Source: Eutreptiella sp. 'Long Island Sound 2002' | Taxonomy: Eukaryota; Euglenozoa; Euglenophyceae; Eutreptiales; Eutreptiaceae | Assembly (NCBI GenBank): GCA_964036045.1 | Contig: OZ038392.1 | Coordinates: forward strand, 23,772,090-23,836,089 | Direction of reading: 5' to 3' | DNA: 64,000 nt | Part shown: one piece after another, positions 1 through 64,000 of the stretch | Position numbering within the stretch: position 1 is the stretch's first letter | How the letters are laid out: every line of letters begins with the position of its first letter | Made by a program: the position numbers and the translations under genes | The notes under the pieces: generated by a model | Told to the model about the DNA's origin: nothing | The model's input: the letters and a program-made list of their open reading frames with translations, nothing else | Database searches by the model: none

Positions 1-145
1 CACCAACCTCGTCCACTACAACAGAAGGATCCGCTGCCGGATCCAGGGGAGAGGAGACAAGCGACCCTACATCAAGTAGTGGTCGAGATGGAATCTGGGG
101 ATCATGCCTGAAATCGCCTGGGGAGGGGCGATTTTCGTGGCTCCC
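1..145. other. Window edge, continuation of gag-type element
   Basis: This short stretch follows the stop of the gag-type frame that ends at 146 on the minus strand. No reading frame or repeat could be supported here. The pol part of the same element, if present, should lie to the left of the window. Confidence 0.3.
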
Positions 146-1771
146 CTAGGCGTTTTGACCTCCAGTGGATGCGTTAACATTGTGAACACACCCTGATTCG
201 TCGACCCACTCATCTTGGAACAGATCATCTGCTGGATTCAAGGCATTTTCAACGTAATCTCGATCCGCATACGACACCTGATCTGCACCTGAGACCTGAT
301 CCACACGATGGTTGCCCTTTCCACGTCCACGGCCACGGCCGCCGGATGATGGACCTCCACCGTCGCCACGCCCTCTGCCCTTACCAGAGAAAGGGGTCCC
401 AGAAGGATTTCCCTTACCCTTACCCTGGGATCCTGGAGCATTTCCCTTGTTTGTACCGGATTGAGGGGTTTGGCCTGGATTTCGATTTCCGCCTCCGGCG
501 TTGCCATTGGGATTTTTCTGGCCGTTCGGCTGCCCACCGGAGCCGGATGGAGTCCGATTTCCTGTGCCTTGGGACCCGCCAGGGCCTCCAGTATTTTTGT
601 TTCCACCGGAGGGGGTCGGATTCCCTTTTCCCCCCTTTCCACCATGCACCTGTCTGTCATTCCTGTCTGAATTCTGCGGATTACTGATATTTTCACCAAT
701 CACCTTGTGATCGTAAGGGGACCATCGGTGATTACCAGTAGAATGCGTCTTAGCTCGGTTCGTAGAACCTAAAAGAAGGCAGATGCTACAGTGATCCTGA
801 ACATTCCGGGTGTCATTCACCTTTTTGTTGCCCTTTTGGGCCCCATTTTGGGTGTTTTGCTGGGTATTCTTGTTTCCCCCAAGACCCTCATGGAAATTTT
901 GATTGGCGGCGTCAGCGATCCGCTCAACCTCTTCCCACAATTCCTTCGGGCAGAACGAAAACACCCAGTTTTGGGCCTTCAGGCGATGGCCATGGAAGCT
1001 TACTCCCTTGTTGAGGACTTGGACAAACAAGTCCCGATCCTCGTGTTCATAAAACTTGATTTTCCACGTGTTTTCAGTGAATTTCACCTTGGAAAACGAC
1101 GTGGGGGAACACTTCTGAAGTGCTTCCCGAACTGAAAACCGGTTGGCCGAGGCATCGAAGCCTTCGACCTCCGACCACCAGGTCTTGACCTTTTCTTCGG
1201 ATTGTTTATTCCGAAGGGTAGCGGCAGTTTCGGAGGGGATCTTGTCAAAAATCAAATTTTTCAGCTCGGCACTGGAAAATTTTTCGCCTGAATGTTCAGA
1301 TTCTTCCACTAAGTTCCAGAAGCGCTGTCTCTTGTCTTGCACTTCGTGCAAGATTAATCGCGAGAATGAAGGAAAATTCTTCAACATTTGGTGGTAATGG
1401 TCCTCTGGCAGCCGGGATCCACGTACCTCCAACTGTTCCCACACCTCATCAAAGGTAAGGGGGGAACTTGAATCCTCACGATCACTCCAGGTCCTGAGCC
1501 AAGTGTTGGCCGGCGCTCCCTCAAGGCAGTCCAAGAGGGCCATCAGGAACTGATCATCTTGGAGTTTTTGAGTCTTAACCCACAGTTTAAATTCCCGTTG
1601 GAACTGAGGCCAACGTCTGGGGTTTCCATTATACTTCGGTTGCTTGGCAACCTGACGAAGTCGCAATGAAGTAGGATTAAGAAGCGAATCCAGCCCAACA
1701 CCGGCCGTAATGGCAGACACCTTGGCGGCATCATTCGCCACACCAGCTCCGGCGAGGGTCTGGGCGAGCAA
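146..1771 (-). CDS. Retrotransposon gag-like polyprotein (second gag frame)
   Basis: This 541-residue frame looks like the capsid and nucleocapsid part of an LTR retrotransposon Gag, which would form the particle and bind element RNA. The first 200 residues have the usual gag spacing of aromatic residues (PKYNGNPRRWPQFQREFKLW, then LLDCLEGAPANTWLRTW). A zinc-knuckle-like cluster (CSICLLLG...HSTGNH) sits near residue 330. The C-terminus is a long Gly/Asn/Gln/Pro tract ending in GRGRG repeats like RNA-binding RGG boxes. The frame has no ATG before the conserved part: the codon at 1771 is TTG, and the frame stays open upstream to 1900, overlapping the end of the frame at 1851-3179. It is therefore probably reached by a frameshift from that ORF, or an indel has broken one gene. 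No protease or RT is seen. Superfamily (Copia, BEL or other) is not resolved. Confidence 0.6.
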   Translation of the reverse strand: MLAQTLAGAGVANDAAKVSAITAGVGLDSLLNPTSLRLRQVAKQPKYNGNPRRWPQFQREFKLWVKTQKLQDDQFLMALLDCLEGAPANTWLRTWSDREDSSSPLTFDEVWEQLEVRGSRLPEDHYHQMLKNFPSFSRLILHEVQDKRQRFWNLVEESEHSGEKFSSAELKNLIFDKIPSETAATLRNKQSEEKVKTWWSEVEGFDASANRFSVREALQKCSPTSFSKVKFTENTWKIKFYEHEDRDLFVQVLNKGVSFHGHRLKAQNWVFSFCPKELWEEVERIADAANQNFHEGLGGNKNTQQNTQNGAQKGNKKVNDTRNVQDHCSICLLLGSTNRAKTHSTGNHRWSPYDHKVIGENISNPQNSDRNDRQVHGGKGGKGNPTPSGGNKNTGGPGGSQGTGNRTPSGSGGQPNGQKNPNGNAGGGNRNPGQTPQSGTNKGNAPGSQGKGKGNPSGTPFSGKGRGRGDGGGPSSGGRGRGRGKGNHRVDQVSGADQVSYADRDYVENALNPADDLFQDEWVDESGCVHNVNASTGGQNA

Positions 1772-1850
1772 CAGCTGGGCTAAGGCATTGGAATCAGCAG
1801 CAGGAGGGGCAGTACGGGAGGCAGTTCGCTTGGCATTCTGAGCCTCAGTC

Positions 1851-3179
1851 CTAGCCTTCGCCGTTACTACTCTGAGATCGAGAGATTGTAACCCTTTCCT
1901 TTAGCTTGGTCCTGCTGATCCTTGCATCGGTGGTCTTGGAGTCCACCGAAGGAGCAATTGAAAAAATTTCTGTCGACTCCTCCGACGGTTCTGTTGCTTG
2001 TTCCACCAATGATGCGCCCTCAGATCGCATGTGCGTCTTGAAAAGATCTTTTATTCCCAGCGTTTGAATGATGAGTTGCATTTGATCCTTGAGCAATTGG
2101 AGCTCAGTATCTCGCTGGGATCTGCAGGAGCAGTCGGCAGGACAGTACATACCGTGTCCTGAACGGCCTGAGCAGGCTGTCGGACCGCTGATCTCGGTGG
2201 TCCGCAGCCAGGAGTCCACTTGGGGAGCTCCTTCAGCCCTAATTTCCAGACTTGCCTGCCTGGCCGCCTGTAAAATTTCTTCCTCAACCGCGGCGGCTAG
2301 ATCGTCGCGGATGGAAACAGGGGGATGAGGGGCGGAGGGCCCGGCAACAGGTGCCTTAGTCTTCTCCTTCGGGAAGGGGCTTGCCTCCCAGATCTGCAAA
2401 AAAATGGCAAAAGAGTCATCTTCTTGAGAACGCCACCACATCCTGGTATTAATTTCTTCTTGAAGAAGGAAAAAATATTCCATTAAAAAATCAGAGGCGA
2501 TTCTTTCTTGTCCTATCAGCTTAGACGTGGCTAATAGACAAAGGGCCTCAAGCGCCTCAAGGTTACGGGTCACTTCTGAAGACAAATGGTCGTCCCATTG
2601 TGCCCAAGAGGCTGGTCGATTATAGCTAGGTACCTCACCTGGACCACCCATCTCAATGTCGTCGATGTCGGCGTCCGTGGTCTCAAATGTGGGACATTGG
2701 TAAGGAATGTTGGTACCTGCCAGCTCCGTAAGGTCTACCGGAGCGTTGCCATCGTCGTAGGCTGGGAGATTCCAGCTGCTTGATGGCCAATTTCGACTGG
2801 GATTAGGAAAATTTGGGTCCCCACAGCTGCTGATTTGTGCCCTTCTTGGGCAGCTTGGGCTTGCGCAAGGCATTCCTCTCAAAGCCTCGTTCGCACAGCA
2901 CCAGGGCAACGTAATCGTTACTTCTCCGGAAGCGGCGGGGTCTACGGGGCCGTACTGGGGAGCGGGCTGTGATTGGGACACCAAAGGAACAACATTCAGG
3001 TAGCCTCTGCTACCATGAAAGTGCTGCCCTGGGTCGTTGATGGTGCCGGAGGGCTCGGGGCCGGCAAGACCAGTGGGGCAGGCACGCGAGGAGTCGACCT
3101 GAACGCTGCTATTGGGGGTAGAACCGGAGACTCGAACACCAACGGAGGCGAGAGCAGCAACAACGGAAGCAAGATCCAT
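1851..3179 (-). CDS. Leader/gag N-terminal ORF of the same retroelement
   Basis: A 442-residue minus-strand frame that starts with ATG at 3179 and ends at TAG 1851-1853. No known domain is recognised. The N-terminus is Ser/Pro/Gly rich. The middle (about residues 160-260) is acidic and probably helical, with Trp-rich stretches. A Cys-rich patch (SGHGMYCPADCSCRSQRD) lies near residue 345, followed by a probable coiled coil (ELQLLKDQMQLIIQTLGI). It overlaps the downstream gag frame by about 50 nt in the +1 frame, so the two probably make one Gag precursor through a frameshift, or one inactivated gene. The position directly upstream of gag supports membership of the same element. It could also be an independent leader protein. 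Confidence 0.45.
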   Translation of the reverse strand: MDLASVVAALASVGVRVSGSTPNSSVQVDSSRACPTGLAGPEPSGTINDPGQHFHGSRGYLNVVPLVSQSQPAPQYGPVDPAASGEVTITLPWCCANEALRGMPCASPSCPRRAQISSCGDPNFPNPSRNWPSSSWNLPAYDDGNAPVDLTELAGTNIPYQCPTFETTDADIDDIEMGGPGEVPSYNRPASWAQWDDHLSSEVTRNLEALEALCLLATSKLIGQERIASDFLMEYFFLLQEEINTRMWWRSQEDDSFAIFLQIWEASPFPKEKTKAPVAGPSAPHPPVSIRDDLAAAVEEEILQAARQASLEIRAEGAPQVDSWLRTTEISGPTACSGRSGHGMYCPADCSCRSQRDTELQLLKDQMQLIIQTLGIKDLFKTHMRSEGASLVEQATEPSEESTEIFSIAPSVDSKTTDARISRTKLKERVTISRSQSSNGEG

Positions 3180-3472
3180 GTTGAGTGTTATCCGGCAGAA
3201 AATCCCAGTCTATGAAGAAAATTGATGCGGATTATTCTAAGTACATCTGAGCGTCCATATCTATCAGAAAAGATTTAAATAAATCCGATTGTGAAAAATA
3301 TTTGGCCGATCTGGCCCGTGAGCGCGCGTCAGCGGCAAATGGCAATTCCGGGCAAATGATCGGAACGCGGCAGATTTACGGAGAATGGAACGCAGAAACA
3401 GATCCGGCATATCAGAAATATATAGGTCTGATCCTGAGACTGAGCTGCGAGGCGGCAATTCCGCCGAAGCAA
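3180..3472. other. Upstream region of the gag-type element
   Basis: This AT-richer stretch lies upstream of the minus-strand gag frames, so it probably holds their 5' leader or LTR. No matching second LTR is in the window, so the boundary cannot be fixed. No gene is seen. Confidence 0.3.
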
Positions 3473-3624
3473 AGAAAATGACCAAAATGTAGCCAATCTG
3501 GGTTAGATCAGTAAAAATCTGAGCAGATGGGGGTTAGCCGCACTTACAAGAAAATGACCAAAATGTAGCCAATCTGGGTTAGATCAGTGAAAATCTGAGC
3601 AAATGGGGGTTAGCCGCACTTACA
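3473..3624. repeat. Tandem repeat, two 76-bp units
   Basis: Two adjacent 76-bp units, 3473-3548 and 3549-3624, differ at only two positions. Each begins AGAAAATGACCAAAATGTAG and ends GGTTAGCCGCACTTACA. The second unit ends exactly where the Ty3/gypsy chromodomain remnant begins, so the repeats sit at the junction between the gag-type element and that remnant. Confidence 0.85.
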
Positions 3625-3966
3625 GAGTGGCGCCTCAGCGACAGTGAGGTCGAGCGTATCAACCTAGAGAACGCTGCCAGCCCAGAGGAGGCAGACGAAC
3701 TCGAGGAGATGACTGCCGATGAGATGGCAGTTTATGGCTACTACGTGGTTGCAGGTATTGCTCGCCACGACTATCAACAGGGCTGAAAAATCCTTACCCT
3801 GTGGGATGGCTATGGACTATCTGAGGCAACCTGAGAACCCATGTCCGCCTTTATACAGCCAGATGGGAGTATCAACCCCATCTTTCGCTCCGACCTCGTT
3901 GAGAACAACGAGGGACAGCTACTAACCCGTGCTGAGACTCTGTCCCAGCGGAAAAAGAAAAACTAA
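3625..3966 (+). pseudogene. Decayed Ty3/gypsy pol C-terminus (chromodomain)
   Basis: Reading plus strand from 3625, the translation aligns over its whole length with the chromodomain end of the minus-strand gypsy pol at 7635-8034. Shared features include the run ENAASPEEADELEEMTADEM, the block ILTLWDGYGLSEAT and the tail around LLTRAETL. In integrating gypsy elements this domain binds chromatin marks and guides insertion. Two conserved Trp positions are TGA stops, just before KILTLWDG and just before EPMSAF, so the copy is dead. It ends at TAA 3964-3966. It is tail-to-tail with the other gypsy copy. Confidence 0.75.
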
Positions 3967-4660
3967 TCTCACCTTGTCAGTCTATTGACGGTCTTCTAAC
4001 CTCCCAGGGGGGGTGGGCACTCTTGTGCTGAATAGCTAGGCTTACTCAGTGTGTGCAAGGACAGGTTCAGAACTCCTGTAGACCTCAAGTCACGGTGAAC
4101 TCCCACTCTCAATTGGGTTCTGCACTCCAAACACCTACACATCCGCTGGTTGCGGAGTACTGCTCCTGCCCTGGCTCTGCCCTGCAGTCCCATGCCTATG
4201 GTTACCAGCGTGAGCCAGATGGCCGCTTATCAAGCTTGCAGCCAGCCAGCGAGTGTGTACTTTGTTGACCATGTGTTGCATTGGAACTGCCATGATGTAA
4301 TGACCTTGGGGAGCCAGCGAAGAGCGGTGGCTACCTACTCCAGGGGAGAATGACAAACAGGGTGTTATGATACAAGGTGTGTCCATCCTCCTTGGGGACA
4401 AGCGTGCCCACAGTTAGGGCTCGTGACTGGTCTAGACCCATGGGGTTCTACCCTTCCTTACAGGCTTTACCATATCCCTAATGTGTGCTACGTATGTCTG
4501 TATGTGTCTCACTCCTCTCCCCGGCGTGGCTCTAGGAGACCGGGCTTCGCTGACGTCGGACCGATGGTCCTAATCAGGTACTATTACCACTCCTATGGCG
4601 CCCAGTTTCTGTGCTGGCGCCTATCCTTGGGGGAAGACGGCAAAAGGGTGGCAAAGTGTG
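3967..4660 (+). other. Probable 3' UTR and LTR remnant of the plus-strand gypsy copy
   Basis: A 22-bp block at 4599-4620 (core CAGTTTCTGTGCTGGCGC) is the exact reverse complement of 7501-7522, which lies just beyond the stop of the minus-strand gypsy pol. The following CCTTGGGGGAA is also shared. This suggests LTR or 3' UTR sequence of one family. The outer limits of the LTR cannot be defined, and the distance from the pol stop differs between the two copies, so something may be inserted between 4000 and 4450. Confidence 0.4.
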
Positions 4661-5098
4661 CTAAGAGAAAGTTTTATAGTGTTTTCAGCACTTTGTTTTT
4701 GATGTACTTCTCCTGCTGCTTGCTGCTGGTGATGGGAGCCTGCTGGTTGTTTTTGATATTGAAATTGTTTTGGTGATATAAAACCAATCAAGTGCAACCC
4801 AAACCAGAGTAGTATGCAAGTAGAAGATAAACAGGATCAAAGCATGAAGGGCTGCAGTCACAAAGAGTTAGATGAAGAAAGATATCAACAATAGACCACA
4901 GCAATAGACATTCAATGCAACCCAGGTTGAAATATTTTACATGATTGAGAAAGAACTGATTGGAAAACTGCCCCTAGGGCTCACACTCTCCATAGTGCCA
5001 TCTTGAGATGTGCACTCTTCGTTTTTGGGTCCCATAGATGCTGAGATGGCATGGCTTGTGGCGCTGAGGTCACTGCCATGTCACATGGGAACTTCCTA
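4661..5098. other. Non-coding, nothing recognised
   Basis: AT-richer sequence without a supportable reading frame. The part just below 5099 may be the body of a tRNA-derived SINE read on the minus strand, because it follows a Pol III type head, but no tail or target duplication was found. Confidence 0.3.
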
Positions 5099-5187
5099 CT
5101 TAGCTAGGCTGACTGGGTATTGAACCCAGGACCTCTCAAAAAGAGGTACCCCAGCCCCCTAGGGTGCATACCACTAGGATAGCTAAG
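5099..5187 (-). other. tRNA-like sequence / possible SINE head
   Basis: Read on the minus strand, the 89-nt unit folds like a type II tRNA. The ends CTTAGCTA and TAGCTAAG pair perfectly as an acceptor stem. An A-box-like TATCCTAGTGG is followed by a long variable arm (ACCTCT/AGAGGT) and a B-box in a perfect T-arm (GGGTTCAATACCC). The anticodon arm is irregular, so a working tRNA is unlikely. A tRNA pseudogene or the Pol III head of a SINE fits best. A tRNA scan could decide. Confidence 0.55.
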
Positions 5188-6739
5188 AATTCATGAGAAA
5201 ACATAGATAAATTCATAAGCTCTGACTCAGTATATCAGTGCCTCAGTTAAATCAGGAAAAGATGTTTTCGTTCACATTGCTTGGGGTTTAAGGGGTCCAC
5301 ACAACATCCTGATTTAGTGTTTGGTTCTATAGGTCAAAATGTGTTATCATCCATTTTGGTCAGGCCAATACTAAGATAAAAATGCTAGAGTGCTTAGAGC
5401 ACCTCTAATACAACTAACGTATATGCTAAAGCATTGGAAAAGTACTTTTTCTTCCTCCCCCCTTGTGCTGTGGTGGCCACCTCTGTCGCATTTTCAGGAA
5501 AAAGGGACTTTTTCTTGGCCTTTCCTTGGTTTCCACACCTACTTTCAAATACCTATACCTTCCCTAGCACTGGCAAACAACGCTTCACCATGGCCAGCGA
5601 CTCTTGCTGCATTGTTTATGTCAATTTCCAACAGAAAACCCAGCGCTCTTGGCGCTGCAGGGTTCCTGTGGCTTGGTGGGGTCAGAATGAGGCATGCAAA
5701 GACCATATGCATATGCATCCCTCCTTCCAAGCTGCAGCGTGACACAACCCAACGCCAGACTCTCATAGGACGCTGGATCTGAGTCCCCTGGAACCTGATG
5801 GAGACACCTGTACTGGTACTGGGGCGAGAGGACGACGATTAAATGGATATTGCCCCTTGGTGGGGTCTTGGGTTCTTGTTCAGTCTCCTGCTGCTGCTTT
5901 TCGGCCCGAACAGCGGCCTACTCAGCGACGCTTCGCGAGAATATCTGTACAACAGAGGAATGGAAGGATGAGGGACGAATCCACGCAAGCGCGAAGCACC
6001 TACACCTAAATTCGTCAAATGACGGCCTAGAATTATTTTGAAAGCACATACCTGACCAGAATCACATTGTGCATCAGATGCACATTTTTAAAAATTTGGC
6101 GGTCATCTCCTCATTTTTTAAATCAGGAAATTCCCACGCAGAAATAGACGGCGCGCCGGAGCGGGTGCTAACGAAGCGCTGGAAAACAACGAATGAATAA
6201 GACTCTAAACGTATGTCACGTATAATGAAGGAAATGACGAGACACACATAAATAAATAAACATCGAGATTCCACCCACACTGACAGAAGGAATTAAAAAT
6301 CAAAGAATCCAAGAATCACCGAAGAGACTTCAATGAATCAGGTATAAACCACAGGTGTGCTCGTCTCGTATGCAGCATACACATAGCGCGTCTAGTGTCT
6401 CTGTGTTCGAGCCTTGTAGCACCGCTTACGCACGATAGAGGGATAGATTAGAACATTGCAGATGATTAGAGGAGGGTTCAGCCTGATTAGACATACACAC
6501 ATATGCATAGCGTCGTGTTTCGTCTCCTCCACACTTGCTTTCGCTTTCTAGCGGCGAGTAAGGTAGGCAAGCCCAGGTGGGGCCACCCCCTGGTGGAGTC
6601 TCTGTTCGATTGTGGCTAAGATTAGGTATGATTTGGACAAAACCTGACCAACCCGTGCAAGCTCGTGCATTCACACACGCAATTAAAGGGTAGGCCACGC
6701 GTACTGCGCACGGTAAACCTTGTTTAGGTTACCCAGGGG
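5188..6739. other. Non-coding spacer, nothing recognised
   Basis: Only short frames without recognisable domains occur on either strand. The composition is AT-richer than the LINE regions. No repeat longer than a few tens of bases was noticed. Confidence 0.35.
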
Positions 6740-6773
6740 CTCCACCCTACGTTCTTTAAGAGAACGGGTGGAG
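6740..6773. other. Perfect hairpin
   Basis: CTCCACCC (6740-6747) pairs with GGGTGGAG (6766-6773). Inside it, GTTCT (6751-6755) pairs with AGAAC (6761-6765) around a TTAAG loop, with only TAC unpaired on one side. A further 10-bp inverted repeat, GGGCAGTTTG at 6798-6807 and CAAACTGCCC at 6876-6885, follows. Function is unknown; a terminator or a folded transposon end are possibilities. Confidence 0.6.
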
Positions 6774-7634
6774 TTCCTTAAGCTTGCTTGCTTGACAGGG
6801 CAGTTTGGGAACAGCGTATTATAGGGCTACCTGAGAAGAGTATATCACGTGGAGGTAGTCTTGATTCCTCAGTCTCAAACTGCCCTTCATTTGCCTCTGT
6901 TTTACATGTGGGAAGGTCAGGGTGAATTGGTGCAGTCACAAGCCATGCTAAACAATGCGGCGCTGATCACACAAACAACAAACTGCGACTCAGCCAGGAG
7001 TGGCGAGCGCAGTCCGACATCTTCAACATCCACGCTTAGCACGCAACCTGAGCACTCCTTCCCTCTAAGCCCTAGCAGGGAAACGCGTTTTGGCATCCCT
7101 GTTTGGCCACAGACGCTTAGTAGCTCTGTGTTCTCTTGCCCTCTCACAGGTGAGCCATTAGGGCTCGTGACCTCTTCATCAACACCACCCAGTAGAGCGT
7201 GCGTGTAGGAGTGGTAGTCTTGAGTGGGGGCTTGAGCCAGTTGACAAAGTGCTCGCCCATCAAGGATGGTTCCACTGTAGAGTGTGTAGGACCTGTAGTG
7301 GTTGTGTCACTGTCCCAACTATTTCCTGCAATTTTAGTAGGGTCGGTGGGCAGTGGCAGTGGTTAGTCTAGGTTTTGGCCTTCATAGCAAACAGGCGTTT
7401 TCATGCCTTCATAGCTTTTGGCCACCCCTCCCCTGTGGTAGGCAGGTAGGTAGGAAAAACAATACCTGGACTCGCAGGCTGGGTATTCCCCCAAGGTTTT
7501 GCGCCAGCACAGAAACTGGGCGATTAGGGGCGGAGAGACCCGGGGCGTACCCCGTGGCACCGGTAAGACATCCGCCGGGTTTAGCAAGCGTGCAGACCTG
7601 GGTATAATTAGGACACCATTTCGGCGGCTTGCTC
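6774..7634 (-). other. 3' UTR / LTR region of the minus-strand gypsy element
   Basis: This lies directly downstream of the pol gene that ends at 7635 on the minus strand. A purine-rich tract (minus strand GGGAAAAGGGACTGAA, near 7690-7705) could be the polypurine tract. The block at 7501-7522 is shared with the plus-strand gypsy remnant. The partner 5' LTR is outside the window, so LTR borders are unknown. No gene is seen between 6774 and 7400. Confidence 0.4.
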
Positions 7635-8034
7635 TCAGGACCTTACGAATAGCACACTCACACATACGCTTAGGCAGGTAAGGGTAAGGTTCAGTCCCTT
7701 TTCCCAATTTTTGGACGCAAGCGTCTCAGCGAGCCTCAGCAACTCACCAGGATTGTTCTGGGACAAGTAGTCTACCGGAACTGAGTTTAGGTGTCCCTCA
7801 GGTAGAGCAAACGCTGGGAAGGGCTCCCAGGTGGCCTCTTCGTCTCCAAATCCTTCCCAGAGGGTGAGGAAGCGCCAAGCCTGGCGATAGCGGTGGCGTA
7901 GTACAGACTTCACCAGGTAGAAGCCTTCCTTAGCCATCTCCTCGGCGTTCATGTCGGGGAGGTCCCCTTCAACTTCCACAGGGCTGGCAGCCCTCCGTAG
8001 GTCTAGAGCGACGATCTCCTCGTCGTTCAGCTCC
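7635..8034 (-). pseudogene. Gypsy pol chromodomain end
   Basis: The frame, read from 8034 downwards, contains the acidic linker and a chromodomain-type segment (RHRYRQAWRFLTLWEGFG followed by EEATWEPFPAF). Aromatic residues sit at the chromodomain cage and strand positions. In chromoviruses this tail of integrase recognises histone marks. It is separated from the integrase by a single in-frame TAG at 8037-8039, so it was once part of one polyprotein. It aligns with the decayed plus-strand copy at 3625-3966. The stop may be a recent mutation in an otherwise readable region. Confidence 0.7.
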
Positions 8035-8036
8035 CA

Positions 8037-8399
8037 CTACTCCCCACATAGGTCTTCAGGATCATAGTAGGGCTTCAGGTGCTGAGCAGCGCACACCAGG
8101 GTCCCCCCTAGTCGGGGAGAACACCGCACTGTGATACGGTGTCCATCCACAGATAGAATGTTGTAGGGCCCGAAGTAGGGGTCATCGCTGGTAGAGCCTG
8201 GCCAGGCTGGTAGTCGGCTGTGGTGCACCAGCACCCAGTCCCCCTCTTGGTAGGAAGCAGGCACCCGGTGCTTGTTCTTCTTGTTCCACTGACGCTCCCT
8301 CACTCTCTGGAGCATAGCCTTGTCCCTGTCCACCTTCGCTTGGTGCTCCTCGACCCAGTTACCCAAAAGAAGAATGGGTATCCTCAGGATAGGGAGCAT
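8037..8399 (-). pseudogene. Gypsy integrase C-terminal domain
   Basis: The 120-residue frame is the typical region after the integrase core. A helical Lys/Arg/Glu/Gln stretch (VEEHQAKVDRDKAMLQRVRE) precedes the GPY/F-type domain, here YQEGDWVLVHH followed by DPYFGPYNILSVDGHRITVR. The GPY/F domain is characteristic of chromoviruses and assists DNA binding. The frame overlaps the integrase core frame at 8359-8399, so a small indel near 8370 separates them. It ends at TAG 8037-8039, in frame with the chromodomain. Confidence 0.7.
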
Positions 8400-9060
8400 G
8401 TAGGTACCAAGCCGGGCGTCCTAGAAATAGCTCATGGGGCGAGTAGCCAGTCGCCGAACTCTCTTGGGAGTTCATCATCAAGGATATGACGGGGAGTAGT
8501 CTCACCCAGTCTCTGTTGCGTTCAGTTTTGCACCATATCTTTACATTCTCCTTGAGGACACGAATCTGTCGCTCACCTAGGGGGTTGCTTGTGTGCGAGT
8601 AGGGGAACCCCGTAGACGCCTGGACAGTGAGGGATCTCTGGACCCTCTTGTACCAGCCAGTCTCTGAGCGTACTCGTACGTCCTCATCGGAGTTGACCTC
8701 CTTGGACGCCCCATAGACACAAAACCATTCCTCAAGGAGTATCTTGATAGTCTCTCCTCCGGTAATGTGCTTGGTACATGGGAACACCCTGGTAAGCCTG
8801 GTCAACCCACGGGTCACCACAAGGGCAAAGCCGTAGCCCCCAAACTTCGGCATCTCCGTGCAGTCCACGTAGAGAACACTGTTAGCACAGTGGGTAATGG
8901 GCAGGGTCGAGTAGAGACCCCTGTCCCTGATATCCCCAGGTTTGCAGGACCTACACGGGCACTTGTCCACGATAGGCTGGAGGGTCTTCCGCAGTTGGTC
9001 ATCAGTCCACGTAGTGTGGAACCACTGCTTGAATAGCCTCAGGGTATGGTCAGCACCCAC
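8359..9060 (-). pseudogene. Gypsy integrase core (zinc CC half and DDE domain)
   Basis: The region has the second half of the integrase HHCC zinc site (CPCRSC, near 8930-8950), whose HH half is 19 kb away at 27.95-28.0 kb because LINE-A inserted between them. The catalytic core follows: first Asp in YVDCTEMP, second Asp in NSDEDVRV and Glu in NPLGERQIRV, with 35 residues between the last two if the second Asp of SDED is used. The enzyme would join element cDNA to host DNA. The gene is cut on its upstream side at 9060 by the target duplication of LINE-A, and a frameshift lies at its downstream side. Confidence 0.75.
9050..9060. repeat. Target-site duplication of LINE-A, left copy
   Basis: TCAGCACCCAC at 9050-9060 is repeated at 27941-27951. 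The gypsy integrase sequence is continuous when one copy is removed together with 9061-27940, which fixes the LINE-A borders. Confidence 0.85.
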
Positions 9061-9062
9061 GA

Positions 9063-9653
9063 TGGGCTGCACAGGCCTTCCCTCACCAGTCACACCCTCG
9101 AGCCGGCCCCGACCACGGCCGAATCCCCAGGGCGCACCCCCCCCAACGGGGACAGCCCAATGCCGGGCGCCGCCCAGGTGCGAAGAAGCGCAAGGCCCCC
9201 GCACAGGCCAAACCCGCACCCGAGCCAAAAGCCAGGCCGAAGACCTGGACCGAAGAGGAAGACGCCGCCCCCTATCCCGAGTACGCCATCAGCACCCAGG
9301 TGCAGCTGCCCTTCGAGTACGCCACGGCCGCGGGCCCCTCCAAGTGGGTATGGGCCGCAAGTGAGGTCAAGCACCGGTACAGCGTCACCGGGGACCACCA
9401 GGGGTCCAAGATCCACGTCAAGTGGGACCCAGCCACCCCCAGCGACAAGAAGGTGGGGCGCACCATCGAACTCTGGCGAGACCGAAACGGTCGTGAGATG
9501 GTCCCCATGCAGCTATGCACCCCCGACACGGAGCACCTCAGGGGCATCGAGTACACGGGCGAAGTCCACAGTGCATGGCCGGTACCCCAGCCCCAGAAGC
9601 GGAACCGCAAGGCACCCGCAGCCCAGGGCGTCATCGACCTCCTTGACGCCTGA
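9063..9653 (+). CDS. LINE-A ORF1, C-terminal fragment
   Basis: An open frame of 196 residues runs from the insertion border to TGA 9651-9653. LINE ORF1 proteins usually bind element RNA and form the particle. A basic nuclear-localisation-like run (PGAKKRKAPAQ) is followed by an acidic linker. The last 120 residues match the C-terminus of LINE-G ORF1 (1163-1286): PFEYATA aligns with the LINE-G block, IHVKWDP with IRVIWHR, and GIEYTGEV with GTKYTGEL. The W-x-A and V-K-W-D pattern is vaguely like small beta-barrel (Tudor-type) domains, which is only a guess. The next frame (ORF2) continues in phase after the stop. Confidence 0.65.
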   Translation, partial: WAAQAFPHQSHPRAGPDHGRIPRAHPPQRGQPNAGRRPGAKKRKAPAQAKPAPEPKARPKTWTEEEDAAPYPEYAISTQVQLPFEYATAAGPSKWVWAASEVKHRYSVTGDHQGSKIHVKWDPATPSDKKVGRTIELWRDRNGREMVPMQLCTPDTEHLRGIEYTGEVHSAWPVPQPQKRNRKAPAAQGVIDLLDA

Positions 9654-9700
9654 CGGGGCCCGGGCCCGACACGGCCCGCCTCCACAACTACTGGTCCCCG
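9651..9700 (+). promoter_or_regulatory. Candidate UGA readthrough signal, LINE-A
   Basis: ORF1 ends in TGA followed by CGG GGC, and ORF2 continues in the same frame without an ATG until 9795. UGA-CGG is a known type II readthrough context of plant viruses. CGGGG at 9654-9658 can pair with CCCCG at 9696-9700. The same CCTGACGGGGC string is present at the equivalent place in LINE-G. Confidence 0.55.
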
Positions 9701-9752
9701 GAAGCCGGGGCCTGCGGAAGCCCACGCCCGCATCAACATCCTCAACGAGCCC

Positions 9753-12248
9753 GTGGTCACCTACGACCCGACCAAGGCCGCCACACTGCAAGCCATGCCC
9801 GGGCCACACCCCCAAGGCGCAGACCTCCTGGGGTTCCTGGAGCAAGCCCTCCGCAGAGCGGACCAGCCCGAACCGGCACCGATCCTGGACACGGAGGGGA
9901 ACAAATATCACGCCCACTGGCAACGGGGGGTGCCCCTCTACCCCGACCTCGGAGTGGATGGTCGCCTCGAAACGTACGAGTGCGTGGGGCCCGGATGGCA
10001 GCTAAACGTGCTACTCACGCACGTCCCATTCGGAAAGAAGACCAAGGACTTCCTGGACACCCTGAGCCTGGCGTACCGCCGCCTCTCCCTCCTGGCACCC
10101 ACCATCATCATAGGCGACCTAATCGCCGCCCCCACGGACAACGACCGCACCGGCCCACCCACAGCCACGGACATAGCTGTCCGGGACGCCATGCACCAAC
10201 TGGGCCTCACCGACCTCACGGCAGGACTCACCGGCACACCCTCCCATTACCCCCACCAAGACGGCACCCACCCCTCCCGCATCGACACGTGCTACCGGGA
10301 CCCAACCACGGTGCGTGTCCACGAGGCAACCTACGGGGACCTCCTGCCCACAGGCACGGGCAACCGACCCCTCTACATCGACCTCATCATCCCCAACCTA
10401 CCCCCACCCGCGGCCACCCTGCCAGACGACACCCTCCCTGCAACACTGCAGTTCCCGGCCGAGAACGACCACGGCGCCTGGCACAGGTGTAATAGAGCCC
10501 TACACGCCATCCTGCGCCGCCCTGATGCGCCAACACTCAGCACCGCCATGCGCCGGGCGGCACAAGCAAGCGGCATGGAGCGCGACACCAGCCACACGGG
10601 AGCACCACCGGACCTCACCCTCCAACAGCTCGTCCATGACATCTGGACCACGAAAGAGGAACTCGCCACCCTGCTAAGCGCCAGCACATCGGAGGCACGA
10701 GACCGGGACGCCCAGCTCCGTGCGCTCCTCACCTCCCGCCGCCACCAACTCCAGGAATGGCACGCCCACCGCATAGCGGCCGCAGCCCAGGAACGCGAAA
10801 GATACGACAGAAACGACACGCCGTACAAGTCCCTGCGGTACGTCAGCCGCATCCTGGAAGACACGGGGCGCCGTACCATCCACGCGGTGCGCACCCCCGA
10901 GGGGGGCCTCACAAACGACCCCGACGCCGTCCTCCAGGCAGTCCTGGACAGCTTCCAGGCACGACACGGGGACGCTCTCCCCGAGCTCGACCCCCACACC
11001 AGAAGCACCATCCGCGAACATGTGCCCAGGTTCTTCAACCTGGAACAGCGACGCGCCATCGGACACGACCCCTTCATCATCTCAGAACTGCGACGCGCCC
11101 TAGACCGCCTGAAGAAGAGGGTCGTGCCCGGCGTCGACGGTTCACCGGCCGAAGCGTACCAACGCCTCACCCTGCCCGTCAGACGCCGCCTGGCAGCCCG
11201 CCTGTGGGACGTCGTCACGGGCGCCACGCCCGTCCCCCCTGAGTGGGCCAACCTGGTCCACCCCCTCTACAAGAAGGGGGAATGGGCGCAGCCGGGGAAC
11301 TGGCGGCCCATAGTCTGCACCACCACCGAAGTCAAGCTGGTGTGGGTGCTCATCCTGGGCCCCATCGCGCCGGCGGTCTTCGCCCACGTGCCCGCCAGCA
11401 TGTGGGGAGCCATGGCCGGCAGGTCCCCCCACGAGGCCATCTTCCTCCAGGACACCGCACTGGACATGAACCCCTACGAGATGATTGTCGCCTCCCTCGA
11501 TCTCCAAGGCGCGTTCCCCCATGCCGCACACCGGCTCCTCACGGAGGTATGGGATGCCATGAGCCTCCCATTCCTATCCTTCATGACCAGGTACATGCAG
11601 ACCCGGCTCTACGCCGTCATCACAGTCGCAGGCCTCACCCCCTGGACCGGCACAGACAGCGGGGTCCCCCAGGGTAGCGCCGAGGGCCCCTTCCTCTACC
11701 TCCTCGTCACCCTACCAGTGGCATTCGAGCTAGCACAGGTATACCCGGGGTACGCCCCATACCCGCTACGGTCCCCCCTCATCAACTTCGCGGACGACAA
11801 CCTCCTAACTACCGCCACCCGCCACCGCGACCCTGAGAATGCAGGGCTACCAACGACCAGCGAGCAAGCGTCCGCCATTCTCCAACTCACCACAACCTAC
11901 CTGGACGCCCACCAGCTCCTACTGAACCCCCGCAAATCGGTCGGGCTAGCCGACACCAGGACCCCCACCACCCACATCCGGAAAGGCGAACCTCTACACC
12001 TGGAGGACACCACAGTCCACCTGGGAGTCACACAGGCCACGCGGCACCACTACATCACACTCCCAAGCAAGTTGAAAGGGCGCCTCGCCCGGCTACCCCA
12101 AATTGCCAGGGGGGACCTCCTGTCTACGCAGGGCCTGGCATACTTCATGGAAGCGGTGCTCAACGCGGCCATCGGGTACCAAGCCCTGCACCTCCCGCAC
12201 CCCGAAGACGCCCTACGCCACGCTCGACAGCAAGTGACGAAGGCTTAG
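9753..12248 (+). CDS. LINE-A ORF2, endonuclease and reverse transcriptase part
   Basis: This is the first part of a LINE polyprotein that nicks target DNA and reverse-transcribes element RNA at the nick. The APE-type endonuclease comes first: a Glu-containing FLEQALR segment, TYECVGPGWQLNVLLTHVPF, PSRIDTCYRD and TGNRPLYIDLI. The usual GDxN motif is changed to GDLIAAPT, suggesting a damaged nuclease. The RT carries WRPIVCTTTEVKLVW, SLDLQGAF, GVPQGSAEGPFLYLL and the catalytic FADD (LINFADDNLLT). A TAG at 12246-12248 replaces the Trp found in LINE-G, and the frame then continues to 12362, where LINE-B is inserted. The open frame really begins at 9654, directly after the ORF1 stop, and has no ATG until 9795. 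Confidence 0.85.
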   Translation: MVTYDPTKAATLQAMPGPHPQGADLLGFLEQALRRADQPEPAPILDTEGNKYHAHWQRGVPLYPDLGVDGRLETYECVGPGWQLNVLLTHVPFGKKTKDFLDTLSLAYRRLSLLAPTIIIGDLIAAPTDNDRTGPPTATDIAVRDAMHQLGLTDLTAGLTGTPSHYPHQDGTHPSRIDTCYRDPTTVRVHEATYGDLLPTGTGNRPLYIDLIIPNLPPPAATLPDDTLPATLQFPAENDHGAWHRCNRALHAILRRPDAPTLSTAMRRAAQASGMERDTSHTGAPPDLTLQQLVHDIWTTKEELATLLSASTSEARDRDAQLRALLTSRRHQLQEWHAHRIAAAAQERERYDRNDTPYKSLRYVSRILEDTGRRTIHAVRTPEGGLTNDPDAVLQAVLDSFQARHGDALPELDPHTRSTIREHVPRFFNLEQRRAIGHDPFIISELRRALDRLKKRVVPGVDGSPAEAYQRLTLPVRRRLAARLWDVVTGATPVPPEWANLVHPLYKKGEWAQPGNWRPIVCTTTEVKLVWVLILGPIAPAVFAHVPASMWGAMAGRSPHEAIFLQDTALDMNPYEMIVASLDLQGAFPHAAHRLLTEVWDAMSLPFLSFMTRYMQTRLYAVITVAGLTPWTGTDSGVPQGSAEGPFLYLLVTLPVAFELAQVYPGYAPYPLRSPLINFADDNLLTTATRHRDPENAGLPTTSEQASAILQLTTTYLDAHQLLLNPRKSVGLADTRTPTTHIRKGEPLHLEDTTVHLGVTQATRHHYITLPSKLKGRLARLPQIARGDLLSTQGLAYFMEAVLNAAIGYQALHLPHPEDALRHARQQVTKA

Positions 12249-12358
12249 GCGCAACACGGAGGCTGGCCCACGTCTTTCCCCAAGGAGGCCATGATGGCCC
12301 ACTGGCGCTACTATGGAGACAATACAGGCGCCCTGGTCGACATGGCCTATGCCAAACA

Positions 12359-12362
12359 CGCA
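12359..12362. repeat. Possible 4-bp target duplication of LINE-B, left copy
   Basis: CGCA at 12359-12362 recurs at 18642-18645, on either side of LINE-B. It is too short to be certain, and removing the insert leaves a 1-nt phase difference in ORF2 of LINE-A. Confidence 0.4.
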
Positions 12363-12545
12363 GGTAGGGTAGGTAGGTAGGTATCTTCGGGAGCTCGGGA
12401 TGCCTCCTTTGACATTGCAGGAAGAAGGTCTTACCAAGGGGACGTCCTGTCCCTCCCACTGCCCTATGTCAGGTGCCTCTTGAGCCGCCCCCGCATGTGC
12501 TTGGGAGGGCATTGTCGCGGCCACCCGGTGCATGTGTCCCAGGTG

Positions 12546-12593
12546 GGAGGGTGTCCCCACATGTGTCCATGGGTAGGGCCACATGCCCCCTCC
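12546..12593 (-). other. Conserved 3' UTR hairpin, LINE-B
   Basis: The minus strand has GGAGGG pairing with CCCTCC and, inside, CATGTG pairing with CACATG. The sequence matches the LINE-A hairpin at 27715-27762 and the pairing pattern matches LINE-G at 60949-60984. It may be the site where the reverse transcriptase recognises its RNA. Confidence 0.6.
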
Positions 12594-12952
12594 TTTGGGC
12601 GGCAGCTCTGGGGGGCTGCCCAGCTGTGTGGGATATCTCTCACCACAAGGGGTATTGCTCCCGCTTGTCTACGGTACGACCGCCTCACCCTTGTGGCTTG
12701 AGTTGCGGGGCCACTCTGCTTGGCAGGTGACCCCCTCCTGGACTGTGTACCGGCTGGCCTGTCACCGGTTGCTTCCATGGCTCCGGGTGACGTTTGCCAT
12801 GGTCCGCGATGCAGCCTGGCCGGGCGCGGACCAGTGGCCTTGGAGTACCGCTCCTGCCACTGGCCCGTTGGGTCGGCTGGGTCGCCCCAGTGCGTCCGAC
12901 CATTGGGGTATTGGTTCTTTCCTGTCCCTTGGCCGCCCTACGTGTGTGCAGT

Positions 12953-13125
12953 GTCCTGGGCCGCTGGGCTCCTGTTCACCGGTGTGCCCGCGTGGTTTGC
13001 TGTGGTGCGTCTGCGGTGCCCTGGGCCAGCTGCCTCCTGTTCACCGGTGTGCTCGCTCGGTGTGTTGTGTTGCATGTGCGGTGTCCTGGGCCACTGGGCT
13101 CCTGTTCACCGGTGTGCGTGCTGTG
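12953..13125 (-). repeat. 65-bp minisatellite in the LINE-B 3' UTR (short array)
   Basis: About three units, each with CACCGGTG and GGCCCAGGAC on the minus strand, match the longer array of LINE-A at 26397-27373. The array is shorter here, so copy number varies within the family. Confidence 0.75.
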
Positions 13126-13175
13126 TGCGGTGCGCGTGTGCCATGGGTGGTTGTGTCCCTCTTCCTCCCCCCCTA

Positions 13176-13270
13176 ATTTTCGTTTTTTTTTTTTTACTTG
13201 TTTTTTTTTTTTTTACCTGTTTTTTTTTTTTTTTTTTGGAAAAAAAAAAGAAAAAACAAAAAAAGGGAAA
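13176..13270. repeat. Poly(T) and poly(A) tracts
   Basis: Three T-runs are followed by A-runs. They correspond to the A-rich tracts at 26270-26336 in LINE-A, so they are internal 3' UTR homopolymers and not the true 3' tail of the element. Confidence 0.8.
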
Positions 13271-13421
13271 AACAGGGGCGCGCGTACACTGCAGGCACAG
13301 GCACGGGCAGCTGTTGCGGCGGTGCAATAGCGTTGTGTCCTCTGGCGTGTGTCGTCGGTGCTGTGGCGGCGGTCGCGCCCCAGGGGTGCGGCTCGCGTGT
13401 CCTGATGTACACGGGTATGGG

Positions 13422-13799
13422 TCAGGGTGGGTTTGGTTAGGTGTCTCTTTGCTTCTGGTGCTGGCTGGTTAGGCGGCTGTGTGGGCTGTGGCTGTGGGCT
13501 GTGTCTACGTATTTCCCTCAGCGGGCCTGGTTTGGAGTCAAGGGTTGACGGTTTCGGGGTGTGGCTCGGGTTTGATTCGTGTTCGGGCTTCGGCTCGATT
13601 TTGGCTTGGGTCAGGGTGGGTTTGGTGAGGTGTCTCTTTGCTTCTGGAGCTGGCTGGTTAGGCGGCTGTGTGGGCTGTGGGTGTGGGCTGTGGTTTCGGT
13701 GTTCCCTCGGCGGGCTTGGTTAGGAGTCAAGGGTTAGCGGTTTTGGGGTGTGGCTCGGGTTTGATTTGTGCTTGGGTTCTGGCTCGGTTAGGCGGTTGT
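13422..13799 (-). repeat. 189-bp tandem duplication in the LINE-B 3' UTR
   Basis: The segment 13422-13610 is followed by a diverged second copy 13611-13799. Both begin TCAGGGTGGGTTTGG and contain GTGTCTCTTTGCTTCTGG. LINE-A has only one unit at the corresponding place (about 25936-26125). Confidence 0.8.
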
Positions 13800-14538
13800 G
13801 CGGGGCCGGGCGTGTGGGTAGCGGCGTCCACGGGGTCGTGCGCCCGAGGCGAGTGCGGGGTGGTGCGTGCGGGCCGGCCAGTGGCCGGTGGCCTCACTGG
13901 GAGTCCCACACGGAGGGGTCGACGGGCGTTCCGGGGGCGTACGCAGCGTGCAGGTTGGGCAGTAGCAGGCGCACGTGCAGGGCGTCGGCGTGCCCGATGA
14001 GGACCTCACTGAGGACCGAGGGGTTGGCGGCAAGCAGTATGCGATGCCCGGGAGGGGTGGCGGCGAGGAGCGGGAGGATGTCCGCGGCCCGCGACGTGGG
14101 GGCGAACACGACGTGTGCCGGGTGCGGCCCCGGGGGCGGTGCCGGGGGGAGCGGGACCACAGGACGGCGGTCTACTGTGAGGTGCCAAGTGGCGCGATGG
14201 TGGAGGAGCCGGACTAGGGCGATGCTGTGGCGCAGTGTGTGGGGCTGGGTGCTGGGCGGAGTGGGGACGTGCGGCGGAAGGGGGGGGGGGGTGGCGTGGG
14301 AGGGGGCACGGCGAAGGAGTGAAGCCAGCGACGTGTGTGTCGTGCTGAAGGTGGAGAGGAGCCCACGGTAGCGGGCCTGGGTTTGGCGTCTTTGCGCGTA
14401 GTGGTGCTCGTTGTCGTGTGTGTTGGCTTCCTTCGGCGTCCGGTTCGTTTGGTGACTTCTGGGCGGGGCCTGGCGTGGCGCCCCGTGGAGGTGGTTTGCT
14501 GGGTAATGGGTTAGATGGCGGCGCCGCTGGCCGGGGGG
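13800..14538. other. LINE-B sequence downstream of ORF5
   Basis: This belongs to LINE-B and has no separate gene that can be supported. Part of it may encode the C-terminal tail of ORF5 or the start of the 3' UTR. The GC content is very high and every frame stays open for long stretches. Confidence 0.3.
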
Positions 14539-15357
14539 TCAGGCGCGTCGTGTTGTGTGGCACGCAGGGCTCCTGGGGTGCTGTGGGTGTCGCCAGTGTC
14601 GGTGCGCCGACGCTTGTGGGGTGGTGAGGGGGTGTGTGCGTGCGGGCCTGGGCTTTGGGTGATGTCCCACAGGCGGATGCCGTCTCGCTGCGTTTTCTTG
14701 GAGGGTCCCCCGCAGGCGCCTGAGGACATACGGGTGGTCCTGGGGCGCGGGGAGGTTGCGGGGGTGGACTCCCAGGGGGTGGAGCGCATCGGCCAGCATG
14801 GCTTCCCATGCGGCCTGCGGCATCCACTCCCCCTCCGGCCGGAGGCGGCAGTTCTCCACCGACCCCTTGCGGGGCCGATGGACCAGGCCCTCGAGGGAGG
14901 GCTCTCCCCGGGCCCACTTCCGCAGCTCCCAGAGCTGCGTGTGGGTCCAGCGCTGCCACCACTGTTCCTGGGCGGGCCTGCGGTCTTGGGCGGAGGAGTG
15001 GGCGTGGGTGGGTGTGACGTGGTCGTGGGGACCGGCGGCGGTGGCGGGCCTGGGGGATTCCTCGTAGTCCTGTTCCGTGGGGGTGCGTGGGGAGTGGGGG
15101 TGCACGCAGATGTGGACCCGCGGGTGTGCGTGTACGGTCTCCGCCTCGGGGTTGGGCGGGGATTCGCGGCGGCGGCGGTAGTCGGGCATGCGTTGCATGT
15201 GGGCTGTCATGGAGGGCCGGTAGGGGGGCGGGGACGCTGCTGGTGGACCCTGGCGTTGTTCTGGCTTGGTCGGGAGCCGTGCGTGGGCCTGGGGTGCGGG
15301 CTTTGTGAGGTGGCGGGACGAGGTGCGTCGCGCTTCGGATGCGGCGCGCTCCGCCAT
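14539..15357 (-). CDS. LINE-B ORF5: protein with conserved MPQAAWEA domain
   Basis: A 272-residue frame beginning MAERAASEARRTSS; the frame stays open upstream, where the codons DVLYDI and ARRQQRPARRPP are conserved with LINE-A. After a basic, Pro-rich first half comes a compact domain (about residues 135-200): WELRKWARGEPSLEGL, then MPQAAWEAMLADALHPLG. The same domain closes ORF5 of LINE-A and of LINE-G, the latter being otherwise very different, which argues for a selected protein. No known family is recognised and no catalytic motif is seen. The many Arg residues would suit RNA binding, which is an inference only. Confidence 0.55.
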   Translation of the reverse strand: MAERAASEARRTSSRHLTKPAPQAHARLPTKPEQRQGPPAASPPPYRPSMTAHMQRMPDYRRRRESPPNPEAETVHAHPRVHICVHPHSPRTPTEQDYEESPRPATAAGPHDHVTPTHAHSSAQDRRPAQEQWWQRWTHTQLWELRKWARGEPSLEGLVHRPRKGSVENCRLRPEGEWMPQAAWEAMLADALHPLGVHPRNLPAPQDHPYVLRRLRGTLQENAARRHPPVGHHPKPRPARTHPLTTPQASAHRHWRHPQHPRSPACHTTRRA

Positions 15358-15954
15358 GAAGGTGGTGGCGGTGGCGTCGGTGACGGTGGGGGGGCGCCGC
15401 GCTGGGCGCTGCTGCCTTCGGGCCTGGGACGGCTGGGGCCGGATGTCGTAGAGGACGTCCTCGGGGGGCCGGGCTCGCGCTGCCGTCGTGACGCCGGGTT
15501 TGGGCTTGGGTTTGGGCTTGGCTGCTGGTTGACCCTTGGGTTTGGGTGGCCGTTTGGCGGCGGTCTTGGGCGTCGGCTGGGTCGTGGGTGTGGGCTTCGT
15601 CGGGGCGTGGGCCTTGGCGGCGGCGGGGCTGCTCGCGGTGGGGGCGGGTTTGGAGGCCCGTTTGGGAGGTGTCCCCCGCGGCCTGGGGGGTGGAGTGCTG
15701 GATGAGGACGTGGTGGTGGTGGTGGATGAGGTGGTCGTGGTGGTGGAGGTTGTGGAGTCCGAGGCGGAGGAGAGGGCTGTGGGAGACGGCGAAGGGTCCT
15801 GGGCCTCGGGGGCGGGCGTATGATGCTGGGTCCTGTAAGTAGCGAGAACGAGGGTGCAGGTTCGGGCATCGGGCGTGTGCGCGCGTTTTCCCTGGTGATC
15901 CGTGCGTGCTGGTGCTGGCGTGGCGGCGTTGTCTCGGCTGCGCGGGCACCTGGG
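15358..15954 (-). other. LINE-B Pro/Ala/Lys-rich segment between ORF4 and ORF5
   Basis: Extremely GC-rich, with open frames in several phases. Part of it probably codes for the N-terminal half of ORF5, since the frame of ORF5 is open upstream of its first ATG. No domain is recognised. Confidence 0.35.
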
Positions 15955-18175
15955 TTACCCGGGGGCTGGCCATATCTGCTCCAGGACGTGCGGGTGTGTT
16001 TGCTGGAGGTAGTCGAGGGTCTGGAAGAAGCATCGCTGGATGCCGTGCATGTCCTCCTCTGTGAGGTGGGGGTAGTTTTGGGTGGGGGTGTGGGGAGCCG
16101 TCCACAGCAGCGTCATGAGGCGGGCTGCCACCATGTACGGGCATAGTTGTAGGGTGGTGGGGCGTTGGGGGTGTGGGTCCCCTGCGGTTCGGGGGGGCTT
16201 CCCTCTGCTGGGGGCGCAGCGTGACCACCCACACCCATCGGTCCGTGGGGATCCCCCAGGTCCGTTGGGTCCACTTGGCGAGGCAATACATCGCCCTACC
16301 AAGGCTCTGGTAGCCGCTGCGGATGGATAGCAGCGTGTCCAGGGATTTGGGTTCCCACGTGCCCCAGATGTGGGGGTCGTCCGGGTCGTCCCCCTTGGCG
16401 TACGTGTCGAGGCCTGGGTTGTGTGTGTGGGGGGTGTAGTCGGCGGGGAGGAGGGAGTCGGTGCCGTGTACCACCCAGTGGTCTGTGGGTGCGTCGTAGG
16501 TGGTCGTGGAGAGGGTGTAGTGCAGATTGTACTTGAGGGTCATGTACGTGGAGGGGGCTGGCTGCTGCTCGTCGGGGGTGGGGATGTCCCCCGGGACGTG
16601 GTGCCGGAAGTTGCTCAGGGAGGCCATCCGGGCTACCCACGTTTCCCGCTCCCACTCTTTGGTGCTGTCGGGGGTGGCGTCGGGTGGGGGGTGGGCCATG
16701 TCGGGCTCGTGATAGCGGGTGCGGCCCTTGGTGCCCACCCGCCACGGCACGGGGTGTCCGACCAGGTGTCGCCCCCAGTCGATGGGGGGCACCCAGATCC
16801 GGCTCCCCGTGGGGGGCGGGCTCTCGCCGTCTGGGGTGGCGCGCGGGGGGCGCTCGTGTCGGGCGACGTGGAGGAAGGCGTCGAAGAGGAAGTCTCTGAC
16901 GCCTTCCCCCAGGGGGGCCGCCTGGACCAGGGTGGCCGCCCGGATGGGGGTGCTGGTGCCGGAGGTGCGGAGGTACAGCACGACGTCCTGTTCCCCGAGT
17001 CCCCGGAGGTGCTGCCGTACCGCTGCGGGGTTGTGTAGGGCGTAGGGTTCGGCCGGTGCGGCGACTGGTGGTGCGGGGTGTGATGGGAGGGGTGGTGTGG
17101 GTTGGGGGGGGTGGTCATCGTTGTGTCGCGTGGGGTCCGGTGATGGGGTCTCTTGTGGCGGTCGCGGGAGGGGGGATTCGCGGTGGCGTGTGTCGGCGGG
17201 GGTATCGACGTCGATTGGCTGGTGCTGGCTGCCGCGTGGTGTGTCCGTGGCCTGGTCTCGGGGGGGGGCGGGGGGGGGTGGTGTGGGGGTGGCGCTGTTG
17301 GTGGTGGGGGGGGCGGGGGTGGGTGTTGTGCTGGCTGGGGGTCTGGGCGTCCCTGTGGGTCGCGTGGGTGTTGCGTGTGTGCGCCGTGCGGCCCTTGCGG
17401 TTCTTGACTGGTTGTGGTGCCGGGGTGTGGGTGGGAGGCGGCCGCATGAGCGTCCCGGTGGGGCTGTGGTCTGTATGTAATGGGTGGCTGCTGGTGGATG
17501 GTGCTCGCTTGTATGGGGTGTGGGTGGGGGGGCTGCTGATGGTGGTGGGGTGGGGGGGGCGGGGGTGGGTGTTGTGCCGGCTGGGGGTCCGGGCGTCCCT
17601 GTGTGTCGTGTGGGTGTTGCGTGTGTGCGCCGTGTGGCCCTTGCGGTTCTTGACTGGTTGTGGTGCCGGGGTGTGGGTGGGAGGCGGCCGCATGAGCCCC
17701 CGGGTGGGGCTGTGGTCCGTATGTGATGGGTGGCTGCTGGTGGATGGTGCTCGCTGGTATGGGGTGTGGGTGGGGGGGCTGTTGGTGGTGGTGGGGCGCT
17801 TCTACTAGGCCCTGGTGTTGCTGGTGTGCGTGCGCGGCTCCTCGCGGGTCCATGGGGGTGTACCGTGGCTCGTATGTCGTGGGCCCGTGTAGCGGGGGCG
17901 GTGGGTGGTGCTGGATCGCGTGGTGGTGGTGTGGAGGGTGTGCCGGTTGTGTGTCGTACCCCGGCGTTGGTGGGTGTGGTGGCAGGGGCTGGTGGTGGTG
18001 GGATACGTGATGGTGTGATGCGGTGACGTGCGCTATGTGGGGTGGGTGGTTCGCGGGGCCTGGTTGTGCTGGGGCGTGGTGGGGATGTAGCTGGTGGGGG
18101 TCGCTGTAGCTTGGGGGCATTAGGGGGTAGGGGTTGGGAGGGACGGGGGCGTGGTGGTGGTGTTGGTGGTGCCAT
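15955..18175 (-). CDS. LINE-B ORF4: Ulp1/C48-like cysteine protease candidate
   Basis: The frame starts at ATG 18175 (MAPPTPPPRPRPSQ), runs through about 370 Pro/His/Thr-rich residues and an acidic hydrophobic motif (QPIDVD), and then enters a folded domain. That domain contains LHNPAAVRQHLRGLGEQD, RIWVPPIDWGRHLVG, KYNLHYTL (candidate catalytic His), HWVVHGTDSLL (candidate Asp), LAKWTQRTWGIPTDRWVW and TTLQLCPYMVAAR (Gln and candidate Cys). The order H, D, Q, C fits Ulp1/C48 enzymes, which remove SUMO-type modifiers. The Cys part is in another phase; the change of phase lies at a run of seven C (minus strand) at 16191-16197, also present in LINE-A. The frame ends at 15955. LINE-B keeps all candidate catalytic residues. 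Homology is suggested by motif order only. Confidence 0.5.
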
Positions 18176-18609
18176 GTCCCCTGGCTCTGCGCGTATGGTG
18201 GTCCTGGCATGGTGTGGACGTGTGTGGGCGGTGGTGGCTGACTGGGCTGCAGGGGGTGGGTGCTGCGGTACGGTGGTGGTGGTGGGCGCTGGCGATGGCG
18301 GTGTTGTTGGTGTGCCCCGGGGGTCTGGGCGTGGGGTGGTGCGGTGTGGCCGGACCCGGGCCTTGGTCGGGGCGTCGCGCCCTGCTGGTGGGCGCGTTGG
18401 CGGGCCCCCTGACCTGTCTTGGTCTTCTTGGCCTGGTGGGTGTCGGGGGCGGGTGAACCCCCCTGTCCCTGTGGGGGCGACGGGGAGCGGGCGTGCCAGC
18501 GGTGTGCCTCTTGGAGGCTCGTCTTGAGGCCTCTGACGTAGGTTTCCTGGTTTGTGAGGCCCATCCGCGTGGCGGTGGCCTCGTCGGGGGCGGCCAGGTG
18601 GGCGTCCCG

Positions 18610-18641
18610 AAAAGACGCCCAGCCCTCCGGGGGCGTCTTTT
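18610..18641. repeat. 10-bp inverted repeat at the 5' junction of LINE-B
   Basis: AAAAGACGCC at 18610-18619 and GGCGTCTTTT at 18632-18641 are perfect inverted copies, and the outer arm ends exactly at the LINE-B/LINE-A junction. This looks like a fold-back or template jump at the end of reverse transcription. Confidence 0.65.
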
Positions 18642-18646
18642 CGCAC

Positions 18647-21226
18647 CTCCTACACAGGGTGACACACAACCACCAGCCCGAGGTTCGCGAAGCGGCAGCC
18701 ATACGCATCAAAGAAGCGCAAATGGCCCGCAACACCTGCCCCCGTTGGATACTGGCGCAACACGGCATCTCCACCTCCGTGGGCACTGGCATCTGGGCCC
18801 AGCTGCAACTCCTCCTACCGCACCACACGCACGCCATCCTGACAAACCACCACTGCGATCAACAGGGGCCCCTCGTGGCCACGCACACCGACATCCACCG
18901 ACACCCGGCAGGCGAGGTGGACACCCTGCGCCTCGTGGGGGCCACCATCACCATAGTGTATATCACCCCAACACAGATGAAGATCATGGCTCAGTGCGAC
19001 GCCCGCCACGCTCCGTTCCTTTCCGACCCACAATGGCCAGCACGCCTCGTCTTCCAAGCGTACCTCCGCGCATGCGCTACGAAGGCAGGGCGCGACATGC
19101 TGGGGCCCAAGGACATCGACACGGCGTACAAGGCCTTCCAGCGCCAGCACCCCCGGCCCCACCCGAGCGAGCACGAGACCCCCAACAACGGCAGCACAAC
19201 GCAGGAGGAGCCCACCCCGTCAGCCGAAGGCTGGGCACCACCCACCATCCTGCTACTAGCACCAAACGGCCACAAACACGCTACCCGCACTGTCCAGCGA
19301 CACCATGCCCCCTGGTCCATCCCCAAACACAACGCACCGGTGACCGATGTACCACCAGTCAGACACAGTGACCAGGGCATACCACGCACGTGCTGGCACT
19401 GCGGCCCGGCAGCCCTCGACACTCCGTGGCCCCTGCTATACCTAATCTCCACCCACTACCACACCCCCACCGCAGCCGCCACCGCCGACCAGCAGGCATG
19501 GCTCTCCCCCTGGTTTGACACGGTACCCCCAGACCACCTGGCGCACGTAGCCTGGACCCGAACACCCACGGCGACATGGACGTTCACCAACGAGCGGGCA
19601 GACCCAGAAAGCGTGGCCATAGAGTACGACCGCTGCGACCCACACCACGCGGGACCTCAGGAGGCACCCATACGCCCCCTACAGCACAAATGCCCCACCC
19701 TCCGCGGCGACAAAGACGACAAGGAGCGGCGACAGACCATCACGTGCCAGAAGCTCCACCCCAATACGGGATACCTCTTCCACCTGATGTACGCGTACAT
19801 CACCCAGGGGCGCCCAGACAGGGGCCTCCTCCGCCTCACCCCACGAGCCCAGGCCATCATCACCCAGGGGATAGGCGTCTATGCAGCGCCGCTACTGCAA
19901 CCCACGCAAATCACCACCAGAACCGACCAAGGGAACCCCGTCTACGTCTATCATCCCACAGCAATTGCCCGCCTACCAATACCCAGCGACACCAACATCA
20001 TCTACTTCGGTGACGCATCCGGCACCCAGCAACGCACCCCCACGGTCGGTTGTGCCTCCGTGCGCATCACCCGGCGCGCAGACGGCCTCCACGTGGAACG
20101 GCACACCGGGGCCAATATCTTTGGGGCGTCCTCCCACGGCGAACTGCGCACCCTGGCAGACGCCGTTACCGCCACACCACCACCCGCAACGATCCGGCCC
20201 CGCAACATCTGGGTGGTCGTGGACGCCACGGTCGACATCCACCTCACCAGGCGCCTCGCGGACCTCCCCCTCCGCAAGGCATCCGAGTCCCGCCTCACCA
20301 CACAAGCGTTGGGGCTATGGATGGCCTTCAGGGGCATGCACCCCCAGGACGCCCTAAACATCGTCAAACAGGAGTCACACCGCTACGCATACGGCAACGG
20401 ACGCGCAGACACGCAGGCCAAACACCAGAGCACCAGCCACACCCCAGGGCTCGAACACGTACGACTGGACACCCCACACCACAGCCACCTGCAGCACGTG
20501 CCTCCGATACCCTCGGCCACACAGCCCCCCCAATGGATACCCGAGGACACGCCGTACACAGATCGAGACAAGCAGTACCACTACCCCACACCCATCCAGC
20601 AGCTGGCCACCACACTGGGCCACCCAGCGAACACCGAACTCCTCCGACGCCTCGAAGACTCCGTCCACACCCCCCTCTACTACTCCGTCCTGCGCCCGGA
20701 TAGCCTCCCAGCACACCTACAAAAACCCCGACTCCAACTCACCCTCGAACAGCTTCCCCTCCTCACCCGATACCACCGATGGTACGCGCGCCGCTCGATC
20801 CACGTCCCCGCAGAATACACCAAATGCATCTGTGGCCACGCGGAAGAAGAAACCTGGGACTACTTCAAGGTGTGCCCCCTGTACAGAGGACTGGACGTCC
20901 TGACAGACTGGAACCCAACCCACACCATCGCACAGCACGCCGGATGGCTGACGCAGTCCCCGGCGACCCAGCAACTCACCACTGTCCTCATGCAGACGGA
21001 GGTACTCGAGGCGGTCCGCAGGGGACTCGTCCCCACTGCCGTCTACACGTTGCTACGCACCCACGCGGATGACCCCCAGGCCATGGCGGCGCACATGCAA
21101 CGGACGGCCGTTGCCAAGACAGCGGAGCAGCTCACATACCGCACCCACAAATACCTGCAGCATGCAGCAACCCTGCCCCAAACAGACCAAGCCCACCTCC
21201 GCAACCTCCTGTTCTACCAACCATGA
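18647..21226 (+). CDS. LINE-A ORF2, connection, RNase H and zinc-cluster part
   Basis: This is the rest of the LINE-A polyprotein after the LINE-B insertion; it picks up the alignment to LINE-G ORF2 at LLHRVTHNH. It includes a region of about 440 residues after the RT with no recognised domain, then RNase H with the four acidic positions in place: Asp in YFGDASGTQ, Glu in SSHGELRTLAD, Asp in WVVVDATVD and Asp in NGRADTQAK. RNase H removes RNA from the cDNA hybrid. A C-terminal zinc-like cluster (KCICGHAEEETWDYFKVCP) follows. The stop TGA 21224-21226 overlaps the ATG of ORF3 at 21223 (ATGA), which suggests coupled translation. There is no stop within this part. Confidence 0.85.
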   Translation, partial: LLHRVTHNHQPEVREAAAIRIKEAQMARNTCPRWILAQHGISTSVGTGIWAQLQLLLPHHTHAILTNHHCDQQGPLVATHTDIHRHPAGEVDTLRLVGATITIVYITPTQMKIMAQCDARHAPFLSDPQWPARLVFQAYLRACATKAGRDMLGPKDIDTAYKAFQRQHPRPHPSEHETPNNGSTTQEEPTPSAEGWAPPTILLLAPNGHKHATRTVQRHHAPWSIPKHNAPVTDVPPVRHSDQGIPRTCWHCGPAALDTPWPLLYLISTHYHTPTAAATADQQAWLSPWFDTVPPDHLAHVAWTRTPTATWTFTNERADPESVAIEYDRCDPHHAGPQEAPIRPLQHKCPTLRGDKDDKERRQTITCQKLHPNTGYLFHLMYAYITQGRPDRGLLRLTPRAQAIITQGIGVYAAPLLQPTQITTRTDQGNPVYVYHPTAIARLPIPSDTNIIYFGDASGTQQRTPTVGCASVRITRRADGLHVERHTGANIFGASSHGELRTLADAVTATPPPATIRPRNIWVVVDATVDIHLTRRLADLPLRKASESRLTTQALGLWMAFRGMHPQDALNIVKQESHRYAYGNGRADTQAKHQSTSHTPGLEHVRLDTPHHSHLQHVPPIPSATQPPQWIPEDTPYTDRDKQYHYPTPIQQLATTLGHPANTELLRRLEDSVHTPLYYSVLRPDSLPAHLQKPRLQLTLEQLPLLTRYHRWYARRSIHVPAEYTKCICGHAEEETWDYFKVCPLYRGLDVLTDWNPTHTIAQHAGWLTQSPATQQLTTVLMQTEVLEAVRRGLVPTAVYTLLRTHADDPQAMAAHMQRTAVAKTAEQLTYRTHKYLQHAATLPQTDQAHLRNLLFYQP

Positions 21227-22441
21227 GAACCTACCCCATGACATACCAACACGGGACCCCCACCACGCCTACAGACCATCCACCGAGCACAACACTGGCA
21301 CGGCACACACGGGCAACAGAGGCACCGCACACACGCCCACCAGCATGCGCGCGCCGCCAGCCCCCATCCCTCCACGCCACCGTCCGTCCACAGGTACCAC
21401 GAACCGCCAGCCACCGCATGCCCCTGCCATGCAACCCAGACCACTGGGTCTGCCCTGGAGCCGCGCACCGCCTCACCCACTGCCCCCACTGCGGGGACCT
21501 CAACCCCCACCACTGCGAGCGGCCCGCGGCCCCAGTCGCACCCCCCCCCCGCCAGCCACCCCAGCTTCTTCCGGCCATTCACCGACACCCTTCGGGACCA
21601 CCTGGGAGGGTACTACGTGGCGGATGCGGCGGACCACGCATGGACCATAGCCGTGGCCACGGGCAGCACACCCCTGCCCCCCCACAGCCCACCCTTACGC
21701 CACAGCGGGGGCGGCTTGAACGTGGCGGCCCGCCACGTCCTCCTCGCCCTATACCTTCACCACCGTGACCTACACCTCCCAGACCCACAGCTCCCGGCCC
21801 CCCAAGCAGCAGCCCTGACGCCAGAAGCGTGGGCGGACAGGGCACCAGAGGAGATAGCAGCCTACCTCCGAATCACTTGCCGCCGGTTCAACACCACGCT
21901 CGGCCGACGGATAGGAACATCCTACCCATTCAGCGCACTCCTCTACCCAGCACACCACCCCCACTCCACGCAGCTGAGGCCCCCGGAGGGCTGGGCGTCC
22001 TTTTGGGCCGCCCACCTGGCAGCCCCCCACGAGGCCACCGCCACTCGGATGGGCCTCACGGACCAGCGCGCCTACGTCAGAGGACTCGAGGCGCGCCTCC
22101 GAGACGTGCACCGCTGGCACGCCCGCTCCCCGTCGTTCCCACAGAGACAGGGGGGTCCACCCGTCCCTGACACCCACCAGGCCAAGAAGACCAAAACAGG
22201 TCAGGGGGCCCGCCAGCGCGCCCGCCAGCAGGGCGCGACACCCCTACCAGGGCCCGTGTCCAGCCACACCGCACCACCCCACGCCCAGACCCCCGGGGCA
22301 CACCAACAGCACCGCTCCCACCAGCGCCCACCACCACCAAGGTACCGCAGCATCCTAACCCTGCAGCCCAGCCAGCCACCACCGACCACACACGTCCACA
22401 GCATGCCAGGACCACCATACGCGCAGAGCCAGGGGACATGA
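21223..22441 (+). CDS. LINE-A ORF3, unknown protein with Cys/His cluster
   Basis: It starts at ATG 21223 inside the ORF2 stop. The first 110 residues end in a Cys/His cluster (LPCNPDHWVCPG, then HCPHCGDLNPHHCE), possibly a zinc finger. After a run of ten C at 21541-21550 the homologous reading moves by one phase and continues as SFFRPFTDTLRDHLGGYYV, then LTPEAWADRAPEEIAAYLRI and EATATRMGLT...YVRGLE. LINE-B shares the end of this part (EATATRMGLTNQ). The function is unknown. The stop TGA 22439-22441 again overlaps the next ATG (22438, ATGA). The phase change is best explained by a one-base homopolymer change or sequencing error. Confidence 0.5.
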
Positions 22442-24335
22442 CACCACCAACACCACCACCACGCCCCCGTCCCTCCCAGCCCCTACCCCCTGATGCCCCA
22501 ATACTACGGCGACTCCCACCAGCTACATCCCCACCACGCCCAAGCACACCCGGGACCCACGAACAACCCACCCCACCCGGCACACATCACCGCACCACAC
22601 CATCACGTATACAACCACCACCAGCCCCTACCACCACACCCACCAACGCCGGGGTACCACACACAACCAGCACACCGTCAACACCACCACCACGCGGTCC
22701 AGCACCACCCGCCGCCCCCACTACACGGGCCCACAACACACGAGCCATGGTACACCCCGATGGACCCGCGGGGAGCCGGGCACGCACACCAGCAACACCA
22801 GGGCCTAGTAGGAGCGCCCCACCACCACCAGCAGCCCCCCCACCCACACCCCAGCAGCCACCCATTACATACGGACCACCGCCCCACCTGGACGCCCATG
22901 CGGCCGCCTCCCACCCACACCTCGGCACCACAACCAGCCAGGGACCGCAAGGACCGCACTGCGCACACACGCAACACCCACACGACCCGCAGGGACGCTC
23001 AGACCCCCAGCCAGCACAACACCCACCCCCGCCCCCCCCACGACCAACAGTGCCACCCCCACACCACCCCCCCCCGCCCCCCCCCCGAGACCAGGCCACA
23101 GACGCAACACACGGCAACCCTTGCCAGCCGATTGATGTCGATGCGCCCGCCGACACACACCACCGAGAGTCTTCCCTCCCGCGGGCCCCACAAGAAACCC
23201 CATCACCGGACCCCACACGCGACAACGACGACCAGCCCCCCCCACCCACATCCCCCCCCCCATCACAGCCCGCACCACCTGCCGCCGCACCGGCCGAACC
23301 CTACGCCCTGCACAACCCCGCAGCGGTACGGCAGCACCTCCGGGGACTCGGGGACCACCTTGGTCCAGGCGGCCACCCTGCGCGAAGGCGTCCGAGACTT
23401 CCTCTTCAATGCCTTCCTCCACGTCGCCCGACACGAACGCCCCCCACTCGCCACCCAAGATGGCGAGAGCCCGCCCCCCAAGGGGGACCGAATCTGGGTG
23501 CCCCCCATCGACTGGGGGCGACACCTAGTCCGACACTCCGTGCCGGAGCGGGAGGACACCCAGGGCCGCATCCGCTACCGCGAGCCGAACATGGCCCGGC
23601 CCGCACCCAGCGCCACCCCCAGCAACACCAAAGAGTGGGAGCGGGAAACATCGGTAGCCCAGATGGCCTCCCTGAGCAAATTCAGGCACCACATCCCGGG
23701 GGACATCCCCACCCCCGATGACCGGCAGCCAGCCCCCTCCAAATACATGACCCTCATGTACAATCTGCTCTACACCCTCTCCGCCACCCACTACCACGCA
23801 CCAACTGGCCACTGGGTGGTCCACGGCACCGACTCCCTCCTCCCCGCCGACTACGCCCCCCCCCCCCACAACCCAGGCCTCGACAGGTACGCCAGGGAGG
23901 ACGAGCCGGACGACCCCCACATCTGGGGCACGTGGGAACGCAAGTCCCTGGACACGCTGCTCTCCATCCGCAGCGGCAACCAGGGCCTTGGTAGGGCGAT
24001 GTATTGCCTTGCCAAGTGGACGCAACGGACCTGGGGAATCCCCAGGGACCGGTGGCTGTGGAAGGTCACGCTGCGCCCCCAGCAGAGGGAGGCCCCCCCG
24101 AACCGCATGGGGACCCACCCCCCCAGGCCCCACCACCCTACAGCTCTGCCCATACATGGTGGCAGCCCGCCTCATGGCGCTGCTGTGGCCGGGCCCCCAC
24201 ACCCCCACCCAAAACTACTCCCACCTCACAGACGAGGACATGCCCGGCATCCAGCGATGCTTCTTCCGCACCCTCGACTACCTCCAGCAAACACACCCAC
24301 GCGTCCTGGAGCAGATATGGACACCCCCCGGATAA
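22438..24335 (+). CDS. LINE-A ORF4: damaged Ulp1/C48-like protease candidate
   Basis: It begins at ATG 22438 overlapping the ORF3 stop, with the same Pro-rich opening as LINE-B (MTPPTPPPRPRPSQ) and the QPIDVDAPAD motif. The folded domain follows from about 23280. Relative to LINE-B about 56 bp are missing near 23354, which shifts the frame, and the candidate catalytic His is Leu (YNLLYTL). The Asp (HGTDSLL), the WTQRTWGIP block and the Cys (LQLCPYMVAARLM) remain, the last in a different phase after a run of seven C at 24093-24099. It ends at TAA 24333-24335. This copy should not be active. Confidence 0.5.
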
Positions 24336-24962
24336 CCCACGTGCCCGCACAGCCGAGGCAACGCCACCACACCGCCACATGCACCTACACCGGCACCAGC
24401 ACGCACAGGTCACCAGGGAAAGCGCGCGCACACGCCCGGTGCCCGAACCCGCACCCTCGTTCTCACTACTCGCAGGACCCAGCATCCTACGCCCGCCCCT
24501 GCAGCCCAGGGCCCTCCGCCGTCCCCCACGGCCCTCTCCTCCGCCTCCGGCTCCACAACCTCCACCACCACAACCACCTCATCCAACACCACCACCACGT
24601 CCTCATCCAGCACTCCACCCCCGAAACGGCGGGGGAAAGCTCCCAAACGGGCCCCCAAACCCGTCCCCACCGCGAGCAACCCCGCCAGCGCCAAGGCCCA
24701 CACCCCGACGAGGCCCGCACCCGCAGCCCGGCCGAAACCCAAGACCGCCGCCAAGTAGCCGCCCAAATTCGTCGGCGCGCCGCAGCCGCAACCCGCAGCC
24801 AAACCCAAGCCCCAGCCCAGGCCCGGCGTCACAACGGCAGCGCGAGCTCGACCACCCGAGGACGTCCTCTATGACATTCAGCCCCAGCCATCCCAGGCCC
24901 GGAGGCAGCAGCGCCCAGCACGGCGCCCCCCCACCGTCACCGACGCCACTGCCAGCACCTTC
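24336..24962 (+). other. LINE-A Pro/Lys-rich segment before ORF5
   Basis: Counterpart of 15358-15954 in LINE-B. It is probably the N-terminal half of ORF5, given conserved codons for DVLYDIQPQPSQARRQQRP just upstream of 24963. No domain is recognised. Confidence 0.35.
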
Positions 24963-25940
24963 ATGGCGGAGCGCGCCGCGGCCGAAGCGCGACGCACCTC
25001 GTCCCGCCACCTCTCACAGTCCGCACCCCAAGCCCACGGACCGCCCCCGACCGGACCAGATCGACGCCAGGGTCCGCCAGCAGCGTCCCTGCCCCCCTAC
25101 CAACCCTCGATGTCAGCCCACATACAGCGCATGCCCCGCTACCGCCGCCGCCGCGAGTCCCAACCCCACCCCGAGGCGGAGACCGTGCGCGCACACCCGC
25201 GAGTCCACATCCGCTCGCGCCCCCACTCCCCGCGCACCCCCAGGCCCGCCACTGCCACCAGTCCCCACGACCCCGTCACACCCACCCACGCCAACTCCTC
25301 CGCCCAAGACTGCGGCCCCGCCCAGGGACAGTGGTGGCAGCGCTGGACCCACACGCAGCTCTGGGAGCTGCGAAAGTGGGCCCGGGCAGAGCCCTCCTTC
25401 GAGGGCCTGGTCCACCGGCTCCGCAAGGGGTCGTTGGAGAACTGCTGCCTCCGGCCGGCGGCTGGGTCGATGCCGCAGGCCGCATGGGAAGCCATGCTGG
25501 CCGATGCGCTCCACCCCCTGGGAGTCCACCCCGCAACCTCCCCGCGCCCCAGGACCACCCGTATGTCCTCAGGCGCCTGCGGGAAACCCTCCAGGAGACA
25601 CAGCGAGACAGCATCCGCCTATGGGACAACACCCAAAGCCGGACCCCGCACACACACACCCCCTCACCACCGCAGAAGCGTCGGCGCACCGACACCGGCC
25701 GCACCCACAGCACCCCAGGAGCCCTGCGCGCCACACAGCACGACGCGCCTTACCCCCCAGCCAGCGGCGCCGCCACCTAACCCCGTTACCCAGCAGACCA
25801 CCGCCCCGGGGCGCCACGCCAGGCCCAGCCCAAAAAACACCAAGCGAACCGGAAGCCGAAGGACGCCAAGGCACACGACAACGGGCACCGCTACGCCCAA
25901 AGGCACCGAACCCAGGCCCGCAACCGTCACAACCGCCTAA
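24963..25940 (+). CDS. LINE-A ORF5: protein with conserved MPQAAWEA domain
   Basis: A 325-residue frame (MAERAAAEARRTSS) with a basic, Pro/His-rich first half and the domain shared with LINE-B and LINE-G: WELRKWARAEPSFEGL, ENCCLRPAAG, MPQAAWEAMLADALHPLG. After that domain the phase differs from LINE-B, so the last hundred residues are probably out of frame. The reading frame of LINE-B continues there with RNLPAPQDHPYVLRRLRGTL. No enzyme motif is visible. It closes the coding part of the element. Confidence 0.5.
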   Translation: MAERAAAEARRTSSRHLSQSAPQAHGPPPTGPDRRQGPPAASLPPYQPSMSAHIQRMPRYRRRRESQPHPEAETVRAHPRVHIRSRPHSPRTPRPATATSPHDPVTPTHANSSAQDCGPAQGQWWQRWTHTQLWELRKWARAEPSFEGLVHRLRKGSLENCCLRPAAGSMPQAAWEAMLADALHPLGVHPATSPRPRTTRMSSGACGKPSRRHSETASAYGTTPKAGPRTHTPPHHRRSVGAPTPAAPTAPQEPCAPHSTTRLTPQPAAPPPNPVTQQTTAPGRHARPSPKNTKRTGSRRTPRHTTTGTATPKGTEPRPATVTTA

Positions 25941-26396
25941 CCGAGCCAAAGCCCCAACACAAATCAAACCCGAGCCACACCCCAAAACCGCTAACCCTTG
26001 ACTCCTAACCAGGCCCACCAAGGGGACAACGTTGCCACAGCCTACACCCACAGCCCACACAGCCGCCTAACCGGACAGCACCTGAAGCAAAGAGACACCT
26101 AACCAAACCCATCCTGACCGATACCCGTGTACATCAGGACGCGCGAGCCGCACCCCTGGGGCGCAACCGCCGCCAAAGCACCGACCACACACGCCAGATG
26201 ACACAACACTATTGCACCGCTGCACCAACTGCCCGTGCCTGTGCCTGCAGTGTACGCGCGCCCCTGTTTTTTTTCCATTTCAAAAAAAAAAAACGAAAGA
26301 AAAACGAAACAGAAAAAAACAAAAAAACGAAAATCAGTGGGGGAGGAAGAGAGACACGACCACCAATGGCACAGGCGCACCGCACACAGCGCGCAC
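25941..26396 (+). other. LINE-A 3' UTR, proximal part with A-rich tracts
   Basis: It holds one copy of the 189-bp unit duplicated in LINE-B and A-rich tracts at about 26270-26336. No gene is seen. Confidence 0.5.
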
Positions 26397-27373
26397 ACCG
26401 GTGAACAGGCGCCACGAGGGCCAGGACACCGCACACGCGCGTGCACCGAGGGCAACAAAGGAACGGGACACCACGGCCTGGCACACCGGTGAACAGAAGT
26501 CAAGAGGCCCAGGACACCGCACACACAAAACAGCACACTGAGCGGGCACACCGGTGAACAGGAGCCAAGTGGCCCAGGACACCCGCACAAACACAACAAA
26601 AGACAGAGCAGGCACACCGGTGAACAGGAGCCAAGTGACCCAGGACACCGGGCACCCAAAGCAACACACCGAGCAGGCGCACCGGTGAACAGGAGCCAAG
26701 TAACCCAGGACACCGCACACGCAACACATCACACCGAGCGGGCACACCGGTGAACCGGGGCCAAGGGGCCCAGGACACCGAACACGCAACACAACACACC
26801 CAGCGGGCACACCGGTGAACATGAGCCAAGTGGCCCAGGACACCGCAGACACAACACAACAAACCGCGCGGGCACACCGGTGAACAGGAGCCAAGTGGCC
26901 CAGGACACCGCAAAAACAAAACAAAAGACAGAGCAGGCACACCGGTGAGCAGGAGCCAAGTTACCCAGGACACCGCGCACGCAAAGCAACACACCGAGCA
27001 GGCGCACCGGTGAACAGGAGCCAAGTGGCCCAGGACACCGCAAATACAAAACAAAAGACAGAGCAGGCACACCGGTGAGCAGGAGCCAAGTTACCCAGGA
27101 CACCGCGCACGCAAAGCAACACACCGAGCAGGCGCACCGGTGAACAGGAGCCAAGTGGCCCAGGACACCGCACACGCAACACAACACACCCAGCGGTCAC
27201 ACCGGCAAACGGGAGACAAGAGGCCCGGGACACCGCACACGCTACACACCACACCGAGCGGGCGCACCACTGAACAGGAGCCAAGTGGCCCAGGACACCG
27301 CAGACACAACACATCAAACCACGCGAGCACACCGGTGAACAGGAGCCAAGAGGCCCGGGACACCGCGCACACG
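26397..27373 (+). repeat. 65-bp minisatellite in the LINE-A 3' UTR
   Basis: About fifteen units with a regular 65-bp spacing (for example CCGGTG at 26682, 26747, 26812, 26877, 26942, 27007, 27072). Each has the palindrome CACCGGTG and then AGGAGCCAAGTGGCCCAGGA. Some units alternate, giving a 130-bp higher-order period between 26877 and 27137. The interval sequences vary. No gene is expected here; the long minus-strand frames are a by-product of the repeat. Confidence 0.9.
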
Positions 27374-27714
27374 TAGGGCGGCCGAGGGACAGGAAAGAAC
27401 CAGCACTCCATGGGTTGGACACACCAGGGCGACCCGGCCGACCCACCGGGCCAGGGGCAGGAGCGTTACTCCAAGGCCACTGGTCCGAGCCCGGCCAGGC
27501 TGCATCGGGGACCATGGTAAACCCGGAGCCATGGAAGCAACCAGTGACAGGCGAGCCGGTACACAGTCCAGGAGGGGGTCGCCTGCCAGGCAGAGTGGCC
27601 CCGCAACTCAAGCCAAAAGGGTGAGGCGGTTGTACCGTAGACAAGCGGGAGCAATACCCCTTGTGGTGAGAGATACTCCACACGGCTGGGCAGCCCCCAG
27701 AGCTGCCGCCCAAA
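27374..27714 (+). other. LINE-A 3' UTR, distal part
   Basis: Single-copy within LINE-A and matched by LINE-B (12594-12952, minus strand). No coding potential is seen. Strong conservation between the two copies reflects their common family. Confidence 0.5.
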
Positions 27715-27762
27715 GGAGGGGGCATGTGGCCCTACCCATGGACACATGTGGGGACACCCTCC
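27715..27762 (+). other. Conserved 3' UTR hairpin, LINE-A
   Basis: GGAGGG (27715-27720) pairs with CCCTCC (27757-27762), and CATGTG (27723-27728) pairs with CACATG (27743-27748). It is preceded by GCCCAAA, as in LINE-G. The structure lies about 180 bp before the 3' end, where LINE RTs often recognise their RNA. Confidence 0.6.
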
Positions 27763-27925
27763 CACCTGGGACACATGGACCGGGTGGCCGCGACAATGCC
27801 TTCCCAAGCACAGGCGGAGGTGGCTCAAGAGGCACCTGACATAGGGCAGTGGGAGGGACAGGACGTCCCCTTGGTAAGACCTTCTTCCCGCATTGTCAAA
27901 GAAGGCATCCCGAGCTCCCGAAGAT

Positions 27926-27940
27926 ACCTACCCACCTACC
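27926..27940 (+). repeat. 3' tail of LINE-A
   Basis: A (CTAC)-type run (ACCTACCCACCTACC) ends the element directly before the right target duplication. The same tail ends LINE-G at 61177-61194 and, in complement, starts LINE-B at 12363. Confidence 0.75.
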
Positions 27941-27951
27941 TCAGCACCCAC
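27941..27951. repeat. Target-site duplication of LINE-A, right copy
   Basis: TCAGCACCCAC, identical to 9050-9060. Confidence 0.85.
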
Positions 27952-28350
27952 ATGACCGCTGGACTCATGGGTCCACTTCAGTAGCGCTGTGACTCTGTCA
28001 CTGGGTATCACGATGCGGTCCTCGTGCCAGAGGTAGCTCTTGTCCCTCTTCCACTGCTCTTGGTTGACCAGGAGGGGTTCAAGGCGCTTCTCCAGGCGCT
28101 TATAGATATCCCCAAACTCCTTAAGGTATTCCGCTTGTTGGGGTCCATCTAGGGGTCGTATCATAGTCATGTTGAGGTCCAAGTGTACGTCCATACGGCT
28201 GAACGCCTCCTTAGCCAGCGCTTCAGACCGAGCACCAATCAGGGCGTCGACGTTATTCTGGCTAATGTAGCCCGCACACTCGTTCTTCACCCTCTGGATA
28301 TGGTATCCCGTCAGCCGTAGTTGGCTGAGGTAGGTCCACCAGCGCCGTAG
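27952..28350 (-). pseudogene. Gypsy RNase H to integrase linker and zinc HH half
   Basis: The frame is in phase with the RNase H part above it, separated by a TAG at 28351-28353. It contains the connection LRRWWTYLSQL and, at its end, the HH half of the integrase zinc site (KWTHESSGHVGAE). The CC half is at about 8.94 kb, beyond LINE-A. The two parts fit without loss when LINE-A is removed. Confidence 0.65.
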
Positions 28351-28704
28351 CTATGCCTTCTCAGGTGGGGGACCATTCTGGAAAGTGCGGACCGGCTCTT
28401 GGTCGCACAGCCAGACCACAGGGTTACTCCCCAACAGTTGTGCCTGAGAGGATAGCACCAGCATACCCGCGATCAACTCCTGCTCATAGGTGGAGTAGTT
28501 CCCCCTGGCCTGGTTCCATTTCCAGTTCCAGTGGCCCAAGGGTACTAGGACCCACTTGTCGTCAGAGTAGCTGTGCTTGAAAGTTCCATCTTGGTTGTGA
28601 CTTTCCTTCCCCCATTGGGAAATAGCCAAGTCGAACTCCTCCTTCTCTAGTGCTTGCCATTGGAACAACGTTCCACCACCGCCCACATTGCTGGCGTCGG
28701 TCAC
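28351..28704 (-). pseudogene. Gypsy RNase H domain
   Basis: It starts with the RNase H opening VTDASNVGGGGTLFQW (first catalytic Asp), then STYEQELIAGMLVLSS with the catalytic Glu, and VVWLCDQEPVRTF with the third acidic residue, in the order found in Ty3/gypsy pol. It degrades genomic RNA after cDNA synthesis. The sequence VTDASN is interrupted on its upstream side by LINE-R at 28724-30548, in codons for EGEIIL. The domain ends at TAG 28351-28353, in phase with the integrase zinc region, so this is a disabled polyprotein. Confidence 0.75.
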
Positions 28705-28723
28705 CAGGATAATCTCACCTTCT
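28705..28723. repeat. Target-site duplication of LINE-R, left copy
   Basis: CAGGATAATCTCACCTTCT, identical at 30549-30567. Gypsy pol reads through (EGEIILVTDASN) if one copy and the insert are removed. Confidence 0.9.
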
Positions 28724-30548
28724 TTTTTTTTTTATAATACACGATCTGAGTCCCACGTGAATGTCCATATCAGGAGAGGGCCAGCCCATCATACAACTTA
28801 TAACCTCATCCCATAAGGCAGGGTCAGGGGCTACGGGGATGGCCGCTCGGACGTGCGGGGCAGAGATTGTTGCGGTGCAAAAAGAGAAGTGTACATGGGG
28901 GTTTCATGGGGGTTGTCGCCCTCTCGCGAAGCCGCTAGGGCAACGCAGCAACCAGGGGTACCTCCCACGTGGGCAGCAACCCAAAACAGGATTCCCATTT
29001 CATCAGAAAACAGTGTACAGTGGGTAGGAACAAGCATAAACCTAGAAGGGCGCCTATGTGCTGGTGTGGGGGGTACAGACAGGGATTGCGCGGGTTCGGG
29101 GGTGCCACTGCCCTTCCAGGTGTTACGTGTCCGGGTCACTGCCTGGTCGGCCACACAGTGGTAGAGCCTCGGAGAAAAAATAGACAAGGGGAGGCTCCCC
29201 ACACGCACCGCTGACCCCAGTGGGCAGCCAGCCCAAACAGGGGGGATCCCTCTGCGAAAAATAGCCAAAGGGAGTACTGGGGGAGGGGGAGACAGTCTGG
29301 ATGAGGGTGAACCAGGGGGGCAGGGGTTGACCACAAACTCAGCACAAGGGCAAAACAAGACATTCAGGTGGAAACAGAGTATGAGGTCGAAAGGTGAAAG
29401 GCCTGAAGTAAGTACATGCCATGGGGCATTGACTCATTTAGCTTAAGGAGGTCGCTTCAGGTCTGGGGAAGCTCAGCACCAAAGCGATGGCGAAGAGTGC
29501 GGCAGGCTGGCCTGAGAAAGGAGAGAGAGGAATGAATAACTGGGCACAAGCAAGCAGGGGCACTAAACTATCGTGGCAGGGGCATCCCAGTCTCGAGGCG
29601 AGAAGGCATTGGGCCGTTTCGAGGTGGTCGGGACACTGGATTCCAGCACAGCTGTGACAAGATCGAGTACGGAGTCCTGAAAACAGGAAATGGCTTTCCT
29701 CGCAGCGGTTACACCTCCTAATCTAGCGGCAAGGAAGCGGTAAAGGGTAACAGGGACAGCGAGGCGTCCTGCGATGCGTAAATCAGCCTTCTGGGCCAAC
29801 CGACGCCAGATGGAGGCATTTGCATGGGGGGGCCAGGCAGCGATCCATTTGGACACCAGGGGGTGGTCCTCCGCACAGTGTGCAAGCATCCCGTGGACAC
29901 TGAGGTTGTGTTGGCGTCCACAGTGTGCGCATGCGTGGGGTGGCAGTTTGCCAGACCAGAAGGTGGCATGGTGGGCATACCCTAGCCTAGACTGCAGCCC
30001 AAATAGCCATTTGTACCAGGCCAGGCGCCGGAATCGCAGCGGCCTCCAGGAGAGGGGGTGGAAACCAGCGTAGGTGTGGTGGGGCGCAAGTTTGTGACTC
30101 CAGACCTTGTGGGGTGGCAGAACCTGCTCACCGTGGCGCACCACGTCCCACGGGGTTTTGGGTCGGGCAGGGGGGGGGGAAGGTTGGGCGGTGCCAATCT
30201 TGGCATATTTGTCTGCAGCTTCATTGAATTCATGGCCACAGTGTCCCTCGACCCATTCAGGGCTTTGAGATTTGGCGGTGGTCCCCTCTCTGACAGCCTG
30301 GACCCAATATGCTTGACGGATGGGACGACGTTGGCTGCGAGTAGACGCTATGGCTCCCTGACAGTCCAGCTTCAAGCGGTCTCCCTCGGCCGAGAAATGG
30401 GACCCTAGCAGCAACCCTACCAGCTCTGCTTTGTACGAATTAGGAACCCCCGGGACACGGCACACTGCGACAAGGCCGTTGGGCATGATGGCTGCAGCAC
30501 CAGATGAGGGCGGGGACCCCATTTTACTACCATCTGTGTATGTGCTAT
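28724..30548 (-). mobile_element. LINE-R: short 5'-truncated LINE with RNase H
   Basis: A 1.8-kb insert in gypsy pol with a 19-bp target duplication and a poly(A) tail (T-run at 28723-28733). It begins at the first RNase H motif, so most of ORF2 was never copied. Its RNase H and tail are unlike those of LINE-A or LINE-G, so it is another LINE family. The 3' UTR takes up 28734-29562 and has no gene. Confidence 0.85.
29563..30522 (-). CDS. LINE-R RNase H and zinc-finger C-terminus
   Basis: The annotated ATG at 30522 is internal: the frame is open to the insertion border, and the codons before it read STYTDGSK, the first RNase H motif. The other acidic positions are present: Glu in SYKAELVGLLL, Asp in KLDCQGAIAS and Asp in HEFNEAADKYAKIG. 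RNase H would degrade RNA in the RNA/cDNA hybrid. A Cys/His cluster (CAHCGRQHNLSVHGMLAHC) follows near residue 210 and resembles the zinc binding site at the end of many LINE ORF2 proteins. The frame has no stop, so the insert is young or the C-terminus has been spared. It cannot be active because endonuclease and RT are missing. Confidence 0.75.
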   Translation of the reverse strand: MGSPPSSGAAAIMPNGLVAVCRVPGVPNSYKAELVGLLLGSHFSAEGDRLKLDCQGAIASTRSQRRPIRQAYWVQAVREGTTAKSQSPEWVEGHCGHEFNEAADKYAKIGTAQPSPPPARPKTPWDVVRHGEQVLPPHKVWSHKLAPHHTYAGFHPLSWRPLRFRRLAWYKWLFGLQSRLGYAHHATFWSGKLPPHACAHCGRQHNLSVHGMLAHCAEDHPLVSKWIAAWPPHANASIWRRLAQKADLRIAGRLAVPVTLYRFLAARLGGVTAARKAISCFQDSVLDLVTAVLESSVPTTSKRPNAFSPRDWDAPATIV

Positions 30549-30567
30549 CAGGATAATCTCACCTTCT
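30549..30567. repeat. Target-site duplication of LINE-R, right copy
   Basis: CAGGATAATCTCACCTTCT, identical to 28705-28723. Confidence 0.9.
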
Positions 30568-30857
30568 GCTCTAGGCACGCCCAAGCACTTAGCGTTGGCC
30601 ACCTTGTCTTTGAGCTCGTCGAACGCTTGTTGCTCCTGTGGGCCCCAGCGCCAAGTAGTACTCTTCTTGATTAAGTCCGTCAGAATGGCGCTGGTGTAGG
30701 TGAAGTTCTTGTTATGGCGGCGGTAGAAGTTGCAAGCCCCAATGAAACTGCGTACATCATGGAGTCCTTTCCTGGGGTCTTCATGTCGTACGTTAGCGTC
30801 CATCAGGGGTTTGGCCTTAGAGGCAGCTGGGGCCCACCACCCATAGCACAACGTCAA
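30568..30857 (-). pseudogene. Gypsy RT thumb and connection
   Basis: The translation (DVRSFIGACNFYRRHNKNFT, then WRWGPQEQQAFDELKDKVAN) is the standard thumb and RNase H approach of Ty3/gypsy RT. It is in a different phase from the palm part above it, with a two-base discrepancy near 30855 (LSFDV to GYGWWAP). It is cut at its downstream end by LINE-R. Confidence 0.7.
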
Positions 30858-31278
30858 AACTCAGGTACTGCATGGTCTCCTGCATGAACTCACACTTCTC
30901 CAGCTTCAGTCGTGTGTGGTTCTCCTGGCAGAACGCAAAGAACTCGGCCAAGAGGATTAGGTGATCCTCCTGGGTATTGGTTCCGAGGCATACATCGTCG
31001 ATGTGCGCTTTAATCTGGGCCCTACGGGATATGAGTTCTTGCACCTTGGGTCTTCGTCGTAGGATGGTCAGGATCTTGTTCATCAGCTCTTGAAATAGAC
31101 CGGGTGCGTTGGCCACGCCAAAGGGCATGACTTTCCACTTGAACACCCTCCCCTGAGGGATGATGAAGGCGAGTAGCTCCTGGGCGTTGGGCGTCAGGTC
31201 CACCTGCCAAAATCCACTTCTCTTGTCCATCTTGGTGTGGTAGCGACAGGAGGCTATTCTCTCAAGGGTAGACTCCAT
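30857..31278 (-). pseudogene. Gypsy RT palm
   Basis: It includes TKMDKRSGFWQVDLTP (first catalytic Asp), KVMPFGVANAPGLFQELMNK and AHIDDVCLGTN, the YxDD position (here HIDD). Then LAEFFAFCQENHTRLKLEKC leads into the thumb. The enzyme would copy element RNA into cDNA. The upstream side is interrupted at 31284 by the DIRS element; the RT fingers are 30 kb away at 61.44-61.75 kb. The downstream side has a frameshift. Confidence 0.75.
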
Positions 31279-31284
31279 GTTTTG

Positions 31285-31669
31285 GATTTACCCGAATAGG
31301 TGAGGAGGAAAGAAGAGATGGCGAAGCAATAGCACTACACAAGACACATATATGGGCCAACTCCTTAAAACCGGTTTGTTTTCTCTGTTTTCTGCTCTTT
31401 TGGTGCCCTTTGCTACCTTTCATTGAAACGGGCACCCTCAAAATATACACAAAAATGGTATTATACATGAAAAATGAAATTTTTGACCTCAAATACCCCC
31501 TCCATGGGGTTTGAACCCACACTCTACCAACCTTAGAGTTGTGTTTTTCCTCTAAGCTACGACCTGTCGTCGACGATCTCAGAGAAAACCGTAGTATAAT
31601 AAAAAATTTGGAAAATCAGTACTCCTTACATGCTCCAACCACTATTAACCTCCCATGCTCTTAAAACCG
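31285..31669. repeat. DIRS left inverted terminal repeat
   Basis: From about 31330 to 31669 it is the reverse complement of 35910-36023 plus 61202-61438, with the right copy broken by LINE-G. The outermost 45 bp (from GATTTACCCGAATAGG) are unique to this end, as known for DIRS-1 type repeats. The interior carries a tRNA-like block at 31507-31559. Confidence 0.85.
31507..31559 (-). other. tRNA-like block with Pol III boxes in the DIRS repeat
   Basis: The minus strand has TAGCTTAGAGG (A-box pattern) and GGTTCAAACCC (B-box) within a 5-bp T-arm with a 7-nt loop, about 40 nt apart, with a CAAC/GTTG hairpin between. The copy in the right repeat is at 61197-61250. There is no convincing acceptor stem, so it is a Pol III promoter-like relic or part of a tRNA. 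Confidence 0.5.
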
Positions 31670-31740
31670 TGGCAACCGACGACCCAAGTGTCAACTGCTT
31701 TTCACGGTGAGCGAAGAACTTAAGGGAGGGACAGGGTGGG

Positions 31741-31852
31741 CATATATGTGTCTTGTGTAGTGCTATTGCTTCGCCATCTCTTCTTTCCTCCTCACCTATT
31801 CGGGTAAATCCGAGCTGGCTCAGCTAGCACTACACAATCCCCATATATGGGC
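31741..31852. repeat. DIRS internal complementary region
   Basis: 31741-31811 is a perfect reverse complement of the left end, 31284-31354, and 31814-31852 is the reverse complement of the right end, 61400-61438, with one mismatch. The two blocks are joined as circle-junction sequence. In DIRS-1 this region serves as a template to restore the termini. Confidence 0.9.
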
Positions 31853-31899
31853 AACAGAACGGAAGACTGAGCTCCCGTGAACTGAACCCTTTATCAGAA

Positions 31900-32925
31900 T
31901 TAATGAATCGCCAGGCGCGAAGCGCGCGCCGCTTCTCCAGTCGCCAGATCAGGAGGGACCAGAACTTGCGCGATGCGCAACAGAGCTCTGGTCCTGTCGT
32001 AAAACCTTCTGAATGTATCGTAACAGGTCCAATCACCCAATGCTGCTACCACATGCGGATCCACGCCAAGATAGATTAGTGCAGTTGCTGCTGCTCCTCG
32101 TGTAGAATGCGCGGAAAACGAATCTGTCTCCAGTTCCCCCAATTCCAGTAGGTGTTTCCTTAACCAGCGAGTAGTGAGACCGTTGATGGTATCAGATGAT
32201 AAAGGCTTCCCTGGCTTTCGTAGGGACACAAAAATCTCAGAACCCTCGTAATCACCAGTAGCCTCCAAATAACGTGCTAAGCAGCGCTGCGGATCAATTG
32301 ACGGTGTCGTAACATTGTGAATAGGATAACGTGCATAGTATCTCCTCCCTTTGCGCTTAGCAGAAATGAACCAAGGCTGAGCAGCGCGTTGGATATCCCT
32401 ACGTGATCGCGCCAGATCAACGCCTCGGAACAAGGCAAAGAATCTCAAGGACAAAATGGCTTGCAAGCGCAGCTGAGTTTCCGTCTCCACAGGTTGCTGA
32501 TGCATGACTTGTATAAGACGCCGTACATCATAGAAACGATGATAATGAGGAACACCGACGAACCAGTCACGTTTCAAGTTGCGTAGCATACCCTCGAAGC
32601 GTAGTTGCGAAAAGCACGGGAATAAACACACCGCTGAATACGCCATACGCCCAGCACTTAAAGAATGCGTGCGTGAAAACTTTAAAAGTTGCACCGCCAC
32701 CGTCATCAGTGGGATTTGACCAAAGCGCTCCACCTTTAACAGTGGAGCAAGCGCCGCGTCTTGTAACAAGAACGTACCAAACATGTGCCACGCAGAATTG
32801 TAACGTTTCAAGGTGTCCTTCCCGATTTCATTGATGATAAGCGTCGCCTCTTCGTTGGTAGCTCCTCGCAATTGATAGTATTCACGCAAACATACGCCAA
32901 GGTCAACACGAAACGTGGTTGTGTC
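31900..32925 (-). CDS. DIRS tyrosine recombinase
   Basis: About 340 residues of a tyrosine recombinase that would insert a circular DNA form without making target duplications. Catalytic positions: Arg in ALFRGVDLARSR (near 32430), the HxxR motif in FSAHSTRGAAATAL (near 32100), a Trp in LGDWTCYDT and the nucleophile Tyr in FRRFYDRTRAL (near 32000). The N-terminal part has the expected helical core-binding region. The frame overlaps the RT frame, which ends at 32808, and lacks a clear ATG at its start; DIRS elements often have overlapping frames, and translation may depend on a shift. The frame is open much further upstream (to 34098), but that part only shadows the RT. It ends at TGA or another stop at 31900, near the internal complementary region. 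Confidence 0.8.
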   Translation of the reverse strand, partial: DTTTFRVDLGVCLREYYQLRGATNEEATLIINEIGKDTLKRYNSAWHMFGTFLLQDAALAPLLKVERFGQIPLMTVAVQLLKFSRTHSLSAGRMAYSAVCLFPCFSQLRFEGMLRNLKRDWFVGVPHYHRFYDVRRLIQVMHQQPVETETQLRLQAILSLRFFALFRGVDLARSRRDIQRAAQPWFISAKRKGRRYYARYPIHNVTTPSIDPQRCLARYLEATGDYEGSEIFVSLRKPGKPLSSDTINGLTTRWLRKHLLELGELETDSFSAHSTRGAAATALIYLGVDPHVVAALGDWTCYDTFRRFYDRTRALLRIAQVLVPPDLATGEAARASRLAIH

Positions 32926-34391
32926 TCCGTGCCGTCTGGCATTTGCAAACGGAACTCCGACGTGTTCACTGCGAACTTCACGTGTTTCATCAATAGGTTC
33001 CACCAAACCTCGCGCGGCCTGTACGGCAGAGCCATGAGAACCTTCACCCCTGGTGACTCCAACACTTTGTTGACCAACTGAGGTATGTGCTTGAACGGCG
33101 GGAAGACCCACCCCGGTGAAAGTAAAGTTAGATTCTGGGAGAAGACATCGATGGCGTAAGCCCCCGGCTGAGGACACGGACTGACGAACTTGCTGCACAC
33201 CGCATTGGAACTCCTTGACATCCAATCGATTTCCGGCTGAATCCAACTTTTGAACTTCTCCAGGATCCAAGTCAACACGTCCGACGGGAAGGTAGCCTCC
33301 GACGGTGTCCAACGAAGCCGAGACCAAATGTCCGCCGGATTCACCGAGGTGTGCACGTAAAACGGTTGAATCTCGATGTGATTGGCTTGTGTAAAATTCC
33401 ACAGTTGGAGAATCAATGCGTTGAACCGCGGCTTGCGACCTCCCCACTTGCGGAGATACCAGTAAAGGACCATTGAGTCGGTGAAAAATCGCAGCGTGGT
33501 GTCCCTCAGCGCATACGCTTGAATAGTCAGTAGGGCTCCCCTGAACTCTTTGACGTTTATGTGTTCCTCTCGATTCAGGAACCAACCGAACGCTGCTTGG
33601 GCATTCCCTTGAAGGACTCCGCCCCACGCCAGATCTGACGCGTCCGAGTACATGTCCCTGACGTGACCCATGGAAACTACGAAGGTGCGTCCCTTCCACT
33701 GGTGTAACTCGTCCGCCAGATCCATCAACTGACGTGACACGCGCTCCGGGAGCGCCACGTCTGCCTCCCAGCCAGCCTGGACTGCCACCGCCACGTGCAC
33801 CGCCAGGGCGTCGCTGAGGAGTCGGATATGGGGCATGGCGAACAACAAGGAACGGATTCTTCCAAGAACGGAGGCGCATCGCCTCACTGATGGTGTGTGA
33901 CTGTGTGCCAGTCTGTTCACGTTCCGGAAAATTGCTTGTAGGCGCTTTGGAGGTACCGCGACGAATCCTTCCCTGAAGTTTAGCATAAAACCAAGCATTA
34001 TAATTTCTTGAGACGGCTCCAAACATGATTTTGGGACATTGACCAATATACCCAACCGATGCAAAAGTTGTACCAAAAAACGTGTGTGTTCCAGACATTC
34101 ACGGTAAGTATTGCCAATGATGAGCCAATCGTCCAAGTAGACCCAAACGAGTGCTCCGCGTTCGCGCACGGCATTTAAAATTGGTTGCATGAGGCATTGC
34201 CATTCCCGTGGTGCAACGTTTAATCCAAACGGCAAAACGCACCACCTGTAAAATTCACCGTCGACGTAGACCCCCAAATAAGGTCGATCCCGCGGATGGA
34301 TACCCATGTGAAAATAAGCACTTTTGAAGTCAATTTTGCAAGCATACTGACCGGGTCTCAAGAACGGTAAAATGCCCCATAGAGTGACCAA
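32808..34391 (-). CDS. DIRS reverse transcriptase and RNase H
   Basis: A 527-residue frame with RT motifs CKIDFKSAYFHMGIHP, VLPFGLNVAPREWQ and VWVYLDDWLIIG (catalytic YLDD). RNase H follows with Asp in MYSDASDLAWGG, Glu in NVKEFRGALLTIQ, Asp in RFFTDSMVLYW and Asp in VNPADIWSRL. The C-terminus, after a segment AYAIDVFSQNL and PPFKHIPQLVNKVLE, is typical for DIRS-like pol. The codon at 34391 is TTG; the natural start is upstream in the frame 34330-34842, in another phase. The two are joined by a one-base shift near 34385 in a T-rich stretch. Confidence 0.8.
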   Translation of the reverse strand: MVTLWGILPFLRPGQYACKIDFKSAYFHMGIHPRDRPYLGVYVDGEFYRWCVLPFGLNVAPREWQCLMQPILNAVRERGALVWVYLDDWLIIGNTYRECLEHTRFLVQLLHRLGILVNVPKSCLEPSQEIIMLGFMLNFREGFVAVPPKRLQAIFRNVNRLAHSHTPSVRRCASVLGRIRSLLFAMPHIRLLSDALAVHVAVAVQAGWEADVALPERVSRQLMDLADELHQWKGRTFVVSMGHVRDMYSDASDLAWGGVLQGNAQAAFGWFLNREEHINVKEFRGALLTIQAYALRDTTLRFFTDSMVLYWYLRKWGGRKPRFNALILQLWNFTQANHIEIQPFYVHTSVNPADIWSRLRWTPSEATFPSDVLTWILEKFKSWIQPEIDWMSRSSNAVCSKFVSPCPQPGAYAIDVFSQNLTLLSPGWVFPPFKHIPQLVNKVLESPGVKVLMALPYRPREVWWNLLMKHVKFAVNTSEFRLQMPDGTETQPRFVLTLAYVCVNTINCEELPTKRRRLSSMKSGRTP

Positions 34392-34842
34392 AATGAAAAT
34401 AGGTGGTCTGTACGAACTGGTTCACGTTCTTCAAATTGGTGATAGGTCGACGGCCTCCCTCAGGATGTGCCTCGTCTGACGCTTTGTCCACTGCGAACAT
34501 ACTTGCACAACACTTAATGTCTTTTCGCTCGACGCGTTCCATGCAACCCTGTTGCACTGCATCCAACACGTGTTTTACCAATTCAGGGTCGGTTACCTCT
34601 GCGTGGGAAGAACGAGGACGGAAGTCGTCGGTTGGCCGATCCGGATCAAAACCGTCAACCCAATCAAGCTGCAGCCCATTGCGAATCACTGACGCCGCGT
34701 ATGTGTCCTTCAACGCTTCCCATTCATGCAATTGTGCACGACAGCGCAAATAGAGTGGCATGTGGGGATGGATCGGCGGTGGCACGCACACGGCTGGCGC
34801 CAATAAATCCTCTACAGTCAAGCTACTGCTGTGGTCGTTCAT
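34330..34842 (-). CDS. DIRS RT N-terminal part
   Basis: It begins at ATG 34842, overlapping the end of the gag frame by about 20 nt. The segment HAEVTDPELVKHVLDAVQQG and AHPEGGRRPITNLKNVNQFV (fingers of DIRS-type RT with the RPITNLKNVN motif) leads into the main RT frame at about 34385. After that point this frame is off register. The two frames make one protein, either through a programmed shift or because the copy carries an indel. Confidence 0.65.
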   Translation of the reverse strand: MNDHSSSLTVEDLLAPAVCVPPPIHPHMPLYLRCRAQLHEWEALKDTYAASVIRNGLQLDWVDGFDPDRPTDDFRPRSSHAEVTDPELVKHVLDAVQQGCMERVERKDIKCCASMFAVDKASDEAHPEGGRRPITNLKNVNQFVQTTYFHFGHSMGHFTVLETRSVCLQN

Positions 34843-35809
34843 CTAACTTGTCGTTACGTGGCACAAATCTTTGGGTGAAACCCTTACCTTTGCCTTTGCC
34901 TCCTTTGCCAGATCTCCGTGGATCAAAACGACCTCGTGTTGAAGACGAACGGAAAGAACTACGATGCGAGTAAGGGGAGAAACGCGTGCCTCTCAGGTCT
35001 TTTTGTAATTTGTTGCGCGACTGAAGTAGTGACATGTCATCCTTCGAGAGTAACTCTGGTGCAATCGCAGGTTGTTCAAACCGTTTATCTACTGCCACTC
35101 GCCGGGAGCTTTGGATGCTGTAGTCCAGCGCACCCAACATTGCAAACAAATGTTCACATAGTACCAATGAAACAGGTGCTTCCGGAGCTACTGTTGTGTC
35201 ATCTTCGCGTGCTAAGACTACTCCCAGGACTCGCATGGCGTCTTTTACCTGTTGTTCCCAACGACGCTTCTCTGCGTCCGCTGGATGTTTGTGCGTTGGC
35301 GCGTTATTAACAGCTGCCCTATGGAACTCGTCGAACACTGGAAGGTGCTTCAACATCTTTTTTCTGCGAAACTCGTCTTGCAAAACCTTTCGCCCTTCCA
35401 GGAGCGCAGACAAGCGTGAAGGAAGCGACAGAACCTCATCGCGCCACACGAACGTGGACTCCTTGTCCGACGCGGGGCCAGCGTGGTCCTTGGGACCGCT
35501 CAAAGTTTCGCATGCCAAGAAGACGTCTTCGCGATGCGACGACGTTCCTGTTCTGCCAATGTCGTCGCCCTTTAAGGTGAGTAAGGCATCACGAACCAAG
35601 GCCATCGTGTCTTTGACAGTGGCCAGTGTTTTCTTTCCTGTAAGTTTGGAATACAGTGACGCTGCCTGCCAAGGACTGAGACCACTCATTGCGCCTTCCT
35701 TTGCCAACTGTGCTGCATGTTCCAACGACTCAGAACTCAGGTTCCACGCCGAATCCGGCAATTTCAGCACGAACTCGTGAAAATCCAGTGTCTCATTTCC
35801 TTCTGTCAT
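34823..35809 (-). CDS. DIRS gag-like protein
   Basis: A 328-residue frame starting MTEGNETLDFHEFVLKLPDS and ending RPQQ at 34823. It sits first in the element, as gag does in DIRS-like elements. The N-terminal two thirds look helical, and the C-terminus is basic and Arg/Ser/Gly-Lys rich (SFRSSSTRGRFDPRRSGKGG), which suits nucleic acid binding. There is no zinc knuckle and no catalytic motif. It starts 100 bp inside the right inverted repeat border (35910). It overlaps the RT start. Confidence 0.6.
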   Translation of the reverse strand: MTEGNETLDFHEFVLKLPDSAWNLSSESLEHAAQLAKEGAMSGLSPWQAASLYSKLTGKKTLATVKDTMALVRDALLTLKGDDIGRTGTSSHREDVFLACETLSGPKDHAGPASDKESTFVWRDEVLSLPSRLSALLEGRKVLQDEFRRKKMLKHLPVFDEFHRAAVNNAPTHKHPADAEKRRWEQQVKDAMRVLGVVLAREDDTTVAPEAPVSLVLCEHLFAMLGALDYSIQSSRRVAVDKRFEQPAIAPELLSKDDMSLLQSRNKLQKDLRGTRFSPYSHRSSFRSSSTRGRFDPRRSGKGGKGKGKGFTQRFVPRNDKLDERPQQ

Positions 35810-35909
35810 TTTGTTAAAATTTATATCCTTAAAACATTTTGGATTGCATCAGAAATCAAAGCTCTGGGTACAGCAAATCACTAGTTGAACAACTCAGTGA
35901 GCGCGTGAC

Positions 35910-36023
35910 CGGTTTTAAGAGCATGGGAGGTTAATAGTGGTTGGAGCATGTAAGGAGTACTGATTTTCCAAAATTTTTATTATACTACGGTTTTCTCTGA
36001 GATTGTCGACGACAGGTCGTAGC
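35910..36023. repeat. DIRS right inverted terminal repeat, inner part
   Basis: It is the reverse complement of 31556-31669 with two differences. It ends in TCGTAGC at the insertion point of LINE-G, and the repeat resumes at 61202. Confidence 0.85.
36017..36023. repeat. Target-site duplication of LINE-G, left copy
   Basis: TCGTAGC, repeated at 61195-61201. With one copy removed the DIRS right repeat matches the left one across the junction. Confidence 0.75.
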
Positions 36024-37560
36024 GGTGCGGTGTCGCGCGATCGCAGCAGAAAAATAATACAAAACTAAGAAAACGACGCACCGCCAGCAAAAATAAAGCG
36101 AAAAATCGTTTTCTCCGACCTCAGAAACCCCCCAAAAAATTTTACGCCGCTGTTTGGCGAGGTCGCAAAATTTAGGACACTCACACAACAAAGACGAACA
36201 ATAGAGTCGCGACGGCGAAGAACCTGAGCGTTGCATGCTCCAAAACACCTAGCAAAGTGCGTGTCCTAGACGCTAGGGAGTGGTGCGCGCTCCACAAACA
36301 AAGAAGAAGAAAAGAGGCGAACACTAAAAACCAGCAAGCCACGACGACGAAGACAAGAACAAAGCGAGCGCCGAGCCACCTAGCAAAGTGCGTGCCATAG
36401 GAGCTAGGCGACAAGTGCGCGTCAAAAAAAAAAAAAAAAGAGAGAAGGAAACGCAACAAAAAGAGAAACACCAAACCACAAACAAAAAAGACGCGACCAC
36501 GGACCACGGGAAAACGAGGTATGGCAACCAAGTATGTTACGGCCCCATGCGTTGTACATATCGTATCCACCGCTACATATACGTGGATGAGAAAACCAAG
36601 TATGTTGCGAAGGAGGGCGCCCAAGGGACAACACCGCACGCAAAAAAAAAAAAAAAAAAGAACGACGAACCGCCACACACGTCAAAAGGCACGCCCGCAA
36701 ACACAAACCACAACCATATATCTCCTATATATTTTTTCCTCCATAGGCCCCGACCGCCGCGAGAGAAAAAAAAAAAATTCCACAAAAGCGCAAAAGGTAT
36801 GGGGCGGCCACGGACAAAGGGGAAACAATGAAAAGGCGAACAAGCGAACGTTCACCAACCACGAGGAAACAACGGTACGGCGAGCAAGTATGTTAACGAT
36901 ACGAGGGAGGACGCCAAAGGGACGGACCACGCACACACGCACACACATAAACAAGACCCCAAGGAGCGAGAAGACGGAGACAAGAGCAAGGAAAAACAAG
37001 GTATGAACCCCACACCGCCTCGCCCGCACACACACACACGCTCTCGCTATAGGGAATGACCACGTACCACGGGGAAACAATGGTATGGATGTATGACGAA
37101 CAAGTATGTTAAAAATGCGAGGGAAGGCGCCAAGGGGACGAAAACACAAACGCACACAAAGCCGCAAGATGCACGAAGACGGAGACGAGACAAAAGAAAG
37201 TCATGGTATGCAACCCCATCCCCGCCCCACCCACAAACAAACACACGCTTTCTCTATAGGCGACGGCAACAAGAAGCGGCACAAGGTACAACAAGTATGT
37301 TGAGAAAAAAAAAAAAAAAAAACACGAAACCGCCTTCCACGCCCTCTCTATAGGGGAAACGCAATGCGGAGAGGTATGTTATCGAAGACGCAGCGAGAAA
37401 AAAAAAAAAAACACGAGGGAGGAGACACAAACCAGAACACGCAAAAAAAAAAAAAAAAAAAAGGACCTGCGCACACTCTTTCTCAACAGGGGAAGAAAAC
37501 ATGATGGGACGGAAGGACAGGTACGTGCTACGCATCACACATGCCACGCATCTCTGCTAC
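36024..37560 (+). repeat. LINE-G 5' end: diverged repeats with AAGTATGTT and A-tracts
   Basis: The motif AAGTATGTT (or close forms) recurs at about 36527, 36595, 36884, 37103, 37292 and 37371, often followed by GCGAGGGAGGCGCC-like and AAAGGGGACG-like sequence, and units end in A-runs. This could be a promoter array, as the 5' UTR monomers of some LINEs are. Lysine-rich plus-strand frames and their Phe-rich complements are by-products. Confidence 0.6.
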
Positions 37561-37819
37561 GCATCTACAGGACCTCTTCTTCTGCCTTTTGACACATGCC
37601 GACGACCGACGACGAGAACCAGCCAAGGTATGACACACCCCACCCCACCAACCACACACCGCGAGCACACGCACGCGCACGCACGACAGCCACACCGAGC
37701 GCGACCCCCCCCCCCCCCCACGCCACCCACACCAACACGAAGGACCACACAGCGCACACACACACACCAGGACCAAGGGGAAGGGCACCCGGAAGACACA
37801 CCCACCGCAACACCACACC

Positions 37820-40370
37820 ACACCACCACCGGCAGCGAAACCCAGCCAGGAGTGGCGGGGAGTAGCACACAGGAACCTCCGCCAGGAGTGGCGAGGGACC
37901 AACCACACCAGCCACAAACCCACCACACACGCCACCGCCGCACGCCACACGCCGCACACCACACACCGCACACCACCCACCACCGCCGGCAGCGAAACCC
38001 AGCCAGGAGTGGCGGGGAGTAGCACACAGGAACCTCCGCCAGGAGTGGCGAGGGACCAACAACCAACACACCACCGCCACACACCACACACCACCGCCGC
38101 CAGCGGACCCCAGCCAGGAGTGGCGGGGACCGCCCACCACCACCGGCAGCGAAACCCAGCCAGGAGTGGCGGGGAGTAGCACACAGGAACCTCCGCCAGG
38201 AGTGGCGAGGGACCAACAACCAACACACCACCGCCACACACCACACACCACCGCCGCCAGCGGACCCCAGCCAGGAGTGGCGGGGACCGCCCACCACCAC
38301 CGGCAGCGAAACCCAGCCAGGAGTGGCGAGGAGTAGCACACAGGGACCTCCGCCAGGAGTGGCGAGGGACCAACCACACCAGCCACAAACCCACCACACA
38401 CGCCACCGCCGCACGCCACACGCCGCACACCACACACCGCACACCACCCACCACCGCCGGCAGCGAAACCCAGCCAGGAGTGGCGGGGAGTAGCACACAG
38501 GAACCTCCGCCAGGAGTGGCGAGGGACCAACAACCAACACACCACCGCCACACACCACACACCACCGCCGTCAGCGGACCCCAGCCAGGAGTGGCGGGGA
38601 CCGCCCACCACCACCGGCAGCGAAACCCAGCCAGGAGTGGCGGGGAGTAGCACACAGGAACCTCCGCCAGGAGTGGCGAGGGACCAACAACCAACACACC
38701 ACCGCCACACACCACACACCACCGCCGCCAGCGGACCCCAGCCAGGAGTGGCGGGGACCGCCCACCACCACCGGCAGCGAAACCCAGCCAGGAGTGGCGG
38801 GGAGTAGCACACAGGAACCTCCGCCAGGAGTGGCGAGGGACCAACCACACCAGCCACAAACCCACCACACACGCCACCGCCGCACGCCACACGCCGCACA
38901 CCACACACCGCACACCACCCACCACCGCCGGCAGCGAAACCCAGCCAGGAGTGGCGGGGAGTAGCACACAGGAACCTCCGCCAGGAGTGGCGAGGGACCA
39001 ACAACCAACACACCACCGCCACACACCACACACCACCGCCGCCAGCGAACCCCAGCCAGGAGTGGCGGGGACCGCCCACCACCACCGGCAGCGAAACCCA
39101 GCCAGGAGTGGCGGGGAGTAGCACACAGGAACCTCCGCCAGGAGTGGCGAGGGACCAACAACCAACACACCACCGCCACACACCACACACCACCGCCGCC
39201 AGCGGACCCCAGCCAGGAGTGGCGGGGACCGCCCACCACCACCGGCAGCGAAACCCAGCCAGGAGTGGCGGGGAGTAGCACACAGGAACCTCCGCCAGGA
39301 GTGGCGAGGGACCAACCACACCAGCCACAAACCCACCACACACGCCACCGCCGCACGCCACACGCCGCACACCACACACCGCACACCACCCACCACCGCC
39401 GGCAGCGAAACCCAGCCAGGACTGGCGGGGAGTAGCACACAGGGACCTCCGCCAGGAGTGGCGAGGGACCAACAACCAACACACCACCGCCACACACCAC
39501 ACACCACCGCCGCCAGCGGACCCCAGCCAGGAGTGGCGGGGACCGCCCGCCACCACCGGCAGCGAAACCCAGCCAGGAGTGGCGGGGAGTAGCACACAGG
39601 AACCTCCGCCAGGAGTGGCGAGGGACCAACCACACCACACACCACCCACAACCCCGCCAACACACCACCGCCGCACACCACACACCACACACCACGCACC
39701 ACCACCGCCAGCAGGCCCCAGCCAGAAGTGGCGGGAAACCGCACACCACCACCGGCAGCGAAACCCAGCCAGGAGTGGCGGGGAGTAGCACACAGGAAGC
39801 TCCGCCAGGGGAGGCGAGGGACCAACCACACCACACACCAACCACAACCCCACCACACACCGCCGCCGCCAGCGAACCCCAGCCAGGAGTGGCGGGGAGT
39901 AGAACACAGGAACCTCCGCCAGGAGTGGCGAGGGACCAACCACACCAGCCACAAACCCACCACACACCACCGCCGCAAACCACACACCACACACCACACA
40001 CCACGCGCCAAGCACCACCGCCGCCAGCAGGCCCCAGCCAGGAGTGGCGGGGAACCGCACACCACCACAGGCAGCGAAACCCAGCCAGGAGTGGCGGGGA
40101 GTAGCACACAGGAACCTCCGCCAGGAGTGGCGAGGGACCAACCATACCACACACCAGCCACAACCCCACCACACACCACCGCCGCCCGGAGACCTCAGCC
40201 AGGAGTGGCGAGGACCGCCCACCACCACCGGCAGCGAAACCCAACCAGGAGTGGCGGGGAGTAGCACACAGGAACCTCCGCCAGGAGTGGCGAGGGACCA
40301 ACCACACCACACACCCGCCACAACCCCACCAACACACCACCACCGCACACCACACACCACCAACCACGCA
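37820..40370. repeat. Satellite: 157-bp monomers in a 471-bp higher-order repeat
   Basis: The string AACCACACCAGCCACAAACC starts at 37901, 38372, 38843 and 39314, exactly 471 bp apart. Within each period 157-bp monomers recur (CCAACAACC at 38056 and 38213). Each monomer has two or three CCAGGAGTGGCG cores. The right end (39600-40370) is less regular. The period is a multiple of three, which keeps frames open on the minus strand. Confidence 0.9.
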
Positions 40371-41000
40371 CCACACACCAACACAGACACCACGCGCGCA
40401 CGCACCGCGCCACAAACACACACACCGGCGGCGAACCGCGACCAGAGGAGGGGGCGACACGCCCGCAAGCAACACAGCCGGGAACAGCGAACACCCCCCC
40501 CCCCCCACCACCACCACCCCACCCCGGAGAGACGGGACACCAACCACCGCAAACCGCACAGCGAAAAGGGGGGCGGGACGAAAAGGGCCCACGGGGGGCG
40601 CCGGCGAGGGACCCAACCTCAGGGGTTTGGGGGCCCCCCCGGTGACCGTATCGGCCCCACCTGAGCACACGCAATAAGGTGGGATACGCCCGGGACCGTT
40701 GGTCAGCGGCCCGCGGTGGCACCGGCCTGGGGGGGTGACCAATGGGCCTGACCAAGAGCACTCCCCACGGCACGTACTGCGGTTCGTGCCCAGCGAGGGG
40801 CTGCGGGTAGGGCACACCGTCCATCGGGGCAGGCAAGAGACGCGCCTGTCCCGCGAGGACTCCCCAGCGACCCACAGTGTACCCGACCCCGGTGTGGGGA
40901 ACGGCTGGAGTACCTGGCTACGGAACAGGTCCATGGACGGCATCCGTACAACAGAGTTACACCCTGACGGGGAGTGCAAGCACCGGCTCCCCCACGGGGA
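40371..41000 (+). other. LINE-G internal segment of more complex sequence
   Basis: Between the satellite and the CAC-rich region, about 40550-40990 is more complex in sequence than either side. A plus-strand frame from 40699 is open, but no domain is recognised. It might be a structured 5' UTR part. Confidence 0.35.
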
Positions 41001-44000
41001 AACACCAGGGGAAGGGACCCGAGCCGGCGACAAGGACCCCCCCCCACACACCACAGCCGGGAAGGCCCGGGCACGACACCGCCCCAAGCGACACGGAAAA
41101 GAGGAGGGCACACGCAAAGGGGACAGCAAGGGGACGCACCACCAACAGACCCCAGCCAAGGGGGGCGGGGAACCACACAGCCCAGACAGGGGGGGGGGCA
41201 CGACACACAGCCCCCACACCAAACAGGGCCGCCAAACCACGCCCGCAAAGGCGAGGGCCCCAACGCACCACCAACGCACCGCACACACGCCCGAGCGTGC
41301 ACACAACACACACCCCCACAACCGCCACCGACACGAGCCCCACAAGCGCGCACCACACACCAAAGCACAGGCGCCGCCCGCACCACACACGCAACACACA
41401 CAAACCCAAACAACAGGAACCCAGCAACCCGCCAGGGGGACTGCAGGGCCGCCAGAAGCCGCTAGGACGCAAAGGAGGACCCACCAAGCCCGCAGCCAGG
41501 AGTGGCGAACGGCCACACCCAGAAACACCCGAACGGCCACGCCCAACACCAGGACCGGGCACTACGACACCCACACCAGCACCGCCACCAACGCCCAAAC
41601 CGGACGCCACGACACCCTCACCAGCGGACACACCCGAAACCAGCGGAAGCACCATCGGCAACACCAGCGACCCCAGCACCCACCAACAACAAACCAACAC
41701 AAAAAGCCACCCAACACTGCCCAACGACCGCACCCAACCGATCCGGTCCCCCACCGGCTCGCACCCAGAACCACCGCCACCGACATCCACGCCATCAGAA
41801 ACACCAACACCGCCAAAAATCAAGCCAGCACAACACCCTCACCAACACCGTCACCACCGGCACCAACGCCTACGACACCTACGCATGCCACCGCCGGTTC
41901 CAGCACCTACATCACCCAAGCCAACGGCATCAAGCACACCATCGCCGGCAACACCCCACCATCAGCGTCGCCACCAGCAACCTCTGCCACCGGAGGACAC
42001 CGAAACCGCCACAGCCGGTGAGCCAACAAACCACCAAGCCCCGGCCAGGGGAAGCGAGGGCACGCGCCCGGAACCACCATTCAATCCCCGGCGACACCCA
42101 CACCACCGGCGCCGCCAACACCACCCTCACCCACGACACCACCCGGAGCAACACCTACGCCACCTACACCAACAGCAGCACCAGCAGACCACACCACCTA
42201 CTGCACACCCCCCCAGACAGAGCCACAGAAACCGACCACCGCCCTGAACGCAAGCCACGGACCACCCACACACAGACCCACGCCAACCACCACCAGCATC
42301 AGCAGCGTCCGAGACGCCGAGAACCATAGCGACACCCACAACGACCTCACCACCGGCATCACCGACACCGACACCGGCAGTACGGCCTCAGCACCGACAA
42401 ACCAGAGCGTCAACGGCAATCGCCACGGCAACACCGCCCGGTACGACACCATCAGCATCAACAACACCAAGGGAGCCAACACACAGGCCAGAGACACCCA
42501 TGGGTACTTCCACCAGGAGTGGCGAGGTCCCACCCCCGCCGTCAGAACACCACCATCCACCAGGGCAACACCCGCAGCGCCCACATCGGCCGCAGCTCCA
42601 CCGGCGGCGCCCTCGCCAACACCGTCACCAACACCGCGACGGCCAGCCACGAGTGGCACGCCCGGAACCGCCGACCACCCAAACACAGGCCGCGCCCAGC
42701 ACCAACACCAACAACGCCCACGCCAACAGACCACCACAACACACGCCAACCACCAAGTAACACATAAGGCACCCTCGCCTTCGGCAACACCAACGCCACC
42801 AACACCCACGGCACTATCCACACCACCACCAACCCCACCAACGACGAGCCGAGGTGCCGTCACCTACAACGCCCCCAACACCACCACCACGGCCCCGCCA
42901 CCTAGGGCAACCCCACCAAGGACGCCAGCACGGCTAGCGAACGAACGCCACCGAGCCCTCAGCCAGGAGAGGCGAACGCCCGCACCCAGCAACACCCGAA
43001 CGGCCACGCCCAGACCCAGGGCCAGGAACTGCGACACCCGCACCGCCGCCAACACCCAAACCGAACACCACAACACCCTCACCAACGGGGACGCCCGGAA
43101 CCAACAACGGACCAACAGCGGCCAAGTTACACCCAAGGCGTTCCAACCGCGCCACCCACCGGCCCGCACCCAGAACCACCACCAGCACCAGCAACAGCCA
43201 CTGACAACCCACACACAGACCCACACCAACCACCAGCAGCATCAACAACATCAGCGACACCGTGAACCATAGCAGCGCCCGCAACGACCTCACCACCGGC
43301 ACCACCGACGGCGCCACCGGCAGTGCGACCTCGCCGACAGCAACCCGGAGCATCCCCCATCCCGCGTCCCGGTGAGACACCATCGGCAGCAAGGACACCG
43401 AGGGGGCCAAGGCCAACCCACAAGCCAACGACGCACGTGGGAACCTCCGCCAGGAGTGGCGAGGTCCCCCCTCCGCCGTCAGAACACCGCCAGGGCAGCA
43501 CTTACAACACCCTACAACGCCAACACACACAGCTCCCCCGGCAGCACCCCCACCAACGCCAACACCGGCACCACCGACAGCGGCAACACGGCGACACCAC
43601 CACCCAACCTCAGCAAGGTCACCCTAAACCGCAACCGCAGCAACACCTGTCACTACGGACCCACGGACAGCCGACACCACCAGGACCACAGACCGGCCAA
43701 ACACCACCCACGAATGGCACGCCCGGAACCACCGAACACCAGCACACAGGCCACCGGACCACCGCGAGACACACCACCGCCCCTAACACCCCTAACACCA
43801 CCACCACGACCCCGGCACAGAGTAACACCTAGGGCGCCCCCATCGACGACACCACCCAGGACGCCACCACGGCTGGCGAACAAACGCCACCAGCGCCGCC
43901 CACCAGGCCCCCAACCAAGGGTAGAAACAACAACGCCACACGCCATCGCACCCACCGCATCGAAATCACCCGGAGCAACGTCAACATCAACCAGGGGTCC

Positions 44001-45240
44001 CCACCACCCACCCAAGCAGCACAAAACACCACAACAACACCACCACACCCTCACCACCAGCGACACCACCGCCAGCACCCTCCGCCAGGAATGGCGAGGA
44101 GAAGGCCCAACAGCGCGGACCCACCCAACGTCCCCGGCACCCTCACCATCGGACCGTCACCACCGGCGCCGACCCCCAACACACCACCGTCACCAACGCC
44201 ACCGACCCCGGACGCAAAAATCACACAGCCCGCACACACGGCACCAGCCAGAGCAACGCCGACACCACTCCCGGCCAACTCACACGAACACCACCGGAAG
44301 CACCACCGTCGACCGAACACCACGGCGACCCCAGGGTACGAGTCCCCCCCACCATCTGCACGGCCAGCGACGCCGTCACCGGCACCAACCGGAACACCGA
44401 CAACGACAGCCTCACCAACAACCGACACCCCCCTACCGCTGCCACCCACCAGTCACGCCACCCGCCGTCAAAGCCACCCACCAATGCCGCACCCCGAACC
44501 ACACTTACACCCGAAACCGGCACCAGCACGCCCGGCCGAACCGTCAATGGCACCACCGCCATGGCACCGCCTACGCTCACCACCGCCACCACCACCCCAC
44601 GCGAGACCAGGAACCCCCGCCGTCGCCAACGGCCTCAACGAGCACCGACACCACCAGCACCACCACCGCCGGACAGGGACTACCCACAAACCAGGAACAT
44701 CTCCACCACCAACAACCAATACACCACCCGCGGCACCCCACCATCGCCGACACCACCACGGCACCCATCACACCTCCACCACCGGAGGCGACGTGGGCCA
44801 CACCACCCGTCAACTACAGCACCCTCGCCACCACCGCCACATCCGGCCCACGAACGTTACCGCCGACAACACCACATACGCCCATACGTCACCCACGCCA
44901 TGCTCACCGACCATCACCTCGTCATCAGAGACACCAACACCACCGGCGACGACGACAGCGACAACAGCTGACCCACCAGCTAACCACCATCGACCATAGC
45001 CCAGCACCAGCTTCATCTACTCTAACGCCCATACCACCCTCGCCAACAGCGCCGCCACCGACACAATCATCCACTCCGGCGCCCATACCACCCTCACCAC
45101 CAACATCACCAACACCACCACCCCCAAGGTCAGGGCCCGCGGGAAACAGAACGGCAGAGCGAGCACGCCACCACCCGCACGCGTCGCCCACCCTATCGTA
45201 CACCGCTCCGCAACACGCCCCCCCCCGCTTCCCCTGACAG
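41001..45240 (+). repeat. LINE-G CAC-rich region with diverged long repeats
   Basis: A 4.2-kb region of CCA/ACC-rich sequence. It contains diverged direct duplicates, for example 41491-41640 with 42958-43107 (offset 1467 bp) and 42305-42540 with about 43247-43480 (offset about 941 bp). The CCAGGAGTGGCG core of the satellite recurs at about 41499, 42513, 43451 and, altered, 42963 and 44084. Frames are open in all phases, so coding status cannot be judged. Confidence 0.6.
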
Positions 45241-45373
45241 GGCGTGCGCTCCAGCCCACTGCTGGGAAGACGACTTCGACATCCTCCCGGCCATCCGACA
45301 CCTACTGGCAGCCACGGCCCCGCGCCCACAAGCCCACCAGCAACCCACGGAACCGCAAGAGCCCGACCACCCC

Positions 45374-48300
45374 ATGCCACCACGCTCCATATCCCCTGCG
45401 TCCACCGCAGACCGGAACGCGGAACACCAGCGAGAGGAGCCCGACCCCGGCCGCGCCGCCACGCCCCCACCGCCCCCCCCCCCAAAGGACATCTACGCCA
45501 CGCTGGCCACCACCCTAGCCCCCATGGACGCCGAGCAGTACTACCAGTCCGTCCAACGAGACCTCCCTGAGGACCACGCGACCCTCCAGGGGTGGAAGCA
45601 GGAGAAAAGGTACGACAACGAGTGGGGCACAGAGGAAGACCTTCTCTGGGACGACACCTGGAAAGGCAACGCGGACACCTTCCTGGAGGCAGCAGCCGAA
45701 ACCTACCCCCGCCCGCCCGGGGACACCAGACACGGCCTCCACGCCCTCCTAGCGTTCCACAGCTGGAAACACCGCCACACCGTCACCCTCCACCCCCTCG
45801 ACCACAATCCGCACCGATGGACACCTGAAGACGATGCCACAGCCACCATCACCGTACAGCAAAGCCACATCACCTGGGACGATCCGGCACCCCACCCCCC
45901 CGCCTCCCCCACCCTCCCAGATGTCTTCGCCGCCATCAGTGCAGAGCTCCAGGAGGCCAAAGCCCCCCACCAACTGGACGAAGACATGCCCCAGGCACCA
46001 TCACCATCAACCACACAAGACCAACCCCACACAGAGCCCCTCACCCACCCCATCACCACAATGGAGCTCCCCCCACAACACCGCACCACCCCAGACCGAA
46101 ACGGGTTTCGAGACCTGCCGCGGGAATGGGCGGTCCACAACGGCACACTCCGATGGGACGAAATCACACCGGGCCTCCAGGCCATCCGCCTCCACTCAAT
46201 CGCAGAGCCCACCACCACCTGGGCACTACCGACGGACCGCCACCACCTCCTCCTCACCGTCCGTGCCACGATCACACCCACGGAAGGAGACCCCGTAACA
46301 GCAGCCGCCGCCCACGCCGTCCACATACCCCCGCAAGCATCGTCGGCACCTATGACGGTGCATCCAGGCCCCACCCCTTGGCAGGCCATCGTCGTCACCT
46401 ACCCCGCCCCCAATGACCACACACATACCTGGCAGCAACGATGGGAGGACATCCGAGGGGACCTCCTCCAAGAACACCTAGGGCTCACACGCACCCACCA
46501 CACCCTACAACCGATACGAGGAGTAGGCCAAGCGTCACACGGCATACACGCCCCGGGAGTATGGGCCTACGCCACACCCATAAACCCACAAGCAGCGGAG
46601 GACATCAAGACCGCCCTATCCATCCAGCAAGCCCTTACCCAAACCCCGCACCGCAACACCCAACGAGGCTACACAATTTGGTGGGCGTACCAAGACCATG
46701 ACACCCTCACCCCCCAACCGGGGGCCCCCCCTCTAGACACCAACACCACCGCCCTCCTCCAAGCCGCAACAGCGGCAGCCACACAGGTAGGGGCCCCGGA
46801 AACCTGGGGCCCACAATACCTGGTCGAAACCAAAGTGGCGCCCCACGCGAAGGGCCAAGACAAGCCCCCAACACCGAAGCCGCTCCACCCCCCGCTCAAG
46901 CTAGACCCGACGGAGCACACCCCCCAGGATGAATGGGCGACCCACTACATCATCCCCCACACCACCACCCGCAAGAACGACGCCGCCAAGATCACCGTCA
47001 CCCGCCACCTCCCCCACACCACACAGGTGTATGAGCTGACGGCCCCCAACGTCCTCGTCACTCGTCGCCGACACGACGAGCGATACACCATACAGGCGGA
47101 AGAGGCCGCCGCGACCACCCTGTACACATGGGCAACACGGGGGGACCTCCCACACCCCACCCTCCACCACGCCCCCTCCTGGCCCACCCCCTTCCACACA
47201 GCGGACCGCCCCAACAAGAAGCCCAAACACACGGGTGTGCACACCCACGCCCAGGAGGCCCAGCACCGACACGAAGCGAAGCGCAAGGCCCGCACCCTCC
47301 ACGACGACCACACCATCCCCCGCATCGGCGCCCCCCCCGCCAGGGTATCAGATACCACCCACAACCGCACGATCACAGGCATCACCACGGACTGCCTGAA
47401 CCCAGCGGCATCGCGGGCAGACGCCGTATGGATCAGCGAAGGGCGCTCCCACACACGGGCGGTGGCGCGCCTCCACAACATCCAACCCCACAAACTCCAG
47501 CGCGCCGTTGGACCCTTCGCCGTACACGTCACCCCGTACGGCATCGACCACCCCCGGTGTGAGCACCATGACCCGCCCTGCTCCACCCCATGCACCTCGC
47601 CCCTCCGCCAACCGCTGCCGGCCCCCACCATCACGGGCAACATGTACCTGGGCACCGTACCGGGAGACCCGGGCATATACATCCTGCCCAACAGGTCCAG
47701 GGAACACGCCATCCCCCTCCACTGTGTGGAATCCCTCGCCCTGGGACCACCCCCACCAAAGCACCAACACCAACACATCCCGGGGGACAAACGGACACAG
47801 GCCCCAGACGGGGGAAAAAAGGCCCACCAACGCGCCCTGGCCCACATCACCCTCCACCCCGCAGCCCACCTACCAAAGGACTTCGGCACGGAGCGCCACA
47901 TCGTCCTGGAGGGCCAAGCCCACCACATCATCACCGCCGCCCTGTACACCCTCGCCGCCCACGAACGCCACTGGGACCCCACAACCATCCCAGCAATGCC
48001 CCCACCGCCCCAAGGCCCCAACGATCCCGTCACCCCCTTCCACATCGATCAACTCCTAAGCCGCAAGGCCCCCCCACCCCTCCACCCCTCCAGGATACCA
48101 CTAGCCATTGCATCGTGGGACACCCTGGACACCCCCCCCCAACAACCCGCCATCCACATCCTCAAAGCGGACACCCAATGGTGGGTCCTCCACTGGGCAC
48201 ACGGAGTCCTCATGGCGGCCCAGGCCTATACCCCGGAAATGGACCCGGAAGACCCCCCACGGGGCCAGCAGCGACTCCTCCAAGCCACCACCCTCACAGG

Positions 48301-49234
48301 CTGCGAAGGCGCCCCCTGGGAAGCCCTCCACACAGCACTCTACTGGGCTCAAGGCTCCCCCAAAGGCCCGGACACACCGGAACCCACAGAGGCCTGGGTC
48401 AGGCAGGCCAAGGCCATGAGGAACTACCACCTACACCACCCCTTCGACGACAGCCCTGCCGCACTGCCATGGCCAACAGATCCCCCGGAGACCGTACGCA
48501 AGCTCGCCGACATCGTACGCAGCCACGCGAAAGCGAAAATGCAAACACCGGCAGAACCCCCACTGAGGGATCCAGACCAGCAAGCAACGCACCCCTTCTT
48601 CCAACCCCATGCCCCCCCAGCCCCGCCACCTCCAGTCCCACCCAAGCGAACGAGACGACGAAAGGGCGCACCCGCCCCCAGCCAAGCCGGAAAAGCAGCA
48701 ACCTCCCGACCCCCCGCATCCCACCCGACCCACCCGACGAACCCAGACCAAGCATCCTCGTCATCCTCCCTCCCACCACTACCACCGCCCCACCCGGACC
48801 AGGCATCCTCATCATCCTCCCTCCCGCCACCAGCACAGGCCCCGCCCGAAGCGTACCCAGGGTTCGAAAAAGGTGCGAAGGTCCAACAGCCCTTCCGCAA
48901 CGACCACACAGGCGACTGGATCTGGTGTGAGGGCACGATCCAGTACCGCCTCAAGGGACAAGGGGACAACGGGGGGCCACAGATCCGGGTAATCTGGCAC
49001 CGCCAAAAAGAGCTAGACCAGGGCAACAGCGCCCCGGACAAACCACTCGGCGACACCCTGGAACTCACCAGCGCCCACCCCATCCGGCTCCGCACCGAAG
49101 AGAACAAGGCCCACACAGGCACCAAATACACTGGGGAGCTCCCCCCGGAGTGGAGCCAAGGCCTCCCCCCGCCGCGCCTACCCAAACGCCCACAAACCGG
49201 CAAAAAGTCCCCAACCCCCAGTCCCCCTCCCTGA
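45374..49234 (+). CDS. LINE-G ORF1
   Basis: An uninterrupted frame of 1286 residues, very long for a LINE ORF1 (usually 300-500). No RRM, zinc knuckle or esterase domain is recognised. The first 1050 residues are Pro/His/Thr rich but contain several complex stretches, such as ITRIGAPPARVSDTTHN-type sequence near residue 660 and the Cys/His patch HPRCEHHDPPCSTPC near 735. A basic run (PPKRTRRRKGAPAP) near residue 1095 could be a nuclear localisation signal. Residues 1163-1286 match LINE-A ORF1 (GAKVQQPF, IRVIWHR, GTKYTGELP). ATG 45374 is the first good start; the upstream sequence is open but low in complexity. It ends at TGA 49232-49234 followed by CGG, and ORF2 continues in the same frame, so a giant ORF1-ORF2 fusion may be made by readthrough. 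Confidence 0.7.
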   Translation: MPPRSISPASTADRNAEHQREEPDPGRAATPPPPPPPKDIYATLATTLAPMDAEQYYQSVQRDLPEDHATLQGWKQEKRYDNEWGTEEDLLWDDTWKGNADTFLEAAAETYPRPPGDTRHGLHALLAFHSWKHRHTVTLHPLDHNPHRWTPEDDATATITVQQSHITWDDPAPHPPASPTLPDVFAAISAELQEAKAPHQLDEDMPQAPSPSTTQDQPHTEPLTHPITTMELPPQHRTTPDRNGFRDLPREWAVHNGTLRWDEITPGLQAIRLHSIAEPTTTWALPTDRHHLLLTVRATITPTEGDPVTAAAAHAVHIPPQASSAPMTVHPGPTPWQAIVVTYPAPNDHTHTWQQRWEDIRGDLLQEHLGLTRTHHTLQPIRGVGQASHGIHAPGVWAYATPINPQAAEDIKTALSIQQALTQTPHRNTQRGYTIWWAYQDHDTLTPQPGAPPLDTNTTALLQAATAAATQVGAPETWGPQYLVETKVAPHAKGQDKPPTPKPLHPPLKLDPTEHTPQDEWATHYIIPHTTTRKNDAAKITVTRHLPHTTQVYELTAPNVLVTRRRHDERYTIQAEEAAATTLYTWATRGDLPHPTLHHAPSWPTPFHTADRPNKKPKHTGVHTHAQEAQHRHEAKRKARTLHDDHTIPRIGAPPARVSDTTHNRTITGITTDCLNPAASRADAVWISEGRSHTRAVARLHNIQPHKLQRAVGPFAVHVTPYGIDHPRCEHHDPPCSTPCTSPLRQPLPAPTITGNMYLGTVPGDPGIYILPNRSREHAIPLHCVESLALGPPPPKHQHQHIPGDKRTQAPDGGKKAHQRALAHITLHPAAHLPKDFGTERHIVLEGQAHHIITAALYTLAAHERHWDPTTIPAMPPPPQGPNDPVTPFHIDQLLSRKAPPPLHPSRIPLAIASWDTLDTPPQQPAIHILKADTQWWVLHWAHGVLMAAQAYTPEMDPEDPPRGQQRLLQATTLTGCEGAPWEALHTALYWAQGSPKGPDTPEPTEAWVRQAKAMRNYHLHHPFDDSPAALPWPTDPPETVRKLADIVRSHAKAKMQTPAEPPLRDPDQQATHPFFQPHAPPAPPPPVPPKRTRRRKGAPAPSQAGKAATSRPPASHPTHPTNPDQASSSSSLPPLPPPHPDQASSSSSLPPPAQAPPEAYPGFEKGAKVQQPFRNDHTGDWIWCEGTIQYRLKGQGDNGGPQIRVIWHRQKELDQGNSAPDKPLGDTLELTSAHPIRLRTEENKAHTGTKYTGELPPEWSQGLPPPRLPKRPQTGKKSPTPSPPP

Positions 49235-49275
49235 CGGGGCAAGGGCCGAGGGCACAAGCCTCCACAGCCCCGGCC
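49232..49275 (+). promoter_or_regulatory. Candidate UGA readthrough signal, LINE-G
   Basis: CCTGACGGGGC at 49230-49240 is identical to 9649-9659 of LINE-A. The next 45 codons stay in the ORF1 frame without ATG. CGGGGC at 49235-49240 can pair with GCCCCG at 49267-49272. UGA-CGG with a downstream stem is the arrangement of type II viral readthrough sites. Confidence 0.6.
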
Positions 49276-49369
49276 CGCCCCCACCGAGGCCACCGTCAAC
49301 CTCCTCGACCTCAACCACCCGGCCGTCACATACTCCAAGGACGCCACAACCGCCCTCCAAGAGCTCCCG

Positions 49370-52300
49370 ATGGCACAGGGGCCGGGGTGGGTCCCCCACC
49401 TCCTCACCTTCCAGGAACAAGGCCTACAGCGCGACGACCCCCCGGAAACCACCCCCATGTATACCCCGGACCAGAAAGCGTACAAATGCTACTGGCACAA
49501 GGGGACCCCCCTATACGCCCAAACCGGCATCCACGTCCACCTCGTCCACCACCTCAGCATCCCAGGGAGGCTAGGTGTCTATGAGGTCGTCGGGGACGGA
49601 TGGCAACTCAACGTCATCAACACCCACGTCCCCTTCGGCGAAGCCACGGAACCCTTCCTCCAGGACCTGGCCGAGGCGTACCGCCAAATGGCCATGCTCG
49701 CCCCCACAGTCATCATCGGCGACATGAACGCCGCCCCCACCCCAGCGGACCGAGGAGGACAGGCCACACCCCAGGACCAAGCAGTCCGCGACACCATCGA
49801 AATGCTGGGGCTCGTGGACCTAACAGCCAGCCTCGAAGGCCAACCATCCCACTTCCCCCACCAAACGGATGCCGCCCCATCCCGCATCGACGTATGCTAT
49901 GGCGACCCCACCACCATCATCCGAGCGGAGGCCCGATATGGACCCCTCCCGCTGGGACCCACAGGCCATAGCCCCCTGCACATCCGCCTCACCATCCCCA
50001 ACCCTCCCCCCAGCCCCCCAGAAGATGCGGACCAAGGCCTACCACCCCCCCTGAAGATGCCCCCGCTGCATGACAAGCACGCCTGGTCCCAATATCACAG
50101 GGCCATAGACCGCGCCCGGCGCATCCAACCAGACCCCACCGACCTACTCACAGCCATGCGCACGGCCGCCGTCGCCTGCGGCTTCCAGCAACACCCCCAC
50201 ACAGACGACGACCAACCACCCACGGCCCTGGGGGACATGCTCCATGACCTCTGGCATGCGAAGCAACAACTGGCGACCCTCCTCCACACCGACACCCCCC
50301 AAACCCGCCACCAGATACACCACTGCAGGACACACATAGCCCAAATCAGGGCGGACCTGCAGCGGTGGCACATCCACAGGCAACAGCGCATCGCCCAGGA
50401 ACACGAACGGTATGCGCAACACGAACTCCCCTACAAGGCCATCCGCCACCTCAACGACGCCATGACCGATACCGGCCACCGCACCATCACCACGGTCCGG
50501 CAGGAGGACGGCTCCCTCACCAACGACCCAGCCACAGTGCTCCAAGCCACCCAAGACAGCTTCCTCCGGCAACACACCCCCACCCAAGACACACTGGACC
50601 CGGACACCCAGGCCAAAATCGACCGCCTCCCTCGGGTCTTCAACCACGCCCAGAGGAGGCACCTGGAAAAACGCCCCTTCACCATCCACGAAGTCCGGAA
50701 GGCCATCCACAGTCTCCGGCAACACAAAACCCCAGGCTACGACGGCCTCCCTGCAGAGGCATACTACCACCTCCCCGCCCACCTCCTCCGCGTCCTCGCC
50801 CACCGCCTCTGGGACATCGTCACGGGGCGGACCCCCCTGCCACCAGACTGGGCAAACGTTGTCCGCCCCCTCTACAAAAAAGGGGACTGGGCGAACCCGG
50901 ACAACTGGCGCCCCATAGTCTGTGCGGTCACGGAGGTCAAAATCGTCTGGACCATCCTCCTGCGCCGCATCCGCCCCCACCTGGACCCCCACATACCAGC
51001 GAGCCTCTGGGGGGCCATCCCAGGCCGCTCCCCACACGAGGCCATCTTCCTCCAGGACACCATCGCGGACATGGACCCGGTGGACCTCATCATCGCCTCC
51101 CTCGACGTCAAGGGAGCCTTCTCGAACACCCCCTGGCTCCTTCTAGAAGCGGTGTGGAAACGCCTAGGCCTCCCCTTCTACAACTTCACCTCCGACTACA
51201 TCCGCACCCGCAAATACACGGTCCGCACAGGAGCAGGCCTCACCCCCTTCCTGGAGCCAGGCAGCGGGGTCCCCCAAGGGGGAGCAGAGGGCCCCTTCCT
51301 GTACCTTCTAGTGACGCTCCCCCTGGCCCTCGCAATCGAGCAGGATTACCCGGCCTACGCACCCTACCCCCTCCTCTCCCCCCTGGTCGGCTTCGCGGAC
51401 GACACCAACCTCACCGTCGCGCACACCCCACACGACCCCCATGCCCCGGACCCCGGACCAACGGTCACCCAACAGGCCAACGACTTACTGGACGTGACCG
51501 TCTCCTACCTCTCCCACAACAACCTCATCGTCCACCCCACAAAGTCAGTGGCCATGATCAAGGGGTCTGCCACACCTCCCACCCTGGGGCCACAAGGGCC
51601 CCCCATGCAAGTCGTGACGACCACCACCCACCTGGGGGTAGTCCAGGCCGCCAACCCTGAGGACGCCACCCTCCCTCCCAAGTTGCAGTCACACCTCGCC
51701 CATCTCCCCAGATATGCGTCCCCGACCGCCAAGGCCCTCTCCCTGTCCCACCAGAGCCTGGCGTACTACCTCACCGGGGTCTTGAACGCCTCCATAGGCT
51801 TCCAAGCACTCCACCTAACACACCCCACCACCGCCCTCCAGCCGGCCACACGCGCCGTGACCAAGGCATGGGCAGCACACGGGGGCTGGCCCACCTCCAT
51901 ACCCACCCGCGCCATCCGAGCGGCATGGCCCCACTATGGAGACGCCATAGGGGACGAGGTGAAAGCGGCCTATACCAGACACACCGCCCTCCTCCTTCAC
52001 CGCATGACCCACAACCACTCACCGGAGGTCCGCGAGGTCACCGCCATCCGCCTCCAAGCCGCACAACGGGCCCGCAACACATGCCCGCGTTGGGTACTCC
52101 ACCAGACGGGCATGCCCACCAACATGAACACCCGCCTGTGGAACCACCTGCAGCTTCTGCTCCCATCCCCACACCACGCCATACTCACCAACCACACGTG
52201 CCCGGAGAAAGGGCCACTAGCGGTCCTCTGCGGGGACCTCCACCACCACCCCAAGGGCACCATCCACACCATAGACCTTGTCGGGGCCTCCATCACCGTA

Positions 52301-54583
52301 GTATACGTCACCCTCGCCCAAATGCGGGTCCTGCACCACAGCGGGGCACACCACACCCCCTTTCTACAGCTTCCCGAATGGCCACAATACCGCCTCTTCC
52401 ACCACTACCTCACACAGACGGCACGAACAGCGGGACACACTCTACCGGGCAGCAAAGACATGCGCAAAGCCTACCGAGAATTCACAAGACAACACCCGCG
52501 ACCCATCCCAGAGACACCGCCCTACGCACCCACCGGATCGAAACACGAACCCGTCCCCCCAGTAACGGGCCCAGTCCCACCACTAACCCTACTACTAGCC
52601 CCGAATGAAGCCAAACCCACGCAGACCACCGTCATCCACCACGGGGCAAAATGGCGCATACCGAAACACCACATGACCGCCCGAGACCTACCAAAGGTCC
52701 CCCAAGATTCCCAGAGCATGCCACGCACATGTTGGGCCTGTGACCCCGAGGCACCAACCGCACCATGGCCCGTGCTACACCTCATAGCACGCCACCACAC
52801 CCACCCCACGACCCACCTACCACCACAGGCCTACGCATGGATAGCCCCATGGTTCCACCGCACCGACACTAACCCCACGGTAGCATGGAACCCCGACCAC
52901 GCGCCCAAATGGCTCTTCACCACTACACCCACATGCCCCCGCCCCGACCCGGCAGGGGTCGCCATCCGTTACAGCATGTACGAGCCAGGCAGAACGAGCA
53001 AACACGAGCACCCCTACTATCCACTCCACCACTCCTGCCACACACCGGAGCACCGAACACAAACCCTCACATGCCACGACCTAAACCCCGACACAGCCTA
53101 CATCCTCCACTACATCTACTCCTACCTCACACAAGGACAGCCGGAGCAGGGACTCATAGCCCTGTCCCCCCAAGCAAAGCACATCATCTCCAAAGGAATA
53201 GGGGTGTACGCCACCCCCATCCTACAGCCCACAACCCCAGTAGCCCACCTCGCCACGGGCCTTGCCATATACGCCTACCTGCCCATGAACCCATGCCGCC
53301 TCCCACAACCATCACCGGCGGACCGGCTCTTCTTCACCGACGCCTCAGGCGAATCCGCCCTCACGCCCATCACCGGGGGGGCCACCCTGCAACTAACCCA
53401 CACCGGGGAACACTACCACATGGACCACCACACGGGCCACACCACCTATGGGGCCTCTTCCCACGGGGAGCTAGGGGCCATGGCCGACGCCATCACCGAG
53501 GTCGCGGCCCACCTACCCGCCCACTCCCCGCACATCGTCCGGGTCTGGTTCGTGGTAGACGCCACTGTCGACACGCACCTGCTCCTCCGCATAGCAAGGC
53601 AACCACTTCACAAAGCAACCGCGACGAGCCTCGGCACCCAGGCACTGCTACTCTGGAAAGCCCTACGCAGCCTTCCCCCCTACGTCCAACTCCACATCGT
53701 GAAACAGGAGTCCCACAGGCACCAATACGGAAATGGTAAGGTCGACAACCAGGCAGTACACCAGCGCACAACACACCTACCAGCCCTCCAGATCCCTGAC
53801 CTCGGCCGCAACCACACACACCTCCAACACGTGCCCCCTGTACCCGAGCCCCATCAGACCCCGGACTGGGTACCAGAGGACGCCCCCTATTCCTCCCACG
53901 ACAGAGCGTACCACTACCCCAACCCCGTCCAACATCTCGCCCGAGTGCTCGGCGACGCAGACAGCCGGGCCCACATCCAGGAGCTCCAGGACAGACTGCA
54001 AATCCCCCTCTACCACTCAGCGCTCCGCCCAGCAAACGTCCCAGCCCACCTCCAGAAACGACGCATCCAGCTCCTCAGGGAGCAACTGCCTTTCCTCACC
54101 AGGGTCGCCAGATGGCTCGCCCGCAAGCACATCCACGTCCCCGACGAACACACCCGTTGCCCATGCGACCAAACCACCCCGGAGGACTGGGAACACTTCA
54201 AGAAATGCCCCCTCCATACAGACAGGGACACCCTAGTGGGCTGGTCCCCGGCGGAAACCCTGCGGCAACACGAAGGATGGCCAGCCCACAGCCACGCACA
54301 CCAGGCCACCGAACACCTCTTCCGGGACCCCCTGATCAAAGAAGCCACCATGAGAGGGGCAGTGACACAGGCCCTGCACCGACACCTCACCAAACACACG
54401 GAAAGCCCCATGGAAGCAGCAGCACACCTCCAGCTAGAAGCGGTCCGCAGAGCAGCAGCCCAAATGGTACACCGCAAACACCTCCTGCTAACACACGCGG
54501 AACAACTCACCGACCCCACCGCCAGGGAACACATGCAGCGTCTCATCCATTACCATGCCGTGCATGACCCAGACGTCCACTAA
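49370..54583 (+). CDS. LINE-G ORF2: endonuclease, RT, RNase H, zinc cluster
   Basis: A 1737-residue frame from the first ATG. APE-type endonuclease (residues 1-210): TFQEQGL (catalytic Glu), GDMNAAPTPADRGG (near 117), PSRIDVCYGD (near 170) and TGHSPLHIRL (near 199). RT: WRPIVCAVTEVKIVW, IIASLDVKGAFSN, GVPQGGAEGPFLYLL and GFADDTNLT (near 675). A region of about 450 residues with no recognised domain follows. RNase H: FFTDASGE (1322), SSHGELGAM (1366), FVVDATVD (1396) and NGKVDNQAV (1457). Zinc-like cluster: CPCDQTTPEDWEHFKKC (near 1595). The protein nicks DNA and carries out target-primed reverse transcription. Homology to LINE-A starts about 25 codons before this ATG, with a conserved NLLDLN-type segment that could be endonuclease motif I. 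The true N-terminus is therefore probably made by readthrough from ORF1. No internal stop or shift is present. Confidence 0.9.
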   Translation: MAQGPGWVPHLLTFQEQGLQRDDPPETTPMYTPDQKAYKCYWHKGTPLYAQTGIHVHLVHHLSIPGRLGVYEVVGDGWQLNVINTHVPFGEATEPFLQDLAEAYRQMAMLAPTVIIGDMNAAPTPADRGGQATPQDQAVRDTIEMLGLVDLTASLEGQPSHFPHQTDAAPSRIDVCYGDPTTIIRAEARYGPLPLGPTGHSPLHIRLTIPNPPPSPPEDADQGLPPPLKMPPLHDKHAWSQYHRAIDRARRIQPDPTDLLTAMRTAAVACGFQQHPHTDDDQPPTALGDMLHDLWHAKQQLATLLHTDTPQTRHQIHHCRTHIAQIRADLQRWHIHRQQRIAQEHERYAQHELPYKAIRHLNDAMTDTGHRTITTVRQEDGSLTNDPATVLQATQDSFLRQHTPTQDTLDPDTQAKIDRLPRVFNHAQRRHLEKRPFTIHEVRKAIHSLRQHKTPGYDGLPAEAYYHLPAHLLRVLAHRLWDIVTGRTPLPPDWANVVRPLYKKGDWANPDNWRPIVCAVTEVKIVWTILLRRIRPHLDPHIPASLWGAIPGRSPHEAIFLQDTIADMDPVDLIIASLDVKGAFSNTPWLLLEAVWKRLGLPFYNFTSDYIRTRKYTVRTGAGLTPFLEPGSGVPQGGAEGPFLYLLVTLPLALAIEQDYPAYAPYPLLSPLVGFADDTNLTVAHTPHDPHAPDPGPTVTQQANDLLDVTVSYLSHNNLIVHPTKSVAMIKGSATPPTLGPQGPPMQVVTTTTHLGVVQAANPEDATLPPKLQSHLAHLPRYASPTAKALSLSHQSLAYYLTGVLNASIGFQALHLTHPTTALQPATRAVTKAWAAHGGWPTSIPTRAIRAAWPHYGDAIGDEVKAAYTRHTALLLHRMTHNHSPEVREVTAIRLQAAQRARNTCPRWVLHQTGMPTNMNTRLWNHLQLLLPSPHHAILTNHTCPEKGPLAVLCGDLHHHPKGTIHTIDLVGASITVVYVTLAQMRVLHHSGAHHTPFLQLPEWPQYRLFHHYLTQTARTAGHTLPGSKDMRKAYREFTRQHPRPIPETPPYAPTGSKHEPVPPVTGPVPPLTLLLAPNEAKPTQTTVIHHGAKWRIPKHHMTARDLPKVPQDSQSMPRTCWACDPEAPTAPWPVLHLIARHHTHPTTHLPPQAYAWIAPWFHRTDTNPTVAWNPDHAPKWLFTTTPTCPRPDPAGVAIRYSMYEPGRTSKHEHPYYPLHHSCHTPEHRTQTLTCHDLNPDTAYILHYIYSYLTQGQPEQGLIALSPQAKHIISKGIGVYATPILQPTTPVAHLATGLAIYAYLPMNPCRLPQPSPADRLFFTDASGESALTPITGGATLQLTHTGEHYHMDHHTGHTTYGASSHGELGAMADAITEVAAHLPAHSPHIVRVWFVVDATVDTHLLLRIARQPLHKATATSLGTQALLLWKALRSLPPYVQLHIVKQESHRHQYGNGKVDNQAVHQRTTHLPALQIPDLGRNHTHLQHVPPVPEPHQTPDWVPEDAPYSSHDRAYHYPNPVQHLARVLGDADSRAHIQELQDRLQIPLYHSALRPANVPAHLQKRRIQLLREQLPFLTRVARWLARKHIHVPDEHTRCPCDQTTPEDWEHFKKCPLHTDRDTLVGWSPAETLRQHEGWPAHSHAHQATEHLFRDPLIKEATMRGAVTQALHRHLTKHTESPMEAAAHLQLEAVRRAAAQMVHRKHLLLTHAEQLTDPTAREHMQRLIHYHAVHDPDVH

Positions 54584-57272
54584 CCCGCTCCGCGCCCCGC
54601 ACGCGCCCCCCGTCTCCATCCACAGGTCTCCAAGGCACCACCACAGCGCCCCGAGACCCGTCTCGCACCCAAGAAGCCACCCGGCACCGCACAGTCCGGC
54701 CGAACCCAGCCAGGGCCAACCATCCATCGACGTAGACGCGCAAGACCCCGGCAGCCCATCCAGCCCACCCCCCCCGGACCCGGGACACCCTCCCCTCACA
54801 CCGGCCACCATCCGCGACCCCGACCTCCTCCGAGCGACCCTCCAAGACAGGGCCCCGACCACCCCCCTGGGCTGGTACCGCCTACAAGAGGACTGGACCA
54901 AGCTCACCGTCAAAGCCCTCCGGGACCTGACCACCCCAGGCAGCGGCCTCCACGAGACCATAGTAGACCTCGTGCTCTGGCGAGCCCGCAAACACACCCG
55001 GGGCCAGCCCATCTGGATCCCCCCCATCGAGTGGGGCCAGGCCCTGACGCACGACACCGGCAGCAACGTCACGCGTCGAGGGACCGTACGCCTACGGCGG
55101 GCCCAAGCGGAGACGGACCACCCAGCGGACCCGAACCACCCGGAGCAGTGGGAACAGGCCACCGCGCCCAACCGCGACACCGCCCTCCGCGCCGCCGGCC
55201 TCTGCACCCCGGACGACGACCTCCCCCCCCCACCTACAGACAGTGACCACCCCCCGCCGGAGGTCTGGGTTACAGTCCTCGAGCGCGGCCACTACTACGT
55301 GATAGCCGCTATGGCTACGTCCCACGGCCCGCAATGGATCATCCAGGGGACAGACACCATGTTCGCCCCGGAGACCGCCCCACCAGGGGCAGTGGGGGAC
55401 CCCACCACCCAGCACAGGATCCTCAGGGGTCTCCTCCAGCCAGGGGACACGCCCCCAGCCCGCGCCCTGGCCCAAATCACCTCAGGGAAGGCGGGCTACC
55501 ACCTGGGATTGTCCATGCTCTGCCTAACCCACTGGATCCAGCGCCACTGGCCACCCACGGGGACCGTGCCCTGGGTTTGGGCCATCCCCACCGCCCACAC
55601 ACGAGTCGAAGCAGGCCCGGACACACGACCAAACCCCCCCCCCAGGCCGCAGCAGTCCCTCACCTGCGGGTACCACGCCATCCACAGGGTCCTCAACCGC
55701 GCGGGTCTTAGCCCAAAGCTAGCATGCCCCCTTCCCACCACTGACCAAGAGGTCCACCAGATACGAACGCTCGTCTGCGAAATCCTTGCCGCGGCAGCAG
55801 AAGACGGCAAGCTTCTCCTCCAAACCGCCCGGCCTACAACTGCCCACGCAAGCGCGCAGCAAGCGGACACATACACCGGCGCAGCACAACCCCCCGCACA
55901 ATCCCCGCCCATGCCCCCCCCCTCTCGCTGCTCAACCGGAGACCCACACACGCCCACTATCGCGCGCACCCCCGGGCCCCGCGACACGGGCCTCCCCCAC
56001 CCGCCCGAACACCAGCACACGCCCGCCACACACCCACCCACCGGCCACCCTTCACCGCCCCCCACACTCGACAACCCACACACACCCGCCAAGGGGAGCC
56101 CCACGCCCCGCGGCACGCCCACCCCACCCAGTGGCCCGCCCACGCCCCCCACACACACCCCAGAGGACCCAGGCCCACCCCCCCCGGCCCCTGAATGCAG
56201 CCCACGCGAACTGTTCCCCCCCGCTGACACAAACCCACACGACCTCGCACATTGCAGGACCCGGGCCCAGCCGAGCCCAGAACGAGAAGGCCGCAGCCCT
56301 GCGCCTCCCTCCCCCGCCGCAGCCGACCAGATCGGCCCGCCGGGCCGCCAGGTCACGACCGGGCCCCCCCAGCCGCCCGCCCCCAACCTACAACCCGGGG
56401 ACATGCCCTCCATCCTCCCCGCCGTGGCCGCGGCAGAAGCCGCCGCCCGCAAGCCCGCCCGCATCACAGCCCAACCCGCGTCCACCACCTCCTCCTCGTC
56501 CTCAGCCTCGTCCACCTCCTCCACCTCATCCTCCGACCCCCCCCTCCCCGCCAAACTCATCCTCAAGGCCACGGCGAAAGCCAAAGCCGCGGCCGCACGC
56601 ACCAACCCCCCAACCCCCACACAGGCGACTCAGGCACCCCGGCAACCCACCGGGACGACCCCCGACCCGGCATCGACGCCCTCACACCTCCGGACAGAGG
56701 TACTCCTCAACCTGGAACCGGACCCCAACCCCAAACCCGACCCCAAACCCAAACCGGACCCCAACCCCAAACCCAACCCCAAACCCAAGCCGGCGCCCAC
56801 GCGACCACACACAACACCGCATACGCAACGACACAAAACCACCCGATACCACCCCCACCCAGGCCCTCGCCCAAGCCAGGACCCCCCACCCACCACGACC
56901 CGCGCCCCCCTCCCGCCGGCACCCACCACCACCGCGGAGACGGCCACCCAGCACGACCCCCTCCAAACCCTCGTCAAAATCCCCGTCATCAAACGCCCCG
57001 TCATCCATCCCCCACAAACCACCACCACCGCCGGCCAAACCGACCCAGGGACGTGGGACCCCTCAACCATCGTCACCGTCAAGCCCGCCCCCCAACCCTT
57101 CCTCCATGCCCACCACATAGTGCAGCCCCGGGGACTGCCCACGATGCCCAACCCCCCACCCCCACAAGGGGGACCGGAATACCCACAAGGACTCCATGGG
57201 CCATACCCGCAACACCAACCCCACCACTACACACACCACCACCACCAGCGGCCCCACCACCACCACTATTAA
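54555..57272 (+). CDS. LINE-G ORF4-type protein: Ulp1/C48-like protease candidate
   Basis: A 905-residue frame whose ATG at 54555 overlaps the last 29 nt of ORF2, suggesting coupled translation. Residues 1-75 are Ser/Pro/His rich with QPSIDVDAQD, an Ile-Asp-Val-Asp motif shared with LINE-A and LINE-B. Residues 90-420 are a folded domain: PIWIPPIEWGQALTH, ERGHYYVIAAMA (His about 245), WIIQGTDTMFAPE (Asp about 267), LTHWIQRHWPP and PQQSLTCGYHAIHRVL (Gln about 366 and Cys about 371). The H, D, Q, C order and local context (HY, TD, Q...CG) fit Ulp1/C48 proteases that act on SUMO-type modifiers. The D to C spacing (about 104) is longer than in yeast Ulp1. The rest is Pro-rich with a PNPKPDPKPK repeat near 720. 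The whole frame is intact. Confidence 0.55.
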   Translation: MPCMTQTSTNPLRAPHAPPVSIHRSPRHHHSAPRPVSHPRSHPAPHSPAEPSQGQPSIDVDAQDPGSPSSPPPPDPGHPPLTPATIRDPDLLRATLQDRAPTTPLGWYRLQEDWTKLTVKALRDLTTPGSGLHETIVDLVLWRARKHTRGQPIWIPPIEWGQALTHDTGSNVTRRGTVRLRRAQAETDHPADPNHPEQWEQATAPNRDTALRAAGLCTPDDDLPPPPTDSDHPPPEVWVTVLERGHYYVIAAMATSHGPQWIIQGTDTMFAPETAPPGAVGDPTTQHRILRGLLQPGDTPPARALAQITSGKAGYHLGLSMLCLTHWIQRHWPPTGTVPWVWAIPTAHTRVEAGPDTRPNPPPRPQQSLTCGYHAIHRVLNRAGLSPKLACPLPTTDQEVHQIRTLVCEILAAAAEDGKLLLQTARPTTAHASAQQADTYTGAAQPPAQSPPMPPPSRCSTGDPHTPTIARTPGPRDTGLPHPPEHQHTPATHPPTGHPSPPPTLDNPHTPAKGSPTPRGTPTPPSGPPTPPTHTPEDPGPPPPAPECSPRELFPPADTNPHDLAHCRTRAQPSPEREGRSPAPPSPAAADQIGPPGRQVTTGPPQPPAPNLQPGDMPSILPAVAAAEAAARKPARITAQPASTTSSSSSASSTSSTSSSDPPLPAKLILKATAKAKAAAARTNPPTPTQATQAPRQPTGTTPDPASTPSHLRTEVLLNLEPDPNPKPDPKPKPDPNPKPNPKPKPAPTRPHTTPHTQRHKTTRYHPHPGPRPSQDPPPTTTRAPLPPAPTTTAETATQHDPLQTLVKIPVIKRPVIHPPQTTTTAGQTDPGTWDPSTIVTVKPAPQPFLHAHHIVQPRGLPTMPNPPPPQGGPEYPQGLHGPYPQHQPHHYTHHHHQRPHHHHY

Positions 57273-58641
57273 CACCACCCCCACCACTACCACTGCCCAC
57301 CGCCCTACCCCACCGGGCCACAACCCCCCGTACACCAACAGCACCAGCGGACGGGATGGCAGCCGCCGAACGCCCCGCTCGCATACCCACCCCCCCCGTA
57401 CCAGCCACCACCCCCGTACCAGCCGTACCCCCGCGGCCACCATCCGATGGCCGAGGGGGCCCCATGGACGACGGGGGATCTCCCCCCCCAACCAGCACCG
57501 CGTGACGCCCCGTACCCCCCCGGCCACCATCCGATGGCCGAAGGGGACCCAAGGACGACGGGGGACCCCCCCCCCCCAAGCGGCGCCGCGCGAGCCCCCC
57601 CAGAGGCCGCCGACGCTTCCGGACTGGCCCGACTCGAGCGACGAGGGCCGGTCCCGCAAGCGGCGGCGCTCTCGCTCCCCCCCCGCACGGCACACTCGCC
57701 CACGGCGCCCACACTCCCACCGCGCCTCAACCACCCACTCGCGCCGCTCCCGCTCCCCCAGGTACCACCACGACCCCCAGGGACTCCGCTCCCGTCGCTC
57801 CCGCTCCCCCGGGCACCACCACGAGCGCCACCGCCGCCCCATGTCCCCCTCCCCCTCCCCCCACCGGCCACCCAGCCCCCGCCACCACCACTCCCGCTCC
57901 CCCCGCCGCCGCCCCACGTCCACCTCCCCCTCCCCCCACACGCCCCGCCGGGCTCCCCGTTCCCCCCGCCACCCGTACCCATCCACCACCCCCAGCCCCC
58001 GCCACCACCACTCCCGCTCCCCCGGACGCCACCGAGCGCGCCACCGCCGCCCCATGTCCACCTCCCCCTCCCGCTCCCCCCTCCGCCCGTACCCGTCCTC
58101 CACCCCCAGCCCCCGCCGCCGCCGCTCCCGCTCCCCCAGCCACCGCCACCCCCGCCACCACCTCAGGTCCACATCTTCCCCCCGCCGCTCCAGGGCCCCA
58201 GGCACGGACCCCTCCCCCCCCCGGGCCCCCGCCCACCTCGCCTGGTGGTCTCCCTCCGCTCTGCAGGAGCTCCGCCGCTGGGTGAAATGGGCCGGGGGAG
58301 CGGGAAGACACAGAGGGGTGCACACGGTGCATACCTTCGAGGAGGTGCGCACCCGCACCCCCGCAAACCCCAATGAGGCCGCCCCGGAGACCATCATGCC
58401 GCAAGCGGCATGGGAGGCCCTCCTCCGCGATGCGGTCCAGGGCCTCCGCCCCCCCTACACCCCCCAAGCCCTCCGCCGGTGGCTCCAGGCCACCCACCCC
58501 CAAGCCTGGGCCACCGGGGCCCCCTCCCCACCCCGCCCCTCCCACCACCACCACACCAGGAAGGGGCAGGACAAGGGCAAGGGAAGGGCAAGGGACACCA
58601 AAGACCACACAGGCAAGAGGGCACGGAAGGGCCCCAAGTGA
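57196..58641 (+). CDS. LINE-G ORF5: RS-rich protein with MPQAAWEA domain
   Basis: A 481-residue frame overlapping the end of the previous ORF by 77 nt in another phase. Residues 1-150 are Thr/Pro/His rich. Residues 150-340 are an Arg/Ser-rich region (RSRKRRRSRSPPARHTRPRR, many SRSP repeats) resembling the RS domains of splicing factors. Residues 345-430 form the domain shared with LINE-A and LINE-B: SALQELRRWVKWAGG, then ETIMPQAAWEALLRDAVQGL and PQALRRWLQATHP. The tail is basic (KGQDKGKGRARDTKDHTGKR). RS domains bind proteins and RNA in the nucleus, so a role in RNA export, splicing or packaging is possible but unproven. The frame is intact. The choice of the ATG at 57196 is uncertain. Confidence 0.6.
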   Translation: MGHTRNTNPTTTHTTTTSGPTTTTINTTPTTTTAHRPTPPGHNPPYTNSTSGRDGSRRTPRSHTHPPRTSHHPRTSRTPAATIRWPRGPHGRRGISPPNQHRVTPRTPPATIRWPKGTQGRRGTPPPQAAPREPPQRPPTLPDWPDSSDEGRSRKRRRSRSPPARHTRPRRPHSHRASTTHSRRSRSPRYHHDPQGLRSRRSRSPGHHHERHRRPMSPSPSPHRPPSPRHHHSRSPRRRPTSTSPSPHTPRRAPRSPRHPYPSTTPSPRHHHSRSPGRHRARHRRPMSTSPSRSPLRPYPSSTPSPRRRRSRSPSHRHPRHHLRSTSSPRRSRAPGTDPSPPRAPAHLAWWSPSALQELRRWVKWAGGAGRHRGVHTVHTFEEVRTRTPANPNEAAPETIMPQAAWEALLRDAVQGLRPPYTPQALRRWLQATHPQAWATGAPSPPRPSHHHHTRKGQDKGKGRARDTKDHTGKRARKGPK

Positions 58642-59460
58642 GGGCAGGCACACGCAGGGACAGGGCGCCGGAAGCGACACCACAGGGGGTCAGGACACCA
58701 CCCAAGAACCAGGAAGGAACGGGTACGGGGACCAAGACACGGAGGAAAAGGGCACCACGACAGCCCCAGAGGACACGAGACCAAGGCACAGGCCCCCAGG
58801 GAGGGCAACCCCACGGACCGTCACGCGACCACACCATGGGCTATAAAGGCCGGGCTGCGCTACCGTCGCGGTTTGACGCAGAGTATTGCTACGGGGGCTT
58901 GATCTCGGCTGGTCTCACGTCCGTGAGGGCGTCCGTCACCAACCTGTTGCGTCCAGTGGAGGAATGGCACTGCGGCGGCGCACCGATCCCGTCCAAGATG
59001 AATATCGAGCATCGCAAGGGGAAACGCGAAGGCTTTGGTGCTGCTGGACGGTGCCCCCCTTCAACGCCATCTCCGAGCGCCGTGAAGACTGGAAGTACCA
59101 AGAATACTACCGATGCCCCGGACCCCAGCAATCCAGCACCGGAGATATGGACATCCCCCTGACCCTACAGTGTGAGCTCATCCCTGCCGGCGGCACCGAC
59201 CCGGACCCTGCCAGCGCAGCCGAGCTGCAGTGAAAGCCATTCGCCACTCAAACAGCGTTCGGAAGCCACCTCCACCGTCCGACTCCTGATGTCTGTTTGT
59301 CTGCCTTGGAGAAGGAACGCTTTTCCTACACCCCGAGTACACCTGCCTGTCTGCGAGGCCCGGTGAAGATTGAGTCCGTGGGTGAGAGTCAGTGTGCACG
59401 CCCCAAGGACACCGTGATCATTCAGCAGAATTTCCCGAAGACCTAACCGACCCACACAGG
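58642..59460 (+). other. LINE-G 3' UTR, segment of balanced composition
   Basis: About 58840-59460 is less skewed than its neighbours and contains CTATAAAGG at 58841-58849 followed by a more gene-like stretch. A plus-strand frame at 58886-59233 (YQEYYRCPGPQQSSTG) has no known domain. It could be a captured sequence or a structured RNA. No decision is possible. Confidence 0.35.
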
Positions 59461-60948
59461 CCAGGCTGACCTCCACTGACCCACCGCGGCACCACGCGAG
59501 ACCACGGCACACCACACCACAGCGCGCCACAGAGCAACGCACCACAGCACGACGCGACGCGACGCGGCACAGAGCGGCACAACACGACACAACTGACCCT
59601 AACCTGAGGGACTAACCGAAGCCAGCCACCGCACACCCGGGAAGGCGCCGCGCCACCACGCCACACACCGGCACCACAGGCCACACACGGGACCACAGAG
59701 CGCCTGGCGACAACGGTGACGGACCACCCAGAAGATTACAGCCGGCACCGCGGAGGGGTAAGGACACGAGCAACCCCAGCCCCCTAACCCAAAACCACAA
59801 GCAGCCGCCTGGCGCAGCCGCCCAGCCGGCAGAGCCAGGACCTAACCCAGCAAGAAGGGGCGCCGAGCCCACAGTGTACAGAGCCCACCCGACCCATGGG
59901 GCCGGAACATGGCCAAACAGAACCCAACTGAAAACAGCAGCCCGGAAGACAACACTGAATACAGGCCAGTGCGTGCGCCAGCCCAGGGAAGGCAGAGGGA
60001 GGAACAGGCAAGCCCCCCCCCCCAAAAAAAAAAAAAAAAAAAAAAAAAAGGAGGGGGGAAGGGGAAAAGGCACGAAAACAGCCGGCAGCCGCCCAACCAC
60101 CCGCCAACATCACCACAGGCGGCCAGGCCCCCCCCCCAAAAGAAAAAAAAAAGAAAAAAAAAAGGGGGGGGGGACCCCCGCAGAGGCACAGGCGAACCAC
60201 CCACCCAAAACCGGCAACACCAAGCCAGTAACGGCGGACCAAGGGGAAAAGGGACAGAAAAAAAAAAAAAAAAAAAAAAAAGAAAAAGAGCCACCAGCCC
60301 AGCCCGAAAGAAAGGGGATGGAGGGACAGGGACCACAAAGCCCAGAAAATAAAAAAAAAAAAAGAAAAGAAAAAACCAAAGCAAAAAAAAAAAAAAAAAA
60401 CACACCCCGACAACCCAACCAAGACGGACTGGGCACAGGCGAGACCCGGGCCCGGCACACACGCCCACACCGCGCGCCGGAACCGGAAACGGCGGGGGGC
60501 AAGCGGGGCGCCCACGAAACCACACACGTCCCAAAAGCAGACCGAAACCGAAGCCCAACCACGAACACCACAAATAGCCGACACTAGGGGGACAACACCA
60601 CAAATCGAGCTCAAAAACACCCACCCTAAACCCCAGCCAGGACAGACGGGGTTGACAAAACCCGCACCCAACCGCCAACCGGACCCAAACACAAACACCA
60701 CACAACAGTAGGAAACCCAGTGCCCACAGCCCGGGCACTGAGGCAGCCCGTGCCATGCAGGTGACCCGGCCAAACGAGATCCGGAGCCCGGGGGTAAGGC
60801 TGCATCCTAAGGCCTGCGCTGCTTTGGGACTCGAGGCGGAGCGTGCGACACCCAAGCGCCTCGGAACCCTAGTACCAGGAACGTGCATGCACGCCTTGGG
60901 AACGGGATACGCCAGGAAGTCCGGTGAACCCCTAGGGTTCCGCCCAAA
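59461..60948 (+). other. LINE-G 3' UTR, poly(A)-rich part
   Basis: It includes several A-runs of 10-25 bases (near 60025-60050, 60138-60165, 60258-60282, 60349-60366, 60384-60401), with C- and G-runs between them. The long minus-strand frames rich in Phe and Gly here are complements of the A-runs. Similar A-runs occur in LINE-A at about 26.3 kb. Confidence 0.6.
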
Positions 60949-60984
60949 GGAGGGGACGTGCGCAAGCACGGGGGCACACCCTCC
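60949..60984 (+). other. Conserved 3' UTR hairpin, LINE-G
   Basis: GGAGGG (60949-60954) pairs with CCCTCC (60979-60984), and CGTGC (60957-60961) pairs with GCACG (60966-60970) around a GCAA loop, a GNRA tetraloop. It is preceded by CGCCCAAA as in LINE-A. The inner stem has different bases but the same pairing. Confidence 0.65.
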
Positions 60985-61176
60985 CGGCGAGACAAGCATG
61001 TCACGCTGGCGGCGATCAGCCCTCCCGGCGTAGCCCGGGGCCGCTTTGTTGGGGGCCAACAGTCAGGTCTAGCGGGAAGTAAGCCGCCTCCCCTCTTCAC
61101 GCGCGAAGCCTCTTCCTGTTCGTCACAGGGGCGACGCCAGGGGGAACCATGGGGCGCCTCTCCACGACCGAGTGCA

Positions 61177-61194
61177 CCTACCTACCTACCTACC
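61177..61194 (+). repeat. 3' tail of LINE-G
   Basis: A run of CTAC units (CACCTACCTACCTACC) directly precedes the right target duplication. It matches the tail type of LINE-A. Confidence 0.8.
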
Positions 61195-61201
61195 TCGTAG
61201 C
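61195..61201. repeat. Target-site duplication of LINE-G, right copy
   Basis: TCGTAGC, identical to 36017-36023. Confidence 0.75.
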
Positions 61202-61438
61202 TTAGAGGAAAAACACAACTCTAAGGTTGGTAGAGTGTGGGTTCAAACCCCATGGAGGGGGTATTTGAGGTGAAAAATTTCATTTTTCATGTATAATACC
61301 ATTTTTGTGTATATTTTGAGGGTGCCCGTTTCAATGAAAGGTAGCAAAGGGCACCAAAAGAGCAGAAAACAGAGAAAACAAAGCGGTTTTAAGGAGTTGG
61401 CCCATATATGGTGATTGTGTAGTGCTAGCTGAGCCAGC
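61202..61438. repeat. DIRS right inverted terminal repeat, outer part
   Basis: Reverse complement of about 31330-31555 with roughly two differences up to 61411, then its own terminus ending GAGCCAGC. It carries the second tRNA-like block (A-box starting at the insertion junction, B-box at 61240-61250). Confidence 0.85.
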
Positions 61439-62218
61439 AGAAATGGACCCTGAGTGGTTCAACGTTTTCTTGTTCAGCTCTCCATAGTCCACTACCAGCC
61501 GTTCGGCTGTAGACCCAGGCTTAGCCACCAGGAAACAGGGGCTGCAGTGTTGGGGGTAGTCCCCATTGTTGTACTCCAGGACCAGGCCAGCGTGGATACA
61601 CTCTTGTATCTGTTGCTCAATCTCATCGGCCTGCTCTTCAGGAGCCGGGTAGGGTCTCCTCCGGATCTTATGGCCCACGAACTCAGGTTTCAGCTTGAGA
61701 TCCATCTGTACCAGCTTGTCACATGAGGCTGGGGGTGGTAGTTCCCCGAACACCTCCAGATAGGTCATTATAAGCTTCTGCACCCGCGGGTCCAATAGCT
61801 TGATCTTGTCCTCCATGTCCTCATCAGAGTGTAAGTTGCTTGCCCCCTGAGTAATAGATGCCGCGAGGTGATCCTCCACCGACTCTTCGCCCTTGGTAGT
61901 ATCCTTCAACCCTTGGTAGGCATATAGTAGGTCTCGTTCAACCATCTCCGGTGGACGATGGCAACATAGGCACGCTCGTGGGGGTTCACATACACATTCC
62001 TCCGAGCGTTCATCTTCCTCTGGGGTCCTCACATGGGCACCCCACACGCTCTTCGTGAGCTTAAGATCTACCTCCCTTTGCCAGGTGGTGATCTTCTGTT
62101 CGAGGTCCTCCTTCAATTGGGATAGATCTCCCATACATCCTTGCTTCAGTTGCCATGAGCCGCGGGTAGGCTTAGCGTAGCATAGCTTTTTCGCCACCAA
62201 CCTCCTCTTGGAGTCCAC
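61439..62218 (-). pseudogene. Gypsy RT fingers and upstream pol region
   Basis: The C-terminal half is the start of Ty3/gypsy RT: KLVQMDLKLKPEFVGHKIR, RPYPAPEEQADEIEQQIQEC, YPQHCSPCFLVAKPGS and RLVVDYGELNKKT. It is cut at 61439 by the DIRS element just before MESTLERIASC (31278). The N-terminal 130 residues have a charged helical part (LSQLKEDLEQKITTWQREVD) and a Cys patch (CVCEPPRACLCCHRPP) and are not assigned. No protease motif is visible. The frame is open beyond the ATG at 62218 for a short distance until the LINE-C border. Confidence 0.7.
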
Positions 62219-62336
62219 GTACTCCCTTAGCCGGGATGGCGGGTCCAGCTACTCGTCCAAGGGTTCTTCCACCCTCATGGAGAGTAGGGGTTTCAGTGGG
62301 GCGACGTACTCGGCGTTCTCCACTTCCTCCACACAT
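62219..62336 (-). pseudogene. Remainder of gypsy pol up to the LINE-C junction
   Basis: This short stretch continues the gypsy sequence upstream of the RT frame. The frame changes here and no domain is seen. At 62337 the sequence switches abruptly to LINE-C. Confidence 0.45.
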
Positions 62337-64000
62337 GTCTGCGAAATCCTTGCCGCGGCAGCAGAAGACGGCAAGCTTCTCCTCCGAACCGCCCGGCCTA
62401 CAACTGCCCACGCAAGCGCGCGGCAAGCGGACACATACACCGACACAGCACACCCCGCCGCACAATCCCCGCCCATGCCCCCCCCCTCTCGCTGCTCAAC
62501 CGGAGACCCACACACGCCCACCATCGCGCGCACCCCCGGGCCCCGCGACACGGGCCTCCCCCACCCGCCCGGACACCAGCACAAGCCCGCACACACCCAT
62601 CCGCCGAACACCCTTCACCGCCCCCCACACTCGACAACCCACACACACCCGCCGAGGGGAGCCCCGCACCCCGCGGCACGCTCACCCCACCCAGTGGCCC
62701 GCCCACGCCCCTCACACACAACCCAGAGGACCGGTGCCCACCCCCCCCGGCCCCTGAATGCAGCCCACGCGAACTGTTCCCCGCCGCGGACACCAACCCA
62801 CACGACCTCGCACATTGCAGGACCCGGGCCCAGCCGAGCCCAGAAAGAGAAGGCCACACCCCCGCGCCTCCCTCCCCCGCCGCTGCCGACCAGATCGGCC
62901 CGCCGCGCCGCCAGGTCACGACCGGGCCCCCCCAGCCGCCCGCCCCCAACCTACAGCCCGAGGACATGCCCTCCATCCTCCCCGCCGTGGCCGCAGCAGA
63001 AGCCGCCGCCCACAAGCCCGCCCGCATCACAGCCCAACCCGCATCCACCACCTCCTCCTCATCCTCAGCCTCGTCCACCTCCTCCACCTCATCCTCCGAC
63101 CCCCCCCTCCCCGCCAAACTCATCCACAAGGCCACAGCGAAAGCCAAAACCGCGGCCGCACGCACCGACCCCCCAACCCCCACACAGGCGACTCAGGCAC
63201 CCCGGCAACGCACAGGGACGACCCCCGACCCGACATCGGCGCCCTCACACCTCCGGACAGAGGTACTCCTCAACCTGGAACCGGACCCCAACCCCAAACC
63301 CGACCCCAAACCCAAGCCGGCGCCCACGCGAGCACACACAACACCACAGACGCAACGACACAAACCCACCCGACACACCACCCCCGCCTGGACCCTCGCC
63401 CAAGCCAGGACCCCCCACCAACCGCAACCTGCGCCCACCTCCCGCCGGCACCCACCACCACCGCAGAGACGGCCACCCAGCACGACCCCGTCCAAGCCCT
63501 CGTCCGCATCCCCGTCACCAAGCGCCCCGTCATCCATCCCCCACATACCACCACCACCGCCGGCCAAGCCGACCCAGGGACGTGGGACCCCTCGACCGAC
63601 GTCACCGTCACCCCCAACCCTTCCCCCATGCCCACCACATAGTGCAGCCCCGGGGACTGCCCACGATGCCCAACCCCCCACCCCCACAAGGGGGACCGGA
63701 AAACCCACAAGGGGTCCATGGGCCATACCCGCAACACCAACCCCACCACTACCCACACCACCACCAACAGCGGCCCCACCACCACCACTACCAACACCAC
63801 CCCCACCACTACCACTGCCCACCGCCCTACCCCACCGGGCCACAACCCCCCGTGCACGAACAGCACCAGCGGACGGGATGGCAGCCACCGAGCGCTCCAC
63901 CCACATACCCCACCTACCACCAGGAGCCACCCGCCCCGTACCAGCCACCACCCCCGTACCAGGAACCGTATCCGTACCCCCCCGGCCACCATCCGATGGC
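62337..64000 (+). mobile_element. LINE-C: 5'-truncated relative of LINE-G (partial)
   Basis: From GTCTGCGAAATCC at 62337 the sequence follows LINE-G from about 55773 at roughly 95 % identity over the first 120 bp, and the match continues to the window end. It therefore starts inside the protease-like ORF (VCEILAAAAEDGKLLL), just after the candidate Cys, and holds the Pro-rich tail with a shorter PNPKPDPKPK repeat and the start of ORF5. Small indels shift frames. The 3' end and target duplication lie outside. Confidence 0.8.
62758..63642 (+). pseudogene. LINE-C Pro-rich tail of the protease-like ORF
   Basis: This stretch corresponds to LINE-G at about 56.2-57.1 kb. The open frame here is not the one used in LINE-G over its whole length, since indels have changed phase. 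It has no folded domain. It matters mainly as evidence that a second G-type LINE lies beside the first. Confidence 0.4.

Follow-up and report, generated by a model that had tools for sequence, protein, structure and literature searches.

The window, by which we mean the whole stretch of 64,000 nt that was analysed, contains two large non-LTR elements, LINE-G and LINE-A (Table 1). LINE-A is a single element split by other DNA, and its layout is that of LINE-G. In a comparison with Pfam, ORF2 of LINE-G matches RVT_1 (1.2e-15) and Exo_endo_phos (6.7e-05, just below the cut-off of that family). With an alignment of LINE-G and two A-family copies as the query, the top PDB match is LINE-1 ORF2p (8.1e-16). 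Judged from these matches, LINE-G is a non-LTR retrotransposon with a reverse transcriptase (RT) and an AP-type endonuclease in ORF2; the RNase H-like region farther on in ORF2 was recognised by eye only.

Table 1. Features of LINE-A and LINE-G, with positions in the window
Feature	Position	Strand	Remarks
LINE-A ORF1, 3′ remnant	9033..9650	+	
LINE-A ORF1 stop UGA, then CGG	9651..9653	+	UGA-CGG-GGC in frame in 30/30 A-family copies
LINE-A ORF2, first part	9654..12363	+	in frame with ORF1
LINE-A ORF2, second part	18644..21217	+	resumes after the interruption
LINE-G ORF1	45026..49231	+	1402 codons open; first ATG is codon 117; same frame as ORF2
LINE-G ORF1 stop UGA, then CGG	49232..49234	+	present in 19/19 G copies that hold the junction
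LINE-G ORF2	49235..54583	+	1782 codons + TAA (coding to 54580): endonuclease, reverse transcriptase, RNase H-like region
Predicted RNA hairpin, LINE-G	49236..49281	+	inner stem GGGCCG/CGGCCC from 8 nt after UGA
Asn codon 27 of LINE-G ORF2, candidate endonuclease motif I	49313..49315	+	upstream of first ATG
First ATG of LINE-G ORF2	49370..49372	+	codon 46

A fuller copy of the A family, L064, has an ORF1 frame that is open for 1,804 codons and leads through UGA-CGG-GGC into ORF2. Since the ORF1 sequences of LINE-G and L064 can be aligned throughout the frame (34–37% identity), ORF1 looks like a genuine coding frame. A [YW]TG[ED] block ∼30 codons upstream of the stop is common to ORF1 of G, A and the F4 copies described below. 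LINE-G ORF1 also carries a Cys/His cluster, CEHHDPPCSTPC, at 47558-47593, with the counterpart CTHCNPRCALPC in ORF1 of L064; this may be a zinc knuckle.

The first-pass annotation of this DNA had proposed that a UGA-CGG joins ORF1 and ORF2 in one frame, which we confirmed for both LINE-G and LINE-A. It had also drawn attention to an identical 11-mer at the two junctions, CCTGACGGGGC. This string is indeed exact at 49230-49240 and 9649-9659, and at no other place in the window; the matches to it with at most one mismatch number four in the window against 3.88 expected, which is the chance level. The codon alignment of LINE-G with L064 contains 24 identical runs of at least 11 bases in 6,993 aligned bases, with CCTGACGGGGC as one of them, so we rejected the identity as proof. 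As the 11-mer is unexceptional by itself, the case rests on the copies and families compared below.

The absence of an early ORF2 ATG was borne out as well. The first AUG in any frame lies 135 nt past the stop in G and 141 nt past it in A (codon 48, position 9795, in the latter), and alignment confirms that protein similarity starts upstream of it. As to the suggestion that endonuclease motif I precedes this ATG, an LN motif, whose Asn we take to be the metal-binding Asn of motif I, stands at codon 27 (G) or 31 (A) of ORF2, upstream of the ATG in both; the Asn is not invariant. It is kept in six of eight aligned copies (Lys in L093 and L095), in six of seven F4 copies and in the other A-type copies, while P29, Y33 and Q42 of G, all before the ATG, are invariant across the eight. 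An AlphaFold model of the G/A endonuclease region (pLDDT 36.5) was too poor to place the motif. No stop codon was found in the stretch before the ATG in the nine copies tested. The first-pass annotation had also suggested looking for purifying selection here. Variant counts favour coding in G, where variants common to at least three copies are synonymous in two cases and non-synonymous in none, against 7 synonymous and 32 non-synonymous singletons (counted in the LINE-G of the window and 20 copies selected through the junction string, with variants in exactly two copies omitted). Shared variants after the stop show no sign of purifying selection in F3 (7 synonymous, 8 not) or F4 (2 and 5).

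To survey the junctions we used genomic copies that had not been picked by the junction string; the 20 G copies (of 30 loci) that had been chosen in that way are not counted here. Endonuclease matches were scored for 150 of 5,279 candidates for A and 150 of 5,648 for G. We fetched 30 A rows, the LINE-A of the window included, and all 30 have UGA-CGG-GGC in frame; of the 20 G rows fetched, 19 hold the junction, all with UGA-CGG (copy L082 ends at the junction and was excluded). Four extra rows were taken for their unusually long open frames. Three of these keep UGA (in L129 and L130 an indel shifts the ORF2 frame), and in the fourth, the A-family copy L128, UGG replaces UGA, so that ORF1 and ORF2 run on in a single frame over the short sequence that was read. 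The copies fetched by endonuclease match are close relatives and thus show little beyond the fact that active lineages carry UGA.

More distant copies were reached with an RT pattern, which occurs at 2,832 places (one in the reversed control). Among the 100 places listed we sampled 40, picked for differing strings and all on one contig (C1), and read short stretches ∼2 kb upstream; 23 hold a junction, and the 17 without one were left out. The 23 comprise four A-like copies with UGA-CGG, seven copies of the family F4, all with CAA-UGA-CUA-CUA, and seven of the family F3, all with UGA-CAA-UUA. The others are L096 (UGA-CAA-CUA, frame broken), L097 (UGA-CUC) and L092 (UGA-CAG, frameshifted farther on), the triplets of the last two being non-canonical, and the near-identical pair L094 and L115, 167 kb apart, which have UUA at the junction and a shifted frame. 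UGA is therefore present in 21 of these 23 junctions; in 19 of the 23 its context is one of the published leaky ones. Duplicates among the copies (L091/L109, L094/L115) mean that there are fewer independent events than copies. By our count the lineages are three: A together with G, F4, and F3. The kinship of F3 to A and G is judged from the RT pattern and a single weak match, that of L096 to L064 (E 4.9e-05).

Taken together, the 76 junctions, 53 of them from close A or G copies, comprise 73 with UGA, two with UUA and one with UGG; the base after the stop is C in all 73 UGA junctions. The first-pass annotation had counted other stops, out-of-frame spacing and an ATG directly after the stop as findings that would speak against its reading. 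As to the first, neither UAA nor UAG occurs among the 76, although three junctions have the sense codons just given. ORF1 and ORF2 are in one frame in 71 of 76; the five exceptions (L094, L115, L096, L129 and L130) carry an indel 3′ of the stop, and each is a lone copy or one of a near-duplicate pair. No ATG follows the stop directly in A or G, but in six of the seven F3 copies one is found at codon 3.

The contexts can be compared with published readthrough classes. Type II readthrough is characterised in the passages of PMC3542737 that we draw on by CGG or CUA directly after UGA, in many cases accompanied by a structure ∼8 nt 3′, and the same passages state that the hexamer CARYYA stimulates readthrough of UGA too; context classes are also treated in part of PMC11166343. 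The first-pass annotation was thus right to call UGA-CGG a type II viral context. A and G (UGA-CGG) and F4 (UGA-CUA) have type II stop contexts, while F3, L092 and L097 do not. The CARYYA hexamer of type I is present in F3 (CAA-UUA, 7/7) and L096 (CAA-CUA), all eight junctions having UGA in place of the UAG of type I. The chance of meeting CGG, CUA or CARYYA, given each family's own codon usage, is ∼0.03 for F4 and ∼0.02 for F3; both families were inspected after the hypothesis had been fixed, but CARYYA was counted as a match only once it had been seen.

As in the type II viruses described (alphaviruses, tobraviruses, pecluviruses and furoviruses), UGA-CGG or UGA-CUA is followed by a same-frame enzyme region, the replicase in those viruses, and LINE-G shares with them a stem, here predicted, ∼8 nt 3′ of the stop. 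Unlike these viruses, the elements studied here are non-LTR retrotransposons of a protist, known from sequence alone, and structure is weak or absent outside G. F3 resembles the type I signal (UAG-CAR-YYA, described for tobamoviruses) in the CAA-UUA after the stop and differs from it in the stop, UGA instead of UAG. Gammaretroviral Gag-Pol, as described, offers a likeness in organisation, the structural protein coming first and the enzyme being made as a same-frame fusion; it differs in being retroviral and in using UAG with a compact pseudoknot.

For a type II signal, a stem-loop would be expected ∼6–12 nt 3′ of the stop. The hairpin predicted 3′ of the LINE-G stop has an MFE of −36.9 kcal/mol (80 nt) with z −3.59 against shuffles (z −2.47 with 100 nt). 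The same 11 pairs can be drawn in L064 (z −1.42) and L093 (z +0.15); the z-scores of the other sequences are −1.36 (LINE-A), 0.30 (F4), 1.6 (L097) and 1.7 (F3), so that structure 3′ of the stop is no better than chance in F3, F4 and L097. The stem arms are nearly identical between copies and give no covariation support; the variants among G copies, examined by eye, have the look of decay and not of compensation. To judge by the protein alignment, the 3′ arms may not be homologous. The hairpin, significant in G alone, was rejected as a shared feature.

We conclude, with a probability of roughly three in four, that the ORF1 stop of these elements is a programmed leaky UGA and that ORF2 is made by readthrough. 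The proposal of programmed readthrough is supported; in addition to what the first-pass annotation had noticed, distant families carry other published leaky contexts (CUA, CAA-UUA). Most ribosomes would halt at the UGA and release the ORF1 protein; a minority would insert an amino acid there and continue, yielding an ORF1-ORF2 fusion that could reach some 3,185 residues in the case of G. Such a fusion would supply endonuclease and reverse transcriptase at a low ratio to the ORF1 protein, comparable to Pol and Gag in gammaretroviruses. The signal would be UGA-CGG-GGC in A and G, UGA-CUA in F4 and UGA-CAA-UUA in F3, probably aided in G by the hairpin with its inner stem 8 nt downstream. Position, frame, conservation and context of the stop can be read directly from the DNA; that readthrough takes place, at some efficiency and with this fusion as its product, is what they make probable.

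Other routes to ORF2 have to be weighed. One is termination-reinitiation, in which translation would end at the UGA and begin anew from the following AUG; this mechanism has been proposed for LINE-1 and SART1 and is described for non-LTR elements in the part of PMC5972666 that treats their translation. F3, with UGA-CAA-UUA-AUG in six of seven copies, would suit such a restart, and two F4 copies have an ATG not far off (codon 15 in L091, codon 28 in L095). In A and G, however, the first AUG lies beyond the LN motif, and the F3 copy L106 has AGG in place of the AUG. LINE-1 and SART1 are two-ORF elements. Like the LINEs here, they have endonuclease and RT in ORF2; their ORF2, unlike that of the LINEs here, is described as a product of termination-reinitiation (PMC5972666, same part). 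The AUG of ORF2 in a LINE-1-type arrangement stands before the endonuclease domain, which is not so in A and G, whereas the F3 AUG does precede the LN motif. Reinitiation also gives no reason for the leaky contexts after UGA. We consider it unlikely for the elements as a whole and, because of the AUG at codon 3 in six of seven copies, possible for F3.

Initiation at a non-AUG codon soon after the stop, or internal entry, would account for ORF2 homology beginning well upstream of the first AUG, and near-cognate codons do occur before the LN motif in some copies (three ACG in the A-like L093, several including GTG in F3 copies). G has only two AAG there, though, and L064 none, and a non-AUG start provides no reason for a conserved UGA; we regard this route as very unlikely. 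For Zorro3 of Candida, the first ORF2 ATG matters according to the portion of PMC1965478 concerned with it, and this dependence makes Zorro3 an unlikely precedent for readthrough. A search for a 2A (NPGP) motif found none in G ORF1, G ORF2 or L064 ORF1.

Another possibility is that the UGA is intronic, a euglenid nonconventional intron joined via RNA structure being one example, or that editing removes it. The host makes this worth considering: it looks euglenozoan, and euglenid nonconventional introns have no consensus ends and form stable structures, as stated in the section of PMC6221363 that deals with them. The elements replicate via RNA, so splicing or editing of that RNA should give rise to DNA copies that lack the stop; the retrocopies instead retain it (UGA at 73 of 76 junctions, with no copy from which the region is cut out), which counts against splicing or editing. 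Of the endonuclease matches scored (150 for A, 150 for G), all five with a frame of more than 1,782 codons were read, shorter frames being uninformative on this point, and L128, with its UGG, is the only one of the five whose frame crosses the junction. The chance-level structure of F3, F4 and L097 likewise disagrees with an intron joined via RNA structure, and we hold this explanation to be highly improbable. Just as little credence is due to the idea that the stop is an ordinary one between two independent proteins, with the single frame and the context arising by chance and ORF2 made from another transcript, an account that the unexceptional 11-mer would allow but that conflicts with the single frame in 71 of 76 junctions, UGA-C in 73 of 73 UGA junctions and canonical contexts in three lineages.

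A general use of UGA as a sense codon was rejected. The genome (2.28 Gb), probably that of a euglenid, has 39 matches to Pfam Flagellar_rod (best 1.2e-105), none with an inner stop; this family, which we take to be euglenozoan, is absent from 14 control genomes. The open frames of the elements hold no other UGA, which is weak evidence as the frames were delimited by stops. Trypanosomatid ingi and L1Tc live in a euglenozoan host, as the LINEs here probably do, and share with them the order endonuclease-RT-RNase H; unlike the two-ORF LINEs described here, they are single-ORF elements.

If the readthrough reading is extended to the whole euglenozoan LINE clade, endonuclease and RT would be made exclusively as the C-terminal portion of a giant fusion through UGA readthrough, with swaps among CGG, CUA and CAA-UUA during evolution, a retrovirus-like Gag-Pol logic in non-LTR elements. 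We lean towards this wider view, with less confidence than for the stop codon itself. If it is true, LINEs would obtain through readthrough both a constant ORF1:ORF2 ratio and a fusion protein of very large size, and a single genome would contain numerous natural versions of a readthrough signal, which would allow a direct comparison of CGG, CUA and CAA-UUA. Translation tricks described for non-LTR elements in the relevant parts of PMC5972666 and PMC5009743 are frameshifting, termination-reinitiation and StopGo (2A). Searches of an open-access library gave no description of readthrough in non-LTR elements, which is not proof of absence. Readthrough and LINEs are each known already; it is for their combination that this library gave no description.

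Several further features were observed. Upstream of LINE-G ORF1 and in another frame, a further open frame (43273-45237) likewise terminates in CCTGACAGGGC, an ending that recurs in copies L066 and L067. Farther upstream of the LINE-G frames, at 37816-40346, lies an array of tandem repeats (periods 157 and 471 bp) that may belong to the 5′ region of LINE-G. The ∼6.3 kb that interrupt LINE-A ORF2 (12364-18643) have as their longest open frame one of 1547 aa on the minus strand (14006-18649), for which a Pfam search gave no match. Copies L061-L063 represent an additional RT family, ∼26% identical to G across the matched part, and carry a junction-like string by chance on the opposite strand. Overlapping frames on the minus strand at 31900-34421 match Phage_integrase (tyrosine recombinase) and RVT_1, which suggests a DIRS-like element, and a tandem repeat with a 65-bp unit in 13.7 copies occupies 26480-27372.
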